This document shows, piece by piece, positions 1-64,000 of a DNA stretch of 64,000 bases. The notes beneath the pieces are model-generated. The model was not told where the DNA came from. It searched no databases and worked only from the letters and a program-made list of their open reading frames with translations. The DNA lies in NCBI GenBank assembly GCA_002238505.1, contig MPMM01000002.1:310001-374000 (forward strand), read 5' to 3'. Numbering within the stretch: position 1 is the stretch's first letter; every line of letters begins with the position of its first letter. This stretch comes from SAR202 cluster bacterium bin22. GTDB lineage: Bacteria; Chloroflexota; Dehalococcoidia; Lucifugimonadales; UBA3495. The translations under genes and the position numbers were made by a program.

Positions 1-204
1 CAGTTCGTTGATCAGGGTGTCCTCGGGCTTGTGGCACCCGGCCAGGACGCTGGACAGCAGGATTCGGTTGTAGTTGCCGTGGGGCTCCTCGCCGAACATA
101 ACGATGTCGTACATTTCGGCCCCGCCCCGGGCCACCAATTCCTCGACGAACCTGGCGCCGGCCATGCCGTTGCCGATTACTACCAGGCGTTCCTTCTTCA
201 ACAT
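1..204 (-). CDS. NirB/NasB-type FAD-dependent oxidoreductase, N-terminal part (cut by window start)
   Basis: Only the first 68 or so residues are present; the gene runs off the left edge. The translation starts MLKKERLVVIGNGMAGARF, a Rossmann FAD-binding start (VIGNGMAG), followed by EEPHGNYNRILLSS and VLAG. That wording is typical of the FAD domain of assimilatory nitrite reductase large subunit (NirB) and of the NasB electron-transfer subunit of nitrate reductase. The ATG at 204 is preferred because AAGGA lies six bases upstream; an in-frame ATG at 210 is the alternative. It follows the nitrate reductase gene on the same strand after an 84-base gap, so the two probably form an assimilatory nitrate operon. 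NirB and NasB cannot be separated without the missing part. Confidence 0.7.
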   Translation of the reverse strand, partial: MLKKERLVVIGNGMAGARFVEELVARGGAEMYDIVMFGEEPHGNYNRILLSSVLAGCHKPEDTLINEL

Positions 205-288
205 CTCCATTCCTTGCCGGGGTCGCATGCGTTGTATGTTTCGAGGGTTTCCGCTCGGGGTGACGCTCTGCCGCCCTGCCGACGGGCT

Positions 289-2376
289 TTAGTCCTTGAC
301 GATTCTCACGGCGCAGACCTTGAACTCGGGCATCCGGCTGGTTGGGTCCAGGGCCGGGTTGGTCAGCAGGTTTGCCGACTGCTCGTTGGGCCAGTGGAAA
401 GGGGCAAATACCGTGTCGGGGCGGATGTTCTCTGTGACCAGCGCCCGTACCCTTGCCGCGCCGCGCCGGGTCTCCAGGGTCAACATATCGCCATCGGCCA
501 GGCCGTACCTTTCCGCCGTGGTGGGGTTTATTTCCGCCAGCGGTTCGGAGGCCATGTCCTCCAATTCCCCGATTCTCCGGGTCTGGGTGCCGGACTGGTA
601 CTGGGCCAGGACCCGTCCCGTGGTCAGGTACAGGGGAAAGTCCTCGTCCGGTTCCTCCGCTGGGGAACGGTGTAGTACGGGGTGGAACCTTGCCCTGCCG
701 CTGGGTGTGGGGAAGGACTCGGCGAACAGCCGGGGCGTACCGGGGTGATCCACTGAGGGGCAGGGCCAGAAAACTCCCTGGCCGGCTTCGATCTTCTCGT
801 AGGTGATGCCTGAGTAGTCGGCCGCGCCACCGGCGCTGGCGGCGCGTAGCTCGTCGAATACCGCCTCCGGGCTGGCGTAGGTGAACCACCGCTCTCGTCC
901 CAGCCGTGCCGCCAGTTGTTCCAGCAATTCCAGGTCGGTCAGGACGCCCTCCGGCGGTGCAAAGGCCCGGCGGCGGCGGATTACCCGGCCTTCCAGGTTG
1001 GTAATGGTGCCTTCTTCCTCGGCCCACTGTGCCGACGGGAGCACTACGTCGGCCAGCAGCGCCGTCTCCGACAGGAAAAAATCGGACACTACCAGGAAGT
1101 CCAGGGACTCAAGGCGTTCCCTGATGTTGTTGCCGTGGGGCGCTGACACCACTACGTTGGAGCCCAGCACCAGCAGGGAGCGGATTCCCCCCTCCGGACC
1201 CAGCGAGTCGAGCAGTTCGTAGGCCGACTTGCCGGGCCCCGGTAACTCTTCCTCCGGAAAGTCCCAAACGGCGGCGACGTGCTGGCGGGCAGCAGGGTCG
1301 GCAATCAGGCGGTAGCCAGGGAGTTGGTCGGCCTTTTGGCCGTGTTCCCGGCCGCCCTGGCCGTTTCCCTGTCCCGTCAGGCAACCGAAACCCGAATTGG
1401 GACGGCCCACCTTGCCCAGGGCCAGGGCCAGGTTGATGAATGACAGGACATTGGTTACGCCCTGGGCCTGCTGCTCGGCGCCCCGGCCCGTGAGAATCAT
1501 GGCGGTGTTGGCCCGGCCCAGCAGGCGGGCCGTCTGCAGTAGTTCTGCTTCGGGAATGCCGGTGATTCGCTCCACCCGCTCGGGCCAGTAAGTGGCGGCG
1601 ATCTGGCGCACCCGTTCAAAGCCCTCGGTGCGTTCCTGGATGTAGTCGTGGTCAATGAGATCGTCGCGGATGAGCAGGTGCAGCAGTCCGTTGGCCAGGA
1701 CAGCGTCTGTGCCGGGTGTCAGGCGCAGGTGCAGGTCTGCCGCTGCCGCCGTGGCAGTGCGGCGGGGGTCGGATACCACCAGGACCCCGCCGTTGGCCCG
1801 CTGGGCCTCGAAGTACTGCATTATGGGTGGCATGGTCTCCGCCACGTTGCTGCCGGCCAGCAGCACCACCTCGGCGCTGGCAATGTCTTCAAGGGGGAAG
1901 GGCATGCCCCGGTCGATGCCCAGAGCACGTATTCCGGCAGCCGCGGCCGACGACATGCAGAAGCGGCCGTTGTAGTCGATGTTGGCGGTGCCCAGGGCGA
2001 CCCGAGCGAACTTGCCCAGCAGGTACGACTTCTCGTTGGTCAGCGACCCGCCGCCGAAAATTCCCACCGCATCGGCGCCGTAGTCCGTCCGGATGCTCTT
2101 GAAGGCCTCGGCCACCCGGGCCAGCGCCTCGTCCCAGGTGGCTGGGACCAGGTCTCCGGCAGCATTCCTTACCAGCGGGTTGAGCAGTCTCTCGGGGTGG
2201 GCCAGAGGCGCCGCAGAGGTCCAACCCTTTATGCACAGGGCGCCCTTATTGACCGGAAACGCTTCGTCCCCATCCACCACTACCGACTCGCGGGGGCCGG
2301 ACAGCCGCATCCCGCACTGGAAGGCGCAGTAAGGACAGTGGGTAGCCGTGTCATGCTGAAATGGAGTGGAGACCAT
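289..2376 (-). CDS. nasA: Assimilatory nitrate reductase, catalytic molybdopterin subunit
   Basis: A 695-residue molybdopterin oxidoreductase that would reduce nitrate to nitrite in the cytoplasm. Near the N-terminus are C14-P-Y-C17 and C21 plus C48 in GALCIKG, the ligands of one [4Fe-4S] cluster. C140 in NGRFCMSSA fits the molybdenum-ligating cysteine of the Nap/Nas/NarB class. The segment GQGNGQGGREHGQKADQLPG is typical of NarB/NasA. The C-terminus holds the molydop-binding domain (YLTTGRVLAQYQSGTQTRR). There is no extra C-terminal [2Fe-2S] domain and no Tat signal, so it is the short cytoplasmic type. The ATG at 2376 is chosen, with AAGGGAGG about 14 bases upstream; the reading frame extends to a TTG at 2442 that adds 22 unconserved-looking residues. 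A NirB/NasB-type flavoprotein follows. A formate dehydrogenase is less likely because of the CMSSA site. Confidence 0.85.
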   Translation of the reverse strand: MVSTPFQHDTATHCPYCAFQCGMRLSGPRESVVVDGDEAFPVNKGALCIKGWTSAAPLAHPERLLNPLVRNAAGDLVPATWDEALARVAEAFKSIRTDYGADAVGIFGGGSLTNEKSYLLGKFARVALGTANIDYNGRFCMSSAAAAGIRALGIDRGMPFPLEDIASAEVVLLAGSNVAETMPPIMQYFEAQRANGGVLVVSDPRRTATAAAADLHLRLTPGTDAVLANGLLHLLIRDDLIDHDYIQERTEGFERVRQIAATYWPERVERITGIPEAELLQTARLLGRANTAMILTGRGAEQQAQGVTNVLSFINLALALGKVGRPNSGFGCLTGQGNGQGGREHGQKADQLPGYRLIADPAARQHVAAVWDFPEEELPGPGKSAYELLDSLGPEGGIRSLLVLGSNVVVSAPHGNNIRERLESLDFLVVSDFFLSETALLADVVLPSAQWAEEEGTITNLEGRVIRRRRAFAPPEGVLTDLELLEQLAARLGRERWFTYASPEAVFDELRAASAGGAADYSGITYEKIEAGQGVFWPCPSVDHPGTPRLFAESFPTPSGRARFHPVLHRSPAEEPDEDFPLYLTTGRVLAQYQSGTQTRRIGELEDMASEPLAEINPTTAERYGLADGDMLTLETRRGAARVRALVTENIRPDTVFAPFHWPNEQSANLLTNPALDPTSRMPEFKVCAVRIVKD

Positions 2377-2489
2377 CGCCGCTTGCGGATCCTCCCTTCT
2401 GGATCGATTGCAACCAGCGTATTGGTCTTTTATTTCGCCCAAATGACGGCAATGTAACTAATCAATTACAACCGTTACAACCGTGTTAA

Positions 2490-2674
2490 GAGACTATCTC
2501 AAAGTCCCTTCCCCCTTGACGGGGGAAGGTTAGGATGGGGGTGATCCCTTCCTCCCTGACGGAGGAAGGTTAGAGCCTGTCCTGGGTCTGCCGAAGGAAT
2601 GGGGGTGAAAAGCAATCTCTTTGGTTGTCGCATCTTGCCCAATGCTCTGCCTTGAATAATCTTGAGATAGTATC
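2490..2674. repeat. MITE-like element, family 1, copy A
   Basis: The element is bounded by GAGACTATCTCAAAG on the left and CTTGAGATAGTATC on the right, which are near-perfect inverted repeats. Inside are CTTCCCCCTTGACGGGGGAA, a degenerate second copy of the same hairpin, and a 3' part (GTCGCATCTTGCCCAATGCT, CTTGAATAAT) shared with the copies at 27846 and 35820. It lies upstream of the nitrate reductase gene and has no coding capacity. It resembles a small non-autonomous mobile element; no matching transposase is in the window. Confidence 0.8.
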
Positions 2675-2764
2675 CAAGCCTTGCCGACTCACTCAATTGC
2701 AAGGGGACTCCCTGACGGCCCCTGTAATCCCACAACCGCATTTCCGGGCCTGACTGGAGATAAA

Positions 2765-2966
2765 TAGCCGGATGTAGCTGGCGTTACGGGCGCACATCCC
2801 CCTGGTTGGCACGGTTGTCGCCCCCGTTATGCCTCGGAATGGGAATGTACGTTGCCATAAGCATGAACGGTAAGTTTCCGCGTTTTGGAAGCCTGGGAGC
2901 TTGACCTGGGACCCATCAAAGCGGGGCTTTCCCGCACCGTCCGCCTCCACTACATAGCATCCCAAT
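2765..2966. ncRNA. Possible structured RNA (6S-like or leader RNA)
   Basis: About 200 bases that do not look coding. The two ends can pair: GGATGTAGCTGG near 2770 with CCACTACATAGCATCC near 2948-2963, allowing one bulge on each side. Further pairings are possible inside: GGGCG with CGTCC, GCCCC with GGGGC, and a central hairpin TTGCC...GGTAA. Together they would form one long interrupted stem, the general plan of 6S RNA. On the minus strand it could instead be the leader of the nitrate reductase transcript. No recognised family motif was found and the strand is unclear, so this is a weak call. The remainder of 2675-3146 shows nothing else. Confidence 0.22.
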
Positions 2967-3146
2967 GTAATTGTGCGAACCTCTGTTAGCCATTAGTCTG
3001 AAATAGACACAAAGCGCGAAAATTCGCCTTGAGTGGTAAGTTGGAGCCAGCTTTCTGCTAACTGCTGAACAATTCTGTAGTTGTTGGTCTCCTTGTCCTG
3101 CCGCTCAAATCATCCCAAAGGTGCATCACACACCGAGGAATCCCCG

Positions 3147-4925
3147 TTGGACCAGGAAAATTCACATTCATATTCTGTAGCCCGGCATGTCAGATCCATG
3201 CTTCTTCAGGAGTCCGGGACCGGGACTCTCCTGTCCGGTTCCGAGGTGCGGGCGGCTGCTCAAGAGGCTGCCAGGGCAAGTTTCTTGGCTGGAACGGACG
3301 ACGGTGCGGGCTTGGCACGGTCCAGCGTCGAAGGGGCCGTGACCGCGCTCGCGGAAATAGGCAGCGATACTGCTCTATTGGTTCGGGACGCCGTCATAGG
3401 AGTAATCGAGGGTGTGGCGCAGGTCATTTCGGTAACGCCCTCAACCCTTGCGGAGGTTGTCGCGGGAGCAGTCCACGGCAGCGGTGAGACCGGCAGTGCA
3501 GCGGCGAAAGTAAGCCGGGCCGCGGTAGAAGGGGCAGTTATCGGCGCCAGTAATGTCGGGCTGGACACAGAACAAGCCGCTGTGGCAGTCGCGGATTCCG
3601 CCGTGGCAGCGACTGTTGAGGCGGGGGCAGACCTGACGGAGGCTGCCGGCGCCGGCATGGCCGGCGTCTTTTCCGGAGTTTCCGCCTCGGGTGGAAACCT
3701 GAAAGCCGTAGTACGGAGTTGCGTCCAGGTGGTGGTGGAACGGTCGGCCCGGTGTGACGACGAGAGTCTGGCACGTGTGGCAGAAGAAATCATGGAATCG
3801 GCAATCGTCGGGGCCGCACGAACGGAAACCACCCCTGAAGAAGCGGCAGAACTGGTTTCTGTTGCGGCCTACGCGGCAGTGATTGCGGCCTATCGCTGTG
3901 GGGCAGCCCGGGGCGACAGAGTGAGGGAGGCGGTTATCCGAACGGTTTCACGCCAAAGATCGGGCCTGAGTCCTTCCCTGCAACACCAGCTTGCCCTGGT
4001 CGCGGAAAGCCTCCAGGACAATCTGCACCGGGGACACCCAGCCTGGCGGGTTGAGGCGGTCGTACGGGCGGTCAGGCATCTATTGAAAGCCGGGCCGGTT
4101 GACCAGGCAGCCTCCCTGGCCTATTTCACGGTGCTCTCCTTCTTCCCCCTAGTAGCGTTGTCCGTCCTGGTCTTTTCCCTGTTTGCCGATGTGGAAACGA
4201 TTAGGGTAGTGCTTGAGGGTCTCGTGACCCATTACTTCCCTGCTTCAGCGGCGCTATTCCACGAATCTGTAGGCGGTCTGCTGGGCAACTCCGCCGCCTT
4301 CGGAGCGTTGGCCCTGGGGTCCTTGGTTTTTTCGGCCAATGGCCTGTTCATGGCCGCTAACCGGTCTGTTAACCGCGTAATGGGCGCTGAGGATATCGTG
4401 TCCCTGCGGGGCCGCATCCTCGAGTCCCTGGTTACCGGCTTCCTTGGCATATTGCTCATGCTGTCCATTGGCATGAGCATCCTCGTCCAAATTGCCATAG
4501 GTGAAAGCAGGGACCACCTGGAACCCATGGTGGGTACATCGCTGGCCTGGCAGATCCTGCTGGGCGCGGTGTCGGCATTCCTGCCACCCCTGGTTACCGG
4601 CCTGGCCTTTTCCGCCATGTATCGCAACTTTTCCCACGTTTACGTGGAATGGCGAAACGCAATCTTTGGCGGCCTGATTGCTGTGCTGCTGTTTGAGACT
4701 GGAAAGCACCTGTTCTTCTTCCTGGCCGGCATGGCTGCCCAGCGGTCAATTGTTTACGGGCCGGCTGCCTCCGCGGTGTTGCTCCTCATGTGGGCCTTCA
4801 TGGCCGGGATAGTCTTTCTATACGGCGCCGCCCTGGTGAGGGCCGCCGGAGAACTACGACCCGGGCCTGTTGCCCCTTCAGTCGCACCCTCCACAGAAAT
4901 TGCCGAAGAGGAGAACCGGGAATAG
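3147..4925 (+). CDS. YihY/BrkB-family membrane protein with repeat-rich N-terminal extension
   Basis: About 592 residues, roughly twice the usual YihY length. Residues from about 305 to 570 are the YihY (UPF0761, formerly 'ribonuclease BN') domain: VRAVRHLLKAGPVDQAASLA, then AYFTVLSFFPL and several hydrophobic spans ending in RAAGELRPG. Its biochemical role is unsettled; it is an inner-membrane protein. The first 300 residues are alanine- and valine-rich with loose repeats of about 38 residues (patterns such as AVEGAVIGASNVGLDTEQAA), predicted to be helical and soluble. The frame opens at TTG 3081; I prefer TTG 3147 because GAGGA lies seven bases before it. ATG 3198 is another option. The stop is followed by 116 bases and then a methyltransferase on the same strand. 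Confidence 0.8.
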   Translation: MDQENSHSYSVARHVRSMLLQESGTGTLLSGSEVRAAAQEAARASFLAGTDDGAGLARSSVEGAVTALAEIGSDTALLVRDAVIGVIEGVAQVISVTPSTLAEVVAGAVHGSGETGSAAAKVSRAAVEGAVIGASNVGLDTEQAAVAVADSAVAATVEAGADLTEAAGAGMAGVFSGVSASGGNLKAVVRSCVQVVVERSARCDDESLARVAEEIMESAIVGAARTETTPEEAAELVSVAAYAAVIAAYRCGAARGDRVREAVIRTVSRQRSGLSPSLQHQLALVAESLQDNLHRGHPAWRVEAVVRAVRHLLKAGPVDQAASLAYFTVLSFFPLVALSVLVFSLFADVETIRVVLEGLVTHYFPASAALFHESVGGLLGNSAAFGALALGSLVFSANGLFMAANRSVNRVMGAEDIVSLRGRILESLVTGFLGILLMLSIGMSILVQIAIGESRDHLEPMVGTSLAWQILLGAVSAFLPPLVTGLAFSAMYRNFSHVYVEWRNAIFGGLIAVLLFETGKHLFFFLAGMAAQRSIVYGPAASAVLLLMWAFMAGIVFLYGAALVRAAGELRPGPVAPSVAPSTEIAEEENRE

Positions 4926-5041
4926 GGAAGCTCGGCAGCTGATTAACCGCAGGCCATTAAGCAAGGGCCCGTAACTAATGGCCTGCCTGAAAGTGGATAG
5001 AAAGGGAAGCCTTAACCCGTTTCAAGCTTGTAAGGAGACAC

Positions 5042-5674
5042 ATGCAGGAGAGTCAGAACCGCGTCCGATGGGTGTATTCCTCGTCCAGCAACCAGGAACT
5101 GGAAGAACGCTACAACCAGTGGGCTTCAGAATACGATAAAGACCTGGACACCGACTTTGGATGGGTCAGTCCCCAAATTACGGCGGAAGTGCTGTCCAGG
5201 TTCGTTCCATCCGATGCGAAAGTCCTTGACGCTGGGGCCGGTACCGGACTGGTGGGGGAGATGCTGGGACGCCTGGGCTTTTCAAATCTCTACGCCATGG
5301 ATCTCTCCCTGGGAATGCTGGAGGAAGCCCGCCGCAAGGGAGTTTATCGGGACTTCCGGCAAATGGCGCTGGGTGAGGAACTGGGCTACGACACTGACTT
5401 TTTTGACGCCGTGGTCAGTGTGGGAGTATTCACCGAAGGCCATGCTCCGCCCCAGGGCTTCGACGAACTTATCCGAATAACCAGGGAGGGAGGCTTCGTC
5501 GTATTCAGCCTGCGGGTGGACCTCTACGAGGAGGGCGGATTCAAGGAATACCAGTCGGCCCTGGAGGAAAGCGGCAAGTGGACACTGGCCGAACTTTCCG
5601 AACCATTTCAGCCCTTACCCAGGGGTGAACCTGAATTGATTCATCGGGTGTGGGTTTACCGGGTGAATGTATAA
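5042..5674 (+). CDS. Class I SAM-dependent methyltransferase
   Basis: A 210-residue soluble protein. VLDAGAGTGLVGEML is motif I of class I methyltransferases (SAM-binding glycine-rich loop). YAMDLSLGMLEEAR supplies the acidic residue that contacts the SAM ribose, and FFDAVVSVGVFTEGHAP followed by ITREGGFVVFSLR matches motifs IV-VI. The overall pattern resembles the METTL27/WBSCR27-like Methyltransf_11 group; the methyl acceptor cannot be told from sequence. AAGGAGA sits just upstream of the ATG, so the start is secure. No co-directional partner follows: the next genes are on the opposite strand. Confidence 0.85.
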   Translation: MQESQNRVRWVYSSSSNQELEERYNQWASEYDKDLDTDFGWVSPQITAEVLSRFVPSDAKVLDAGAGTGLVGEMLGRLGFSNLYAMDLSLGMLEEARRKGVYRDFRQMALGEELGYDTDFFDAVVSVGVFTEGHAPPQGFDELIRITREGGFVVFSLRVDLYEEGGFKEYQSALEESGKWTLAELSEPFQPLPRGEPELIHRVWVYRVNV

Positions 5675-5723
5675 ACCTGCTAGACAGCCGGTTCCCTGAA
5701 TGAAGTTCCCCCGAGAGGTCGGG

Positions 5724-5752
5724 GCTGGCGCCTGGGTGTTCCCGGCGCCAGC
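5724..5752. other. Perfect GC-rich hairpin between convergent genes
   Basis: GCTGGCGCC and GGCGCCAGC form a nine-base perfect stem around an 11-base loop. It lies 50 bases after the methyltransferase stop and, on the other strand, beyond the pseudogene and giant gene. There is no T-tract, so it is not a classic terminator, but its position between converging transcripts fits an end-of-transcript structure. Confidence 0.4.
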
Positions 5753-5819
5753 GAAGCAGGTGTCGCCGGTTAACCGGGCAACCCGTCCGGCAGCCTGACC
5801 TGGAACTGAGGTGCGAAGT

Positions 5820-5980
5820 TCAGTAAAGGTGGCAAGAGGTTGTGTGCCCCGGCGCAACCTGCCTGGTTTCGGGGACTTAGACGGCACAGCGGTCCATGGC
5901 AAAGGGGCAGCGGGTGTGGAACCGGCAGCCTGAGGGCGGGTTGAGGGGCGAAGGCACACCTCCCAACCCCGGGCGCTGCC
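5820..5980 (-). pseudogene. Remnant of an oligopeptide/dipeptide ABC-transporter ATPase (C-terminal tail)
   Basis: Reading the minus strand in one frame gives [20 protein letters not shown], then [10 protein letters not shown], a TAA stop at 5877-5879, then VPETRQVAPGHTTSCHLY and a TGA at 5820-5822. This is the conserved C-terminal tail of OppD/OppF/DppF ATPases (PSPxNPPSGCxFHxRCPxAxxxC ... VAPGHxxxCHL), interrupted by an in-frame stop. The ATPase core (Walker A, signature, Walker B) is absent because the giant secreted-protein gene begins immediately upstream at 5984. It is a broken gene end left at a rearrangement junction. The family assignment is firm; which paralogue it came from is not. 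Confidence 0.78.
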
Positions 5981-5983
5981 GCC

Positions 5984-8900
5984 TCAGTCCGTCAAATTAG
6001 TCACGGTGACTATCACCGCCAGTTCTCTCTCGTTCCCCTGCTCATCGGCAGCGACTACCGTCACATTGTAAACGTTGTCCTCGCCGTCATCGCCGGGCGC
6101 TTCGTAGTCGGGCGGGTCGGCAAAGGCCAATACTCCGGCCTCGCTGATAGTGAATGCGCCAGCATCGTCGCCCCGCAGCGACCAGGACACATCCTCTCCC
6201 TCCGGGTCGGTGGCCCGGTAGGTGTACAGGTCTGCCGTGCCGTTCTCCTGGTAGGCGAAGGTGTCGGTGCTGTTGCTCCGGAACTCGGGCGCCTCGTCCA
6301 CCGGCGTCACCGTCACCGTCACTTCCAGGGAACCATAGTTCCTGCCGTCATAGGCTCGGACCGTGGCCAGGTAAATGTTGTCCCGGTTGGAGTCGGCGCG
6401 CCGTTCGTCATCGGGAGGATTGCGGAAGGACAGTTCGCCATCTTCGTTGATGGTAAAGTCGCCGCCGTCGGTGCCGGTGACGCTCCACCGGGTGATGTCG
6501 CTTCCCTCCGGGTCAGTGGCGGAGTAGGTGGAAAGGACGGCGGTGTGGTTTTCCGGCACGGTAATGGCGGTATTGGAACCAGTTTCCGCCACCACCGGCC
6601 CCTCGTTCACGTCAGTTACCGTGACCACCACGTCAAAGGTTCCCCGATTGGAGTTGGCATCGGTGGCCACAATGGTCACCTGGTAATCGTTGTCACCGAT
6701 GCGCGGCGGACTCTCGTAGTCCGGGGAAGCGCTGAAGGTGAGGACGCCGGATTCGCTGATGCCAAAGCGGCTTCCGTCCGTCCCTTCCACTGTCCAGGCG
6801 AAGTCGTCACCCTCGGGGTCGGTGGCTCGGTAGGTGTACAGGCGGGTGGTGACCGGAGTGTTTTCCCCGAAGCTCAGGGAGTCCCGACCGGTGATGACCG
6901 GGCCTTCGTTGTCTGCGGTGACGGTGATGGTGACGTCGTAACTGCCGTACACGCTGCCGTCGTAGGGGCGGATGGTCACCAGGTAAACGTTGTCCCTGTT
7001 CCCGTCGTCGGGCCGGTCGTGGTCGGGCGGATTCCTGAACTTGAGGTCGGCGGAGAAAGGGCCTCCCTCCTGGCCGGTGTCAGTGATGGTGAAGTCGCCG
7101 CTGTCGGCCCCAACCAGGGTCCAGCGGCTGACGCCGGAACCCTCGGGGTCGGTGGCGGTGTAGGTAGCCAGGACCTGGTCAAAGTTTTCATCTACGGTGC
7201 GGCTGTCCAGCCCGCTCACCTCCGGCCCCTCGTTGACCGCGGTGACGGTTACGGTGGCGTTCAGGGTTCCCTCGTTACTGCCGTCAGAGGCCACCACCGT
7301 GATGTCATAGACGTTGTCTTGGTCGGCGTCGGCAGGTATCTCGTGGTTGGGAGCGCTGCTGAAGAACAGCTGACCTCGTCCGCTGCTGTCCGGCGTGATG
7401 GTAAAGTCTCCTCCGTCCGTGCCGCGCACGGACCAGGCAATCTCCGTCCCCAGGTCCATGTCCCGGGCGGTGTAGGTGGAGAGGCGCGTATCAGTGGCGG
7501 TGTTCTCCCTGAAGGACAAACTCACCGTCCCCGAGACCACCGGGTCCGATTCGTTAGTATCGGTGACGGTCACCGTCACGTCGAGGGAGCCATAGGTGCC
7601 GCCGTTGTAGGCCCGCACCGTCACGAGGTACTCATTGTCCCGGTTGGAGTCGGCCGGGCGGTCGTAGTCCGGGACGTTGCGGAAGGTCAGCTGGGATGAG
7701 TTGGCCCCGGTGCTGGTGATGGTAAAGTCCCCGGCATCGGAACCCGCCAGCCGCCAGCTAGTTACCTCGGCGGTTGGATCCTCCGGGTCACGGCCCGTGA
7801 AGGTGGCGCCAGTCAGGCTCCCGCCCTCAACCACGGTGTAGGCGGCAGTCCCCGTAATCTTCGGCCCTTCATCTAATTCAGTGACAGTGACGGTGACAGC
7901 CAGGCTGGCGCTGCGACCGCCGCTGTCGGTGGCGATGACCGTCACGTTGTACTCGTTATCTCCACCCACATCCCCGGGACTCTCATAGTCGGGTGGTTCC
8001 CTGAACATCAGGCCGTTCCGGTCGTTGAATTCAAAACGGTTGTCGTCAATCCCTCCCACAGTCCAGGAAATCTCGTCGTCCTTGTCCTGGTCGGCAGCGC
8101 TGTAGGTGTAAATTGCGGACGTGCCCTCCTCCCGGTAGGTGTGCTCGGTGCGGCTGCCGCTGCGAATGACCGGATCATGCTCATTAATGTTGGTCACGGT
8201 GACAACCACATCCAGATTACCGTAGGTGCGCCCGTCGTAGGCTCGCACGGTGACCAGGTACTCGTTGTCCCGATTCGAGTCGGCAGGCCGGTCAAAGTCC
8301 GGGGTGTTGCGGAAGGTCAATTCCCCGTCTTCACTGATCAAGAAGTCCCCGCCGTCGCTGCCGGAAAGAGACCAGCGGGTTATTGACTGGCCCTCCGGGT
8401 CGGAGGCGGTATAGACGACATTGGACAGGTTGGTATTCTCCTGCACGGTTATAGACTGTTGGCCCGACACCACCGCCCCCTCGTTCTGGTCGGTGACGGT
8501 AACCACTACAGGGAATTCTCCGGTGTTGCCCTGGGAATCCCTGGCCTGGATGGTGACCAGGTATTGGTTGCCGTCAGTGCCGGAGCCACCGGGGCTGTCA
8601 AAATTCGGGGGCGAGGAGAAGGTCAGGACGCCCCGGACCCGGCTGTCGGTGGTGATGGTAAAGTCGCTGGCGTCCAGCCCTCCCAGGCCCCAGGTGAAGT
8701 CCTCGCCCTCCTGGTCCACGGCGCTGTAGGTGTAAAGGGTTGTGGTGGTGGGCGTATTCTCCCGGAACGAGAGGGCGTCCCGACCGGTAATTCCGGGAGG
8801 CTCATTGACTGGATTGACGGTGACTGTCACGTCATGAGTGGCGTAGAAGGTTCCGTCGGAGACCTGAACGGTGAACTCATAGACGTTGTCCCGGTTGGAG

Positions 8901-11900
8901 TCGGCCGGCCGCTCGTGGTCCGGAATATTGCGGAAGGTCAGGACTCCGCTGTCGCGGTCAATGATGAAGTCGCCACTGTCTGTTCCGGTAAGCCGCCACT
9001 GGGGCTCGACGGTCAGGGCGCCCTGGCCTGTGGAGGAATAGGTTGCCAGGGTCCCCTCAAGATTTTCGTCCCGGGTAAGGCTCGTTGGACCGGAAATCTC
9101 ACTAACGTCGTTCACCGTCACCGTCACGTCGAAACTGCCGTACACGCGGCCGTCGAAGGCCCGGACAGTGACCTCGTAAACATTATCGCGGTTGGCGTCG
9201 GCGGGACGCTCGAAGTCCGGCAGGTTGCGGAAGGTCAGGACCCCCGTCTGACGGTCTATCAGGAAGTCGCCTCCGTCGCGCCCCGAAGTGCTCCAGGTTA
9301 TGGTGGCGGTGACACCAATGGTCGCCTCGGGGTCGGTGGCAGTAAAGGCAGCGCCGGGCAGGTCCTGGTTCTCGCTGACGGTGAAGGCGGCAGTCCCCGC
9401 CACCTCCGGCCCTTCGTTCTGTTCGGTGACAGTGATGGCGACGTCCAGCGTGCCGCGGTTATCCCCGTCCGAGGCCACCACCGTAATCTCGTACACGTTG
9501 TCCGCGTTGCTGTCCCCGGGCCGCTCAAAGTCCGGCGGACTGCTGAAGGTGAGGATACCCTCGGCAATGGCGAAGTCGTTTCCGTCGTCCCCTTCCACCG
9601 TCCAGGTGAACACAGTGTTCAGGTCGTCGTCCATTGCCCGGTAGGTGTAGAGACGGATGTCCGTTGTGGTCCCTTCCCTGAAGGACAGTGTCTCCCGTCC
9701 CGTGACCACCGGATCGTGCTCGTTGATGCCCGTAACCTCCACCGTGATGTCCAGGTTGCCGTAGTACCTGCCGTCATAGCCCCGTACCGTCACCTCGTAC
9801 AGATTGTCCCGGTTGCTGTCGGCTGGCCGGTCGTAGTCAGGGATGTTGCGGAAGGTCAGAATGCCGGTGACCTGATCAATGACAAAATCGCCGCCGTCTC
9901 GCCCCGACAGGCTCCACCGGGGATATACGGAACGCCCGTCCTTGGCGTCGGTGGCCGTGTAGGTGCCCAGGGCCTGGGCGATGTCGTAGTTCTCCACAAA
10001 AGTGTAGGATGTCCTGCCCGCGATTACCGGCCCCTCGGGCTGTTCGGTGACGGTGACGACGGCATCCACCGTATCCCGCAGCCCCCGGCTGTCCGTCGCC
10101 ACCACGGTGATGTGGTACACATTGTCTTCATCTTCGTCCACGGGCTGCTCAAAGTCGGGCAGGAGGCGGAAGCCCAGGACGCCGTTGTAGATTGCGAAGT
10201 CGCCACCGTCCTCGCCTTCCACCGACCACTGGATGCTGTCCCTCTCGCCCTGGTCCTGGTCGGTGGCCCGGAAGGTGTAAAGAATGGAGGGCGTGTTCTC
10301 CCGCTGGGTGAACTGGGTCCTGCTCTTGGTGGTAATGACCGGGGCCTCGTTGACTTCCGTTACCGTCACCAGCAGGGGTTCTTCCAGCATCCCGTAGGCC
10401 CGTCCGTCGTAAGCCCGAACAATGACCTCGTACACATTGTCCCGGTCGGAATCGGCGGGGCGTTCGTAGTCCGGCGGGTAGCGGAACCTCAGTTCGCCCA
10501 GGTCGCTGACGACAAAGTCACCGCCGTCCCTACCCGTGGTACTCCAGCGGTAGATTCCCACCCCGGTATTTTCCGGATCGGTGGCGGTATAATCGGCCAG
10601 GACCACGGTGTCGGCGGTGTTTTCGGGCACGGTGGTGGTGGCGGAGCCCTCCAGACTTATGGTGGGTCCCTCGTTCAGGTCTGTCACGGTGATGGTGAAA
10701 CTCACCCCGTCGGAATTGCCGGTGCCATCAGCGGCCACCACCGTGAGTTCGTAAACGTTGTCCCGGTTGGCGTCCACCGGATTCTCAAAGTCCGGCGGGC
10801 TGCTGAAATTCAACACTCCCCGGCCGCTGCTGTCGGTGGTGATTGTGAAGTCTCCGGCATCCGTCCCCTCCCGCGACCAGGTAATGGTATCCCGCTGCGG
10901 GTCGCTGGCGCTGAAGGTATAGACGGTGCGGGTGTCGTTCTCCCGATAGGTGGCAGGGGGCCTGCGGGTGCTGATCGTTGGCTCCACTCCTTCATTGTGG
11001 TTGGTGACCGTGATGGTGAAGGACACCCGGTCCGAGTTGCCGTCCTCGTCGGTGGCCACCACCGTCAGTTCGTAAACATTGTCCCGGTTGTCGTCCACCG
11101 GATCCTCAAAGTCCGGTGGGCTGTTGAAGGTCAGGACACCCCGTCCGCTGTCGTCCTTAGTCAGAGTAAAGTCTCCCGCATCATCCCCTTCCAACGTCCA
11201 GGTTATTTCCTGACGCTGCGGATCACTGGCGCTGAAGGTGTAAACGGTGCGGGTTTCGTTTTCCCGGTACGTTGTGGGCGGTCGGCGAGTGCTCATAGTC
11301 GGCTCCTCGCCCTCGTTGTGGTTGGTGACCGTCACCGTCACCTCCAGCCTGGAGGTGTTCGACTGGGGGTCTCTCGCCTGGATGGTGACGTCGTACACGT
11401 TGTCGCGGCCTGAATCCCCGGGAAGGTCAAAGTCGGGCGGACTGTTTTCGTCAAAGGAGAACCGTCCCTGTTCATCAAAGGCAAAGTGGCTTCCATCCGC
11501 GCCCTCCGCCGACCACGTGACCGTCTCCCCTTCGGGGTCCGTGGCCCGGAAGGTGTACAGGGTGGAGGTTCGGTTCTCCTGCTGGGTGAACTTGATCCGG
11601 CTTGTGGTGGTGATCACGGGCGGTTCATCCACCGGGGTCACCGTCACCGTCTGCACTTCCTCCAGGCTACCGGTGTACCGGCCGTCCGATGCCCGGATAG
11701 TCACCTCGTACACATTGTCCCGATCGGAGTCCGCTGGCCGCTCGTAGTCCGGCACGTTCCGGAACATAAGCTGCCCCAGGGCGTTCATGACGAAGTCGCC
11801 GCCGTCCCTGCCCGTGGTGCTCCACTGGGTAATCTTGACCGTGGGCCGCTCGGGGTCCGTGGCGGTGTAGGTGGCCAGGACCCGGGTGGTTTCGGTGTTC

Positions 11901-14900
11901 TCCGGCACGCTGCCTGGGGCGTTGCCCTGTCGGGTGATTACCGGTCCCTCGTTGACCTCGGTCACCGTAACCGTCACTGCCAGGCCGTCAACGTTGGACT
12001 GGGGGTCCCGGGCCTGGACTGCGATGTTATAGACATTGTCTCCGCCCGTATCCCCGGGGCTGTCAAAGTCCGGTTCATTGGTGAAGGACAATACTCCGCT
12101 TTGGGCATCAATGGTAAAGTGGCTGCCGTCCTCTCCCGCCACCGACCAGGTTACGTCCCCGCCCTCCGGGTCGGTGGCCCGGTAGGTGTACAAATTCTGC
12201 ACCAGGTTTTCCCGCTGGGTAAAAGCGGTTCTGCTGCCCCGGTTGAACTCCGGGGGTTCATCGACGTCGGTGACGGTGACAGTTACCAGCAGTGAACCGG
12301 TGTTCCTGCCGTCGGACGGCCTCACCTCCACCAGGTATTCGTTGCGGTGGGAACCCGACCCGGCTGGCCGCTCGAAATCCGGCAGATTGCGGAAGTAGAG
12401 GGTGCCTCCCTGGGTAATGAAGAAATCGCTGCCGTCCCGTCCTCCCAGGTTCCAGCGGGCCACGTTCAGCCCCTCCGGGTCGGTAGCGGTATAGACGGCA
12501 TTGGAAAGGTTGCTGTTCTCGCCAATGGTAAAGGTGGTGGGCCCCGATACCTGCGGTCCCTCGTTCACATCGGTCACCGTCACCGTCACCGGAAGAGACG
12601 CGGTGTTGGGTGGGCTGCTGTCATCGTTGACCTGGATGGTCACTTGGTAAATATTGTCGCTGTCCGAATCCGCCCGGGCTTCAAAGTCCGGCGGGCTGTT
12701 CTCGTCAAAGGAGAACTCGCCACGCTCGGTGATGGCAAAGAACCTGCTGTCCGGACCGCCCAGTGACCACGTGATAGTGCTGCCCCCCTCCGGGTCGGTG
12801 GCTCGCCAGGTGTACAGGCGGGTTATCCGGTTCTCCTGCTGGGTAAATTCGGTCCTGCTGGTGGTCGTGATGGTGGGCGGTTCGTTCACCGCCGTCACTG
12901 TCACCATCACCTCCAGCAAGCCGTAGTACCGGTCGTCGGACACCTGCACGTTAAAGACGTACTCGTTGTCCCGGTTGGAGTCCGCGGGCCGCTCGTAGTC
13001 AGGAGTGTTCCGGAAGGTCAGTTCTCCATCCTCGTTAATCAGGAAGTCCCCGCCGTCGGTGCCCGTTAGCCGCCAGGCAGGGTCCACCGTCAGGTCGCCC
13101 CGTCCAGTGGCGGTGTAGGTGGCCAGGATGCCCTCAACGGCCTCTGCTCGGCTCAGGGTGGCCGCTCCGGTAATCTCAGCCACGTCCCCCACCGTCACCG
13201 TGACCGGGTGGGAACCGTAGTACCTGCCGTCGTAGGGCCGTACGTCCACCTCGTAAACGTTGTCCCGGTCCGAGTCGTCGGGCCGTTCAAAGTCTGGCGA
13301 TCTGCGGAAGGTCATCAGCCCGTCGTTGGTGATGGTGAAGTCTCCCCCGTCCCGGCCGCCCAAAGCCCAGCGGGTTACGTCGCCGTCCTCTGGGTCTGCG
13401 GCGGTGAAGGAAGCACCCGCCCAGTTTCTGTTTTCCTGGACGGTGAAGGAGTCCCCGCCCGAAGTTACTTCCGGGCCCTCGTTGACATCAGTGACTGTGA
13501 CGGTGACTGGCAGGGAGGCGGTGTTGGGCGGGTTGCTGTCATCGCTTACTTGAATGGTCACGTCGTAAACGTTGTCGCTGCCCGAGTCCGCTGGCTGTTC
13601 AAAGTCTGGGGCATTGTTCTCATCAAAGGAGAACTCGCCCCTTTCATTGATTGCAAAGAACCTTGCATCTGTCCCGCCCACCGACCAGGTCACGGTGGAA
13701 CTGCCCTCCGGGTCCGTTGCCCTGTAGGTGTAGAGGCGGGATGTGCGATTCTCCGGATGGCGCATAGCCGTTGCCGAACTGCTGGTGGTGGTAATGGTGG
13801 GCGGTTCGTTCACCGGGGTCACTTCCACCGTCACCTCGTAATACCCGAAATACCGCCCGTCGGAAGCCCGCACCGAGAAGGTGTAGATATTGTCCCGGTT
13901 GGAGTCGGCTGGCCGCTCGTAATCCGGCGTATTGCGGAACCGCAGGTCGCCGTCCGGGTTCATCACAAAGTCCCCGCCGTCCGTCCCTGAGGTGCTCCAG
14001 CGGGTGATGTCGGCGGTGGTGTCCTCGGGATCGGTGGCGGTGAAGCTGGCCAGCAGCGTGGAAATGCTGTAATTCTCAGGTACGCTGCTGGGCGCGCTGC
14101 GTACGGGAGAAATCTCCGGCCCCTCATTCACCTCGGTCACCGAGACCGTCACGTCCAGGCTGGCACGGTTGCTGTCGTCATCGGTGGCCTGAATGGTCAC
14201 GTCGTAAACATTGTCGCTGCCCGAGTCTGCCGGCTGTTCAAAGTTGGGGGGATTGTTCTCATCAAAGGAGAACTCGCCCCTTTCGTTAATTGCGAAGAAC
14301 CTGGCATCTGTCCCGCCCACCGACCAGGTCACCGTGGAACTGCCCTCCTGATCCGTTGCGCGGTAGGTGTACAGGCGGGATGTCCGGTTTTCCGGCTGCC
14401 TGAGCGCCGTGGCCGACGTGCTGGTGGTGGTAATAGCGGGGGGTTCGTTGACCGGGGTGACTTCCACCGTCACTTCGTAATATCCGTAATACTGCCCGTC
14501 GGAAGCCCGCACCGAGAAGGTGTAGATGTTGTCCCGGTTGGAGTCGGCTGGGCGCTCGTAATCCGGCGTGTTGCGGAACCGCAGTTCGCCGTCGGGGTTC
14601 ATCACAAAGTCCCCGCCGTCCGTACCCGAGGTGCTCCAGCGGGTGATGTTGGCGGTAGTGTCCTCGGGATCAGTGGCAGTGAAGCTGGCCAGCAGCGTGG
14701 AAATGCCGTAATTCTCAGGTACGCTGCTGGGCGCGTTGCGTACGGGAGAAATCTCCGGCCCCTCGTTCACGTCGGTGACGGTGACTGTGAAGGCCAGCCG
14801 GTCCACGTTGCCATCTGTATCCCGGGCCTCCACCACGAGGTCGTAATCGTTCTGCGAGTCGTTGTCCGCTGGAGCCTCATAATCCGGTGTGTTTTGGAAG

Positions 14901-17900
14901 GTCAATGCCCCGCTGCTGGCGTCCAGGTCGAAATCACCTGCGTCTGTGCCGGAAAGCAGCCAGGTGATGGCCTGTCGCTGCGGGTCGCTGGCCCGGAATG
15001 TATAGACCGTACGGGTGTCATTTTCCCGGTAAGTCGCTGGCGGCCGTCGCGTGCTGATGGTCGGCTCCACACCCTCGGCGTGGTTGGTGACCGTAACGGT
15101 TATGCTGAAGCCGTCCGTCAAATTGTCCACGTCTGTAGCCACAATGGTTACTTCATAGACATTGTCCCCGTTGGCGTCGGCAGGGTTCTCAAAATCTAAT
15201 GAGTTCAGGAAGGTCAGCACGCCGCCGCTGCTGATGTTGAATTGACCCGCATCCGTGCCCCTCAGCGACCAGGAAATGGGCAGGCCCTGGGGGTCCCGGG
15301 CCCTGAACGTATATACCGTACCTGTTCCGTTTTCCTGGAAGGCAAAGGAGGTCCGGCTCGTGGTGGTGATGGTGGGTTCTTCGGTGCCTGGCGCGTTGGT
15401 AACGTTGACCGTCACGTTCAGGGTAGCCTGGTTAGAGGTTGGGTCTTGTACCACTACTGTCACCAGGTACTCATTGTCTCCGTCCGCGTCGTCGGGTAGC
15501 TCAAAGTCCGGTGTCTCGGCAAAGGAAAGGACACCCGAACTGCTGATTTCAAAGTCTCCACGGTCGGTTCCGCTTACCGACCAGGAGATGGTCTCTCCCT
15601 CCGGGTCGGTAGCCCGGTAGGAGTAAATCGAGGTGGTCCGGTTCTCCGGGAAGCTGAAGGTGGTGCTGCTCAGGCTGCTGGAGCTGAACTCCGGCGCCTC
15701 GTTGACATCCCCCACCGTAATCGCGACTTCAAGGCGACCCGTCTTTTGCCCGTCATTGGCCTGCACCGTCACCAGGTACTCATTGTTCCGGTTTGAGTCG
15801 GCCGGACTTTCGTAATTGGGCGTGTTGCGGAAGGTGAGTTTCCCTGTGTTCCGGTCGATGTTGAAGTCCCCGCCGTCCGTCCCCGAAAGGCTCCAGGTAA
15901 AGGTGGAGTTCACACCCTCCGGATCGCTGGCGGAATAGGTGCGGGAAAAGTCGTCCGCGTTCTCGTTTACGGTGGCGGCAGTGTCGCCGCTGATCTCCGG
16001 CGGTTCGTCCACTGGCGTTACCGTCACCGTGACATCGAAGGAGGCGCTCTGGGCTCCCTGCAGGGATGTGGTACCGTCCCCCAGGTTTCCGTCGTCGGTG
16101 GCCATCACCTGGACCTTGTAAACGTTGTTTTCGCCAGTATCATCAGGGTTCTCGTGGTCAGGGGCAACGGCAAAATACAGGTTGCCCGAGGTGTCAATCC
16201 TGAAGTCATCGGCGTCTTCCCCGCCAAGAGCCCAGGTTATTTGCTGTCTCTCGGGATCGCTGGCCGTGTACCGGTCCAGCGCCCGGGTGGTGGCCGTGTT
16301 CTCTGCATAGGAAAGGACGGAGTCGCCCGAGATAGCCGGAGCCTCGTTTACGTCGTTGACCGTGACCGTTACCGCCAGGTCGCCACGGAGGTTGCCTTCA
16401 TCGGTGGCCCGCACGGTTACCAGGTACTCGTTGTTGCTATTCCCGTCCGCGGGACTCTCAAAATTGGGCGTGTTCCTGAAAGTCAGCTCTCCCGTATTCC
16501 GGTCGATGTTGAAGTCTCCGCCGTCGGTACCCGCCAGGCTCCAGGTAAAGGTGGATGCGGCACCCTCCGGGTCGCTGGCGGTATAGGTATGGCTGAAGTC
16601 CGCAACATTCTCGTTGACGCTGTGGCTGACCTGTCCGCTGACCGTAGGCGGTTCGTTGACCGGGGTCACGGTTACGGCTACGTCGAAGGATGCTGACTGG
16701 GCTCCCTGCTGCGACGATGTTCCGTCGCCCAGGTTCCCGTCGTCGGTGGCGACTACCTGGACGTTGTAAACGTTATCGCCGCCCGAGTCGGCGGGAGCCT
16801 CATAGTCTGGAATCTCGGCAAAGGTCAGGTTGCCGGAGGCATCAATGTTAAAGGCGCCCGCGTCAGTCCCGCCCACCGACCAGGTCAGCGAACTTCGCTC
16901 CGGATCGCTGGCCGTGTACCGGTCCAGCACCCTGGTGACAGCCGTATTCTCCGCATAGGACAGGGTTTCGTCGCCTGAGATCGTCGGAGCCTCGTTTACG
17001 TCGGTGACCGTGACCGTTACGGCCAGCGATCCGGTGAGGCTGCCGTCGTTGGCGCGGATGTTGACGTTGTATTCATTGTTGCGGCCCGAGTCCGCGGGGC
17101 CTTCAAAGTTGGGGGCCACCTTGAAGCTCAATTCACCGCTGGCGCTCAAGTCGAAGTCTCCGCTGTCGGTTCCGCTGAGAGACCAGGTGAAGGATGTAGT
17201 CACCTCCTCAGGGTCGTGAGCGCCATACGTCGCCAGGACAGTGGTGTCGGACGTACCCTCCGCGAAGGTCAGACTCTCACTGCCGCTGATCTCCGGCGGT
17301 TCGTCAACGTCCGTCAGGGTAACAGCTACCGGCAGTTCATCCTTCAGGGGAGGTTCGCCGTCGTCGGTACCCACGATGGTAATGCTTAATTCGTCCTTGG
17401 TCTCAAAGTCCTGCTCGCCGCTGAACCTCAGGTTGCCGCTGCTGTCGATGGTAAACGCGTTGGCATCTGTCCCCTCCACCGACCAGGAGATGGTATCGTT
17501 CTCGGGGTCTGTGGCCGTGTAGCGGTCCAGCACCCTGGTGGTGGCGGTATTCTCCGCGAAGGTAAGCACCGTGTCGCCGGTGACTGTTGGCTTCTCGTTG
17601 ACGTTGACTACCAGTACCTTTACCTCGATTTTGTCGCTTAGCCCGTTAACGCCGGTCTCGGTGACGCTCACTTCCATTGAGTAGTCCCGGTCGCCGGTCT
17701 CGTAGTCGAAGGGCTGGGCCACCGGCGGGTCGGTGATGGCCACCGTAATCTGGCCGGTGGCGCCGTTAATGGCGAACAGGCCGCTGGGGTCCTCCAGCGT
17801 ATAGGTGAGGGTGTCCCCCGCGTTAAGGTCGGTGGCGGTAATGGGGTCGCCCACGTTGTCGCCTTGGATGGCGTCCTCGGGGACCTCCCGCGTGGTCTCC

Positions 17901-20900
17901 AGGCCGTCCTCGAAGTAGGGCGCCCGGTTGCCGTCGGCGACCGTGACCTTCACCGACGGCCACCAATAAAACGGCCGACCGTCGATGTTGTGCCAATGCC
18001 AGATATATTCCATGTCGTCAAACTGGTCGCCGTCGGCCACCCCGGTAACCGTTATCGTCTGTGGGTCGTCCCACTCATATTTGCCGTCGGCCGCGGCCTC
18101 TCCCGTCTTGGTGAAGACTATCGAATCGTGGGAGATGGTTACCGCGCTGGTGTCGGTGCTGAGCATCAGCACGGTAACGTCGGCATCGGGTTCGCTGTCC
18201 ATCTCCACCGTGTACGTCGTAGTTCCGCCTTCATTTACGGATAGTTCTTCAATGTCTGCGTTGTTTTGCCGGTAGGACAGCGTGGGCAGGGCCGAGTCCT
18301 TGATGAACGCCGCCACCTGGCCCAGGGTGTAGGCTTCCCCGTTGATGGTTGCCTCGTGGTACACCTCCTCTATTTCGTCCCACCCGTCAGTATCCGACAC
18401 CGCGGTGATGGTGGCGGTCTGGGGATCATCCCACTCGTACTTGTTGGGGTCCGAAGCATCACCGGTCTTGGTAAAAGTTATCGAGGCTGGGGAAACGGTC
18501 AGGGCGCCCGTATCGGAACTGCTAAGACTGATAGTGATATCGCCGTCAGGCTCGCTGTCCAGTTCAACAGTGTAGGTTGCGGTAGTTCCCTCGTTAAAGG
18601 GCGTGTCCTCGTCGTCGCCAAAGCGGCCGTCGTAATAGTGGCCCACAGACACGTTGTCCGGGAACGTGGCCGTCGTTTCAGTGCTGGACAGGGTCAACGC
18701 CAGCGCGTCGTCGTCGGTCACTGCCACCGGCACCAGGGCGGTGACGTAGTCGTTGTCGCCGATTGAAACCTGGTGGAGAATCGTCGTGGTCTCATTGACC
18801 GCGTCGCTGTCTTCAACGCCCGTTACCGTAACGGTCTGCGCCGAGGTGCCGTTGGTGGTGGTGAAAGTGAGGGTTTCGTCCGAGACCGTCGCCTCGCTGG
18901 TGTTTCCCGAGGTCAGGGTGACGGTAACATCCTCCGAGGGCAGCGCGCTCATTCTGACGGTATAGGTGGCGGTTCCGCCCTCTGCTACCTCCACCTCGGT
19001 TTCAGAAATCACCAGCTCGGGCAGATCGACGCGTGCCACGCAGGGCGCGAACTCCGACGTGGTGCCCGCCTCGGTGTCGGTGGCAGTGGCGGTTATGTGG
19101 GTGGCCGCCGTGGCAGAGAAACCAAACCAATGACCGGAAATCAGGGTGCTGACGTTGAAGTTCCCCAGTTCCGAGGTAGAAAGAGTCCCGAAGGTGTATC
19201 CCAGCCAGTCCTTGCCTTCGCCGCTGGTGGACGAGTCGCAGGAGTAGAAATCGACCTCGTACCGGCGGTTGGCGGTCATGTAAAGGTCGAATCCCGCCGA
19301 AGCCTCGTCGCCCCTGGTGGCGTAGGTGATATTGTGCGGATAGTTCTGCAGGTGGTTGGGCCCGCTGTCCGAGTCGGTGGCGTCGTTGGCCGTGACTCCG
19401 TCGTCGCCCAGGTCGATGCCTATGCCGTCGTTGCTGTGGATGGAGTTCTCCCTCACCGTGTTGCCCAGCGAGCCGCTGCCCGTGATGGTTACGCCGTCGC
19501 CGCCGTTGTAGGCGATGGTGTTGTGCTCTATCGTGTTGTCGTCGGGGCCCCCCAGGCTGGTCTGGCTGATGTGGACCCCGGAGCCGCCGTTGCCCAGGTC
19601 AGTATCGCTGGCGTTGGTGCCGATGTAGTTATCGGCAATGAGGTTGTCCCGGACGTAAGCGTTATACAGCCAGATCCCGTGGGAGCCGTTGCCGCCGATG
19701 ATGTTCCCGGTGACCAGGTTATCCTTCGGGTCGCCCTCAAAATAGATTCCGGTACTGGTGTTGCCCAGCGCGGCAGTTCCCGCGTCGTTGGTCCCGATCC
19801 GGTTGTTCTCAATCACCGCTTGCGTAGTGACATTGCTGTCCAAATAGATGCCATGGGTGTTATTTCCAGAGATGACGTTGTCCCGTATCACGACCTGCCT
19901 TGACGAGATTTCGATACCCGCCCAGGCGTTGCCTAGGTCGGCGGTGCCGGCGGCGTTGGTGCCGATCTTGTTGCCGTAGAAGAATAATGGGCCGCCGATG
20001 CTGGTGAGGACGCCGTGGGATTCGTTTCCGGAAATGACGTTGTCCTTCAATAGCGCATCGTAAACCCTGCTCAAGTAAACGCCCCAGTTCCCGTTACCCT
20101 CGTCGGTGGACCCGGTGGTGTCCGTGCCGATCATATTGCCTTCCAGGATGTATCGACTGCTGTTCTGGAGAACGATGCCACGCCGGTTGAAGTCGTTGAT
20201 CGCCAGGCCGCGAATGAGGCTGCGCCCCCCGGTAAGGGTGAGGCCGTCGGTGGAGCTTCCGGGGGCATTGCTGCCGTCTATTTCAATCAGCACCGTGCCG
20301 GCGCTGGCCCCCGGCTGGCTGTAGCCGTCAATGAACACCGGCTTGGTGATAGCAGGCAGGGCCGAAGCGGGGCTGATGGTCTGCACGCCGCCGCCGGAAA
20401 TGTTGAACTCGATTGCACCGCTGGTTCCGGCGTTGGTCTGCTGGATTGCGGCCCGCAGGGTGCAGTTGGTCGCGCCGTCCACCGTGCCGTCATCGCAGAT
20501 GCCGTCGGTTGTGTCGCTGTCGGCCCCGTCACCCGTGGAGTTGACCGTGTGGGTGTCCTCGTACGTGGTCAGGGAATGCAGGTCCAGCGAATCGGACGAA
20601 CTGGCAAGGGACTCTATTGCTGACCAGGCGTCGGCCCGACCGTAACCGAAGGTGGTGTCGAAGCCATCTTCTCCCAGGTCGATGGCCGTGTCCTTCAGCT
20701 TCTGGGTAACCGCGTCGGCCACTTCCTTCTTCGTCATTGTGGGGTCGGCCTTGCGCTGGGCCTCCATGACCAGGGCGGCGATGCCGGCCACGTGGGGCGC
20801 GGCGGCGGAGGTGCCGAAGAACCTCCGGAAGGAACTGCCTTCTATCGGCCGGCCGAAGCGGCCGGAGCCGGTGATCAGTACGCCGTCTATGCCCATCAGG

Positions 20901-22450
20901 TCGGGCTTGTTCCGGGTTTCCCGGGTGGGGAAGTAAATCTCCACCGGCCCCCGGTCGCTGTAGAACTGAGCCTCATCGTTGCCCGGGTCCGAGGCATCAA
21001 TGGCGCCGATGGACAGCAGCCCCTCGACGGCCTCGTGCCCAATGATGCTGCCCTCGGTAACGCCGTGCTCCCGGACCGAGCCCCGGAGGACGAACAGCTT
21101 GAGTTCCCGCGCGTCGCCCGAGTACTTGCGGATATAGACGTCCGCCGTCGAGGAGTCCAGGAAGTAGGTTGAAACCCTTTCGTAAGGATTGTCATCGCCA
21201 TCCTGCTCGCGATTGCTGCCCGCGCATAGGTTATTCTGCAGGTTGAACTTGACGGGCTTCAGGCCGGGTGGGCAGACAAACAGGTCGTAATCATTGCCGG
21301 AAGACCCGAACTGGTCGTTCCACTGCAGGGCGACACTGTTGCCTACCCCTATCCTCAGGGATATGTCCGTCGCGCTGGAACTGTCAAAGTCATGGTAGCC
21401 GTTGCCGTCATCCGAGAAGGTGCCCGTATAATGCTTGTTGTTGTTGTTGCCGGCAGAGGAAGCGAATACAACGCCCCCGGCCACGGCATCGGCGGCGGCC
21501 AGGGCCAACGGACCGTCCTCATAGAACGCTTCGCTGTAATAGCCCAGGTCATCCACGATAACGTCCACCCCTTCTCCATCGAAGGCATCGTTGGCCAGCC
21601 AGAGAATGGAATCGACCATTTCCAGGTTCGTATCGGGGCCCGAAAAGGCCAGTTCCGCATTCGGGGCCAGGTCGTGGATGATTTCCAGCAGCGCCGTTCC
21701 CTCGTCGCCCCGGCCACTGCTGCCCGGGTGGATTTCGAGGCTGTCGGGGAGGTCGCGGCTGGCTTTGGCAGCTCGCCAGGCATTCACACCATCGGAGATG
21801 ACCCCCACCTTCACGCCCCTGCCGCTGATGCCGCTGATAGAGCGCACCAGGTCGGCCCGGTGGATGCCGTCCCCCTCGCTGTTGACGCGCCCGGTCTTGG
21901 TCTGCCCGTAGTCCGGCGGCGTTATCTCCTTGACCACAGCCAGCGCCGCCAGTGCATCCAGGGCCGACGGGGCCACCCAGGCCTGGGCTATGTTCCAGTC
22001 GGAGTTGGTAACCTCTATGGTCGCGCCCAGTTCCCGAAGCTGCTGCAGCGTGGATTCGTTGGTGTTTTCCAGGTGGATATAGACCTGGACGTTCCCCGAA
22101 GAATCGAACCGCACGGGGGCCTCCTTCGCGTCCGCTGCCTCGGACTCGGAACCCCCTTCAGCGTCCCCGGTCGTTGCCCCCCAGGCCCCTGAATCCGCGG
22201 TCCCCGGAACACCCTTGGCCGTTACGCCGCTGTCGAGGACCAGCCCACGGGTGAACGCGCTGCTGTCGGGCTGCGGGGTGGGTTGGGGTGTGGCGCTTCC
22301 CTGCTGCTCGATGAATTGCCGGATAAGGGGGTCAACGATGGAAGACTGCTTGCCCTCCTGCTCCGGCGGCCCCTGGGCAAACACCGGGTAGCCCGCCGCT
22401 GCCAGGACGGCGAGTACCAGCACAATCAATGTCGAAGCAAGTCTATTCAT
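5984..22450 (-). CDS. Giant secreted subtilase / beta-helix / Calx-beta / cadherin-repeat protein (5488 aa)
   Basis: A signal peptide ([22 protein letters not shown] cleavage) is followed by a prodomain-like region (about 110-200). The S8-type protease domain (about 210-610) has Asp220 in VGVISDG, His259 in EIIHD, Asn335 in SSAGN and Ser548 in [11 protein letters not shown]. Residues 640-1130 form a right-handed beta-helix with a NCTLRAAI opening and NosD-like turns (GNxIGTNxxG). About 1145-1505 hold three Calx-beta-like modules. From about 1515 to the end I count 38 cadherin-like repeats of 100-110 residues carrying [27 protein letters not shown] and VTVTDVNE motifs, expected to bind calcium. 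Two subtypes largely alternate. There is no C-terminal anchor or sorting motif. It follows a serpin gene by 64 bases on the same strand. A role in adhesion, matrix building or prey/host contact is inference. Confidence 0.9.
13470..14770 (-). repeat. 639-bp tandem duplication of a cadherin-repeat pair
   Basis: Cadherin-like repeats 11-12 and 13-14 of the giant protein are near copies. The same DNA words recur exactly 639 bases apart: CATCAAAGGAGAACTCGCCC at 13621 and 14260, and GTACGGGAGAAATCTCCGGC at 14101 and 14740. 639 bases is 213 codons, two repeat modules, so the duplication kept the frame. Confidence 0.85.
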
Positions 22451-22514
22451 ACAAGGCGATGTATATCCAAATTACAAGACAAGGCGTCCTGTTCCAGCAA
22501 CATGCTACCCCGCA

Positions 22515-24155
22515 TTAAAGCCCCACCACCCGGCCCAGGAACAGGACCGTGCCCGTTTCCTGGTCCCGTACCAGGTAGATAAAGGGTCGGTCAATGGTCA
22601 GCCTAATGGGTTCCTCGGGTTCCGCCTTGGTAATTCCTATGATGATCGCCGTGGCCGCCGCCGCCTCCGTGCCGGCCTCGTCCACAGAAACAAAGGCCTT
22701 GTGGGCCGCACTCGATATGTACAGGCATTCATCGTCGCCGGCCAGGCAGGACCGGCCGTCCATCCCCTGGAACTCGGCCTGTTTGTCGTCGAAGGCGTTA
22801 GGCATTCCCATGGCCTCCAGCGTGTCGGCCAGGTCCAGGCTGGCTTCCAGCTCAAACCTGGGCATCGCCAGCCGCACCCGCGTGCTTTCCAGCCCCTCCA
22901 GAATGTCGGCCATCCGTTCCGCATCAAGGGACGATTCAAACTCGCCAAACCGTTCTTCATCGGGCACCAGGATGGTCATCGACATGGCGCCGCCCTTGTA
23001 GGGCAGGTCCACCGCCTGGTAGCCGGCACCCCGGGCATACCCGAAGTACTCCGTTTGCCGCATTGTCGCAACCCGATTCTCGCTGCCGTCCAGGGCATAA
23101 AAGGGAGCGGGAGAGGTTGCCCCCTCGTCAAAGGGCGACTGCCACTCAGCCTTGAAATAGACGGCATTGGCCAGCGCCAGCCGGGTGAACCGGTCAATGG
23201 CGTCGTGGGAAATAAGGTCCTCAATCCTGCCAGCCGTCTCCTCTGCAACCCAGTCGTTAATGCGGAGGCGGGCGTCCTCCGGACTCCCCCTAAAGTCCAC
23301 GTCCCGAACCTTGCCGCCGTAGTTCAGCGCCAGGGTGTCCACGTAGGCGGGCACGAAGTCGTGGCCTTCTTGTCCCCAAACCGAGTTGGCGATAATTAGC
23401 TCAAACCCTCCGTTCCCCTTCCCTTGTTCCTGTGCAGTCAGCGTCATATTCAGGGCTTCAAAGGTCGGATGCAGGTGGGCCTGGGGAAGCCTGAATCCCA
23501 GGACATCCTCCATCTGGCTCTCGGTCTCGCCCCGCGTTCCCCCGTAAGTCATCGCCAGGGCGAGCGAGATGCTGTAGGGAGAAAAGAAGAGGTTGCCGCC
23601 CTCTCCGGAAAGTTGTTGGTAAAGATCCAGCGCAAAGGAACTGTTGCCCTTCACTAAATCCTGCAAGTCCTGGACGCTGTCCCGTGGCCCCGAATCTTCC
23701 AGCGAGGGCGTGGGTGTTGCCGGCGGCAAGGGAGATGGCCCCGGCGCAACAACTTGCTCGGTCAGAGGCGCTTCCGTGCCTGTCGGGGCCGGCGTTTGGC
23801 CGTTATCGCGGGAGGCTGGGGGGCGGGGTTCTGGCGTGCCCCGGGATACAAGGGCTTCGTGGGTTGATGTAGCCGAATCTGGTACAGCTTCCGGCTCACT
23901 TTCTTCTGCTTCAGGCGGGGTTACCGGCTCCGGAGTTGCGCTGGTAATGCTCTCGGCGGGGGGAGCCGGCGCATTGGATGTCGGTGGGGCGACGGTGGCG
24001 GGGTTGGCGGGTGTAGTCGTTGGCGTTGGCAGCGGGTCCGCGCCGCACCCAACCCAAAGGAGTGCCGCCATTACGGTCAGACCGATGCAGAGTCCCCTTA
24101 TTCCGCACATCACAACCCGAGTACGCCTGGTTTCCGTCAGCCACGGAAACCACAT
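22515..24155 (-). CDS. Serpin-family protease inhibitor, exported (probable lipoprotein)
   Basis: A 546-residue protein. An N-terminal hydrophobic stretch ends in LLWVGC, a lipobox-like site, followed by a Pro/Thr/Ser/Glu-rich spacer to about residue 165. The serpin fold starts at NSSFALDLYQQL, with FFSPYSISLALAMTYGGTRG, ANAVYFKAEWQSPF and the closing DRPFIYLVRDQETGTVLFLG. The reactive-centre hinge GTEAAAATA (from residue 495) has the small residues required for loop insertion, so it should be an inhibitory serpin. Aligned to alpha-1-antitrypsin, P1 would fall near Thr509/Lys510, but the loop is about four residues longer, so the cleaved bond is uncertain. An ATG at 24110 (MCGIRG) gives a more canonical signal peptide. 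The subtilase-bearing giant gene follows after 64 bases. The target protease is not known. Confidence 0.9.
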   Translation of the reverse strand: MWFPWLTETRRTRVVMCGIRGLCIGLTVMAALLWVGCGADPLPTPTTTPANPATVAPPTSNAPAPPAESITSATPEPVTPPEAEESEPEAVPDSATSTHEALVSRGTPEPRPPASRDNGQTPAPTGTEAPLTEQVVAPGPSPLPPATPTPSLEDSGPRDSVQDLQDLVKGNSSFALDLYQQLSGEGGNLFFSPYSISLALAMTYGGTRGETESQMEDVLGFRLPQAHLHPTFEALNMTLTAQEQGKGNGGFELIIANSVWGQEGHDFVPAYVDTLALNYGGKVRDVDFRGSPEDARLRINDWVAEETAGRIEDLISHDAIDRFTRLALANAVYFKAEWQSPFDEGATSPAPFYALDGSENRVATMRQTEYFGYARGAGYQAVDLPYKGGAMSMTILVPDEERFGEFESSLDAERMADILEGLESTRVRLAMPRFELEASLDLADTLEAMGMPNAFDDKQAEFQGMDGRSCLAGDDECLYISSAAHKAFVSVDEAGTEAAAATAIIIGITKAEPEEPIRLTIDRPFIYLVRDQETGTVLFLGRVVGL

Positions 24156-24484
24156 TATGTTAAATGATGATACAAAGGTAAACTATCCGATGTATCTGTG
24201 CAAGCATTTCCGTATCTGGGGCAGGTCGCCCCGAAAACGCGGCCCTGTCCCGTATATCCCTTGGCACTTCCGCTCCTTTCACCGGCGCCGGATGCGCTGG
24301 CCTCCACGCAGTCGCGTTAAGCCTCTGATTCCCAAAATCATCACAACTTCTTCACATAATTACGACATTCCCTCACTTTATATTCACTCCTGTTTTCTAT
24401 AATGAAATTTATGTAGCCCGCGATAATACTCGCGGCTTGTTCTCCCGGTGTCCTGAGAAGTCACCAACTCGAGGAATCATCAAA
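24156..24484. promoter_or_regulatory. Divergent intergenic region with -10-like box and small palindrome
   Basis: This 329-base spacer separates the serpin (leftward) from small rightward genes. It is more AT-rich than its surroundings. TATAAT occurs at 24398-24403 without a good -35, and CCGCGA-TAATAC-TCGCGG at 24418-24435 is a six-base-stem palindrome that could be an operator or hairpin. No other gene is visible. Confidence 0.3.
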
Positions 24485-24598
24485 GTGCAAACCCTTGCGC
24501 TGACGGAAATCCCGATGCCCGGGGTTGAGTTCTCGGGCCAATTCAAGGTTGGCAACGGCGAACGACATCCGGTAACTCTTGAGGAATACCTCCAATGA
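24485..24598 (+). CDS. Candidate small protein (37 aa), translationally coupled
   Basis: A GTG-started frame encoding a 37-residue peptide that begins MQTLALTEIPMPGVEF and ends TLEEYLQ. GAGGA sits nine bases before the GTG. Its TGA overlaps the ATG of the next small frame (ATGA), a common coupling arrangement. The frame stays open for some distance upstream, so the true start may be earlier. I do not recognise the sequence; it has no membrane segment. It is supported only by ribosome-binding-site and overlap signals. Confidence 0.33.
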   Translation: MQTLALTEIPMPGVEFSGQFKVGNGERHPVTLEEYLQ

Positions 24599-24819
24599 AC
24601 AACAGTACCGACCAAATCACACAACTACGGCGTTGGCTGCTGTTAATGTTCCTTCTTGCCGCCGTGCTGGCCATGCTTTGGCGCCAGGTCCCGCCGGCCT
24701 CCTCCGCCTTCATCGAGAATGCAGCCACAGGTTGCCACGATAGCCAGATGCTCGAGGAAGCACCTTCCGCCTGCACCTCCCCAGCGTTGCTCCCTGCTTC
24801 CATGCCAGAGAAGCAATGA
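24595..24819 (+). CDS. Candidate small single-span membrane protein (74 aa)
   Basis: A 74-residue frame starting MNNSTDQITQLRRW, with a single hydrophobic segment at about 14-30 (LLLMFLLAAVLAMLW) preceded by two arginines, so the N-terminus is probably inside. The rest is a short polar tail with two cysteines (GCHDS, SACTS). GAGGAA lies eight bases upstream of the ATG, and the start overlaps the stop of the preceding small frame by four bases. No family is recognised. The next gene (secreted IPT-like protein) starts 174 bases later on the same strand. Confidence 0.42.
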   Translation: MNNSTDQITQLRRWLLLMFLLAAVLAMLWRQVPPASSAFIENAATGCHDSQMLEEAPSACTSPALLPASMPEKQ

Positions 24820-24993
24820 GAGTGAGCCGGACCACCACCGCCCAGACTGCTTATGAATCCGGCTACAGGCCTTCAAGAGCTGCAGGTCAGCCCATTAACG
24901 GGTGTTTGACCGACCATAGTCGCATGGTTAGGACCTTCCTTACAGATAGAGATACTTACTCCAATTGACTCTGCTCCCACTCATAACGCCACC

Positions 24994-27423
24994 ATGAAAC
25001 TTCGCCTTCCGGTCGTCACCGGCGCCCTGGCCCTGCTGGTCATACTCGGCATATTGGGCAGTGGCACGGCCAGCGACGTAGCGGCCCAGTCGGGCTCAAT
25101 CGCGCCTGGTCCCACAGTAGAACCAATCCCCCGGACGGCGGGCAGCGCCGCCAGGTACGACGTCAAATTTACCAACGGTCACGAAGACTTGATCTTTCCT
25201 CAGGACGCTATTGTTCTTTCCATAGACCGGGCAGTGCATGTCCCCTCCCGAATTCCCGAAGCCGAAATCTCGGTCCGTTTCCGTCACCCCGAGCACGGCG
25301 CTGGCCGGGGTGTAGCTGCCTCTGTTGAGGTAGCCCGGAATCAGGGCGAGGCAAGGTCAACCATCCTGACCATCCACCCCCGAATTCTCGACCAGGGCCA
25401 TTCCATACCCATCCCCGCTGCGGCGGATGTCCAGGTTGTAATCTCCGAAGGCGCTGGCCTGTCAAACCCCCTGGAAGGGGGCATTTACCTCTGGGGCGTC
25501 AGCACTACCCGCAACCCCGAAGTGGTTCAGGCCAGGCATCCCGACCCAATTGTGCGCGCCGTATTCGAGGAAATTGAAGGGCGAGCGGCCCCCAATGAGT
25601 CCATCCACAAGCCCCCGGGACTGCTGATAGACCGGACAATCGGGCTTAGTCGCGAAGGCGCTCACACCGAAGAGCAGGTCAGACTGACCGGCCGTGGCTT
25701 TACCGCTGGCACCACCCTGGCCTTCTGGCGGGACGCCAATTTCGACGGCATCCAGGACGCCGACGAAGTCCCTCTTTGCCAGGCCCACGTCAACAACAAG
25801 GCGGTGGCGCAATGCGAATTCGAATTCAATAATCCACCCTTCCGTCCTGGCTTCGGCGATTGCTTCGTACAACTGGCTCAGCCTAACTCCTCGCAGCACG
25901 ACCACCATCTGGTCGCAAGGAACTGCAACTTTATCAATGGGAGAGATGGCAGAAGTCACACTTCCATACTGGTCATAGACGAGGACATGCGGGCTGACAA
26001 CTCCATTGAGTCCTCTCCCCAAATTCTGGAACTGGAAGGCAGGGTAGAAGTAGGTGAACTCAACCGACCCGATCCCCGCGTGTTTGTCACCCTCACCAAT
26101 TTTCCCCCTGGCGAAGTCATTTCCATCAATGTGGGGGGCGCCGAAGCAGACCTGGCTACTCTCTCAGAATCCCATATACCCGAGACAGACTCCCACTCCT
26201 TTACCATGGAACTGCCCATCGGCACCAGGGCAGGAAACCTGAGCTTCAAAGTAACCACCTTGCACAATCATCACCGACGCCACGAAGAATCCGCCGTGGC
26301 CTATTTTGACAACACCCTCTTGATAGAGGCTGCCCCCGAGACGGTCACGCCGAATCAGCGCATTCAGGTCAGCATCCTGGGCTACAATGACTCGGAAATA
26401 GACCAGGTGCTGATCGACGGCCATCCCCTGGAACACAGCCGCATTTCCGGTGGAGCCGCCAACCTGAAAGCTTCCCCTGGCGGCAGGTGGCTTGGAACCA
26501 TCGACATACCCGTCAACCAGGTAACCACGGGAAAAGGCGAATGGAAACTCCATGTGCTCGATACCAGGGGTCGGTCGGGCGAACTGCTCATGAAATCCGC
26601 CCCCCGCCTGCTGGAAATCGAACCCCACAGTGGCAGACCAGGTACCCAGATCGAGATAAGCGGCAGGGGATTCCCTGCGCATAACGCCGTTGACGGTTCA
26701 GTCTTCATCACCGCCACTTACGACCACGGCAATGGACAGGTAATGGCCTCCGGCCTGACCGACATGCACGGCAATTTCTCCATCCCCCTGGTCCTTCCTT
26801 ACAAGGTGGGAGTCCCGTCCACAAATCTGGTGGTTGTGGAATTCAGGGATGAGCACGGTAATCAGGTAGTGGAATCTGTAGCTCACCACATTGCGGCCGC
26901 CGGGATAACGCTGTCAGACACGCTGGCCCCGCCCGGATCCCTGATTCGAGTGACTGGCCAGGGTTTCAGAAGCTTCGTGCCCATCGAGTCCGTGTATATC
27001 GGAGACATGGACGTAACGCCTTCTCATCCTTCCCATACCGACGCAGACGGGCAGGTGTCCCTCGAAATTATGGTTCCCGGAGTCAGCGAAGGCGAAACCG
27101 CTGTATCAGTCGGGGCCGGTGGGACCACCGCCACCGCCATCCTGCACGTCATGCCCCTCAACGCCTATGGCGTGGCTGCTCCCGTCGCCAGCGCCTTTCA
27201 GCCCCTGGGACACAATTTCGAGGTCTGCTTCTACATGGACAATCACTCCAAGACCTGGCAGTTTTACGACCCGTTAATGCCTCAAGACAGCACTCTTAAA
27301 ACCCTGTACCAGGGCCAGGTCTATTTCATTCTCGTCAACGAGACCACCAGCGCCATCCTCAACGGCAAGCCTCGAAACCTTGCCTGCTACCAGGGAAACT
27401 GCTGGTCTCAAATCGTCTGGTAA
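24994..27423 (+). CDS. Secreted multidomain IPT/TIG-like surface protein
   Basis: An 809-residue exported protein with signal peptide MKLRLPVVTGALALLVILGI ending near AAQS. The body consists of immunoglobulin-like beta modules. Phrases such as RLTGRGFTAGTTLAFW, IEPHSGRPGTQIEISGRGF and LAPPGSLIRVTGQGF are the openings of IPT/TIG-type domains. A D-rich turn (RDANFDGIQDADEVP) resembles a calcium-binding loop of Thrombospondin-3/dockerin type. The last 75 or so residues (GHNFEVCFYMDN ... WQFYDP ... LYQGQVYFILVN ... NCWSQIVW) form a separate module that I recall as recurrent at the C-termini of Chloroflexota exported proteins. A role in surface layer or adhesion is inference. The ATG is followed by a clear signal peptide, though no strong ribosome-binding site is visible. 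Confidence 0.75.
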   Translation: MKLRLPVVTGALALLVILGILGSGTASDVAAQSGSIAPGPTVEPIPRTAGSAARYDVKFTNGHEDLIFPQDAIVLSIDRAVHVPSRIPEAEISVRFRHPEHGAGRGVAASVEVARNQGEARSTILTIHPRILDQGHSIPIPAAADVQVVISEGAGLSNPLEGGIYLWGVSTTRNPEVVQARHPDPIVRAVFEEIEGRAAPNESIHKPPGLLIDRTIGLSREGAHTEEQVRLTGRGFTAGTTLAFWRDANFDGIQDADEVPLCQAHVNNKAVAQCEFEFNNPPFRPGFGDCFVQLAQPNSSQHDHHLVARNCNFINGRDGRSHTSILVIDEDMRADNSIESSPQILELEGRVEVGELNRPDPRVFVTLTNFPPGEVISINVGGAEADLATLSESHIPETDSHSFTMELPIGTRAGNLSFKVTTLHNHHRRHEESAVAYFDNTLLIEAAPETVTPNQRIQVSILGYNDSEIDQVLIDGHPLEHSRISGGAANLKASPGGRWLGTIDIPVNQVTTGKGEWKLHVLDTRGRSGELLMKSAPRLLEIEPHSGRPGTQIEISGRGFPAHNAVDGSVFITATYDHGNGQVMASGLTDMHGNFSIPLVLPYKVGVPSTNLVVVEFRDEHGNQVVESVAHHIAAAGITLSDTLAPPGSLIRVTGQGFRSFVPIESVYIGDMDVTPSHPSHTDADGQVSLEIMVPGVSEGETAVSVGAGGTTATAILHVMPLNAYGVAAPVASAFQPLGHNFEVCFYMDNHSKTWQFYDPLMPQDSTLKTLYQGQVYFILVNETTSAILNGKPRNLACYQGNCWSQIVW

Positions 27424-27472
27424 ACTGCCTCCCCTATCCAGCCTGCCGTGCTGAACCTCACCCAGCGCGCGT

Positions 27473-27628
27473 CGTCAAAAGCCGAATTTCGTCTTTCCGG
27501 CGAAAGCCCGAATCCAGAGCCGTCATGTAAATGGGTGATATTCACCGCGATATACCAGGACTCTGGTATATCGCCTGTTTATGCCCGATACCTGACCGGC
27601 AGTAATGGCTAATTTGACGCCACCCCCT
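27473..27628. repeat. MITE-like element, family 2, copy 1
   Basis: A 147-base core from CGTCAAAAG to TTTGACG (27473-27619) plus about nine further shared bases (ACCCCCTG). It contains an 11-base perfect palindrome arm pair, GCGATATACCA and TGGTATATCGC, around GGACTC, and a decayed form of the dispersed GGCGAAAGCC-AATCCAGAGCC word. The second copy is at 32162. The rest of the 27424-28016 spacer holds a promoter and a family 1 element. Confidence 0.8.
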
Positions 27629-27792
27629 GGCGCCCGGCAAAATTGCCCTCCTTCGTCTCCCATCGCTGAACCCCACGGCCGGCGCTTCCCCGTTCCGCGA
27701 AGTCATTCCGTAGCCGAGTTGGTTAATAAATAGAGACTACTCTCAAATAACCCTGCGATTTCCGCACTGGCATCTGTCTCCCATTGAAATTG

Positions 27793-27822
27793 TTGACCCC
27801 TTTTTCCGCCCGACCCTATAAT
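27793..27822 (+). promoter_or_regulatory. Sigma-70-type promoter for the molybdenum hydroxylase operon
   Basis: TTGACC at 27793-27798 and TATAAT at 27817-27822 are separated by 18 bases. Transcription would start near 27830 and read through the family 1 repeat element before reaching the coxM-type gene at 28017. Confidence 0.6.
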
Positions 27823-27845
27823 TGGCCACGTCAGGCCCCCTCTAA

Positions 27846-27967
27846 GAGACTATCTCAAGATCCCTTCCCCCTTGACGGGGGAAGGTTAGGATGGGGGTGA
27901 AAAGCAATCACTTTTGCTGTCGCATCTTGCCCAATGCTCTGCCTTGAATAATTTTGAGATAGTTTCC
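27846..27967. repeat. MITE-like element, family 1, copy B
   Basis: A 122-base copy with GAGACTATCTCAAGAT at the left and ATTTTGAGATAGTTTC at the right. The internal hairpin CTTCCCCCTTGACGGGGGAA and the GTCGCATCTTGCCCAATGCT stretch match copies A and C; it lacks the GAGCCTGTCCTG insert seen in those. It would lie in the 5' untranslated region of the coxM-type gene. Confidence 0.82.
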
Positions 27968-28016
27968 AACTGGCCGGACATAAAATCCTCCCAAACCATC
28001 GCGGCTGGAGCGCTTT

Positions 28017-28940
28017 ATGCTGAGGTTCGACTTTCTCGAGGCACGAAATCTCCGCCACGCAATCTCACTGCTCGAACGTCACGGCGATGAGTCCCGTGTG
28101 GTGGCTGGCAGCACCGACTTCCTGGCCCGCTGGCGGCAGGGATTCTGGCGGCCCGCCGCCGTCGTGAACCTCAAGGGAATCGCAAACCTGGGCCGCATTT
28201 CCTACAGCCCCCAGAACGGCCTCCGCCTGGGCGCCCTGGCCACCGTCCAGTCCATCGAGTCCAATGCCCAGGTCCGGCGCCGCTACCAGGCCCTGGCCAC
28301 CGGCGCTACCTCCTTCGCCGGGGTGCAGGTCCGCAACCTTGCCACCATTGGCGGCAACGTCTGCAACGCTTCCCCCGCCGGAGACACCCTTCCTGCGCTG
28401 TTGGCCTTCGACGCCCAGTGCACCATCGCGGGGCCTGAAGGCAGCAGAACTCTGCCCCTGACCGAACTCTTCCTGGGCCCGGGCCGCACCGCCCTGAAGC
28501 AAGGCGAGGTGCTGACCCAGTTGACTCTCCCCGCTCCCTTGCCCAGAACCGGCTCTCTTTACATAAAGCACAGCCCCCGGGGCGCCATGGACATCGCCAC
28601 CGTCGGCGTGGCTTCAGTAGTGACTCTCGAAGAAGACGGCCGCACCTGCCGCGATGCCCGCATCGCCCTCGGCGCCGTCGGCCCCACTCCCTTCCGTGCC
28701 ACCGATGCCGAGAACCTGCTCAAGGGCCAGGAGTTGACCGCCGGTCTGCTTGCCCAGGCCGCCGAAGCCGCCGAGGCCGCCGCTACTCCCATCGACGACG
28801 TCCGCGGTACCGCCGGTTATCGCAAGGCCATGGTCGAAGCGCTTACCAGGCGTACCCTTCAGTACTCCCTGCAGATGGCGTCCGGACGGGCCATGCCCTT
28901 CGAAGAACAACGACGTCTGGCCGTTCAGACTGCCTTCTGA
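28017..28940 (+). CDS. Molybdenum hydroxylase, FAD-binding medium subunit (CoxM/XdhB type)
   Basis: A 307-residue FAD subunit of the xanthine dehydrogenase/CO dehydrogenase family; it passes electrons from the iron-sulfur subunit to FAD and onward. VVAGSTDFLARWRQGFWRPA corresponds to the first FAD-contact loop (usually AGGTDLL), and ATIGGNVCNASPAGDTLPAL is the second (TIGGN motif). The C-terminal CO_deh_flav_C domain starts near FYIKHSPRGAMDIATVGVAS-like sequence (SLYIKHSPRG). Length is normal for the family. Gene order M-S-L is that of coxMSL operons. A GGAG lies six bases before the ATG. The second glycine of the first loop is replaced (AGSTD instead of AGGTD). Confidence 0.88.
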   Translation: MLRFDFLEARNLRHAISLLERHGDESRVVAGSTDFLARWRQGFWRPAAVVNLKGIANLGRISYSPQNGLRLGALATVQSIESNAQVRRRYQALATGATSFAGVQVRNLATIGGNVCNASPAGDTLPALLAFDAQCTIAGPEGSRTLPLTELFLGPGRTALKQGEVLTQLTLPAPLPRTGSLYIKHSPRGAMDIATVGVASVVTLEEDGRTCRDARIALGAVGPTPFRATDAENLLKGQELTAGLLAQAAEAAEAAATPIDDVRGTAGYRKAMVEALTRRTLQYSLQMASGRAMPFEEQRRLAVQTAF

Positions 28941-29017
28941 ACCTCCCAGTCCGTACTATCTCAAGAGGAACAGTCCCTTTCCGCGTCGCCGTACACCAAC
29001 CGCCCGGAGGTGCCCAG

Positions 29018-29497
29018 GTGAACAAGCAGCCACTAACAATGACAGTCAACGGCCATGAGCGGCAAATTCTCGTGGCCCCCTACTATTCCCTGCTGGACAC
29101 TCTGCGCGATGAACTTCAGCTGACTGGCACCAAGAAGGGGTGTGATGAGGGTGACTGCGGCGCCTGCACGGTCATACTGAACGGCAAGGCCGTCACCTCC
29201 TGCCTGGTCCTGGCCATGAGCGCCCGGGGCGCGGAAGTTACCACCGTGGAGGGCCTGGCCACCCCCGATGCTCTTCATCCGGTTCAGCAGGCCTTCATTG
29301 AACGGGGTGGCCTCCAGTGCGGCTATTGCACCCCGGGCCTTATCATGGCCGCCGTTGGTCTGTTGGAAGAAAACCCCCAGCCATCGGCGGAAGAGGTCAA
29401 ATTTGCCATTGGCGGGAACCTGTGCCGCTGCACCGGCTACACCAAGGTAGTTGAGGCCATTCTCCTGGCGGCAGACCGAATGGCCTCCCTGGGCTAG
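29018..29497 (+). CDS. Molybdenum hydroxylase, [2Fe-2S] small subunit (CoxS/XdhC type)
   Basis: A 159-residue iron-sulfur subunit. C42, C47, C50 and C62 (GCDEGDCGACTV ... TSC) form the plant-ferredoxin-type cluster. C101, C104, C136 and C138 (CGYCTPG ... NLCRCTGY) form the second cluster next to the molybdopterin. It links the large molybdenum subunit to the FAD subunit. The GTG start is supported by GGAGG seven bases upstream. It follows the FAD subunit by 77 bases; that gap contains a lone ACTATCTCAAG, the terminal word of the family 1 repeat. Confidence 0.93.
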   Translation: MNKQPLTMTVNGHERQILVAPYYSLLDTLRDELQLTGTKKGCDEGDCGACTVILNGKAVTSCLVLAMSARGAEVTTVEGLATPDALHPVQQAFIERGGLQCGYCTPGLIMAAVGLLEENPQPSAEEVKFAIGGNLCRCTGYTKVVEAILLAADRMASLG

Positions 29498-29512
29498 TGG
29501 ACTGAAACTCGG

Positions 29513-29590
29513 GAAGTGATGGCCAAATAGCCCGTTCGCCCTGAGCCTGTCGAAGTGATGGCCAAATAGCCCGTTCGCCCTGAGCTTGTC
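29513..29590. repeat. 39-bp direct repeat (two units) between coxS- and coxL-type genes
   Basis: A 39-base unit beginning GAAGTGATGGCCAAATAGCC and ending in CCTGAGCxTGTC occurs twice in tandem (29513 and 29552), differing at one base. The second copy runs into GAAGGGC, completing the widespread CCCTGAGCTTGTCGAAGGG palindrome. It lies entirely in the intergenic gap. Confidence 0.8.
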
Positions 29591-29735
29591 GAAGGGCAGG
29601 CCCACATCAGCGGACTTACTCTACCTAACAAGATGAGGGATTCAGACCACTGCTTCCGGCGGCAAGAATCCCGATGCCAGGAATAGCTCTTTGAACAAGC
29701 GCCGCCCTTCCAAAAGATCTGAAGGAGTTGGAATA

Positions 29736-32024
29736 ATGGCAACCTTCAAGGTCCTCGAACAGAACAATCCCCGTGTAGATGCCTGGGAAAAGGTCACCGG
29801 CCGGGCCACCTACGCCGGTGACGTTTACCTGCCCGGCATGCTCATGTGCAAAACCCTGGGCAGCGCCCGCAGCCACGCCCGCATCGTCAGCATAGACACT
29901 TCCCTGGCCGAAGCTTTGCCGGGCGTTAGGGCGGTCATCACTGGCGTGGATTTCCCTGAAATCCGCTTCGGTTCCGGCGCCTTGAAGGACCGCTACATAA
30001 TGGCTCGGGACAAGGTCTATTACATCGGAGAACCGGTTGCGGCGGTGGCCGCCGAGGATGAAATTACCGCCGAGGAAGCCATCGGCCTGATTGACGTCCA
30101 ATACGAGGATCTCGAACCGGTGGTGGACCCCCTGGCTTCCCTGAGAGCCGGCTCTCCCTCAGTCCACCCCGACCTGGAGAACTACGAAGGCTACGGTTTT
30201 ACCATCGAGGGCGGCAATATCTGCACCCTCCTGGACGCCGACCGGGGAGACGTGGACCAGGCCTTCCGGGACGCCGACCACGTTTTCGAGGACACCTTCC
30301 GTTCCCAGGGAATTAACCAGGGATTCCTGGAACCCATGGCCTGCGTTGCCCACGTGGAAGCCAACGGCCGGCTTACTATCTGGGCTTCAACCCAGGGACC
30401 CTACCAGGTCAGGGCCCAGTTGGCCTCCGTGCTCAATATGGCCCTTTCTAACATCAAAGTCATCCCCATGGAACTGGGGGGAGGCTTTGGCGACAAGCTG
30501 CGGCTGGCCTTCGAGGCCTTCCCTGCTCTGCTTTCCATGAAGACCGGCAGCCCCGTCAAGCTCATCAACAACCGGGAAGAGGTTTTCACCCAGAACGGGC
30601 CTCGCCACCCCGTCACCAATTACATAAAGACCGGCGTTAACCAGGACGGGACCATTGTTGCCCGTGAGGCCTACACCATTTTCGACGTGGGCGCCTACCT
30701 GGGCGCCGGCCCCAACTCGGGAATCGGCCACGGCCTGGGCGCCTATGATATTCCCAACTTCCGGCTGCGCTCCTACGCCGCCTACACCAACAAGGTTTAC
30801 GTGGGCTCGTACCGAGCCTCCGGCGTTGCCGACATGACCTTCGCCGTTGAATCGCACATGGACATGATCGCCCACAAGCTTGGCATGGACCCCCTGGACT
30901 TCCGTTTGAAGAACGCCATCAAGGAAGGCGACATCGCCGTCAACGGCTCCCGGGTTCCCAGGAATGGCCTGGTAGAATGCCTGACCGCAATCAAGGAACA
31001 GCTGGGCTTGCCCAAAGAACTGCCCGAGGGACACGGAGTCGGTATCGCCCTCTGCGAATGGCGCAGCGGCACCGGACCCTCCACCGCCGCCATCAGCGTC
31101 AATGAGGACGGCACCGTCAGCCTCCTGACGGGTTCTGTGGATATCTCCGGCAGCGATACCTCTTTGGCCTCCATCGCCGCCGAGTCCCTGGGCATCGCCA
31201 TGGATCAGGTTATTGTCGCCAAACGTGACACCGACCTTGCTCCTTTCACCGGTCCCAGCGGCGGCAGCCGCATTGTTTACAGCCAGGGCAAGGCTGTGGA
31301 AATGGCTGCGGAAGATACCCGCAACAAGCTGCTGGCGCTGGCCGCTGACCGCCTCGGCGTGCCCTCGGACGCCCTGGCCTGCGCCGACGGCAGCGTGTAC
31401 GTCCAGGACAACCCGCCCCAGGCCCTTACCCTCGGGCAACTGGCTGCCATGAGCGTCACCTCCCGCTCCGGCCCCATTATTGGCAACGCCTCGCTGTCCA
31501 CCCTGCCTTACGCCCCTGTTTTCAGCGCCCAGGCGGCCGAGGTCGAGGTCGATAAAGACACCGGACAGGTCAAACTTACCCGCTACGTCCAGTGCCAGGA
31601 CGTGGGAGTAGCCATCAACCCCATGGCCGTCGAGGGTCAACTAGAAGGCGGCGCCGTCCAGGGAATCGGACGCGCCCTGACCGAGGATATGCAGTTCGAC
31701 CCGGAGACGGGGGCGGTCCGCAATCCCTCCTTCGCCTCCTATCTAATGCCTCTGGCCCTGGACCTCCCGGAACTGGAAACCCTGCTGGTCCGCGTTCCTT
31801 CCGAGGACGGACCCTTCGGAGCCCGGGCGGTTGCCGAACCACCCGGCTTCGGCCCCCCGGCCGCCATCGCCAACGCCATCTACGACGCAGTAGGGGTCAG
31901 AATCCGGGAATTGCCCCTGTCCGGAGAGCGCGTGCTCGCCGCCCTGAGGGGTGAAGGCAACGACATCGCCTACATCGGCGACGAACTCGAGGAATTGAAG
32001 CGGGCCGAGGGCCTGTCGGTCTGA
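29736..32024 (+). CDS. Molybdenum hydroxylase, large molybdopterin subunit (CoxL/XdhA type)
   Basis: A 762-residue catalytic subunit of the xanthine oxidase family. It starts with the aldehyde oxidase/xanthine dehydrogenase a/b hammerhead domain (VTGRATYAGDVYLPGMLM), followed by the molybdopterin-binding domain with MELGGGFGDK near residue 247 and GPSGGSRIVYSQGKAV. The C-terminal part AVAEPPGFGPPAAIANAIYD holds the probable catalytic glutamate near 700. The loop that reads AYRCSFR in form I CO dehydrogenase is GSYRASGVADM here (near 358), without the cysteine, so CO is not the likely substrate; an aromatic N-heterocycle or aldehyde is more probable. The ATG at 29736 has GGAG ten bases upstream; the frame opens at a TTG 45 bases earlier. 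Cofactor could come from MoeA at the window end. Confidence 0.88.
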   Translation: MATFKVLEQNNPRVDAWEKVTGRATYAGDVYLPGMLMCKTLGSARSHARIVSIDTSLAEALPGVRAVITGVDFPEIRFGSGALKDRYIMARDKVYYIGEPVAAVAAEDEITAEEAIGLIDVQYEDLEPVVDPLASLRAGSPSVHPDLENYEGYGFTIEGGNICTLLDADRGDVDQAFRDADHVFEDTFRSQGINQGFLEPMACVAHVEANGRLTIWASTQGPYQVRAQLASVLNMALSNIKVIPMELGGGFGDKLRLAFEAFPALLSMKTGSPVKLINNREEVFTQNGPRHPVTNYIKTGVNQDGTIVAREAYTIFDVGAYLGAGPNSGIGHGLGAYDIPNFRLRSYAAYTNKVYVGSYRASGVADMTFAVESHMDMIAHKLGMDPLDFRLKNAIKEGDIAVNGSRVPRNGLVECLTAIKEQLGLPKELPEGHGVGIALCEWRSGTGPSTAAISVNEDGTVSLLTGSVDISGSDTSLASIAAESLGIAMDQVIVAKRDTDLAPFTGPSGGSRIVYSQGKAVEMAAEDTRNKLLALAADRLGVPSDALACADGSVYVQDNPPQALTLGQLAAMSVTSRSGPIIGNASLSTLPYAPVFSAQAAEVEVDKDTGQVKLTRYVQCQDVGVAINPMAVEGQLEGGAVQGIGRALTEDMQFDPETGAVRNPSFASYLMPLALDLPELETLLVRVPSEDGPFGARAVAEPPGFGPPAAIANAIYDAVGVRIRELPLSGERVLAALRGEGNDIAYIGDELEELKRAEGLSV

Positions 32025-32068
32025 CCCACACTTGTCTTGCCTCCGGATGCCCCCTTTCGGCAAACCAT

Positions 32069-32108
32069 CTCAAAGTCCCTTCCCCGCCGAGGGGGAAGGG
32101 ACTTTGAG
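32069..32108. terminator. 17-bp perfect hairpin downstream of coxL-type gene
   Basis: CTCAAAGTCCCTTCCCC at 32069-32085 pairs perfectly with 32092-32108 around a six-base loop (GCCGAG). It starts 45 bases after the coxL-type stop. No T-tract follows, so it is not a textbook intrinsic terminator; the sequence is related to the internal hairpin of the family 1 element and may be a minimal derivative. Confidence 0.5.
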
Positions 32109-32161
32109 CAAGCAAGGCGTTAAATGCCACTCTCAGCTGAAACCTCCGCGCTAGGGAGTAT

Positions 32162-32318
32162 CGTCAAAAGTCGATTCTCGTCATTCTGGCGAAAGCCAGA
32201 ATCCAGAGCCGTCATGTAAATGGGTGATATGCTCCGCGATATACCAGGACTCTGGTATATCGCCTGTTTATACACGATACCTGACCCGCAGTAATGGCTA
32301 ATTTGACGACACCCCCTG
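32162..32318. repeat. MITE-like element, family 2, copy 2
   Basis: A 147-base core from CGTCAAAAG to TTTGACG, the same length as copy 1, again followed by ACCCCCTG. It keeps the perfect GCGATATACCA/TGGTATATCGC palindrome. Here the internal word CATTCTGGCGAAAGCCAGAA is intact and itself palindromic. It lies between the molybdenum hydroxylase and the betaine transporter operons; the rest of 32025-32581 holds the hairpin above and a weak promoter. Confidence 0.82.
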
Positions 32319-32355
32319 AAACGCGATTGCCCTGACGGTACTCCCCCCCTCTGCA

Positions 32356-32382
32356 TTAAAGAAATATTAAAGGTGTTATAAT
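32356..32382 (+). promoter_or_regulatory. Possible promoter for the betaine-type ABC operon
   Basis: TATAAT at 32377-32382 is a perfect -10, with TTAAAG at 32356-32361 as a poor -35 at 15-base spacing. It lies about 200 bases before the ATPase gene. An activator-dependent promoter is possible. Confidence 0.35.
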
Positions 32383-32581
32383 CGGCTGAACCCCGGCAGG
32401 CAGGGTCGGAATACGTCACCGCCTCTCTGTTCCGGTCATAAGCAAGAATCCGCAGGGTGGTGGTCACCCATCCAATAGCCCAGTTTCTGCCAGTTAGCAT
32501 ATCGTCGCCGGGACGCGCAAGTTTACCTTCTCGTATTGCTGTATTTGAGACTGACATAACCTGACAGGTGGTACAGCTATT

Positions 32582-33835
32582 TTGGGCAGGTCCAGTGAAC
32601 ACCGCACATCCCCTGATTCCGGGTTAGCCGGGGAATCCGGGGCTGATGCCGTCCCGAGACTTTCCTGCCAGGGCCTGTGGAAAGTGTTTGGCGACGGTGC
32701 GGACAGCCTCGCCGACTCCATAAACCCTGCCCTCTCCAGGGACGAGATCCTTTCCCAGACCGGCTGCGTTGTCGCCGTAAGGGATATTTCCTTCGACGTC
32801 CGTGAAGGGGAGACCTTCGTGATTATGGGTCTCTCCGGCAGCGGCAAGTCCACCCTCGTCCGCTGCCTCAGCCGACTCATCGAACCAACCCGGGGCATGG
32901 TCCACATTGATGGCGAAAACCTCCTCGCCATGAACAAGCAACAGTTGCGGGACGTCCGCCGCCACAAGATGGGCATGGTATTCCAGCACTTTGGCAACTT
33001 CCCCCACAAGCGCGTCTTCGAGAACGTAGTGTACGGTCTCCAGGTCCAGGGCGTTGACAAGGCCTCCCAGCGGAAGCGGGCCGCTGAAGTAATCGAGCTT
33101 GTTGGCCTCGCCGGCTGGGAGGAACGCTATCCCCATGAGTTGAGCGGCGGCATGCAGCAGCGGGTCGGGCTGGCCCGCGCCCTGGCCGTGGACCCCGGTA
33201 TCCTCCTCTTTGACGAACCCTTCAGCGCCCTCGACCCCCTCATCCGGCGCGACATGCAGGACCAGTTAATCGGCCTCCAGCAACTGGTGCGCAAGACGAT
33301 GGTCTTCATAACCCACGACTTCCTGGAGGCCCTCAAGGTCGGAGACCGGGTTGCCCTGATGAAGGACGGCGAATTCGTCCAGACGGGAACCCCCGAGGAC
33401 CTCGTTGCCAACCCGGTTAACGACTATGTCCGCGACTTCACCCGCGATGTTCCCCGGTCCAAGGTCCTGACTGCCCGTTCGGTAATGGTCCCACCCCGGG
33501 CCTGTGTTGCTGCCCACGAGACGGTTGCCGACTTCAAGGCAAAGGTTGTGGCCCTCGATTGCCAGAGTGCCGTGGTGGTTGACGAACAAAACAGTTTCGT
33601 CGGAATAGCCTGCCTGGAGGATGCGCCCGGCGCCTCAGCCCAGGCCAGCGTGGCCTCCATAACGAGGTGCTCGTGCCCGGTAGCCGAGCCTTCTACTCCC
33701 CTGGAGCAGCTTATTTCCCTGGCCCTTTCCGGAGAATCCCCCATAGCTGTTCTGGAAGGCGGGCAATGTGTCGGCACCATCACCCCCGAGGTCGCCATGG
33801 CTGCTCTGGTCAGTGACGAGGTGTCGGCCTCATGA
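32582..33835 (+). CDS. Glycine betaine/proline-type ABC transporter ATPase with CBS domains
   Basis: A 417-residue ATPase of the ProV/OpuAA family that powers osmolyte (quaternary amine) uptake. Walker A is GLSGSGKST at about 83-91, the signature is LSGGMQQRVGLARAL, Walker B is ILLFDEP, and the switch histidine lies in FITHDF. The N-terminal insertion (LADSINPALSRDEILSQTGC) before VAVRDISFDV is typical of ProV-like proteins. Residues from about 295 to the end are a CBS pair, the ionic-strength sensor in OpuA. The start is a TTG with AGGTGG ten bases upstream; no ATG is available. The TGA overlaps the next gene's ATG (ATGA), so the permease is translationally coupled. Confidence 0.9.
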   Translation: MGRSSEHRTSPDSGLAGESGADAVPRLSCQGLWKVFGDGADSLADSINPALSRDEILSQTGCVVAVRDISFDVREGETFVIMGLSGSGKSTLVRCLSRLIEPTRGMVHIDGENLLAMNKQQLRDVRRHKMGMVFQHFGNFPHKRVFENVVYGLQVQGVDKASQRKRAAEVIELVGLAGWEERYPHELSGGMQQRVGLARALAVDPGILLFDEPFSALDPLIRRDMQDQLIGLQQLVRKTMVFITHDFLEALKVGDRVALMKDGEFVQTGTPEDLVANPVNDYVRDFTRDVPRSKVLTARSVMVPPRACVAAHETVADFKAKVVALDCQSAVVVDEQNSFVGIACLEDAPGASAQASVASITRCSCPVAEPSTPLEQLISLALSGESPIAVLEGGQCVGTITPEVAMAALVSDEVSAS

Positions 33836-35820
33836 TTCGCGCCCAGGCCCTGCCTGCCCGTCTCTTCGGGGAACGCAGCTATCGCGGCATCCTGTGGGTT
33901 GCGGTGGCCGTTGCCGCCTACGTGCTGGCCTTTTCCCTGGCCGCCGCCAATGCTGGCACCGAGTACGGCGACTGGCCCGGCCGCTGGGAACTGCCCATCC
34001 AGGAACCGGTGGACCGGTTCTTTGAGTGGTTCGAGGACGCCACGGCCTGGTTTTTCAACCCCCTATCCGACGTAATCGACCGCGGCCTGGACGGCATTGA
34101 GGCATTCCTGCTCTGGCTTCCCTGGCCCTTCATCGTTGTGGCTACCGCCGCGGTGGGCTGTCGGCTGGGCGGCAAGTGGCTGGGCATATTCTGCGGCGCT
34201 GCTGCCCTCTTCATAGCCTTCAACGGCTATTGGGACTCCGCCATTCTCACCCTCAGCGTCGTGGGAGTCTCCGTACTGTTTGCGGTCGGCATCGGTGTTC
34301 CGGTCGGCATCTTCGCCGCCTTCAGCAATCGCTTCGAGTCCATAGTCCGCCCGGTTCTTGACACCATGCAGGTCTTGCCGGCCTTCGTTTACCTGATCCC
34401 AGCCCTCGTCCTGTTCGGCGTCAGCGGCACCCAGGGAATCTTCCTTACCGTGGTTTACTCCATTCCCCCCGTCATCAGGCTGACCAATCTGGGCATTCGG
34501 CAGGTGCCCCTCGCCGCCATTGAAACCGCCCACTCCCACGGCTCTACCGCCTTCCAGACCCTTCTCCAGGTTCAGCTTCCCCTGGCCAAGAGTTCCATCA
34601 TGATGGGAATCAATCAGACCATCATGATGGCCGTGTCCATGGTGATCGTTACCGCCCTGGTGGGTGTGGAAGGTCTCGGCACCGACGTCTGGCTGTCCCT
34701 GCGGGAAGTGGACGCCGGCGAAGGCCTGGAGAGTGGCATCGCCATTGTGCTCCTGGCCGTCATCCTGGACCGCTTCAGCTATGCCATGGCCCGGTCCGGC
34801 CATTCATCACCTGCCACTCCCCCGACAGGCGGGACCCTTTCCGGAAAATCCGGCGCGGGTGTGCTGAAATTCCTGGCCTCCCGGTATGCCCTCCCCCTGG
34901 CCGGAGCCGCGTTGCTGGTGGTTCTGCTCATTGTCGGCGCCCTGTTCCCGCCGCTGCGGGACCTCCCGGATGACTTGACCTTCACCCTGGCGGACCCGGT
35001 CAACGAGGTCGTCGGCTGGATGGCCGTGCACCTCCATTTCATCACGTCCTGGGTGCGGGACATGCTTTTTCGCGAGTTAGGGTACTCGCCCATTCACACC
35101 TTGTTCCTCTGGCTCCCCTGGCCTGCGATGATGGCCGTATCCGCGGCCCTGGCTTATGTGACCGCCGGATGGCGCGTCGCCCTCCTGGCCCTGGCCGGTC
35201 TTGGCCTCGCCGGAATTGGCGGCGTATGGGACGTAACCATGGATACCCTCAGCCAGGTCCTGACCGCCGGCATCTTCACCGTCGTCGTGGGCGTTGCTCT
35301 CGGACTTCTCGCATCCCAGAGCCGCCACTTCGAGGCGGCCCTGCGTCCCGTGCTCGACATAATGCAGACCATGCCCATCTTCGTTTACCTGATACCCGTC
35401 ATCATGCTCTGGGGCATCGGCCCCCTCGTGGGAATAATCGCCACCTCCGTTTACGCCCTTCCCCCGGTAATCCGCATGACTGTCCTCGGCATCCGGGAAG
35501 TCCCCGAGCAGGTGATCGAGACGGCCCAGTCCCACGGTTCCACCGCCCTGCAGACCATGCTCCAGGTCAAGATACCCCTCGCCCTTCCCACCATCATGAT
35601 GGGAATCAACCAGACAATCATCATGGTCCTGGCCATGGTAATCATTGCCGGCCTCGTGGGCGGCGGGGGCCTCGGACAAGAGGTCTTTATCAACTCCATC
35701 TGGCTCCGAATGGGTCATGGCCTGGTTGCCGGAATGACCATCGTCTTCATGGCAATGGTGCTGGACCGCATGACCCAGGGCAAACGCGAAGCTTCCATAC
35801 CCTTCGGGCTAATCCGTTAG
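33832..35820 (+). CDS. Double-length glycine betaine-type ABC permease (fused ProW repeat)
   Basis: A 662-residue membrane protein consisting of two tandem ProW/OpuAB-type permease halves, about residues 1-330 and 340-662. Both halves carry the same core: FVYLIPALVLFG / FVYLIPVIMLWG, PPVIRLTNLGIRQVP / PPVIRMTVLGIREVP, the coupling loop ETAHSHGSTAFQTLLQVQLP / ETAQSHGSTALQTMLQVKIP, and SIMMGINQTIMM / TIMMGINQTIIM. One polypeptide can therefore supply the whole transmembrane dimer. Each half begins with a poorly conserved N-terminal region containing a SWxRDxLFR- or WFEDATAWFF-like amphipathic stretch. The start overlaps the ATPase stop by four bases. The TAG stop sits at the left edge of repeat element copy C, whose first G supplies the last stop base. 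Confidence 0.9.
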   Translation: MIRAQALPARLFGERSYRGILWVAVAVAAYVLAFSLAAANAGTEYGDWPGRWELPIQEPVDRFFEWFEDATAWFFNPLSDVIDRGLDGIEAFLLWLPWPFIVVATAAVGCRLGGKWLGIFCGAAALFIAFNGYWDSAILTLSVVGVSVLFAVGIGVPVGIFAAFSNRFESIVRPVLDTMQVLPAFVYLIPALVLFGVSGTQGIFLTVVYSIPPVIRLTNLGIRQVPLAAIETAHSHGSTAFQTLLQVQLPLAKSSIMMGINQTIMMAVSMVIVTALVGVEGLGTDVWLSLREVDAGEGLESGIAIVLLAVILDRFSYAMARSGHSSPATPPTGGTLSGKSGAGVLKFLASRYALPLAGAALLVVLLIVGALFPPLRDLPDDLTFTLADPVNEVVGWMAVHLHFITSWVRDMLFRELGYSPIHTLFLWLPWPAMMAVSAALAYVTAGWRVALLALAGLGLAGIGGVWDVTMDTLSQVLTAGIFTVVVGVALGLLASQSRHFEAALRPVLDIMQTMPIFVYLIPVIMLWGIGPLVGIIATSVYALPPVIRMTVLGIREVPEQVIETAQSHGSTALQTMLQVKIPLALPTIMMGINQTIIMVLAMVIIAGLVGGGGLGQEVFINSIWLRMGHGLVAGMTIVFMAMVLDRMTQGKREASIPFGLIR

Positions 35821-35964
35821 AGACTATCTCAAGTTCCCTTCCCCCTTGACGGGGGAAAGTTAGAGCCTGTCCTGAGCCTGCCGATGGAATGGCGGTGAAA
35901 GGCAATCTCTTTTGCTGTCGCAATTTGCCCAAAGCTCTGCCTTGAATAATCTTGAGATAGTTTC
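35820..35964. repeat. MITE-like element, family 1, copy C
   Basis: A 145-base copy from GAGACTATCTCAAG to CTTGAGATAGTTTC, containing CTTCCCCCTTGACGGGGGAA, the GAGCCTGTCCTGAGCCTGCC insert, and the CTGTCGCAATTTGCCCAAAG 3' part. It abuts the permease stop codon and lies between permease and binding-protein genes of one operon. Confidence 0.82.
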
Positions 35965-36068
35965 TTGGTAAATCCTTGATCAAAGGGGGGATTCCTATGT
36001 ATGCATAGCGCCAAAGGCCATCTTTCCGTGCTTATCTCCACAATCCTGGCCCAGAAAGGAAAGAGAAT

Positions 36069-37061
36069 ATGACAAAGCGAAAGAACAACTGGATTCGTCT
36101 CTCATTGATGGGTGTGTTGGTGATGGCGCTCGCGGCAGGTATCGCCTGTAGCCAGCCTGCCGAGGAAACTGAAACCCGGGGAACCCTCTACCTGGTGGAT
36201 CAGGACTGGAATGGCCAGCTTGTGACCACCGCAGTTATGCGGATTCTGCTGGAACAGGAGATGGACCACAATGTGGCCACCAAGTTTGCGCCCGCAGATT
36301 CGGCGCCCCTGTTCATCGGCCTGGAAGAGGGCGACTTCCACTTCGTCTGCTGTAACTGGCCCTCCTACAGCGCCGCCCTGCTTGAGGAATACGTGGACGC
36401 CGATGAAGCCAAGGTGCAGAGGATTGGGACCGTCGGCATCACCGGTGAAACTGGCTGGTACGTCCCCTCCTACGTCATCAACGGCGATCCCGACAGGGGC
36501 ATCGCCCCCGTCGCCCCCGACCTGAAGACCGTCGCTGACCTGAACCAGTACAAGTCAGTCTTCGCCACCAGCGACACCGGCGACAAAGGCCGGCTTCTGG
36601 AGTTCACCGCCGCGTGGGATACCAGCCCCGGGGAACGCCTGGCAGCCTTCGGTGTTGACTTCCAGCCCGTGTTCGCCGGCTCTGAGGGTGCGGCCCTGGC
36701 TGAGCTGGACGCTGCCTTTGAGCGCGGCGACCCCATTCTGACCTATCTCTGGGAACCCCACTGGGCCCACGCCAAGTACGACCTGGTCCAGATCGAGATG
36801 CCCGAGTGGACTTCCGACTGTTACCCCGAGGGCGAAAGCTACAATTGCGGCTTCCCCACGGACTCCGTGGCCAAGCTGGCCTGGCCTGGCTTCCAGGAAG
36901 AGTTCCCTGAAGCCTACCAGTTCCTCAATAACTTCCAGATGACCAACGCCCAGCAGAACGAAATTGTTCTCAACTTGACTGAGAACGACCTCACGGTCCG
37001 CCAGGCAGCCCAGGCATGGATAGACGCCAACGAAGACATCTGGAAAGCCTGGATCCCCTAG
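36069..37061 (+). CDS. Glycine betaine/quaternary-amine ABC transporter substrate-binding lipoprotein
   Basis: A 330-residue OpuAC/ProX-family binding protein. The signal LMGVLVMALAAGIACSQP has a lipobox (AGIAC), so it should be anchored to the outer face of the membrane. Mature sequence starts near ETRGTLYLVDQDWNGQLVTT. Aromatic residues that could build the cation-pi cage occur in DQDWNG, CCNWPSYS, TGWYVPSYVING and TYLWEPHWAH. AAGGAAA lies upstream of the ATG. It completes the transporter with the ATPase and double permease; the 248-base gap before it is largely occupied by a repeat element, so it may be transcribed separately. The exact ligand (betaine, choline, carnitine, dimethylglycine) is not settled. 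Confidence 0.88.
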   Translation: MTKRKNNWIRLSLMGVLVMALAAGIACSQPAEETETRGTLYLVDQDWNGQLVTTAVMRILLEQEMDHNVATKFAPADSAPLFIGLEEGDFHFVCCNWPSYSAALLEEYVDADEAKVQRIGTVGITGETGWYVPSYVINGDPDRGIAPVAPDLKTVADLNQYKSVFATSDTGDKGRLLEFTAAWDTSPGERLAAFGVDFQPVFAGSEGAALAELDAAFERGDPILTYLWEPHWAHAKYDLVQIEMPEWTSDCYPEGESYNCGFPTDSVAKLAWPGFQEEFPEAYQFLNNFQMTNAQQNEIVLNLTENDLTVRQAAQAWIDANEDIWKAWIP

Positions 37062-37079
37062 CGGTTCAACAGTATTGCA

Positions 37080-37676
37080 ATGAAGGGCTGGGGCCTAACC
37101 GTCATCCCGGCGAGGTATTAATGAGTTGGGGCCAGCCCGTCATTCTGGCGAAAGCCAGAATCCAGAGCCTCTCAAATAACAGGCATTGGAGTGGCCGTAG
37201 GGGCGCATGCCCGTGCGCCCCTACCCTAGGCTTGCTACGTCAACATCATTGCAAAGAAGGATCGGGAAAAAACCACGTCTCCCGCAAGGAATCGAAAGGC
37301 TGGGCCCAGCCCGTCATTCTGGCGAAAGCCAGAATCCAGAGCCCCTCAAGTACCTTCCAATCACCTTTCGCCACCCATCTGAATTGCGGCTCAAAGCCGA
37401 AATGACGAACCAGCACCAACCTTCACCATCTCAAGCCCGTTGGCGCATTAAACCAAAGCCACGGTAAAACCACCCTGAGGGTACCTGGCATTGGAGAAGC
37501 CGTAGGGGCGCACGGCCGTGCGCCCCTACCCTAGGCTTGCTACGTCAACATCATTGCCATGAATGGTTGGGGAACAACCACGTCTCCCGCAAGGTATTAG
37601 AGGGCTGGGGCCCAACCGACACCCCGACGCAGGCCCAAATCCACCATCCCCCAAGTTACCCACCCAGTCTCCCCCC
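37080..37676. repeat. Repeat-rich spacer (two ~305-bp degenerate units with REP palindromes)
   Basis: Two degenerate units recur 305 bases apart: the palindrome GTAGGGGCGCA...TGCGCCCCTAC at 37197-37224 and 37502-37529, followed by AGGCTTGCTACGTCAACATC and later ACCACGTCTCCCGCAAGG in each. CCCGTCATTCTGGCGAAAGC occurs at about 37136 and 37311. No gene is visible in this stretch. Confidence 0.75.
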
Positions 37677-38870
37677 TCACTCCTCAACCGCCTGCGCCTC
37701 CGGCAGAAAGTCCGCGTCAGTAAACCCCGCAAACCGGTCAGGCAGAAACTCGCTCATATCTGAAACCACTGTCGTCGCACCATGGCGGATATAGTCCAGG
37801 ACAATGCGCCCGGTTATCGGCCCCAGGTGGATGCCCTTGGTCGTATGCCCCGTCGCCAGCAGCGCGCCCGCCCATCCCGGGACCGGACCGATTATCGGTT
37901 TGCTGTCCGGACTCAGGGGACGTGAGCCGGCCAGTTGTTGCACCAGTTCCGCCCTCTCCAGGTCTGGCAGCACATCTATCGCCCGCTGCAGCAGTTCCAG
38001 TCGGGCCGATTCCGTAGGCTGGCGGTCAAACTCTTCTCCCGCAAACAGGTCCCTTTCATCGTAATCCCGGCCTCCGGTGCTTCCCACGCTGGTCAGACCG
38101 TCCAGCCGGCTGATCATATGCCCGCGCTTGGGAGAACTGATCAGTACCGGCAGTGGCTCGCCAGGGTAGTTGAGCAGCAGGCGCTCCCCCTTCATTGGCC
38201 TCACCGGTACCGGAAACTCCAGCCAGGGCGTAAAAGCCCGGCTCCAGGTGCCGGCGGCCACCACTACCGTGTCGCAGTGAATGTCGCCCGTGGCGGTCGT
38301 GACTCCGGTCACCGTCGCGCCGCTTGTAACCAGTCCCGTTACTTGCCGCTGGATAAACGTTGCGCCCTTCAGTTCAGCCCCCCGGCCCAGTGCCAGGTTC
38401 AGGCGGTAACTGTCCAGTTGCGCCGACTCATCCTCGTATGCCGCTCCCACTAAGGAAGGAGACAGGCGCTGTTCAATGGCATGGACTTCCTCTGCATCAA
38501 TCCAGCGCATGTTCACCAGGTGCCGCTGCCACTCCATCATCCCCTGGATAAGCGCTGCCTCCTCCTCGTCCAAAGCCAGTCGCAGCGACGGCCTCCGCTG
38601 GTAAAGCAGGTTCATTCCCGTGGCCGCTTCCAGCTCCGAGACCAGTTCCGGAAACTCGTCGTACGCGGCCCTTGCCATCTCAAATGATGCCCCAGGAGAA
38701 AACTCGGCCCCCAAAAGGCTGAGAGACCCGGTGGCATGCGCCGAAGCCCCGCTCCCGATAGCCTCCCCCTCCAGCAGGACAACCCTTAGGCCTTCCCGGG
38801 CCAGGTAGTAGGCCACCGAGCAGCCAATTACCCCAGCACCAACTACAACGACGTCAGCGGTCTCAGCCAA
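37677..38870 (-). CDS. FAD-dependent DAO-family oxidoreductase (glycine/sarcosine/D-amino-acid oxidase type)
   Basis: About 397 residues. An N-terminal Rossmann fold (DVVVVGAGVIGCSVAYYLAR) binds FAD, and SGASAHATGSLSLLG resembles the flavin-contacting loop. CDTVVVAAGTWSRAFTPWL and the C-terminal PDSKPIIGPVPGWAGALLAT with TGHTTKGIHLGPITGRIVLD are the DAO-family FAD closing motifs. It should oxidise an amine C-N bond of an amino acid such as glycine, sarcosine or a D-amino acid. The frame opens at GTG 38885; TTG 38870 is preferred because GGAGGG lies seven bases upstream of it. It converges on the betaine-type transporter genes, which would fit breakdown of imported methylated glycine derivatives, but this is inference from position only. 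Confidence 0.82.
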   Translation of the reverse strand: MAETADVVVVGAGVIGCSVAYYLAREGLRVVLLEGEAIGSGASAHATGSLSLLGAEFSPGASFEMARAAYDEFPELVSELEAATGMNLLYQRRPSLRLALDEEEAALIQGMMEWQRHLVNMRWIDAEEVHAIEQRLSPSLVGAAYEDESAQLDSYRLNLALGRGAELKGATFIQRQVTGLVTSGATVTGVTTATGDIHCDTVVVAAGTWSRAFTPWLEFPVPVRPMKGERLLLNYPGEPLPVLISSPKRGHMISRLDGLTSVGSTGGRDYDERDLFAGEEFDRQPTESARLELLQRAIDVLPDLERAELVQQLAGSRPLSPDSKPIIGPVPGWAGALLATGHTTKGIHLGPITGRIVLDYIRHGATTVVSDMSEFLPDRFAGFTDADFLPEAQAVEE

Positions 38871-38939
38871 TTCACTGCCCTCCACCTAAGGTTTAGCCGA
38901 TTATCCCCACGCCCCAACCCCCTGTCAATCAACGCGTCT

Positions 38940-39265
38940 CCCGCCACGACCCCCATATGTAGGGGCGCACGGCCGTGCGCCCCCGACTGCCACCGCCCCT
39001 CCCCACCGCCCGTAAGGGGGGGGGCCGCGCGCCGGCCCCCCCCCGACTGCCACCGCCGCTCCCAACCCCGACGTTCCCGCGACGGCGGGAACCTCGAACC
39101 CGGAGTGAACAATCTTTAGGCCAACCCCACTGTCCCCGCGACGGCGGGAACCTCGAACCCGGAGTAAACCATCTTTGTGCCAACTCCACCGTCCCCGCGC
39201 CTGCAGGAACCTCGAACCCGATTCCAACCCCCACGTGTAGGGGCGCACGGCCGTGCGCCCCCGAC
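38940..39265. repeat. Cluster of REP-like palindromes
   Basis: GTAGGGGCGCACGGCCGTGC palindromes lie at about 38959 and 39237. Between them the word CGACGGCGGGAACCTCGAAC occurs at about 39070 and 39136, with a variant (CCTGCAGGAACCTCGAACCC) near 39201. The spacer 38871-39388 carries no gene that I can support. Confidence 0.7.
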
Positions 39266-39388
39266 TGCAGCCATATCCTCCCAGTGCTACACCACACCCC
39301 CATCCTCTCCAACTCGACCAGAAACTAAGTATCGTTATACAATCATTATCCCTAATCACCGCATACCTCGAATCCGGAGGCTCTCAGT

Positions 39389-41878
39389 TTGCCACCTGCC
39401 CATCGTTCCCTGATTGTCATGGCTCTTGCCACTATCGCCCTCTTTGTCCTTGCCGCCTGCGCCGGCGAAACCCCGCAACCACTGCCTGCCCCAGTCCCAA
39501 CCCAAACCGCTGCCGCCGCCATACCAACGGAGGCGCCGGAACTGACCAAACCGCCAACTCCCACGCCCTTGCCAGCCCCAACCCTGGAGTCCGTTACCAC
39601 TGCAACTCCCGTGCACATGCCCACGGCAACGCCGTCCCCTCAGCCCACTGCCGTACCCCAGCCTGCCGTCGCACCCGCGTCACCCCCTGCAGCGGCTTCC
39701 ACCCCCCACCCCCCCCCCCCCGCCCCCCCCCCCCCCCCCCCCCCCGCCCCCCCAGCCCCGCCGGCTCCCGAGCCTGACCGCCCCCCAATCGCTGCCGCCG
39801 AACCCCAGCCACCCGTTGCCGGCCAGCGTCCCCACAGCTTCACCCATCACGGCATCACCGTCGAGGACCCCTGGTTTTGGCTGGAGGACCAGGACTTTCC
39901 CACAATCGATGACGAGGATGTCCTGGCCTACCTTGAGGCGGAAAACGCCTACTTCGAGACCCAAATGGCGCCTCAACAGGACTTGATAGACACCATCTTC
40001 AAGGAAATTGAGGGACGCCAGCCCGCCCAGCTGACCAGTCTCCCCCGCCGTCGCGGCGACTGGTACTACCAGTGGCAGTACGGGGAAGGCAGCCAGTATC
40101 GTCAATGGCTCCGCTGGCCCGCCTCAGACCCCAACGCCAGGGAGGGCCCTACCGCCAATGCCCAGGTCTTCCTCGACGAACCCCAACTGGCCGAGGGTCT
40201 GGAGTACTTCCGCCTGGGCTCGCTGACCGTGAGCAACGATGGCACCCTGTTGGCCTACAGTACCGATACCAGCGGCTCAGAACGCTACGCCCTGGTGGTC
40301 AAGAATCTGGAAACCGGGGACTTGCTCGAAGACTCCATCCCCGAAATGCGGGGCAGGGCCGTGTGGGTCAGCGACGACTCATCCTTCTTCTACACCACCA
40401 TGGACGAGAATGGCCGCCCCTGGCAGGTCCGCCGACACACCCTGGGCCAGCCCGTTGAGGACGATCCCGTCATTTTCGAAGAGCCGGACTCCGGGTTTTT
40501 CGTGGGTGTCTCCAGCACCGCATCCAAGGAGTACGTCGTCATCAGCGCCGGCGACCACGTAACCTCAGAGTTGCGGCTGATTCGGGCCGACGACCCTGCT
40601 GCCGAACCAGTCCTCGTCGCTCCCCGCCGGCCCGGCCATGACTACTCCATCGACCACCAGGGTGACCGGTTCATCATCCTGACCAATGACAATCACCCCA
40701 ATTTCCGGCTGGCCGTCGCCCCGGAACAAGACCCCACCGAAGCAGCCTGGGAAACCCTCTTGCAGGGCTCCGACTCCCTCTACCTGAACTATTTCTCCCT
40801 GACAGAAAATGTGGTTGCCGTAGAGGAACGCATCGACGGCCTCGACCAGGTCCGCGTCATAAATCGGGACGGCGAATCTGCTCACATCAAATTTCCCGAG
40901 CAGGCCTACACTGCCTACATCGACTTCGACCCCGAGTTCGATGGCACTACCCTCCGCCTTTCCTACACCTCCATGGTCACGCCCTGGACCACCTACGACT
41001 ACCACATCGAGACCGGGGAATTGGAGGTCCTGGAGGTGCAGGAAATTCCCAGCGGCTATGATGGCTCCCAGTACGTCACCCACCGGGAACTCGCCCCTGC
41101 CAGGGACCGCGCCCAGGTCCCCGTCTCCATAGTCCGCCACAAGGACACGCCGGTGGATGGCTCAGCGCCCCTCTACCTCTACGGTTACGGCGCCTACGGC
41201 AGCGCCATCTCCCCCACTTTTTCCACCGCCAGGCTCTCCCTCCTGGATCGGGGCTTCATCTTCGCCATTGCCCACATTCGCGGCGGCGACGACCTCGGCT
41301 TCCACTGGTACGAGGCCGGTAAACTCTTCCAGCGGACCAACACCTTCAACGACTTCGTGGACGTGGCCCGCCACCTAGTCAGCGAAGGCTACGTGGCCGA
41401 AGGGAGAATCGCCATTTCCGGCGCCAGCGCTGGCGGCACCCTCATGGCCGCCGTAGTCAACCAGGCCCCGGAACTCTGGGGCGTAATGGTCACCCAGGTC
41501 CCCTTCGTGGACGTCCTCAACACCATGCTCAACGAAGACCTTCCCCTCACTCCGCTGGAGTGGCCCGAGTGGGGCAATCCCATCGAGGACCAGGCAGCCT
41601 TCGAGTACATCCGTTCCTACTCGCCCTACGACCAGCTGAAGCCCGCCGCCTACCCACCCATCATGGTCACAGCCGGCCTGAACGACACCCGCGTAACCTA
41701 CTGGGAACCGGCCAAGTACGTGGCCAGGCTCCGTACCCTCAAGACCGACGACAACCTGCTCTTGCTCAAGACCGATATGGGTTCCGGGCATGGCGGCAGG
41801 TCCGGCAGGTTCGCCCGCTGGTACGAGATTGCCGAGGAATACGCCTTCATGCTTTCCAGCCTTGGCATCACGGAATAG
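39389..41878 (+). CDS. Exported prolyl oligopeptidase (S9A family)
   Basis: An 829-residue serine peptidase. TTG start with GGAGG eight bases upstream, then signal SLIVMALATIALFVLAACAG with lipobox LAAC. A Pro/Thr-rich spacer of about 110 residues contains a proline run encoded by long C tracts. The S9A domain starts at HGITVEDPWFWLEDQDF, continues through a seven-bladed propeller region, and ends in an alpha/beta hydrolase: Ser680 in ISGASAGGTLMAAV, Asp in TAGLNDTRVTYWEPAKY, His in GSGHGGRSGRF. It would cleave short peptides, as oligopeptidase B and prolyl endopeptidases do. Export is unusual for this mostly cytosolic family but common for lipoprotein versions in environmental bacteria. It may act in scavenging peptides. 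Confidence 0.9.
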   Translation: MPPAHRSLIVMALATIALFVLAACAGETPQPLPAPVPTQTAAAAIPTEAPELTKPPTPTPLPAPTLESVTTATPVHMPTATPSPQPTAVPQPAVAPASPPAAASTPHPPPPAPPPPPPPAPPAPPAPEPDRPPIAAAEPQPPVAGQRPHSFTHHGITVEDPWFWLEDQDFPTIDDEDVLAYLEAENAYFETQMAPQQDLIDTIFKEIEGRQPAQLTSLPRRRGDWYYQWQYGEGSQYRQWLRWPASDPNAREGPTANAQVFLDEPQLAEGLEYFRLGSLTVSNDGTLLAYSTDTSGSERYALVVKNLETGDLLEDSIPEMRGRAVWVSDDSSFFYTTMDENGRPWQVRRHTLGQPVEDDPVIFEEPDSGFFVGVSSTASKEYVVISAGDHVTSELRLIRADDPAAEPVLVAPRRPGHDYSIDHQGDRFIILTNDNHPNFRLAVAPEQDPTEAAWETLLQGSDSLYLNYFSLTENVVAVEERIDGLDQVRVINRDGESAHIKFPEQAYTAYIDFDPEFDGTTLRLSYTSMVTPWTTYDYHIETGELEVLEVQEIPSGYDGSQYVTHRELAPARDRAQVPVSIVRHKDTPVDGSAPLYLYGYGAYGSAISPTFSTARLSLLDRGFIFAIAHIRGGDDLGFHWYEAGKLFQRTNTFNDFVDVARHLVSEGYVAEGRIAISGASAGGTLMAAVVNQAPELWGVMVTQVPFVDVLNTMLNEDLPLTPLEWPEWGNPIEDQAAFEYIRSYSPYDQLKPAAYPPIMVTAGLNDTRVTYWEPAKYVARLRTLKTDDNLLLLKTDMGSGHGGRSGRFARWYEIAEEYAFMLSSLGITE
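39709..39753. repeat. Long C homopolymer tract inside the oligopeptidase gene
   Basis: Runs of 13, 23 and 7 cytosines are separated by single guanines. They encode the proline-rich spacer (PPPPAPPPPPPPAPPAP). Such runs are prone to slippage and to sequencing error; the frame is intact here. Confidence 0.9.
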
Positions 41879-41933
41879 TTGCGTGGCCTTCCCCCGGTTG
41901 TCTATCATTCATCCACGTCAAAGGGAAGGTTCC

Positions 41934-43310
41934 ATGGAAATCACCAGTCGCATTGGCCAATACCTGACCACCGTCAGCATCGAGGACTTCCCGCCCGACG
42001 CCGTTGAGGCGGCCAAGGGAGCCATTATCGATTGCCTGGCCTGTACTCTCGCCGGCAGCCGGGAAGACTTGGCTGACATACTCCACCGTTACGTTGCTGC
42101 AGAAAACTCCGCCCCCGTCGCCACCGTGGTGGGACGCGGCTTCAGCACCTCCGCCGCCAGCGCCGCCCTGGTGAACGGCGCCATGGCCCACGCCCTCGAC
42201 TACGACGACATCACCCAGATTACCAAGACCCACCCCACCGCCGTTCTTCTCCCCGCAGCCCTGGCAGCCACCGAAGTGATCGGCGGCACTGGCCGTGACC
42301 TGCTGCTGGGCTACATGGCCGGCTTCCAGGTCGCCTGCGCTGTCGGCGAGTCCCTGAGTGAGGCCTACTACGACGATCTCGGCTGGCACCCCACCGGACC
42401 CCTTGGCGCCATCGGCGCGGCGGCGGCGGCCAGCAGGATCATGGGTCTCGACGCTGACCGGGCTGCCATGGCCATCTCCCTCGGCGCTTCCCAGGCTTCA
42501 GGCCTGCGCCAGAACTTCGGCACCATGACCAAGCCCTTCCACGCCGGCGATTCCGCCCGGGCTGGTGTGGTGTCGGCACTTCTCGTCCGCGACGGCTTTA
42601 CCGCCAGCGCCGATGCCCTGGAAGGCCGCTTCGGCTTCATCCGCGCCTTCTCCGGCGGCCGCGACTTCGACGCCGGACAGGTGGTGGCAAACCTGGAAAA
42701 CAAGTGCTACCTGGTGGAATCAGGCATTGAGATCAAGAAATACCCCTGTTGCGGCAGCTCTCACCTGGCCCTCGACGCCACCTTTGACCTTCTCGCCCAG
42801 GGCTCCATAGACCCGGATGCGGTGGAAAGGATCGAGGTGATGGTGGACTTTGACCCGCCCCGTTCCCTCATTCACTCCCGCCCGGTGTCGTCCCTCGAAG
42901 GCAAGTTCAGCATGCAATACTGCCTCGCCGCCGCTCTTCTCGACCTGCGGGTGGGTCTAAATTCCTTTGGTGACGAACAGGTCCTCCGTCCCGAAGCCCA
43001 GTCTCTCATCCCCCGCATAGACATGCGCCGCTTCCCCGGCAACGAGGGCAAACCAGGCTGGACCGAGGGCTACAACGAGGTTGACGTGTATTTGAAAGAC
43101 GGTTCAGTCCTCCGCCAGCAGGCCCGCCGTGCCAGCGCCGGCGCCCTCCGTGGGGTAACCATGAACGACATCCGCGAAAAATTCCGCGATTGCGCCTCCC
43201 TCTGCATCCCCGACACCACGGCTGCGGACCTGCTCGCCCGCCTCGACCACCTCGAACAACCCGAACGACCCGAATCCATCACCGCCATCACCGACCTGCT
43301 CCGCTCTTAA
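41934..43310 (+). CDS. MmgE/PrpD-family protein
   Basis: A 458-residue member of the MmgE/PrpD family, which includes 2-methylcitrate dehydratase and cis-aconitate decarboxylase; most environmental members have no known substrate. Family features include AIIDCLACTLAGSREDLAD at the start, ALVNGAMAHALDYDD (active-site Asp/His region), THPTAVLLPAALAATEVIGG, GLRQNFGTMTKPFHAGDSARAGV (with the catalytic Lys/His) and KKYPCCGSSHLALDA. The frame continues upstream to 41790, but ATG 41934 has AGGGAAGG just before it and gives the family's usual length. It follows the oligopeptidase by 55 bases on the same strand, possibly by chance. Confidence 0.88.
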   Translation: MEITSRIGQYLTTVSIEDFPPDAVEAAKGAIIDCLACTLAGSREDLADILHRYVAAENSAPVATVVGRGFSTSAASAALVNGAMAHALDYDDITQITKTHPTAVLLPAALAATEVIGGTGRDLLLGYMAGFQVACAVGESLSEAYYDDLGWHPTGPLGAIGAAAAASRIMGLDADRAAMAISLGASQASGLRQNFGTMTKPFHAGDSARAGVVSALLVRDGFTASADALEGRFGFIRAFSGGRDFDAGQVVANLENKCYLVESGIEIKKYPCCGSSHLALDATFDLLAQGSIDPDAVERIEVMVDFDPPRSLIHSRPVSSLEGKFSMQYCLAAALLDLRVGLNSFGDEQVLRPEAQSLIPRIDMRRFPGNEGKPGWTEGYNEVDVYLKDGSVLRQQARRASAGALRGVTMNDIREKFRDCASLCIPDTTAADLLARLDHLEQPERPESITAITDLLRS

Positions 43311-43325
43311 CCCCCCAACAAACAC

Positions 43326-43462
43326 TCCCTTCCCCCTCGAAGGGGGAAGGCTAGAGCCTGTCCTGAGCCTGCCGAAGGAATGGGGGCGATTCACCCCGAA
43401 AGTCCCCTACCCGACAGAACCCCCAAACCACAGGGGCGGGTCTCAAACCCGCCCCCTTCGTT
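43326..43462. repeat. Family 1 fragment plus REP palindrome
   Basis: CTTCCCCCTCGAAGGGGGAAGG followed by the GAGCCTGTCCTGAGCCTGCC insert is an internal piece of the family 1 element without its terminal repeats. CAGGGGCGGGTCTCAAACCC-GCCCC just after is a dispersed palindrome seen again near 44511. The intergenic gap here holds nothing else. Confidence 0.6.
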
Positions 43463-43494
43463 ACTCCGCCATTACTCCACCTTGCCTGCCCCCG

Positions 43495-44280
43495 TCACCC
43501 GCTCGCAAACACCTCGTTGGCAATATCCATCGCGCCCCGGGCGAAGGGTATTCCCGCGTACAGCGTAATGTGGCCGAACACCTCAATCACCTGGTCCTTG
43601 GTCAGCCCGATGTTCAGCGCGCCGCGAACGTGACTCCTCAGTGGGCCTTCCCGCCCCAGCGCCGCCAGGCAAGTCATCGTGCAGATGCATCGACTGGTCG
43701 GGTCCAGCCCCGGCCGCGTCCACGTCGCCCCCCAGTAGTATTCTCCCGTCGTGCGTCCCAGTTCCCGTTCCGCGTCCGTAGGTGGGGCCGCTCTCGAGGC
43801 CCCGCCCGTACCCATGTAGTTGCGCCGGTACTCTTCTCCCCGCTGGAACAGGCTGTCCGGGTCTTCATTGGCGTCGTGGATGCGGGCCGGAGTGAAATCA
43901 ATCCCCCGTTCCTCAAATACCTGCTTGCAAATCGAAAGCCCCTGGATACCCGCCGGCGCTCCGCTGTACCAAGTATCGTGAATTATCAACTCCACCACTT
44001 GCTCCGGCGTCAGTCCAATGTTCAGCGCGTTCCCCAGGTGACGTTTCAACTGCACCTCCCGGTTGGTGACCACCAGGCACGAAAGGGTAATCATCTCCCG
44101 CTGGACCGGTGTCAACGCCGGTCGCCGCCAGATGGTTCCAAACAACGCCTCGCCCAGGATTCTCTCCAGGTCCGGCGCAATCTCCCATGCCCCCGGCGCC
44201 GATCCACCGGTAATCTCTCCGCCGCCGAACATCCTGCGGGTCTCCCTTCCTCGTTCGTACCGCTCGTCCAGTTCACTCAT
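43495..44280 (-). CDS. Carboxymuconolactone decarboxylase-family protein with two CMD domains
   Basis: A 261-residue protein with two tandem CMD (AhpD-like) domains. The first covers about residues 30-120 (RPALTPVQREMITLSCLVVT ... ALNIGLTPEQVVELIIHDTW). The second covers about 165-250 (DPTSRCICTMTCLAALG ... GALNIGLTKDQVIEVFGHIT). The family contains gamma-carboxymuconolactone decarboxylase and AhpD-type peroxidase helpers; the CxxC of AhpD is absent, so a decarboxylase-like or unknown role is more likely. ATG 44280 has GAGGAG nine bases upstream and is preferred over a TTG at 44340. It stands alone on the minus strand. Confidence 0.85.
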   Translation of the reverse strand: MSELDERYERGRETRRMFGGGEITGGSAPGAWEIAPDLERILGEALFGTIWRRPALTPVQREMITLSCLVVTNREVQLKRHLGNALNIGLTPEQVVELIIHDTWYSGAPAGIQGLSICKQVFEERGIDFTPARIHDANEDPDSLFQRGEEYRRNYMGTGGASRAAPPTDAERELGRTTGEYYWGATWTRPGLDPTSRCICTMTCLAALGREGPLRSHVRGALNIGLTKDQVIEVFGHITLYAGIPFARGAMDIANEVFASG

Positions 44281-44504
44281 ACCTGACTTCTCCTCATGCC
44301 CTTTCCCGATTCCAGGTTGCCGACAGTGTAAAGTCGCCAACTAACCCCCGCAACTTCCCCTTGCTCTAATACACCTGGCAAACCTCCTCCCTCTGACCCC
44401 CGAAGAGAGACTTGGACAATCCCCCGTCGCACTGACACCACCCCCTTCCCACCCTGGATAACCCACCCCTACCATCAAGAGACAATCACAGCACAAAGCC
44501 CGTT

Positions 44505-45117
44505 ACCACGTAGGGGCGGGTTTCAAACCCGCCCCTGACCCTGCCCACCAAGGAACCTGAAATGCCCCCATGCATCGCCAATAACCAAACATCACCCCTC
44601 GCCCTATGGGAGAGGGGCCGGGGGTGAGGGCCCCCCGCCACCAGTCTATCTGAAAATCCGCGCACCACCCTTTTAAAACCCTGTCAGCAACCCCCACTCC
44701 CAGCTACAAAACAACAGGAAATGAAAGGGAAAACCAAATTTCACCCCTTGCCCTATGGGAGAGGGGCCGGGGGTGAGGGTCCCCGCCACCAGGCTATCTG
44801 GGAAACGGCGCAACACCCTTTCATAATCCTGTCAGCAACCCCCACTCCCAGCTACGAAACAACCGGAAATGAAAGGAAATAACAGGAAAAACCAAATTTC
44901 ACCCCTCGTCCTATGGGATAGGGGCCGGGGGTGAGGGCCCCCCGCCACGAGGCTATCTGGGAAACGGCGCAGCACCCTTTCAAAACCCTGTCAGCAACCC
45001 ACCGGCCCCAGCTACGAAACAACCGGAAATGAAAGGAAATAACCGGAGAAACCAAATTTCCCCCCTCGCCCTATGGGAGAGGGGCCGGGGGTGAGGGCCT
45101 CCCCGTTGAATTGGCAG
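44505..45117. repeat. Tandem repeat array, ~158-bp unit, about 3.4 copies
   Basis: Units begin near 44578, 44731, 44889 and 45049 (the last partial). Each carries CCCTATGGGAGAGGGGCCGG and GGGTGAGGG, then CTATCTGGGAAACGGCGC, CCTGTCAGCAACCC and ACAACCGGAAATGAAAGGAA. The lead-in at about 44511 is a REP palindrome (GTAGGGGCGGGTTTCAAACC). Nothing coding is visible in 44281-45239. Confidence 0.85.
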
Positions 45118-45239
45118 CAGCATCGCGACATAATAGCCACCAACCAGGCCCGCTGGCCGCAAGCCCCCGCCCAGGGGCAATGCATTCCGGCCAGCCAACT
45201 AACCGCTGTTAACGGGGTCCCTACCCCGGGGAGGTATCC

Positions 45240-46781
45240 ATGAAGTACAACGTCGTCATCGTCGGTGCCGGTTCCGCTGGCTGCGTGCTGGCCTCGCGCC
45301 TGACCGAAGACCCCAACCGTACCGTGCTCCTGCTGGAAGCCGGACCCGACTATCCCGAATTTGAGCAGTACCCCAACGACCTTAAGTACGGCTACAATCA
45401 GGTCGCTTCCGCCGTCGGCGCGCCCCACAACTGGTCCTTTACCGGCATCTCCACCTCCGAGCAGGGCAACACCATGCCGGTGCCCCGGGGCCGGGTCGTG
45501 GGCGGCTCCAGCGCCATCAACGGCCAGGTCCTCCTCCGGGGCGTTCCCGAGGACTACGACAACTGGGCATCCTGGGGTAACGACGAGTGGTCCTTCGAGA
45601 AGACCCTCCCCTACTTCCGCAAGCTGGAAACCGATACCGATATTCACGACGACTTCCACGGCTTCGACGGCCCCATACCGGTGCGCCGCCACAAGGAAGA
45701 GACCTGGCTGCCTGCCCAGCAGGCCTTCTACCAGGCTTGCCGCGCCGAGGGCTATCCCCACGATCCCGACATGAATAACCCCGATTCCGGGGGCGTCGGG
45801 CCCATACCCATGAACAACCCCGACGGCATCCGCATGAGCACCTCCCTCACCTATCTGAATCCCGTGCGCCACCGCCTGAACCTCACCGTCCGTTCCGGCG
45901 TCACCGCTCACCGTCTCATCTTCGACGGCAATCGGGCCGTTGGCGTCCAGGTAGAAAGCGGCGGCGAGGTCTTCGTGGTTGAGGGCGACGAAATCATCTG
46001 CAGCGGCGGGGCTGTCGGCTCTCCCCAGTTGCTCTTGCTGTCCGGAATCGGGCCTGACGACCACCTGCAGGAAATGGGAATTGCGTTGCATCACGAACTG
46101 CCCGGTGTCGGCCAGAATCTCCGCGACCATCCCAACGTCCGCATTCCTGTCCGGGTCAGTAAGGACTTCCCGCTGGATCCGGAGGCCCCGCGAACCCAGT
46201 TGGCCCTTCGCTACACCGCCGACGGCTCCAGCGACCGCAACGATATGCAGATTCTGCAGTCATCTTTCTCGTCGCCCATGGGCGGAGACCCGCTGGAAGG
46301 CGAGGGCATCAGGTTTACCTGCATCATCGAATTGGCCCTGGGCGCCGGCGAGTTGAAACTTGCTTCCACCGACCCCTACGAACAGCCCCTCCTGGACTAC
46401 CGTTACCTGGAGGAACCCTGGGACCGGGAAAGAATGCGTGAAGGTGTTCGCCTGTGCCTGAAGCTGCTGGAGGGAGAGGAGTACCGGAAGTTCGTGGAGG
46501 AGTGCATCAGCCCTACGGAAGAGGAACTGGCCTCCGACGATGCCTTGGACCAGTGGATGTTGCAGAACGTCACTACCACCCAGCACATCTCGGGCACTTG
46601 CAAGATGGGTCCCTCATCCGACGGCATGGCGGTCGTTGATCAGTACTGCCGCGTTCACGGCCTCGAAGGTCTCCGCGTAGTGGATGTCTCGGTCCTGCCC
46701 GACTGCATTCGCGCCAACACCAACGCCACTACCATCATGATCGCCGAACGCGTGGCCGAATGGATGCGCCAGGCCCAATAG
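45240..46781 (+). CDS. GMC-family FAD oxidoreductase (choline dehydrogenase-like)
   Basis: A 513-residue glucose-methanol-choline oxidoreductase that oxidises an alcohol group using FAD. VVIVGAGSAGCVLASRLTED is the ADP-binding fold and LLLEAGPDYPE the ribose contact. PRGRVVGGSSAINGQVLLRG is GMC signature 1, and SGGAVGSPQLLLLSGIGP is signature 2. The C-terminal ISGTCKMGP and NTNATTIMIAERVA segments carry the active-site His/Asn region. GGGGAGG lies just before the ATG. Choline dehydrogenase (BetA) is a close relative, which would suit the betaine-type transporter 8 kb away, but GMC substrates cannot be read from sequence. Confidence 0.88.
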   Translation: MKYNVVIVGAGSAGCVLASRLTEDPNRTVLLLEAGPDYPEFEQYPNDLKYGYNQVASAVGAPHNWSFTGISTSEQGNTMPVPRGRVVGGSSAINGQVLLRGVPEDYDNWASWGNDEWSFEKTLPYFRKLETDTDIHDDFHGFDGPIPVRRHKEETWLPAQQAFYQACRAEGYPHDPDMNNPDSGGVGPIPMNNPDGIRMSTSLTYLNPVRHRLNLTVRSGVTAHRLIFDGNRAVGVQVESGGEVFVVEGDEIICSGGAVGSPQLLLLSGIGPDDHLQEMGIALHHELPGVGQNLRDHPNVRIPVRVSKDFPLDPEAPRTQLALRYTADGSSDRNDMQILQSSFSSPMGGDPLEGEGIRFTCIIELALGAGELKLASTDPYEQPLLDYRYLEEPWDRERMREGVRLCLKLLEGEEYRKFVEECISPTEEELASDDALDQWMLQNVTTTQHISGTCKMGPSSDGMAVVDQYCRVHGLEGLRVVDVSVLPDCIRANTNATTIMIAERVAEWMRQAQ

Positions 46782-46954
46782 CCCGGCAGGACCCTTCCCC
46801 CTCGCCGGGGAAGGTCAGTATGAGGGGAACCCATACAGAAACAATGCGGGAGTGAACGAAACCAGCTCAACTGGCGCTTTGAGTGCGGCGAAGAATCCCA
46901 ACCCTGGCCGCTGGCCGCCCTTAATGCACAATCCAAATCGGCCCACGTGTCCCC

Positions 46955-48805
46955 TTAACGGGGCATGTGAGTCTCAATCCACCGCCGTTCCTCTTCGTCA
47001 TCGTCGAAGTAGATAAAGCGGTGGAACATCTTCGGTTGCTCCCGGGTCCTTCGCAGGTCCTCCCTGAAGGCCCGGGTCCCCTGAGCATCGGCCTTCTGGG
47101 ACAAGGGGTCAATCACCACTCCGTACTCGGAACGGGCCGCCTCCAGGGAAACAAAGCCGCCCCTGACGTCCTTCTCAACAAGATCGACGTCCCGTTCCAG
47201 CGGGTCGCCCCAGCCCCCGCCGCCGGCGGTGTACAGCCTGACCAGGTCTCCCGCCACCCAGCGGTTATCGTCAGAGAAGGGGCGGATATCTCGCTCACCC
47301 TGCTGCCCCGGGTTGAGCAAGACTCGGGACGTGCCCCCCGCCTTCCCGCCGGCAATGCCCCAGGCCGGAAAGCGGTGATTCTCCACCCGCAGTCCGAAGG
47401 TCCCCTCCGGGGCCAGCAGCCGAACATCCCGGATGATGCCGCAGCCACCCCGGTACTTCCCTGGCCCCCCTGAATCGGGGTTGATGGCGTAACGCTCCAT
47501 CCGCAGCGGGTACTCCATGTCCATGAACTCGGCCGGGTAGTTCTCGTTGTGGCGACTGTAAACGGCGTAGATGCCATCGGCCTGCGGTCGCGCTCCATGC
47601 CCTACCGCGATGCCGTCGGTGCACAGCAGCCACTCCCCGGTCCCGGCGTCCTTCATACGCCAGTAGGCAATCACATACACCGCCATGGCCGCCATGGCAT
47701 CGCCCCCGTTGGCTCTGGCTACCACCGCCCGCACTGCGTTCTTCAGCTTGGTGAAGGTGTGGGCTCGGCAACCCAGCGCCGCCGGCCACTGGGGCTGCAG
47801 AATGCTTCCCGGCCGCAGCTTTACATCGTCAACCGCCGCCAGCAGACCCTGGTTCATGGTCAGCGAAGGGTCATACTGGTGGAAGTGTTGCCCAAGGTAC
47901 GCCCCCAGGGTTCCGTCGCTGGCGATGAAGTTGATGGACCCGGGAGCCTGGTCATCGCTGGCAGTCGCGTCCAGAACAATGTCGTCCCCCGACCGCGTCA
48001 GTTCCAGGTGGAAGGAGTGCCATTCGTCTCCCACTCCGTCATTGTCCAGGTAATCCCTCGTGGAGTAGGAACCTTCCGGAATCGTCTCCAGGGTCTTCCG
48101 GCGAATGAAGTCCGCAGTCTCCTGCTGGTCCTGGCGAAGGGCAGCCAGCGCGGTCTCCTTGCCGAAGCGCCGGAAGATCTCCAGAACCCGGTCTTCCGCC
48201 CGCTGCGCCGCCGCCATCAGCGCCCTGGAATCTCCTTCCAGCAGGTCCGGATAGCGGGAGTTGCGAAGGATAATGCGGTAGGCCTCGTCGTTCAGCTTGC
48301 CCTGGTCCACAATCCGTATGGGCGGGACCAGGGTGCCGTCGTGGAAGATCTCCGTGTTGGCCGGCCCGATGCTTCCGGGGCGCGACCCGCCCAGGTCCCA
48401 GAAATGGGCAAAGGAGTGACAGTAGGCCACCAGTTCCCCTTCAAAGAAGACAGGTGCAATGAACACCATATCGGGCGTGTGGCTGATGCTGCCTCCGGAT
48501 ATGTATGGGTCGTTGTACCAGTACACATCTCCCCGGTGCATGGACTCCGGCGGATAGTGACTCCACACGCACCCCATAATGTCGCTGCCCATGGTCTCGC
48601 CGTAGATCTCCTGCCCCAGGCTGTCCAGGAAACTGACCGTATAGTCCTTCTTCTCCCTGATGAAAGCCGACATGGCCGTCCGCTCGATTATCAACTCGCA
48701 CTCCAGCCGAGCCGAACGCAGCGACCCGCGCACAAGCTGGAGGGTAATCGGATCTACGCTTGCTTGTGTTCCTTCGTCCCCCTTCATCCACGGGTTGCTC
48801 GACAT
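46955..48805 (-). CDS. hyuB: Hydantoinase B / N-methylhydantoinase B-type subunit
   Basis: A 616-residue HyuB-family protein, partner of HyuA in ATP-dependent opening of hydantoin or 5-oxoproline-type rings. Typical segments are DPITLQLVRGSLRSA near the N-terminus, MGSDIMGCVWSH, GDVYWYNDPYISGGSISHTPD (conserved metal/substrate region), GGSRPGS and the C-terminal GGPGKYRGGCGIIRDV and AGGGGWGDPLERD. The ATG at 48805 has AGGAGG nine bases upstream; a GTG at 48814 directly abuts that site and is rejected. It follows hyuA by 18 bases, so the two are co-transcribed and probably form the enzyme complex. The exact substrate (hydantoin, N-methylhydantoin, oxoproline, acetone-like) is unknown. Confidence 0.9.
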   Translation of the reverse strand: MSSNPWMKGDEGTQASVDPITLQLVRGSLRSARLECELIIERTAMSAFIREKKDYTVSFLDSLGQEIYGETMGSDIMGCVWSHYPPESMHRGDVYWYNDPYISGGSISHTPDMVFIAPVFFEGELVAYCHSFAHFWDLGGSRPGSIGPANTEIFHDGTLVPPIRIVDQGKLNDEAYRIILRNSRYPDLLEGDSRALMAAAQRAEDRVLEIFRRFGKETALAALRQDQQETADFIRRKTLETIPEGSYSTRDYLDNDGVGDEWHSFHLELTRSGDDIVLDATASDDQAPGSINFIASDGTLGAYLGQHFHQYDPSLTMNQGLLAAVDDVKLRPGSILQPQWPAALGCRAHTFTKLKNAVRAVVARANGGDAMAAMAVYVIAYWRMKDAGTGEWLLCTDGIAVGHGARPQADGIYAVYSRHNENYPAEFMDMEYPLRMERYAINPDSGGPGKYRGGCGIIRDVRLLAPEGTFGLRVENHRFPAWGIAGGKAGGTSRVLLNPGQQGERDIRPFSDDNRWVAGDLVRLYTAGGGGWGDPLERDVDLVEKDVRGGFVSLEAARSEYGVVIDPLSQKADAQGTRAFREDLRRTREQPKMFHRFIYFDDDEEERRWIETHMPR

Positions 48806-48823
48806 GCTGTTCACCCTCCTGTA

Positions 48824-50878
48824 CTAGACCGGCTGCAAAATGCAGTTGCCATAGTCGTCAATGCGGGCCTTCCAGCCTGGTTCAATTACGACAGTAGAAT
48901 CGACGTTCTCCAGAATAGCTGGTCCCCCAATGGTGGAACCAGGAACCAGTCGGTCCCGCCGGTAAATGTCGCAGGCGACAAATCCGCCTGCGTCTTCAAA
49001 GAAGACCTCGCGTTGCCCCGGCGAAGCATCCGCTGGCCCCTCCAGACTCCGGGAGTAGATGGCTCTCCCGGCAGGTTCCAGGTGGCCTCTTGCCGTCACA
49101 CGAAGGGTGACAAACTCCACGGGCTGGTCCAGGGAGAAGCCGAACAGGCGATGGTGCTCCTGATGAAACCGTTGGATGGTGGCTTCCAGCGAGTCCTCAT
49201 CCACCATGACTCCGGCCAGTTCTACGGTCACCTCGAATCCCTGGTGGGCGTAGCGCAAGTCTGCGGACCGCGCCAACTCCTGCAGGTCCCGGGAAACTGC
49301 TTCCGAATCCAGCCAGTTGGTTGCTTCTGCTTCCAGGTCCCGGTAGATGCTTTGCATCCCGTCAGCATCGTAGTCCGGAAGCTTCCGGATGGAAGTCCTG
49401 GCGTAGTCATTCTTGAAGTCGGCCACCAGCAGCCCGTAGGCCGATGCAACTCCCGGGTTGGGTGGAGCGATCACGGTCGTCATTCCCAGCAGCCGAGCCA
49501 CCGCAATGGCGTGCATTGGACCGGCCCCACCGAAGGCCACCAGGGCGAAGTCCCGAGGATCGTAACCCCGCTCCACGCTGACGTTCCGAATAGCTCCCAC
49601 CATGTTGTTGTTGACTATCTGGAGAATGCCGTGGGCGGCTCGGTTCAGGTCCAGCCCCAGGGGAGCGGCGATCCTGTTCCGAATGGCCGTGCGTGCGGCT
49701 TCGGCGTCGAGGGTCAAAGACCCGCCCGCGATGCTCTCGTCGATCCGGCCCAGGATCAGGTTGGCGTCGGTCACCGTGGGCTCGGTCCCTCCAGCGCCAT
49801 AACAAACCGGGCCGGGAACGGCCCCGGCGCTGCGGGGCCCCACGTTGAGATTGTTTGCCGCTGTCAACCACGCGATGCTGCCGCCGCCCGCGCCGATGGT
49901 GGCAATGTCCAGCATTGGCAGCTGTACCGGCCAGTCTCCCAGCTCTGCGTTCAGCGTAACTGTCGGAGTACGTTGGTTGACCAGGGACACGTCGGTGCTG
50001 GTACCTCCCATATCAAAGGAATTACAGTCCTGGACCCCGGTGTTGCTGGACACATCAATGGCCGCCATCACCCCGGCCGCGGGGCCTGAAAGGGCGGTGT
50101 GAACCGGCTGGCGACTTGCCGTCTCTGTGCCAATAACACCCCCGTTTGACTTCATAATCAACAGGGGAGCCTCTATACCCATCCTCCGCAACTCCCGGTC
50201 CAGGTTCTCAATGTAGTGGCTGACCCGTGGCATTACATAAGCGTTAAGGACGGTGGTTATGGTCCTCTCGTACTCGCGGAATACAGGCAGCACTTCGGAG
50301 GAGAGGGAAAGGTGGGCATCCGGGAACGCCTCATTCACCAGTTCTCGGACCCGCAATTCGTGCTTTGGGTTTGCGTAGGAATGGGTCAACGATATAGCGA
50401 TCGACTCAATGCCCTTGTCGCGAAAATGGCCTGCCGCCCTTATTACGGCCTCCTCGTCCATTGTTTCGATGACGGAACCGTCAAATGAAGTGCGCTCCGA
50501 TATCTCCAGCACCCTTTCCGGAGGAACCGGACGTTCCGGCTTAACCCATACGTGCGGGTTGGCCATTCTCGCCATGTTGTGACGTCCTATCTCCAGCACA
50601 TACTTGAACCCCTCCGACACCAGGACTCCCACCTCCGTTCCAGTGCCCTCCAGGATGGCGTTGGTGGCTATGGTTGTGCCGTGAAAGATGCGTCTAACCT
50701 GGGAGCAGCTTACTCCCTCCTGTTCCAGTATGCGGGAAACGCCGGATATGAAGCCCCGGGAGGGGTCTTCGGGAGTCGAGGGAGTCTTGACCAGGCGGCA
50801 ATCTCCCGTAGAAAGGTTCAACAGGACAATGTCAGTAAAAGTTCCGCCTACATCTATCCCCAGGGCGAATTCTTCCAT
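48824..50878 (-). CDS. hyuA: Hydantoinase A / N-methylhydantoinase A-type subunit
   Basis: A 684-residue HyuA-family protein with an actin-like ATPase fold. IDVGGTFTDIVLL is the phosphate-1 motif, HGTTIATNAILEGTGTEVGVLV the conserved Hydant_A_N segment, MKSNGGVIGTETASRQPVHT and LSGPAAGVMAA the Hydantoinase_A core, and SFDMGGTSTDVSLV the second phosphate loop. VAFGGAGPMHAIAVARLLGM is the family's C-terminal hallmark. It would activate the substrate with ATP before ring opening with HyuB. AAAGGAACAAG precedes the ATG. The 288-base region upstream separates it from the divergent Rieske gene and should hold promoters for both. Confidence 0.92.
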   Translation of the reverse strand: MEEFALGIDVGGTFTDIVLLNLSTGDCRLVKTPSTPEDPSRGFISGVSRILEQEGVSCSQVRRIFHGTTIATNAILEGTGTEVGVLVSEGFKYVLEIGRHNMARMANPHVWVKPERPVPPERVLEISERTSFDGSVIETMDEEAVIRAAGHFRDKGIESIAISLTHSYANPKHELRVRELVNEAFPDAHLSLSSEVLPVFREYERTITTVLNAYVMPRVSHYIENLDRELRRMGIEAPLLIMKSNGGVIGTETASRQPVHTALSGPAAGVMAAIDVSSNTGVQDCNSFDMGGTSTDVSLVNQRTPTVTLNAELGDWPVQLPMLDIATIGAGGGSIAWLTAANNLNVGPRSAGAVPGPVCYGAGGTEPTVTDANLILGRIDESIAGGSLTLDAEAARTAIRNRIAAPLGLDLNRAAHGILQIVNNNMVGAIRNVSVERGYDPRDFALVAFGGAGPMHAIAVARLLGMTTVIAPPNPGVASAYGLLVADFKNDYARTSIRKLPDYDADGMQSIYRDLEAEATNWLDSEAVSRDLQELARSADLRYAHQGFEVTVELAGVMVDEDSLEATIQRFHQEHHRLFGFSLDQPVEFVTLRVTARGHLEPAGRAIYSRSLEGPADASPGQREVFFEDAGGFVACDIYRRDRLVPGSTIGGPAILENVDSTVVIEPGWKARIDDYGNCILQPV

Positions 50879-51166
50879 CTTGTTCCTTTCAGGGAGCTTG
50901 CTGGTTTCAGGTAAAGAGTCGCTTCGAGGGGGTTATACCACCCATGTGTCAGCCCGACAAGCTCTCTATGATTAATGCCTTGAACTGCCTGCCTGGGTCT
51001 AAAGAAACTATGAAGGCTTTGCAAGACATAGGCATTTTGATTTGGTACGTGGTAAAGTGGAAATATAGTCTGATACCGGTTCTGACGCTGAATTACTCAA
51101 GCCTTTGAGGCACAGACCCACGAGTCGGTCCTTTTGCCCAGCCACTTCTGTGCGGAGTCCCGATCT

Positions 51167-52228
51167 ATGAGAAGTGCAAACCAGTCGCTTCCCTCCCCAT
51201 TTCCCGAGGGCTGGTACTTTGTCGCAAGCCGCCAATCGGTCCAGAAGGCCGGCCTTCTTCAAAAGACCTGGATGGGTGAAAGCATCGTTGTATGGTGCGA
51301 CCGGGAAGGCAACGTTTGCGTCGCCGAGTCCTTTTGTCCTCATCTGGGTTCCGACATGGGCCCGGAAACGGGGGGGCGGGTTTGTGAGGGCAGGCTGGTC
51401 TGTCCTTTTCACGGCTTCCAATACGATACCACCGGCCAGTGCGTTGCAACTCCCTTTGCCAGCCCACCCAGGAACGCCAGGCTAAGGGTTTTCGAGACTC
51501 GTGATATCGCTGGCCTCATTTTCGCGTGGTGGGGCATTGAGGGACGGGAACCCCAGTGGAGCCTGCCGGATCAAGAGCCCGACCAGGCCGGCTGGACGGG
51601 CCTGGAAATCAACACTCTGCGATTTCCCGGACATCCCCAGGAGACCACGGAGAACTCGGTTGACTTGGCTCACCTTCGGTATGTCCACGGCTACGACAGC
51701 GTGACTCGCATTGGCTCTGCTTTCGTTGACGGGCCGCTCCTTGAAAGTGACTTTGACTTCAGGTCCCGCCGCACCGTGGGCAGATTCATACCGTTTACTA
51801 TGGATATTTCCGCCAGGACCCGGATATTTGGTCTGGGTTACTCCTATGTGGAGATACGGGAGCACTCCATTGGCATGAATATGCGCCTCTGGGTGTTGAC
51901 CACTCCCGTGGATGGAACACTGATTGACATGTCGCTGGCCTCGCAGGTGGAAGAAATTCGCCACACCCGGCGTCGCGCTTCCGGCCTTGGAATGCTTCCC
52001 GTCAGGATGCGTGCGCCCCTGGTCAACAAGTTTGTCGCCGCCATGCAGAAGCATGATGTCCTGCAGGATGTGGTCATCTGGAGACGCAAGCGCTACCAGT
52101 CGCGACCACGCCTCTGTCGGTCCGATGGCGAAATAATGCCCTTCCGGGCCTATTGCGCCCAGTTCTATCCCGATCTGAACAATGTAGTGGATGAGACTCG
52201 CGCTGCCGCGGAAATCTCTTCCACTTAA
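51167..52228 (+). CDS. Rieske non-heme iron oxygenase (KshA / cholesterol 7-desaturase-like)
   Basis: A 353-residue oxygenase. The Rieske [2Fe-2S] domain has C57-P-H59 and C79-P-F-H82 (CPHLGSDMG ... CPFHGFQYD). The catalytic iron site is N163-S-V-D166-L-A-H169-L-R-Y-V-H174, the spacing of 3-ketosteroid 9-alpha-hydroxylase (KshA) and the DAF-36/Neverland sterol desaturases rather than ring-hydroxylating dioxygenases. It needs a separate reductase, which is not next to it. The ATG at 51167 has GGAG nine bases upstream; the frame extends to a TTG at 51134. A lipid-type RND transporter follows 173 bases later and a P450 after that. A steroid or isoprenoid-lipid substrate is plausible but unproven. 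Confidence 0.87.
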   Translation: MRSANQSLPSPFPEGWYFVASRQSVQKAGLLQKTWMGESIVVWCDREGNVCVAESFCPHLGSDMGPETGGRVCEGRLVCPFHGFQYDTTGQCVATPFASPPRNARLRVFETRDIAGLIFAWWGIEGREPQWSLPDQEPDQAGWTGLEINTLRFPGHPQETTENSVDLAHLRYVHGYDSVTRIGSAFVDGPLLESDFDFRSRRTVGRFIPFTMDISARTRIFGLGYSYVEIREHSIGMNMRLWVLTTPVDGTLIDMSLASQVEEIRHTRRRASGLGMLPVRMRAPLVNKFVAAMQKHDVLQDVVIWRRKRYQSRPRLCRSDGEIMPFRAYCAQFYPDLNNVVDETRAAAEISST

Positions 52229-52401
52229 GGCCAGGAGTCCTCGTCCGCCGGCCACACTCTATTAGCGACAAACCGAGGCCACTCGGGAAGGAATTCAGGG
52301 TCTTGAGCGCACAGTGCAGATTGGAGAATTTACGTCTCCGCGAGCGAGTAGCAACAGGTGCGGGTCGGCTTGATTGAAATGTCCCGCCGAAAGGTTAATG
52401 C

Positions 52402-54879
52402 ATGAGCAAGTTTCTAGGTTGGCTGAGTTGGCTGGTGACGGCCAGACCCATCGTAACAATTCTCATCCTCATCTTGATCACTGTGCTGCTGGGCGCCGGC
52501 GCGGTTCAGCGCGTCCCTCCTCCCGATACAGCGGCAACACTGCCACAGGGCAGCGCCGTGGCCGTGGCTTTGCAGGAAATCAAGGAAAGTTTCCGGGAAT
52601 CCGGCGAAGCCAGCGTGGTTACCTTGCTTTTCAGAGGCAATGCCATTACGCCGGAAGGCCTGGCCCAAATGGACGCCTTGATCGTGCAGGTGGTCAGCGA
52701 CCCCGACGTACAGGCCTTGCTCGCACCGGCAAACCCGGTGATTGCTCCCTCTTCCCTCTATCAGGCCCTGCTCCAGACAGGAAGCTTCGAAACTGTAACC
52801 CAGGCCGATATCGACGCGGCACAGGGTCCTCCCGAAATTATGGGCGCCCTTGATGCCCTGACAGGCACCGATACCGATGGTACTACCCCGGTTTCAATTG
52901 CCACTATTCGCCTTCAGGACACAGGTGACGAGCGACTGCCAAGCATCGAACGAAACATCGATAAACTGGCCCGGGCCAGCCAGGGACCGTTAACGGTCAG
53001 CACCGTCTCTCCCATAATCATTGAGGACGAATACAAGAAGGCCACCGAAGAGGGAATGGCCCCCCTGGTGGGACTGGCCTTTCTCTTGATTGCGGCTCTG
53101 ATCCTGCTGTTCATGAGGACTATCTCAGATCTGGTGCTTACCCTGGCGGGCCTGCTGATGTCCATCGTCTGGATCGTAGGCGTTGAGGGATGGCTGGGAC
53201 CGAAGGCCCTGGGCCTCACTGGCCCACCCAACTCCCTGACCACAATGGTGCCGATCATCGTCATCGGCCTCACGGTGGATTACGCGATACAGATTGTCTC
53301 TCACTACCGGGAGCAGCGTAACGCCGGTGAAGCGGTTCTGGATTCAGTCCGCATGGGCCTGCGAAACGTAACCGTTCCCCTGGTGCTGGCTGCAGTCACG
53401 ACGATAGTGAGTCTGCTGGCCAGCCTGTTCTCGCCCATAGAAATTGTGGGTGATTTCGGCATTATCGCCGGTTTGGGCGTAGGCATGAGCCTGATCGTCA
53501 TGCTGACCCTGGTCCCGGCAGGACGAACAATCATTGATCGACGACGGGAGAGGCGAGGCACACTGAAGCCGCCCAATCCTATTGCCAATGCGCTGCCCGG
53601 TATCGGAAAGGCTGCAGAACTGCTGGGGCGAAGCATTACGCGCGCCCCGGGACCCTACCTGGCAGGTGTGATTATTTTGACCGCCGGACTGGGTTACGCC
53701 GCCACGGGCCTGGAGTCGGAGTTCAGCATTCGCGACATCCTGCCGAGGAACGGCGAGTTGTTGAAGGATATGGACACCCTGGACGCCGCCGTTGGGGGTT
53801 CCACGGAGATGGCCACAGTCCTGGTGAAGGCCGAGATCACCGAAACCCGCACCCTTCTGAACCTTCGCGACTTTACTTCAGCCTTCGAGGATGAACGGCA
53901 ACGGCCTCAAGCGGCGGCCGGCCCAATCCATTCCTCCTTCGATCTGCTGGCAAATGACTGGACCACCGATAGCGGAATCCCCGGGGACAAATACGATCTG
54001 GAGCTTGAAGACTTGTTCCACCATGCTACAGCATCGGTGCAATTGGACCCGGTCCTGATGCAGCAGTTCGTGGACAAACTTGAAGCAATGGATCCCGAGT
54101 TTCGAAGGATCGTGGTCAACGACCCTGACGGCGTAGATACATTACTGCTGCAATTCCCAACCTTCTCCGGTGATCCTTCCAAGACAAAGGTCCTGCAAGA
54201 GGAACTTGAAGGACTGTGGTTTGGCCGGGACGAGGATCTTACTGCCACCTCCGGCAGCATAATTTCCGTCACGGTTACCGACGCCATTACCGAACGGCAG
54301 ACCGAGGCCATAACGACCACCATCATCGCGGCACTGGCAGTACTTGCCGTTTTCTTCTGGATAACGCTGCGTCAGCCGGCTCTGGCGATAATTGCGGTTG
54401 GCCCAATTGTCCTGGTGCTTATCTCTGTGCTGGGTACCATGGCGTTGTTGGGCATCCCCTATACGATCATTACTTCCATTATCACGGCTTTGTCTATCGG
54501 TATTGGCGTGGACTACACCATCCACATGATCCATCGCTATCGGGAAGAGTACTCGCAAACTCGTGACCCCGAGCGGGCGGCGATTCGGACGTTGGGGACT
54601 ACAGGCTCTGCCCTGCTTGGCTCTGCGCTTACCACGGCCCTGGGACTGGGGGTGCTGGTTGCGTCTCCCCTGGCGGCGTCACAGCAGTTTGGATTTACGG
54701 CGGCTATAACCATCGCCTATTCGCTGTTGGTATCAATTATCGTTGTCCCGGCGGCAATGACATTCTGGGGCGCCTACCAGAACATGCGACTGCGGTCCAT
54801 GGTGCAACGCTGGTCAGACGAACTGGACATGCAAATAGAAGCGGTGCACGCCCGCCACGAGGAGGGGCAAGAGGCCTGA
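52402..54879 (+). CDS. MMPL-type RND transporter
   Basis: An 825-residue membrane transporter of the MMPL/HpnN branch of the RND superfamily, whose members move lipids, hopanoids or similar hydrophobic molecules. There is one N-terminal span (IVTILILILITVLLGAGAV), a large extracytoplasmic domain, and five or six spans with the conserved IGLTVDYAIQIVSHYREQR motif. The second half repeats the plan: extracytoplasmic domain, then ALSIGIGVDYTIHMIHRYRE. The two DYxIxxxxxYRE motifs carry the proton-relay acids. AAAGG lies upstream of the ATG. A strong intrinsic terminator follows at 54931. It sits between the Rieske oxygenase and the P450 fusion. The cargo is unknown. Confidence 0.9.
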   Translation: MSKFLGWLSWLVTARPIVTILILILITVLLGAGAVQRVPPPDTAATLPQGSAVAVALQEIKESFRESGEASVVTLLFRGNAITPEGLAQMDALIVQVVSDPDVQALLAPANPVIAPSSLYQALLQTGSFETVTQADIDAAQGPPEIMGALDALTGTDTDGTTPVSIATIRLQDTGDERLPSIERNIDKLARASQGPLTVSTVSPIIIEDEYKKATEEGMAPLVGLAFLLIAALILLFMRTISDLVLTLAGLLMSIVWIVGVEGWLGPKALGLTGPPNSLTTMVPIIVIGLTVDYAIQIVSHYREQRNAGEAVLDSVRMGLRNVTVPLVLAAVTTIVSLLASLFSPIEIVGDFGIIAGLGVGMSLIVMLTLVPAGRTIIDRRRERRGTLKPPNPIANALPGIGKAAELLGRSITRAPGPYLAGVIILTAGLGYAATGLESEFSIRDILPRNGELLKDMDTLDAAVGGSTEMATVLVKAEITETRTLLNLRDFTSAFEDERQRPQAAAGPIHSSFDLLANDWTTDSGIPGDKYDLELEDLFHHATASVQLDPVLMQQFVDKLEAMDPEFRRIVVNDPDGVDTLLLQFPTFSGDPSKTKVLQEELEGLWFGRDEDLTATSGSIISVTVTDAITERQTEAITTTIIAALAVLAVFFWITLRQPALAIIAVGPIVLVLISVLGTMALLGIPYTIITSIITALSIGIGVDYTIHMIHRYREEYSQTRDPERAAIRTLGTTGSALLGSALTTALGLGVLVASPLAASQQFGFTAAITIAYSLLVSIIVVPAAMTFWGAYQNMRLRSMVQRWSDELDMQIEAVHARHEEGQEA

Positions 54880-54930
54880 TCGGCTGCGAAGCTTCACCCC
54901 CTTAATGCCAGGGGGCTTGGAAAGAGAAGA

Positions 54931-54971
54931 AGCCCCGGGTCTGGCTCTCTTGGCCATATCCGGGGCTTTTT
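54931..54971 (+). terminator. Rho-independent terminator
   Basis: AGCCCCGG (54931-54938) pairs with CCGGGGCT (54960-54967), followed by five Ts (54967-54971). It ends the MMPL transporter transcript 52 bases after its stop. In the opposite direction it could also serve the convergent P450 gene, because AA precedes the stem. Confidence 0.85.
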
Positions 54972-55014
54972 GTGGGTCAATGGCAGGTTATGGATACGCC
55001 TCAGGTTGCAGGGC

Positions 55015-57042
55015 TCAGTAGCTCAGTTCGTGCCTCTTCTCGGCAATCAGGAATTTCAGCTTCTTGTTTGGCTTCATTGATGGTATCGGGCTGTACTTAA
55101 GCTTGTAATCGTCCGGAGAGACTTTGATATTGAAGTAGTGGGCCACCATCAATACGTTTACCGCTAACTGCAATTCCATCCACCTCGATCCAAGGCAGGT
55201 ATGAGTGCCAAGGCCGTAGGGCGCATATCCCGGGTGGAGGTGCTCATTTCGGGGCGGCAGGTATCGGTCAATATCGAATTTGGTCGGCTCAGGGAAAACG
55301 TCCTCCATGTAATGGGACGCCGTTTGGGCAATGTAGAGGCGCGACCCCACGGGCAGTTCAAAGTCCTCTACAACACACGAGTTCATAACGTTGCGGATGG
55401 ACAGGGGCACTATGGGGTACATTCGCAGGCATTCCATCAGGAACCGGTGCGTTACGTCGATGGTGGACGGGTTCAAGTCTTGCCCGTCCGGGTCTCCGTT
55501 GGTGAACAGGGCGTCAGCTTCGCTCTGAATCCGCTCGTAAATTTCGGGTTGAGAGGCCATGGCGTACAGCGTGAAACTGAATGCGTCCCCCAGGTACACA
55601 CTGGCAATCAACGCCGCCGCCAACGCAAACCTTAGATTTGACTCAGGTACAAACTGGGGATCACTGGCGTGAAGGCTGAGAATGTCGTCGGCCAGGTTCC
55701 TGGGGCTGTCCGCCCGCTGAGCAGGCGTATGGACTCCCTGCACGCGATCAAGAAGGACCTCCACGGCCTTGGCACGCCGCCGCATTCCCGGGGTTTTCAG
55801 CATAAACTTGGGAAGAGCCTTAATCACGTGCGTGACCAGCGCCCTTTCCTTATAAGTTGTAAGGTCGTCAAAGATATCCTGGGACTCCACGCTGACGAAA
55901 AGCGGTGATATTTGAGAGTTGATCATCCGCCGGCAAAGGTGCTTGGCGGAGTAGGCGTCTCCAACCTCCCACTCCGACATATACCTCTTGGCCTGGAAAT
56001 ACAACTGGTCCAGTTGTCCCGCCAGCCTGCCCCGGGAGTAGGCGGCCGACAGGGATTTCCGGAGCCGGAAATGGTCTGCGCCATCCAGCGAAGGCAACAC
56101 CCCGCTGGCGCCATAAACCTTCTCGAAATCACTAAAATAGTCCTTGGCTCTCAGGTACATTCGTCCCCGCCGGTGCACCCATTGGTTGGCGTCGGGCCCG
56201 GCGAGGAAGATCATGGGCTTGGATAAGGGCGGGCGAATCTGGAAGACCGGACCATATTCCTTTGCCAGGTCCGCCAGCAGTGCGGGAACGTTCCCGTCCC
56301 TGACGTGGGGATTGAAGATCAGCTTGCCCAGAGACACTGTTGGGATTCTCTTGGCCAGAGCTGATCGCCTGAAAAGGGCGCCGGCAATGTTCTGTGACAC
56401 TGCGGCGGCGATAGACCGTCCAATCAAGTCCAGATTGCAAAGAAATGCAATGCGCTCTTCCGCCTCATCGTCCAGCTGGAACATGAAGCGGAAAACATCG
56501 CAAGCATTTACGAGACATATAATGATACTGTCCCGGGGATCGGGGATTTCGTTGTTGAAGATAGCATTGCTGATGCGGGTCTTTACAAACTGCAGTCCGG
56601 AGCCTTCAGAAGCGCCGGCAAACAATTCGGAGCTACCCGTATTGCGGGCCAAGGTCCAAAACTCTCCGTCGTGATATTCGAGAATCCTTAGCTCTACCAG
56701 CCTGTCCAGGGTCAGGTCTATTACGTTCTCGGCCTGGGGGGCAAGCCGCTCAATCCAGTACTGAGCGTTTCTCCTGGTTGGTTCGCCTGCTATTTCCTCT
56801 AAAGTATTGTCCAGAGCGGGATTCCCGGTCGCGGTCTGGTCCAAAAGGAACAAGGAGGCCATGTCCGTATCTATGCGGGACAGAAGAGAAAGCTCGGCCA
56901 GCACGGCGCCAATTACGGCACAATTCAGGTCCCAACCCGGTACTTGATGGAAGTACCCGTTCTCTTCATTGAGTAGCGTCAGGACTAACTCTTCCGGCAA
57001 GCTCAGCCGATGAGTGGTGACGTCCGTTGCAGATGTAGTCAT
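55015..57042 (-). CDS. GPP34 (GOLPH3-like) domain fused to cytochrome P450
   Basis: A 675-residue two-domain protein. Residues about 12-225 match the GPP34/GOLPH3 fold: LSLPEELVLTLLNEENGYF, CAVIGAVLAELSLLSRI, FLLDQTATGNPALDNTLEEI, and LVELRILEYHDGEFWTL. In eukaryotes this fold binds phosphatidylinositol-4-phosphate; bacterial versions are poorly known. Residues about 235-670 are a cytochrome P450: NPHVRDGNVPALLADLAKEY, K-helix E537-C-L-R540, and heme loop PYGLGTHTC616LGSRW. The I-helix, usually AGxxTT, reads YLGDAFSFT, so the normal oxygen-activating threonine is replaced or shifted. No signal peptide is visible; membrane contact would be through the GPP34 domain. It converges on the MMPL transporter. 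Substrate is unknown. Confidence 0.85.
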   Translation of the reverse strand: MTTSATDVTTHRLSLPEELVLTLLNEENGYFHQVPGWDLNCAVIGAVLAELSLLSRIDTDMASLFLLDQTATGNPALDNTLEEIAGEPTRRNAQYWIERLAPQAENVIDLTLDRLVELRILEYHDGEFWTLARNTGSSELFAGASEGSGLQFVKTRISNAIFNNEIPDPRDSIIICLVNACDVFRFMFQLDDEAEERIAFLCNLDLIGRSIAAAVSQNIAGALFRRSALAKRIPTVSLGKLIFNPHVRDGNVPALLADLAKEYGPVFQIRPPLSKPMIFLAGPDANQWVHRRGRMYLRAKDYFSDFEKVYGASGVLPSLDGADHFRLRKSLSAAYSRGRLAGQLDQLYFQAKRYMSEWEVGDAYSAKHLCRRMINSQISPLFVSVESQDIFDDLTTYKERALVTHVIKALPKFMLKTPGMRRRAKAVEVLLDRVQGVHTPAQRADSPRNLADDILSLHASDPQFVPESNLRFALAAALIASVYLGDAFSFTLYAMASQPEIYERIQSEADALFTNGDPDGQDLNPSTIDVTHRFLMECLRMYPIVPLSIRNVMNSCVVEDFELPVGSRLYIAQTASHYMEDVFPEPTKFDIDRYLPPRNEHLHPGYAPYGLGTHTCLGSRWMELQLAVNVLMVAHYFNIKVSPDDYKLKYSPIPSMKPNKKLKFLIAEKRHELSY

Positions 57043-57101
57043 TGCTCAGTACGCTCAAAAACCAAATGGGAGAGGGCCAGGGGTTAACTTTCCGTATATT
57101 C

Positions 57102-57131
57102 AGTATATCTTTAGGGTCAGATTATCGGCAA
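57102..57131 (-). promoter_or_regulatory. Candidate promoter for the GPP34-P450 gene
   Basis: On the minus strand TTGCCG (57131-57126) and TATACT (57107-57102) are separated by 18 bases, about 60 bases upstream of the ATG. The -10 matches consensus at five of six positions and the -35 at four. The rest of this 290-base divergent spacer is AT-rich with nothing else recognised. Confidence 0.42.
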
Positions 57132-57332
57132 GCTTAAAGAAAAATATTCGCTTTCTGTATTCTATTCACGGAAGGACAGGATATTCGACCTGAACACAAC
57201 GGATTGTCTATAGCAGCCCTCGGCGGGCACGAGAAATAACGGTGACCTGTGGATGTAAGCTTCACTGTTCTTTTTTGATGGTATGCTGGTGCCAACCTTG
57301 GAATTTACTCCTTCGAACCTGAGAGGTCAGCA

Positions 57333-58193
57333 ATGGCGGAAATTTACACCCTGGGCGCCGGAACTCCTACCCCTACTCCCACACGTTTCGGAAGCTCCCA
57401 CGTATTCAAGCTTGGCGACCAGTTGTTAATGTTCGACTGCGGCCCCGCTACTACTCACAAGCTGGTTAAGGCCGGTCTGTTTCCCACCCAGGTGGACTAT
57501 CTGTTCTTCACCCACCACCACTTTGACCACGATATTGACTACCCTTGTTTCCTGCTCTGCCGCTGGGACCAGAGCATAGGCAAGGAAAACGAGCTACAAG
57601 TCTTCGGCCCGGACTTGACTGAGAAAATCACCGAGGGAATCCTGGGAGAGAACGGACTGTTCACCCATGACTGGAAGGCTCGGGTAAATCACCCCCTCAG
57701 CCAGCAGGTGTTTGTCAATCGGGGTGGGACCCTGCCCAGACCTGCTCCATCGGTGGATGCCCGGGATGTTGGTCCAGGCAAAGTGTTCAGCGGTCCGAAC
57801 TGGGAAGTTACCGCGGCGCCGGCGGAACACGTGCAGCCCTGGCTGGATTCCCTGGCCTATCGGGTGGACTCCGACGATGGAAGCGTGGTTTTCACCGGCG
57901 ACACCCAGCCCTGCGATTCGGTGGCAGAGCTTGCAAAGGACGCCGACATGATGCTGTGCATGTGCTGGGACGACCAGGCGGTAATGGACGCCAATGGCGA
58001 GTTTACCGGCCAGTGCGGCACCACTGGCGCCGCTCGAATTGCCCAGGCAGCCGGTGTCAAGAAACTGGTGCTTGTCCACGTAGGGCCCCACCTGGCTGGG
58101 CACGGTCCCATGGAACAAGGTATCGGTGACATCAGTCGCATTTACGATGGAGAGATAGTATTCTCTGAGGAACTGATGCACATTGCGCTTTAG
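57333..58193 (+). CDS. Metallo-beta-lactamase-fold hydrolase (RNase Z/arylsulfatase-like)
   Basis: A 286-residue MBL-fold enzyme. H61-H-H63-F-D65-H66 in FTHHHFDHDIDYP is the metal-binding HxHxDH motif; VVFTGDTQPCDSVAEL carries the later aspartate ligand and VLVHVGPHLAGHG the final histidine region. The start EIYTLGAGTPTPTPTRFGSS, with MFDCGPATT, resembles the RNase Z/ElaC group and its phosphodiesterase or arylsulfatase relatives. It lacks a clear exosite arm, so tRNA processing is not implied. AGAGG lies before the ATG. It is divergent from the P450 gene and followed 148 bases later by an exonuclease on the same strand. Confidence 0.83.
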   Translation: MAEIYTLGAGTPTPTPTRFGSSHVFKLGDQLLMFDCGPATTHKLVKAGLFPTQVDYLFFTHHHFDHDIDYPCFLLCRWDQSIGKENELQVFGPDLTEKITEGILGENGLFTHDWKARVNHPLSQQVFVNRGGTLPRPAPSVDARDVGPGKVFSGPNWEVTAAPAEHVQPWLDSLAYRVDSDDGSVVFTGDTQPCDSVAELAKDADMMLCMCWDDQAVMDANGEFTGQCGTTGAARIAQAAGVKKLVLVHVGPHLAGHGPMEQGIGDISRIYDGEIVFSEELMHIAL

Positions 58194-58341
58194 AAATGGG
58201 GAGGCTTGTCAACTGGACCCTTGTGGGGCAGAACCCGCAACGTGGTCAGGTATTTCTTCGCACGAGAGTCTGGAAAACGCAAGGGGAGTGGTATGAATTG
58301 GCGGGCAGGGGGACTGGACTACAACGGAACGGATGACATAA

Positions 58342-58896
58342 ATGCCCGCTGTCACTGATCTGGATTTCTGCGCCATAGATGTGGAAACCGCCAATCACAG
58401 TCCATCAAGCATCTGCCAGATAGGCATGGTCCGGGTCAAGAATGGACAGGTTGAATCCACATTTTGCGCCCTGGTTAATCCCGAAGAGGCCTTCAATTCC
58501 TTCAATGTCCGGTTGCACGGGATTGGTCCCGATACAGTTCGCTCCGCTCCCTCCTTCGATGAAGTCTTTGCCGAGGTGTTCGACTGGCTGGACGGGGCGG
58601 CGCTGGTCAGCCACACATTCTTCGACCGCAGGGCCATGAATGGCGCGGCCAACAAATATGGGTTGCCCATCATTCCTGCTATTTGGCTGGACAGCGTGGC
58701 CATCGCGCGGCGGGCCTGGCCCCACCGGCGCGGCGGGCGGGGGTATCGGTTGGCTAACCTGGCCCATGACCTGGGGATTACCTTTCGCCATCATGATGCG
58801 CTGGAGGATGCCAGGGCTGCTGCCGGTGTTGTACTTTACGCATGCCTGGAAACGGGAAAGAACATCAACGACTGGCTGCGGGAGTTCGAAAGATAG
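58342..58896 (+). CDS. DEDDh-family 3'-5' exonuclease (DnaQ-like)
   Basis: A 184-residue exonuclease related to the epsilon subunit of DNA polymerase III. D13 and E15 (FCAIDVETAN) form Exo I, SHTFFDRRAM supplies the Exo II aspartate, and HHDALEDARAAAGV the Exo III histidine and aspartate. These bind two metal ions to remove nucleotides from 3' ends. The protein is a stand-alone nuclease domain without polymerase or helicase parts, so proofreading, repair or RNA trimming are all possible. The ribosome-binding site is weak. The next gene, pheS, has its own promoter inside the gap. Confidence 0.88.
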   Translation: MPAVTDLDFCAIDVETANHSPSSICQIGMVRVKNGQVESTFCALVNPEEAFNSFNVRLHGIGPDTVRSAPSFDEVFAEVFDWLDGAALVSHTFFDRRAMNGAANKYGLPIIPAIWLDSVAIARRAWPHRRGGRGYRLANLAHDLGITFRHHDALEDARAAAGVVLYACLETGKNINDWLREFER

Positions 58897-58943
58897 CGAT
58901 CTGGTGGCTGCCGCGAATTGGATACTAATGCGCCTCAGTCAGC

Positions 58944-58972
58944 TTGACCCTTGTATGTACGAATCCTATAAT
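58944..58972 (+). promoter_or_regulatory. Near-consensus sigma-70 promoter of pheST
   Basis: TTGACC (58944-58949), a 17-base spacer and TATAAT (58967-58972). Start of transcription would be near 58979, leaving a leader of about 50 bases before the pheS GTG. That is too short for a T-box. Confidence 0.75.
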
Positions 58973-59028
58973 GGCGTGGCGGGAACTACCCCTTTTTACC
59001 CGTACTCTTCCGGTAAAGGTATACCTCA

Positions 59029-60087
59029 GTGACGCAAAGCACCGCCCAGTCCATCGAAGACTTGACGCAAACCGCCCTCGGCGAACTTGCCCTGCTGGAC
59101 AATTCCGACGCCCTTGAACAGTGGCGGGTACGCTACCTGGGCCGGCGGGGCGGCCTGACCAGTATTTTGAGGGGCCTGTCCCAGTTGGATATAGACCAGA
59201 GACGGGAAGTGGGCGCCCTGGGCAATCGCGCCAAGTCCACTCTGGAAGAGGAACTGGAAAAGCGCAGTCAGGAAGTCAGCCAGGCCAGGCTGGCGCAGGT
59301 TGCAGACCTGGAGCGCATTGATGTAACGCTCCCCGGCCGCCCTGTTGCCACCGGCCGGCTTCACCCCACAACCCAGGTGGTTCGCGAAATTACCGATGCC
59401 TTTGTGGCAATGGGTTTCAGCATTGTTGAAGGACCCGAGGTGGAGTGGGACCACTATAACTTCGAGATGTTGAACATCCCCCAGGGACACCCTGCCCGGG
59501 ATATGTGGAACACCCTGTGGGTGGATTACGTTAACGAAGAGGGCCAGCGCCCAATGCTGCTCCGGACCCACACGTCGCCCATGCAGGCGCGGGTGATGGA
59601 AAGCATGCAGCCTCCGGTACGACTGGTCGTCCCCGGCAAGGTATATCGATACGAGGCTACCGACGCCACCCACGAGTGGCATTTTCACCAGGTTGAAGGT
59701 CTGGCCGTGGATGAGGGCATTACCTTTGCCGACCTGAAGGGGACACTGTACGAGTTTGCCCGCCAGATATTCGGCGCCCGTCGTCAGGTGCGCTTCCGCT
59801 GCGACTATTTCCCCTTCGTGGAACCTGGCGTGGACATGTCCATCGACTGTTTCTCATGTGAGGGAACGGACAGCAGTTGCCGCATTTGCCGGGGCAGCGG
59901 ATGGATCGAAATCCTGGGCGCTGGGATGGTGCATCCCTATGTCTTGCGGGCGGTGGGGTACGATTCTGAAAAATACACCGGCTTTGCCTTTGGCCTGGGG
60001 CCCGAGCGCATTGCCATGCTGAAGTATGGCATCGACGACATTCGGCACTTCTATTCCAACGATCTGCGCTTCCTGCGCCAATTCTAG
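59029..60087 (+). CDS. pheS: Phenylalanyl-tRNA synthetase alpha subunit
   Basis: A 352-residue subunit of the (alpha-beta)2 enzyme that charges tRNA-Phe. The N-terminal coiled-coil (residues about 1-90) contacts the t[18 protein letters not shown] is its conserved turn. Catalytic class II motifs follow: [30 protein letters not shown] and [20 protein letters not shown] (motif 2). The C-terminal [19 protein letters not shown] is motif 3. A CxxC-GxxC-like insertion ([19 protein letters not shown]) found in many bacterial PheS proteins is present. The GTG start has AAAGG about ten bases upstream. pheT follows after 101 bases. Confidence 0.97.
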
Positions 60088-60188
60088 ACAAGGGCTCTGC
60101 TGCCGGATGCTCCGGTTGGGGCCATGGCAAGAATAGCCCCCGACATTTCCAACCAAACCGTAGCGGTCAATAACGAGATTCAACGCAT

Positions 60189-62603
60189 ATGCAAATTCCT
60201 TTAAGCTGGTTGCGCGAGTACGTCGACATCGACCTGCCACCCCAAGAACTGGCTCACCGCCTGACCATGGCCGGAGTGGAAGTCGGAGAAGTTACTGAAC
60301 TGGGTGGGTGGGAAAACTGCTGTGTCGGCGAGGTTCTGGAGGTTAGCCCTCATCCCAATGCCGACACTCTCCGACTCTGTCGCGTAAACCCCGGCGACGG
60401 CAGCGAAATGGAAGTGGTCTGCGGCGCCCCCAATGTGGCTGCTGGGCAGAAGATTTGCTTCGCCCGCGTCGGCGCCCGCCTCTACAATACTCATTCAGAA
60501 AGACATGAAACCCTTAAGGCTGCCCGGATTCGCGGTGTGGTCTCCGAGGGCATGATCTGCTCCGAACTGGAACTTGGACTGGGAGAAGGCCACGAAGGCA
60601 TCGTGGTCCTTCCTGATGACGCCCCCACTGGAATGGCCCTGGATGACTATCTGGGTGATACTATCCTTGACCTCGAGGTCACCCCTAACCGCCTGGACTG
60701 TTTCTCTGTTCTTGGCGTTGCCCACGAAATCGGCGCGTTGACCGGCAAGCCCGTCAAGGTACCAGAGGTCCAGTACCAGGAGGATGGCCCGCCTATCACG
60801 GGGCAGGCCAGTGTGTCCGTGGCGGACCCTGACCTCTGCCCCCGCTACACCGCCAGCCTGATCCAGGGTTTGGAGATTGGACCATCGCCGCAGTGGCTGC
60901 AGGACCGTCTGACCAGGGCGGGCCTGAGGCCCATAAGCAACGTAGTTGACGTCACCAACTACGTGATGCTGGAGTTTAACCAACCTCTCCATGCCTTTGA
61001 CCTGGACAAGGTCAGGGACAAGACCATAATAGTCCGGCGCGCCGCCCCGGGCGAGGCCCTGGAGACCCTGGACGGCGTAGAGAGGGAACTGAACAGCGAA
61101 GTGCTCGTAATCGCTGACTCAAAGGACCCGGTAGGCCTGGGTGGAGTTATCGGCGGCGCCAACAGCGAGATTGGCTCCGACACCACCAGCGTGCTGCTTG
61201 AATCTGCCACCTTCAACAGTTACAACAACCGAAGGACTGCCGACACTTTCCGCCTGTACACCGATGCTTCCCAGCGGTTTGAGAAGGGTCTTCGTCCCGA
61301 GTTGGCGCCCATTGCCCTCCGCCGTGCCACCCAGCTAATCCAGGAAGTGGCCGGTGGTGTCATAGCTCAGGGAATTTATGACATTTATTCCGAGTCTGAT
61401 ACACCGGCGCGTAAGGTTACGCTGACGCTGCGAAGGCTGAAGCAGGTACTGGGAATGGATGTCTCCGTCGAAGAGGTCAATGAGGTCTTCCAATCTCTGG
61501 ATTTTGAGACGGAGCGAGTGGATGATGCCTCTATTTCGGTGATACCTCCTTACTGGCGCAGTGACATCAATATCGAAGAGGACCTGATAGAGGAGGTTGT
61601 CCGTATCATCGGGTACGACAACGTTCCTACCACGATGTTGTCAACCCCCATACCTTACCGGCAGCCTGCCCCCATGACCGAGTTGAAAGCTCGGGTTAAG
61701 GAGGCCTTGGCGTCGGTCGGGCTTCAGGAGACTATCAGCTATCCTCTGGTCAGCCTGGAAGACCTGGAGAAGGTCAACTGCACTGCCGAAAGATCTGCTC
61801 CACTCAAGGTTGCCAATCCCATGAGCGCGGGACATGATCACTTGCGTCCCACTCTCCTTGCCAGCCTCCTGAATACGCTGTCCTATAACGAAGGATACAA
61901 TGAGGGACCTTTCCGCTTTTTTGAGCAGGCTCGAGTGTTCTTGCCCAGGCCTGAGCAGCTTCCCGATGAGAGGGAGGTTGGCGCCGGCGTTGTTTCCGGC
62001 CTCCGCTCGGAACCCTCATGGCTGGTTGATAATGGCCCGCTGGACTTTTATGACGTAAAGGGAATGTTGACCTCCATGCTGGCCCTGCTGGGTCTAACGC
62101 CATCCTGGGAACCTGCATCAGGGGAGGAGAATCCTGCCCTGCATCCCGGTCGGGCCGCAAGGATCATGTGCAGCGGATCCCAAATAGGTGTGCTGGGTGA
62201 ATTGCACCCATCAATCGCCGAACGTTTCGATCTGAGGTACCGGCCCGCAGTAGTGTTCGAGATTTATTTGGACGATCTGCTGACATTGCCTGCCGGGTCG
62301 GGCCGGAATTTCCAATCGTTAACCCGGTTCCCGTCAGCTCACCGAGATGTGGCTCTGGTTGTGCCTGAAGAAGTGCCTGCCGGCAACGTTCAGGAAATCC
62401 TGGACCGCCATCGCCTGGTTGAAAGGGTGGAGTTGTTCGATGTTTACGCTGGGGAGAACCTGGAAGCTGGCATGAAGTCCCTGGCCTTCCACGTTTACTT
62501 CCAGTCGTCCGACCACACTTTGACCGCCGAAGAGGTTAACCGCACCCTGGACGGATTGCTTCGGATTCTCCAGCGTGACGTGGGAGCCACGCTAAGGGAC
62601 TAG
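60189..62603 (+). CDS. pheT: Phenylalanyl-tRNA synthetase beta subunit
   Basis: An 804-residue beta subunit of normal length. The N-terminus (MQIPLSWLREYVDIDLPPQE) leads to the tRNA-binding OB domain (VGEVLEVSPHPNADTLRLCR), then the B3/B4 editing domain (ISNVVDVTNYVMLEFNQPLH, GGVIGGANSEI) that removes mischarged tyrosine. The B5 domain includes YWRSDINIEEDLIEEVVRII. The catalytic-like core lies around 470-690, and the C-terminal ferredoxin-fold anticodon-binding domain at about 710-804 (FPSAHRDVALVVPEEVPAGN ... FHVYFQSSDHTLTAEEVN). It has no strong ribosome-binding site of its own. It shares the promoter upstream of pheS. Confidence 0.97.
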   Translation: MQIPLSWLREYVDIDLPPQELAHRLTMAGVEVGEVTELGGWENCCVGEVLEVSPHPNADTLRLCRVNPGDGSEMEVVCGAPNVAAGQKICFARVGARLYNTHSERHETLKAARIRGVVSEGMICSELELGLGEGHEGIVVLPDDAPTGMALDDYLGDTILDLEVTPNRLDCFSVLGVAHEIGALTGKPVKVPEVQYQEDGPPITGQASVSVADPDLCPRYTASLIQGLEIGPSPQWLQDRLTRAGLRPISNVVDVTNYVMLEFNQPLHAFDLDKVRDKTIIVRRAAPGEALETLDGVERELNSEVLVIADSKDPVGLGGVIGGANSEIGSDTTSVLLESATFNSYNNRRTADTFRLYTDASQRFEKGLRPELAPIALRRATQLIQEVAGGVIAQGIYDIYSESDTPARKVTLTLRRLKQVLGMDVSVEEVNEVFQSLDFETERVDDASISVIPPYWRSDINIEEDLIEEVVRIIGYDNVPTTMLSTPIPYRQPAPMTELKARVKEALASVGLQETISYPLVSLEDLEKVNCTAERSAPLKVANPMSAGHDHLRPTLLASLLNTLSYNEGYNEGPFRFFEQARVFLPRPEQLPDEREVGAGVVSGLRSEPSWLVDNGPLDFYDVKGMLTSMLALLGLTPSWEPASGEENPALHPGRAARIMCSGSQIGVLGELHPSIAERFDLRYRPAVVFEIYLDDLLTLPAGSGRNFQSLTRFPSAHRDVALVVPEEVPAGNVQEILDRHRLVERVELFDVYAGENLEAGMKSLAFHVYFQSSDHTLTAEEVNRTLDGLLRILQRDVGATLRD

Positions 62604-62670
62604 CTCGGTGGCTTCGCAAACAGACGAAGCCGTTCGCAGTCTTCAATTCGCATCCCTTTAAGGACTAGTT

Positions 62671-64000
62671 ATGCAAACACCGCACCAGGGTCATCAAGAA
62701 TCTGCTGGCCACGGGCACGGTCACCACGCCCCTCCCCATGACCACGGTCATCGGCATGTTGGCGAGGATATGCTCTCGGTCGAGGAAGCCCACCGTCAGA
62801 TCATGGCTTGCTTCGCTCCCCTTGAGGTAGAGGAGAAGCCCATACTGGACTGCCTGGGTCAGACCCTGGCAATTGAAGTGCGCTCACCTCTGGCCCTTCC
62901 GCCGCTGGCCAATTCCGGTATGGACGGCTACGCTGTCCGACGGGATGACATTATTGGCGCGTCCGAAGATTCTCCCAGGAATCTGCGAGTCATCGGCCTG
63001 GTGGCCGCCGGGCAGGTCTCAGACCAGACGGTGGAGCCCGGCACGGCTATTCGCATCATGACGGGAGCGCCGGTGCCGTCGGGGGCAGATACGGTGGTGC
63101 CTTTCGAGGAAACCGATGAGATTAACAGGCGCTCCTCGGGCAGGACACTGGCTGACATAGACATTCAGGCCGACCTTCCCTTGGGCTGCAACGTGCGGCC
63201 CGCCGGAGAAGATGTCAGGGAGGGAGACCTGGTGCTCGAAGCCGGCACCGTTGTCAGGTCGGCGGAGATAGGCGTTTTGGCGTCGCTGGGCCTGGCAAGC
63301 GCCCGTGTCATTCGCCGCCCCCTGGTATCGGTCCTCTCCACTGGTGACGAGTTGGCATCGCTGGGAGAGCAGCTTTCCGGAGGCAAGATTTACGACAGCA
63401 ACAGTTTTAGCGTGGCCGCTTCTGTAGTGGCCGCCGGGGGTATTCCCAAAGTCCTGGGCATAGCCCGTGATAGCCTGGAAGACATGCACCGCAAGCTGGA
63501 AGAGGTGGTCAATTCCGACCTGCTGGTAACCTCCGCTGGGGTTTCCAAGGGCGACTATGATGTGGTAAAGGACGTACTGACCGAGCGGGGCGATATCAAC
63601 TTTTGGTCGGTGCGGATGCGCCCCGCCAAGCCCCTGGCCTTCGGTATGCTGCGGGGCGATCCGGTAAACGGAACGGGGAAGCCGGTACCGCTAATGGGTC
63701 TGCCCGGCAATCCGGTCAGCGCCATGGTGGCCTTTGAGATGTTTGCCCGCCCGGCGATTCGGACCATGCTTGGGCGAAAACGCTTGGGACGACCGATGGT
63801 CGAGGGAATCTTGACCGCGCCTATTTATAACTCCGACGGTCGCCGGGTTTACGCTCGGGTGGAAGTGGAAAAACGAGATGGAGTCTATTATGCCAACCCC
63901 ACCGGGCCCCAGGGCTCCAACATACTGACATCCATGTCCCGGGCCAATGCCCTGGCAATATGTCCCGACCACCTTTCCCGCAAGGATGCCGGCGAACAGG
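62671..64000 (+). CDS. moeA: Molybdopterin molybdenumtransferase MoeA with His-rich N-terminus (cut by window end)
   Basis: At least 443 residues, open at the right edge. MoeA inserts molybdate into adenylylated molybdopterin. Family segments are SVEEAHRQIMACFAPLEVEE, LPPLANSGMDGYAVRRDD (active-site region), GTAIRIMTGAPVPSGADTVV, VLSTGDELASLG, YDSNSFSVAASVVAAGG, TSAGVSKGDYDVVKDVL, and LMGLPGNPVSAMVAFEMF, in the expected order. Before the conserved start there is a 30-residue histidine-rich leader (GHGHHAPPHDHGHRHVGED) absent from typical MoeA; it may bind a metal. AAGGA precedes the ATG at 62671. It follows pheT by 67 bases. It would serve the nitrate reductase and the CoxL-type enzyme in this window. 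Confidence 0.93.
   Translation, partial: MQTPHQGHQESAGHGHGHHAPPHDHGHRHVGEDMLSVEEAHRQIMACFAPLEVEEKPILDCLGQTLAIEVRSPLALPPLANSGMDGYAVRRDDIIGASEDSPRNLRVIGLVAAGQVSDQTVEPGTAIRIMTGAPVPSGADTVVPFEETDEINRRSSGRTLADIDIQADLPLGCNVRPAGEDVREGDLVLEAGTVVRSAEIGVLASLGLASARVIRRPLVSVLSTGDELASLGEQLSGGKIYDSNSFSVAASVVAAGGIPKVLGIARDSLEDMHRKLEEVVNSDLLVTSAGVSKGDYDVVKDVLTERGDINFWSVRMRPAKPLAFGMLRGDPVNGTGKPVPLMGLPGNPVSAMVAFEMFARPAIRTMLGRKRLGRPMVEGILTAPIYNSDGRRVYARVEVEKRDGVYYANPTGPQGSNILTSMSRANALAICPDHLSRKDAGEQ

Follow-up and report, generated by a model that had tools for sequence, protein, structure and literature searches.

Which substrate is handled by three neighboring genes, coding for a Rieske oxygenase, an MMPL-type pump and an unusual cytochrome P450, in the genome of SAR202 cluster bacterium bin22? 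The window, that is, the whole stretch of DNA that was analyzed (64,000 nucleotides), had been interpreted in the initial annotation as carrying a possible steroid or isoprenoid-lipid handling cluster. That interpretation is supported by a sterol methyltransferase (SMT) gene lying within the cluster in relatives and by sterol-cyclase genes adjoining it in Nitrospirota, and the likely substrate can be narrowed to sterols. Judging from sequence, we assign a probability of about 0.6 to the reading that the genes belong to a horizontally shared module for sterol tailoring, which occurs in many sponge-associated bacteria and would act here on sterols from outside. The three genes lie where they had been annotated and belong to the families named; each is an open frame with Pfam matches above curated cut-offs. 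The features are as follows:

51167..52228, forward strand: Rieske non-haem iron oxygenase of 353 amino acids with a KshA_C C-terminal domain (open frame and Pfam).
52402..54879, forward strand: MMPL-family RND transporter of 825 amino acids with a sterol-sensing/Patched-like match (open frame and Pfam).
55015..57042, reverse strand: GPP34-cytochrome P450 fusion of 675 amino acids, one protein (open frame and Pfam).
56398..57000, reverse strand: GPP34 (GOLPH3-like) domain, residues 15-215 of the fusion (Pfam GPP34).
55057..56298, reverse strand: P450 domain, residues 249-662 of the fusion (Pfam p450).
55585..55605, reverse strand: I-helix segment A480-S-V-Y-L-G-D486, replacing the usual x-G-x-acid/His-T (alignment of 81 sequences).
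55195..55197, reverse strand: codon of the haem-ligand Cys616 (Cys in 81 of 81 sequences).

The Rieske protein matched the Pfam models Rieske (65.1 bits) and KshA_C (95.4 bits, cut-off 23.3). Its closest solved relatives are KshA enzymes (E 7.2e-24), in a match that spans residues 7-175 and 299-344 only. The ligands C57, H59, C79, H82, D166, H169, H174, and D301 are kept in all 58 aligned sequences, as in a KshA-type site. The protein had been annotated as KshA/DAF-36-type; its placement near KshA stands on the basis of solved relatives, not of a tree. The candidate SdmA (4-beta-methylsterol monooxygenase) was rejected at 30.9 bits against the NCBIfam equivalog cut-off of 600. Relatives of the Rieske protein encoded on plasmids, as far as examined, lie near polyketide or CoA-linked genes, and also in a triterpenoid-like cluster. 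The pump gave 153 bits with MMPL (cut-off 20.5, in two stretches) and 59.9 bits with the Sterol-sensing model. It was rejected both as the hopanoid transporter HpnN (112.6 and 75.5 bits against NCBIfam cut-offs of 751.85 or 1100) and as the bacterial sterol transporter BstA (23.2 bits, NCBIfam cut-off 1400). The fusion protein is a member of the GPP34 family (92.0 bits, cut-off 29.1) and matched p450 with 115.3 bits. The scores of the window proteins with the NCBIfam sterol and hopanoid models fell far short of the cut-offs. Scanned for promoters and terminators, the surroundings of the genes gave 5 and 9 sites, respectively, where 2.9 and 6.0 were expected; nothing was usable.

The distribution of the three genes was determined in 59 related genomes, the window genome included. 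At an identity of at least 60%, the Rieske protein was matched in 11 genomes, and the MMPL pump and the P450 fusion in 10 each. Because the same 10 genomes carry all three, the grouping exceeds chance; this tally takes in partial matches, as the MMPL gene is ended by contig edges in G002 and G004, the P450 of G002 is only a 96-residue end, and that of G005 is split across contigs. All three genes are found on a single contig in five genomes, namely G000 (the window genome), G001, G003, G037, and G053. The P450 of G013 is on another large contig than the Rieske and MMPL genes, the Rieske gene of G005 is separate from the other module genes, and G040 has a Rieske match without pump or P450. The initial annotation had proposed gene neighborhood as a check, and the three genes are indeed kept together in related genomes and, as described below, across phyla.

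The SMT orthologs (at least 65% identity) occur in 11 of the 59 relatives: the 10 module genomes and G026, which holds a divergent version of the fusion. In G001, the SMT gene lies between the pump and the P450, and its product gives 52.1 bits with Sterol_MT_C (cut-off 21.7). The window genome's own SMT is on another contig (G000:C4, positions 124336-125370) and gives 49.8 bits against the same cut-off; a further SMT gene occupies 13337-14380 of locus L091. The best solved matches of the SMT profile are 3bus and MitM, and the one entry named 24-sterol C-methyltransferase reached only 29.4 bits; the best NCBIfam match, sarcosine/dimethylglycine N-methyltransferase, was under its cut-off. Motifs like those of sterol methyltransferases are present in most of 43 SMT sequences, of which only 29 fit the first motif. 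The family scores by themselves do not point specifically to sterols.

Another isoprenoid (a diterpenoid, meroterpenoid, polyprenyl chain, or carotenoid), methylated by an SMT-like protein, could be considered as the substrate. Three observations agree with this: SMT weakly matches a solved FPP methyltransferase, a lone GPP34 gene adjoins or lies near a 1-deoxyxylulose-5-phosphate synthase gene in G000, G001, G003, and G053, and the best sequence matches of the P450 include taxadiene 5-alpha hydroxylase and CYP120, as well as pentalenene oxygenase. We nevertheless regard such a substrate as very unlikely in view of the Sterol_MT_C domain and the motifs described above, of the annotated recurrent neighbors, among which no terpene cyclase was recognized, and of the sterol cyclase that adjoins the fusion in 4 of the best 80 of 242 loci.

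The linked methyltransferase is of the side-chain-building kind, which argues against steroid breakdown, a pathway in which the Rieske protein, as a KshA, would open the sterol nucleus so that it can serve as carbon source. The KshA_C score and the solved relatives are in favor of this function, and KshA shares the Rieske and KshA_C domains and the iron ligands with the window protein. However, steroid-catabolic genes were not recognized among the annotated recurrent neighbors, a set covering part of the families. The extradiol dioxygenase model TIGR03213, which is a biphenyl model and a weak test, stayed under its cut-off in all 10 module genomes (weak matches in 9, best 48.5 bits against 366.45). 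Breakdown is therefore judged highly improbable, and tailoring of sterols is preferred.

Named genomes were scanned for the fusion, and the phyla and the sponge link given here are based on the best 80 of 242 relative-encoding stretches. In this set, the fusion is matched nearly over its full length in at least 80 loci from seven named phyla, which rules out an artefact of the one assembly; at locus L242 the fusion match is not in a single frame. The flanks of up to 10 kb in the best 80 of 242 loci contained a Rieske gene in 60, SMT in 48 (46 at an identity of at least 50%), and a flavoprotein oxidoreductase in 51. An MMPL gene was present in 39 and an AcrB-type RND pump in 19 of these 80, and both together in none. 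No Rieske, SMT, or MMPL gene at 50% identity or more was found in the flanks of 11 of the 80; because many of the loci are shorter than 22 kb, such an absence may be a contig end. The 22-kb locus L197 contains none of the sought genes. Within the same best 80 of 242 loci, the pump type tracks the phylum. The MMPL pump accompanies 33 of 41 Chloroflexota, 2 of 2 Actinomycetota, and 4 of 5 loci without a named phylum, and the RND pump 12 of 12 Gemmatimonadota, 4 of 4 Latescibacterota, 1 of 1 Verrucomicrobiota, and 2 of 4 Gammaproteobacteria; neither was found in the flanks of 6 Alphaproteobacteria and 5 Nitrospirota loci. The recurrent neighbor families were examined in part, and a few of them were scanned against the family library. 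No copy of the flavoprotein turned up in the window genome, and only 4 of the 14 genomes searched have one.

The P450 sequences are 69% identical between phyla and 70% within phyla, in a comparison of phylum pairs that excludes the five loci without a named phylum. The identity and length limits were passed by 57 of 60 Rieske and 43 of 48 SMT sequences. The PheS protein of the window genome is 67-93% identical to that of 6 Chloroflexota and 36-51% to that of 8 genomes of other phyla, while its P450 is 66-73% identical to that of the same 8 genomes. The phylum labels are still clustered in the P450 tree. That P450 identity is alike between and within phyla, while PheS falls so far, suggests transfer of a likely sterol-editing gene set across several phyla, its carriers including many known sponge symbionts.

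In Nitrospirota, the fusion adjoins a squalene epoxidase-cyclase fusion in 4 of 5 loci (4 of the best 80 of 242 overall). The copy at locus L174 gave 79 bits with SE, and 171 and 185.3 bits with the N- and C-terminal SQHop_cyclase models of Pfam; the frames beside it read as CYP51-like, ERG24-like, and Rieske proteins. The P450 of Nitrospirota relatives is mostly accompanied by the flavoprotein, next to sterol-synthesis genes. Both kinds of genes lie side by side there, and so the module P450 and Rieske protein were ruled out as CYP51 and SdmA of the published steroid clusters.

The module could be the late part of a de novo pathway in bacteria that synthesize their own sterol, the cyclase having been missed or lying on unassembled DNA. 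Steroid clusters are reported in sponge-symbiont Dehalococcoidia by Kelly et al. 2022 (PMC9531527), and the fusion has the epoxidase-cyclase gene next to it in the 4 Nitrospirota loci mentioned. Yet no close oxidosqualene cyclase was found in the 14 genomes searched, and in 11 of them all cyclases found share just 28-31% identity with the sterol cyclase; these genomes are MAGs, in which absence may be a gap, and include the single-contig G037. We consider own synthesis unlikely. A close squalene epoxidase was not found either, the epoxidase-half query returning weak FAD-type matches of at most 33.9 bits (G026). The initial annotation had pointed to squalene, hopanoid, or steroid-catabolism genes nearby as a further check. 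The SMT of the relatives' cluster and the Nitrospirota cyclases are in line with it; the 13 other window ORFs scanned with Pfam contained no such gene, and the window genome no PF13243 cyclase. Since the searches of its genome found neither an oxidosqualene cyclase nor a close squalene epoxidase, the window bacterium appears unable to make sterols, and probably edits those of its host or neighbors.

The PF13243 cyclase also bears on whether the module works on hopanoids of the cell itself, or on some other bacterial lipid derived from squalene, instead of sterols. It is encoded in 43 of the 59 related genomes, in many cases with a squalene-synthase-family gene on the same contig, and the pump does match HpnN weakly. 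Nevertheless, G000, G001, and G053 carry the module, and no PF13243 cyclase was found in them; the cyclase is common in relatives without the module (43 of 59 against 10 of 59), the pump is far under the HpnN cut-off, and the linked methyltransferase has a Sterol_MT_C domain. Hopanoids were ruled out as the first choice and are quite unlikely substrates. Sterols taken from outside stay the preferred reading.

The P450 domain has an unusual I helix. Residues A480, S481, Y483, G485, and D486 are present in 81 of 81 sequences and L484 in 80, and position 482 is V in 67, A in 8, and M in 6. The usual acid (or His)-Thr pair is absent from all 81; Tyr occupies the Thr position, preceded by V, A, or M. 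Divergent relatives carry the usual motif. The haem-ligand C616 and the ExxR residues E537 and R540 are kept throughout the 81 sequences, as in a cytochrome P450. A structure model of the fusion built with 53 sequences (mean pLDDT 83.7) superseded an earlier one built with 11 (73.6). According to VIA-align, the nearest solved chains are CYP46A1 (Z 36.5), CYP51 (Z 35.4), and CYP184A1 and CYP170A1 (both Z 35.3); the Foldseek top ranks are a CYP51, CYP184A1, and many P450 BM3 chains. The two programs disagree on the first rank by small margins, CYP51 being nearly tied with other folds, and the matches listed span the P450 part (residues about 229-674) and do not inform on GPP34. CYP46A1, the cholesterol 24-hydroxylase, and CYP51 head the VIA-align list, yet they are only 16-17% identical to the window P450 and their lead is slim, further P450s following about one Z unit below. 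In contrast to both, the window protein lacks the usual I-helix pair and has a fused GPP34 domain. We found no description of a GPP34-P450 fusion in the open-access literature searched on GPP34 and on sponge sterol genes.

Sterol-synthesis clusters of sponge symbionts are already published; the present module was not found in the open-access literature searched. The main text of Kelly et al. 2022 (PMC9531527) describes clusters of steroid genes (CSGs; ERG24-CYP51-LSS, with SMT or FDFT1 beside) in Ircinia symbionts. These resemble the module in comprising sterol genes of many-phylum sponge symbionts with reported horizontal transfer and SMT at the edge; that text mentions P450 once and Rieske proteins not at all. 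However, as described there, the CSG makes sterols, whereas the module is without cyclase, ERG24, and CYP51, and the lanosterol synthase expected of a CSG was not found in the window genome. The module P450 matches the CSG-type CYP51-like protein over 89 residues only (29%), its Rieske protein matches that of the CSG-type cluster with 27% identity over 162 residues, and the two gene sets adjoin in 4 Nitrospirota loci of the best 80 of 242. The msb sterol cluster of a gammaproteobacterial symbiont of Melophlus (PMC7074536) is similar in its epoxidase-cyclase fusion MsbE, SMT MsbF, Rieske protein, NAD(P)-dependent oxidoreductase, and sponge habitat; in the parts of that article consulted it has no GPP34-P450, MMPL/RND pump, or comparable flavoprotein, and the word P450 does not occur. 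Brown et al. 2023 (PMC10070321) report in the main text that sponge-symbiont SMTs of other sequences methylate the sterol side chain in vitro in a SAM-dependent manner, 24 metagenomic SMTs having been assayed; Rieske, P450, GPP34, and transporter are unmentioned there. A Chlamydiae MAG with SMTs and no further sterol gene, described in the same text, is a precedent for acting on sterols from outside. Among plasmids, the P450 has its top match (28%) on Planktothrix agardhii NZ_LR882940.1, in a cluster with three Rieske proteins (about 28%) and squalene-synthase-like and cyclase genes. That P450 has 452 residues, lacks GPP34, and keeps the usual I helix, and no MMPL gene is among the listed features of the stretch examined.

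GOLPH3 sits on the Golgi, and by analogy the GPP34 domain may anchor the P450 to membrane lipid. The sterol, supplied in the window genome's case by the host or other symbionts, would be transported over the membrane by the pump. SMT would add an alkyl group at C24 of the side chain. Oxidation of the nucleus or side chain would fall to the Rieske enzyme and the P450, and the flavoprotein, if present, might reduce or desaturate the product. Tentatively, and with more doubt, a mobile cross-phylum sterol-remodeling island could be a common trait of sponge symbionts. Bacteria unable to make sterols would obtain them from the host or from neighbors that synthesize them; an SMT belonging to a clade of its own would alkylate these sterols, and a Rieske enzyme of KshA type and a P450 docked on the membrane would oxidize them. 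The A-S-x-Y-L-G-D I helix of this P450 would point to a chemistry different from ordinary O2 activation, and the products would be passed on via a pump matched to the cell envelope.

According to the text of PMC10070321, the makers of unusual sponge sterols are an open question, and fossil forms of some of these sterols serve as evidence for the first animals. A cross-phylum sterol-tailoring set in bacteria without a found sterol cyclase offers named enzymes to test for the origin of sponge sterols. One of them is a P450 joined to a probable lipid-docking domain; all 81 sequences compared have other residues where oxygen-activating ones are usual. If the island exists as proposed, unusual sponge sterols (24-isopropyl, 26-methyl, oxidized), including some that are interpreted as animal biomarkers, would have a bacterial source in it.

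The initial annotation had proposed a possible steroid or isoprenoid-lipid cluster, and its three genes, coding for a Rieske oxygenase, an MMPL transporter and a GPP34-cytochrome P450 fusion, were all confirmed at the window locus (bases 310001-374000 of contig C53; genome of 4.39 Mb in 58 contigs). The features are as follows:

5984-22450, minus strand: single open frame of 5488 codons
22515-24155, minus strand: serpin-type protease inhibitor (Pfam, 363.9 bits)
46955-50878, minus strand: hydantoinase A/B-type pair (top NCBIfam match, under the cut-off, to caprolactamase models)
51167-52228, plus strand: Rieske oxygenase with KshA_C domain
52402-54879, plus strand: MMPL transporter, 825 residues, matching sterol-sensing and Patched models
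55015-57042, minus strand: GPP34-P450 fusion, 675 residues (GPP34, residues 15-215; P450, 249-662)

The Rieske and MMPL genes are co-directional and separated by 173 bases, and the fusion gene is convergent with the transporter gene. The group is flanked on one side by the hydantoinase A/B-type genes and a GMC oxidoreductase, and on the other by a metallo-beta-lactamase-fold protein and PheS/PheT, the last two named from sequence. The hydantoinase pair also adjoins the Rieske gene in two related genomes (G002, G003) and is absent from the other module loci compared.

Conservation was assessed in 59 related genomes, our own (G000) included, with orthologues called at an identity of at least 60%. 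The Rieske gene was found in 11 genomes, MMPL in 10 and the fusion in 10. All three occur in G000-G005, G013, G032, G037 and G053, a count that takes in copies cut at contig ends (the P450 is partial or split in G002 and G005); G040 has the Rieske gene without the other two. G003, G001 and G004 belong to the same genus as the window's genome. The three genes share one contig in five genomes, and in G013 and G005 one of them sits elsewhere. In G032 both module-bearing contigs carry an identical end ORF and may therefore represent a single locus. Full-length divergent fusions (32-34%) were present in G020, G026 and G030.

A methyltransferase gene sits between the transporter and the P450 in G001 and G037, and adjoins the P450 in G004, the Rieske gene in G032 and the divergent fusion in G026. 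The G001 copy contains a Sterol_MT_C domain, and orthologues of this sterol methyltransferase (SMT) were found in 11 of the 59 genomes, namely the 10 module genomes and G026. Our genome's copy lies on a contig other than the window's (G000:C4:124336-125370; Sterol_MT_C, 49.8 bits). A second, more distant type was seen in G003, G004 and G053 (Pfam was run on the G053 copy), and a quick tree built from 49 SMT rows separated the two types by a fully supported branch. Two SMT types also stand side by side in the Nitrospira MAG locus L174, where they adjoin an epoxidase-cyclase fusion:

12065-13099, minus strand: SMT
13957-14988, plus strand: SMT

This pair is 45% identical, and two-step or different-carbon methylation is possible.

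The metal-site residues are kept in 58/58 Rieske sequences and the haem-site residues in 81/81 P450 sequences. The I helix of the fusion P450 reads A-S-[V/A/M]-Y-L-G-D, versus [A/V/G]-G-x-[D/E/H]-T in five other compared P450s. This suggests that the usual O2 activation is not used; the alternatives would be peroxide use, rearrangement, or the invariant Tyr/Asp as proton source. The structure model matched best CYP46A1 (Z 36.5) and CYP51 (35.4), but the sterol signal appears slight because CYP184A1 and CYP170A1 (35.3) come close behind. The GPP34 domain would dock the P450 onto the membrane. Lone GPP34 genes also occur (G000:C16 899187-899792, locus L107; likewise L108, L163, L164), identified by Pfam in G000 and by similarity in the others. 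They adjoin a gene for 1-deoxyxylulose-5-phosphate synthase in G000, G001 and G003 and lie near it in G053, an adjacency that would tie bacterial GPP34 to isoprenoid metabolism.

Named genomes were scanned with an alignment of eight fusions, which yielded 242 stretches encoding a relative. The best 80 were taken as loci, all from records titled as MAGs: Chloroflexota 41, Gemmatimonadota 12, Pseudomonadota 10, Nitrospirota 5, Latescibacterota 4, Actinomycetota 2, Verrucomicrobiota 1 and 5 without a named phylum. Within 10 kb on each side, as contigs permitted, these 80 showed Rieske at 60, an amine-oxidase-type flavoprotein at 51, SMT at 48 (two of the second type), MMPL at 39, an AcrB-type RND pump at 19 and the epoxidase-cyclase fusion at 4. 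At the 50% identity level, eleven had neither Rieske nor SMT nor MMPL; nine of them carry the RND pump, cyclase or flavoprotein, and in the flanks of L197 and L225 none of the genes sought was found. MMPL and RND pumps never occurred together among the 80, versus ~9 co-occurrences expected (hypergeometric 2e-7, relatedness ignored). Pump type tracks phylum in this set, and the MMPL phyla are those usually held to be without an outer membrane.

In a quick P450 tree of the same best 80 loci, the phylum label changed 11 times against a minimum of 6 for seven named phyla; it was nonetheless clustered, far under shuffles. Median P450 identity was 69% between phyla (1827 pairs) versus 70% within (948 pairs). 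As a control, the window PheS shared 67-93% identity with six Chloroflexota members of the set and 36-51% with eight genomes of other phyla (lowest in L174, with the match in two pieces), whereas the window P450 was 66-73% identical to the same eight. In chromosome-titled records, the values were 71% and 68% (P450) and 48% and 51% (PheS) for two Longimicrobiales, and 73% and 71% (P450) and 71% and 68% (PheS) for two Dehalococcoidia. Judged from these sequence identities, movement between phyla would explain the pattern best. Near-identical pairs may be binning errors: the fusion and SMT of L224 (fusion at 10001-11983) and L226 (3425-5407), one MAG named Rhodospirillales and one Chloroflexota, are 99.8-100% identical (fusion 99.8%), with recent transfer as the alternative. 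Such errors are unlikely for the four chromosome records.

Our genome, which carries the serpin-type inhibitor gene, appears to belong to a sponge symbiont. Isolate codes of 42 of the best 80 loci (RHO 18, jk18x or p16x 16, COS 5, APA 2, IRC 1) fit the sponge species covered by two papers, Robbins et al. 2021 (PMC8163846) and Kelly et al. 2022 (PMC9531527), of which the second prints the jk18x code. For RHO, COS, APA, IRC and p16x, we infer the species. The other 38 are unconfirmed as sponge-derived (SB06xx 18, uuid names 8, 277c/287ce 4, Plut 3, CO36386 2 and three bins, the bins presumably from Aplysina aerophoba).

Sterol-synthesis clusters and their transfer in ten phyla of sponge symbionts (Kelly et al. 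2022), one symbiont with an epoxidase-cyclase fusion (PMC7074536) and functional symbiont SMTs (Brown et al. 2023, PMC10070321) have been described. In the literature searched, we found no description of the GPP34-P450 fusion, of its association with the Rieske and SMT genes, the flavoprotein and the alternative pumps, or of its occurrence in genomes lacking a sterol cyclase.

In four Nitrospirota loci (L174, L203, L234, L241), an open frame some 1135-1143 residues long, bearing the DCTAE cyclase motif, is found 2-3 kb from the fusion; in L174 it has 1141 residues from the first Met, and Pfam matched both a squalene epoxidase and a cyclase part in it. Next come CYP51-like, ERG24-like and Rieske frames, named from sequence and from gene order in Kelly et al., without a family scan. 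The stretch is akin to the clusters published in Kelly et al. 2022 and PMC7074536. The module P450 and Rieske protein are distinct from the CYP51-like and Rieske proteins of this cluster and would therefore be additions to the sterol pathway. The P450's best match among plasmids, on Planktothrix NZ_LR882940.1 (36556-59122, L258), lies in a triterpenoid- or steroid-like cluster with a cyclase, a squalene-synthase-like protein, an emopamil-binding family protein, P450s and three Rieske proteins.

No close match to the Nitrospirota cyclase was found in the 14 related genomes searched, and a search for the PF13243 cyclase family found none in G000, G001 and G053. In the remaining 11, the cyclases share 28-31% identity with the Nitrospirota sterol cyclase and are taken as probably of the squalene-hopene type; of these 11, G037 is the one whose D-x-D-D motif was read, and in 4 of 12 cyclases inspected the pattern was not evident. 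The epoxidase half as query gave weak FAD-type matches only. Since SMT, oxygenases and pump are present and these searches found no close sterol cyclase, external sterols are the expected substrate; a cyclase-free bacterium so equipped should act on sterols from outside, and Brown et al. reasoned similarly for a Chlamydiae MAG.

Follow-up and report, generated by a model that had tools for sequence, protein, structure and literature searches.

Sterol gene clusters have been described in Ircinia symbionts of 10 phyla (Kelly 2022, PMC9531527), and the in vitro products of sponge-symbiont sterol 24-C-methyltransferases (SMTs) range from 24-methyl to 24-isopropyl sterols (Brown 2023, PMC10070321), which makes sterols a chemically sensible substrate in this setting. 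In the main texts of both papers we found neither GPP34 nor the P450 analysed here mentioned. A P450 placed in a two-domain fusion and in a sterol context is likewise known from Methylococcus capsulatus, in which CYP51 is joined to a ferredoxin. The GPP34 fold, in turn, is found in GOLPH3, where W81, R90, R171 and R174 form the PI4P pocket (PMC4414131), in yeast Vps74, and in solo bacterial proteins such as SCO4440 of Streptomyces (PMC12402492).

The locus described here lies in a 64,000-nucleotide stretch of the SAR202 cluster bacterium bin22 genome (the window, numbered from its first letter) and unites a GPP34 domain with a P450. With the systems of Brown 2023 and Kelly 2022 it shares the type of bacteria, SMT and ERG24-type genes, a Rieske-type oxygenase in the clusters and transfer across phyla; it differs from them in that the genome lacks OSC and squalene epoxidase. 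The fusion gene (55015-57042, minus strand) is a single open reading frame with an ATG start, encoding 675 residues arranged as a GPP34/GOLPH3 domain (residues 15-215; 56398-57000), a basic interdomain linker recognised by charge and pI computation (residues 217-248; 56299-56394) and a cytochrome P450 domain (residues 249-662; 55057-56298), all on the minus strand. The Pfam match to GPP34 (PF05719) scores 92 bits against a cut-off of 29.1 (E 7e-26) and covers profile positions 1-198 of 201, and that to p450 scores 115 bits against 22.8 (E 4e-33). Together with the profile, the ExxR motif (E537 and R540; 55423-55434, minus strand) and the heme-binding loop YGLGTHTCLG (residues 609-618 with Cys616; 55189-55218, minus strand) identify the C-terminal half as a member of the P450 superfamily, and E537, R540 and C616 are invariant across 91 aligned homologues. 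The earlier note on this DNA, which had proposed GPP34 in the N-terminal 220 residues and a complete P450 with ExxR and heme Cys616 behind it, is thereby borne out in its architecture; the loss in the I-helix, the island of sterol genes and the distribution over phyla reported below go beyond it.

Both domains and the linker are under strong purifying selection, with dN/dS values relative to the nearest homologue (L003) of about 0.05 for GPP34, 0.07 for the linker and 0.05 for the P450. We reject the idea that two genes were joined by an error of sequencing or assembly, since about 80 other assemblies carry the fusion at 63-91% identity along its length, in nearly all cases as one frame. Eukaryotic contamination is rejected as well, since the contig is bacterial, carrying hydantoinase genes and, next to the fusion, genes that we take to be pheS/pheT, and since solo bacterial GPP34 proteins are the closest relatives of the GPP34 half. 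Searches of an open-access library returned nothing relevant on a fusion of GPP34 or GOLPH3 with a P450, and to the extent searched, GPP34-P450 has not been described as a conserved member of sponge-symbiont sterol clusters.

Short query peptides, a method that finds close relatives only, were used to scan 84,980 species genomes; this yielded 149 relatives, of which the best 80 were analysed. These 80 share 63-91% identity with the window protein, in nearly all cases at full length, and belong to Chloroflexota, Pseudomonadota, Gemmatimonadota, Nitrospirota, Acidobacteriota, Actinomycetota, Latescibacterota and Binatota, with single bins of Verrucomicrobiota, Myxococcota and Bdellovibrionota; the fusion is present in bacteria of about ten phyla. 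Its tree requires 15 phylum-label changes against a minimum of 10 and contains well-supported mixed clades, as expected for gene transfer, a pattern that misbinned contigs can mimic. Among the 80, the bin names comprise 18 RHO, 4 COS and 1 IRC, initials that fit the sponges Rhopaloeides odorabile, Coscinoderma matthewsi and Ircinia ramosa sampled by Robbins et al. (PMC8163846), and 15 loci are from jk18x bins, which are Ircinia bins according to Kelly et al. (PMC9531527). A further 16 bins carry the names OX/CATOS, Plut, 277c/287ce and CO36386. The SB06xx (14), APA (4), p16x (3) and MPM/MPN (5) bins presumably stem from sponge projects. No recognisably free-living carrier was found by bin name among the best 80 of the 149 loci, and the carriers of checked origin are apparently marine-sponge symbionts. 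Because the nearest homologue comes from a RHO bin, a sponge origin of the window's genome is likely, too. One acidobacterial island (L071, about 6000-12500) holds two diverged GPP34-P450 fusions.

The solved sequence nearest to the P450 half is Methylococcus capsulatus CYP51 (E 2e-27, 98.9 bits, residues 253-651); among its structural neighbours, CYP51 and CYP46A1 rank level with BM3 and CYP170A1. Identity to CYP51 structures amounts to 14-19%, i.e. below the 40% expected at family level, and the G-x-H-T-S type I-helix signature is absent, so that a CYP51 orthologue is rejected. The I-helix AGHHTS of CYP51 aligns to A480-S-V-Y-L-G in the segment A480-S-V-Y-L-G-D486 (55585-55605, minus strand), where the acid position is Tyr483 and the Thr position is Leu (Val, Ile or Met in other members of the main fusion clade); Y483, G485 and D486 are invariant in 55 aligned main-clade members. 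The main clade thus lacks the acid/alcohol pair (A/G-G-x-D/E-T) of canonical monooxygenases, and it is also absent in the MAFFT alignment, in which the register differs by one residue. The Methylococcus enzyme, about 19% identical to the window P450, therefore differs in its I-helix (AGHHTS as opposed to ASVYLG) as well as in its partner (ferredoxin as opposed to GPP34). A distant fusion clade at 32-35% identity (L095-L098, in genomes G026, G020, G030 and G042) has retained the canonical I-helix (AGADTS or GMDTS), and the second fusion copy of L071 reads AGHYTG. The acid/Thr pair was thus most likely lost inside the fusion family. As the pair is missing, the chemistry of the fusion P450 may be unusual, and judged by its motifs the enzyme may catalyse an isomerisation, a dehydration, or a peroxide- or substrate-assisted oxidation.

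The same observations bear on the alternative that the P450 dispenses with O2 activation altogether and rearranges a lipid hydroperoxide, epoxide or endoperoxide, possibly of oxidised sterols or fatty acids, in the manner of CYP74, thromboxane synthase or prostacyclin synthase, in which case a redox partner would not be needed. In agreement with this, CYP74 enzymes work without O2 or a redox partner and deviate in the I-helix region (PMC10813956), the acid/Thr pair is replaced by Y-L in the main clade while the distant clade keeps it, and the genes that recur around the fusion include no recognisable reductase or ferredoxin. The feature shared with a CYP74-type hydroperoxide isomerase is the missing acid/alcohol pair only. 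The overall sequence of the fusion P450, however, is closest to CYP51. Moreover, bacterial redox partners are often encoded elsewhere, and some P450s lacking the I-helix Thr still oxygenate with help from the substrate. We consider the rearranging alternative rather unlikely. We note that the window's own genome also encodes a 484-residue P450-like protein (L190:1450-2904; G000:C10:103627-104991) with the heme loop MPFGITLGVNQEAA, which has no Cys at the expected place, and that 491-residue P450-like frames are present in sister genomes.

Of 53 loci that exceed 13 kb, 50 have at least one of five sterol/steroid-type genes within about 6 kb of the fusion, namely Rieske-KshA (43 loci), SMT (29), FAD oxidase (28), an MMPL transporter with a sterol-sensing domain (23) and an ERG24-type reductase (5), and this link holds across phyla despite different gene orders; the three remaining long loci (L032, L062 and L080) have none of the five. 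In the window, the conserved island genes are a Rieske non-heme iron oxygenase with a KshA_C domain (51134-52228, plus strand, start codon uncertain) and an MMPL/RND transporter with matches to sterol-sensing and Patched-type domains (52402-54879, plus strand), both convergent with the fusion in an arrangement that recurs in many Chloroflexota. The KshA 3-ketosteroid 9-alpha-hydroxylase is the best solved match of the Rieske protein (E 3e-24), with which it shares the KshA_C domain, and judged from its sequence the protein could equally be a sterol desaturase or demethylase. For the Rieske, MMPL and FAD genes, similarity to sterol families is confined to the domain level: the Rieske protein reaches 31 bits with the SdmA model (cut-off 600) and the transporter 23 bits with the BstA model (cut-off 1400), both far below. 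Hydantoinase B and A genes (46955-50878, minus strand) lie beside the Rieske gene and are not conserved island genes. A flavin amine-oxidase-type protein of 462 residues (L021:4443-5828 and 41 other loci), with an Amino_oxidase-type domain and LkcE as nearest solved relative, recurs as the FAD oxidase of the island and is a possible sterol oxidoreductase. The conserved sterol/steroid-type neighbours, along with a sterol 14-demethylase as nearest solved P450, lend support to the lipid substrate that the earlier note had suggested.

The link extends to whole genomes. In a set composed of the window's own genome and relatives, 13 genomes carry a sponge-clade fusion (at least 65% identity; two of the fusions are fragmentary), and a gene with Sterol_MT_C is present in 12 of the 13 as compared to 1 of 86 others (Fisher p about 2e-13, not corrected for kinship). 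ERG4/ERG24 scores over the cut-off in 10 of the 13, and in none of the 12 others tested. The own genome holds its SMT on contig C4 and an ERG24-type gene on contig C47, and the Sterol_MT_C domain of the former predicts side-chain alkylation activity. Exceptions are G089, where the fusion is present without an SMT gene, and the distant fusion clade within this genome family, whose genomes G020, G030 and G042 are without SMT; in G026 a short contig carries both fusion and SMT.

These associations also weigh on the possibility that the P450 belongs to another lipid or terpenoid pathway and merely hitch-hikes in a transferred block of sterol genes. The nearest curated P450 models are terpenoid ones (pentalenene oxygenase and albaflavenone synthase, at sub-threshold scores), CYP170A1 stands at the top of the structural list, though tied, and HpnN, a hopanoid transporter, also matches the MMPL neighbour, though below the cut-off. 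Since the link persists across phyla, through varied gene orders and at the genome level with SMT and ERG24, we judge such hitch-hiking to be unlikely.

Neither SHC/OSC (PF13243) nor squalene epoxidase (PF08491) was found in the own genome, and as this assembly (G000) is 97% complete in 58 contigs, the absence is strong, if not final. De novo sterol synthesis in the window's organism is rejected on these grounds, and the organism most likely tailors acquired sterols. Squalene epoxidase is likewise absent from all nine Chloroflexota sponge-clade carriers tested, and the readable cyclases of the other Chloroflexota carriers are SHC-type with DxDD. A cyclase match is absent from 15 of 30 carriers drawn from many phyla, and an OSC-like cyclase occurs in five Nitrospirota and one alphaproteobacterium, with VSDCTA in the two that were read. 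The role shared by the fusions is therefore better explained by tailoring than by full synthesis. As a separate observation, squalene epoxidase (PF08491) and oxidosqualene cyclase form a single open reading frame of about 1150-1410 residues (L171, L174-L178 and L186-L189) in sponge-associated Nitrospirota and an alphaproteobacterium (G101, G103, G117, G118 and G122; VSDCTA read in two), a possible reason for the length of the 'LSS' alignment in Kelly 2022 (PMC9531527).

The GPP34 half, modelled separately because the full-length model (pLDDT 77) returned P450 matches only, many of them at Z of about 33, reaches pLDDT 83. It has the same fold as GOLPH3 (Z 20.1, rmsd 2.5 Å over 196 residues) and yeast Vps74 (Z 18.5), the best unrelated fold being at Z 4.0, and a profile built from the first 230 residues of the family reaches GOLPH3 (E 5e-6) and Vps74. 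It is closest to solo bacterial GPP34, with 39% identity to the solo GPP34 of the same genome, and differs from such proteins and from GOLPH3 in being joined to an enzyme. At the PI4P-pocket positions only the tryptophan is kept (W81 corresponds to W37), whereas R90, R171 and R174 are replaced by I44, E105 and I108; the compared solo bacterial GPP34 proteins likewise miss at least two of the three arginines and keep at most R174. With a median pI of 4.4 and a net charge of -20, the domain is strongly acidic, and the linker is basic, its net charge ranging from +4 to +9 in the family with a median pI of 12. With the pocket arginines lost and the domain this acidic, a role as phosphoinositide reader is unlikely, and the phosphoinositide docking proposed in the earlier note finds no support. 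That the GPP34 half nevertheless recruits the P450 to the membrane by binding a phosphoinositide or another anionic lipid, for which the intact fold and the kept Trp81 equivalent can be cited, is highly improbable given the I, E and I at the arginine positions and the pI of about 4.4. Instead, the domain would dock on a protein, with the basic linker turned towards the membrane.

Based on these comparisons, we propose that the fusion is probably a GPP34-docked, membrane-associated sterol-tailoring P450 of a sponge-bacterial sterol island. The C-terminal heme-thiolate P450, related to bacterial CYP51, would act on a sterol or sterol intermediate. Its GPP34 domain would hold it at the cytoplasmic membrane, probably through contact with a membrane protein, comparable to the binding of cytosolic tails by GOLPH3, and the basic linker would help membrane placement without any reading of phosphoinositides. 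Because neither squalene epoxidase nor cyclase was found, the input of the pathway in the window's organism would be acquired sterols, from host or diet. The MMPL/RND transporter may import or move these, after which the SMT would alkylate them, the Rieske enzyme oxidise or desaturate them, the ERG24-type enzyme reduce them and the fusion P450 modify them at an unspecified position, an order that we infer. Points against sterol tailoring are the three long loci without the five neighbours, the SMT-less genomes G089 and, in the distant clade, G020, G030 and G042, and the domain-level nature of the Rieske, MMPL and FAD matches.

In a wider sense, and more tentatively, the family may represent an undescribed sterol-tailoring enzyme, i.e. 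a CYP51-related P450 that has lost its O2-activation pair, is docked by GPP34 and has been transferred between sponge symbionts in many phyla, of which several would remodel acquired sterols without de novo synthesis. Prokaryotic GPP34, whose role is barely known, would thereby gain a defined enzymatic partner. The bacterial share in unusual demosponge sterols, 24-isopropylcholesterol among them, which are read as the oldest animal biomarker, is disputed. An enzyme that travels with SMTs across symbiont phyla, often without a cyclase, speaks for the remodelling of acquired sterols by bacteria, for the testing of which the fusion represents a concrete gene, and if the proposal is true, the fusion could be a missing step toward sponge-type sterols, e.g. 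the side-chain alkylated ones, that serve as animal biomarkers.
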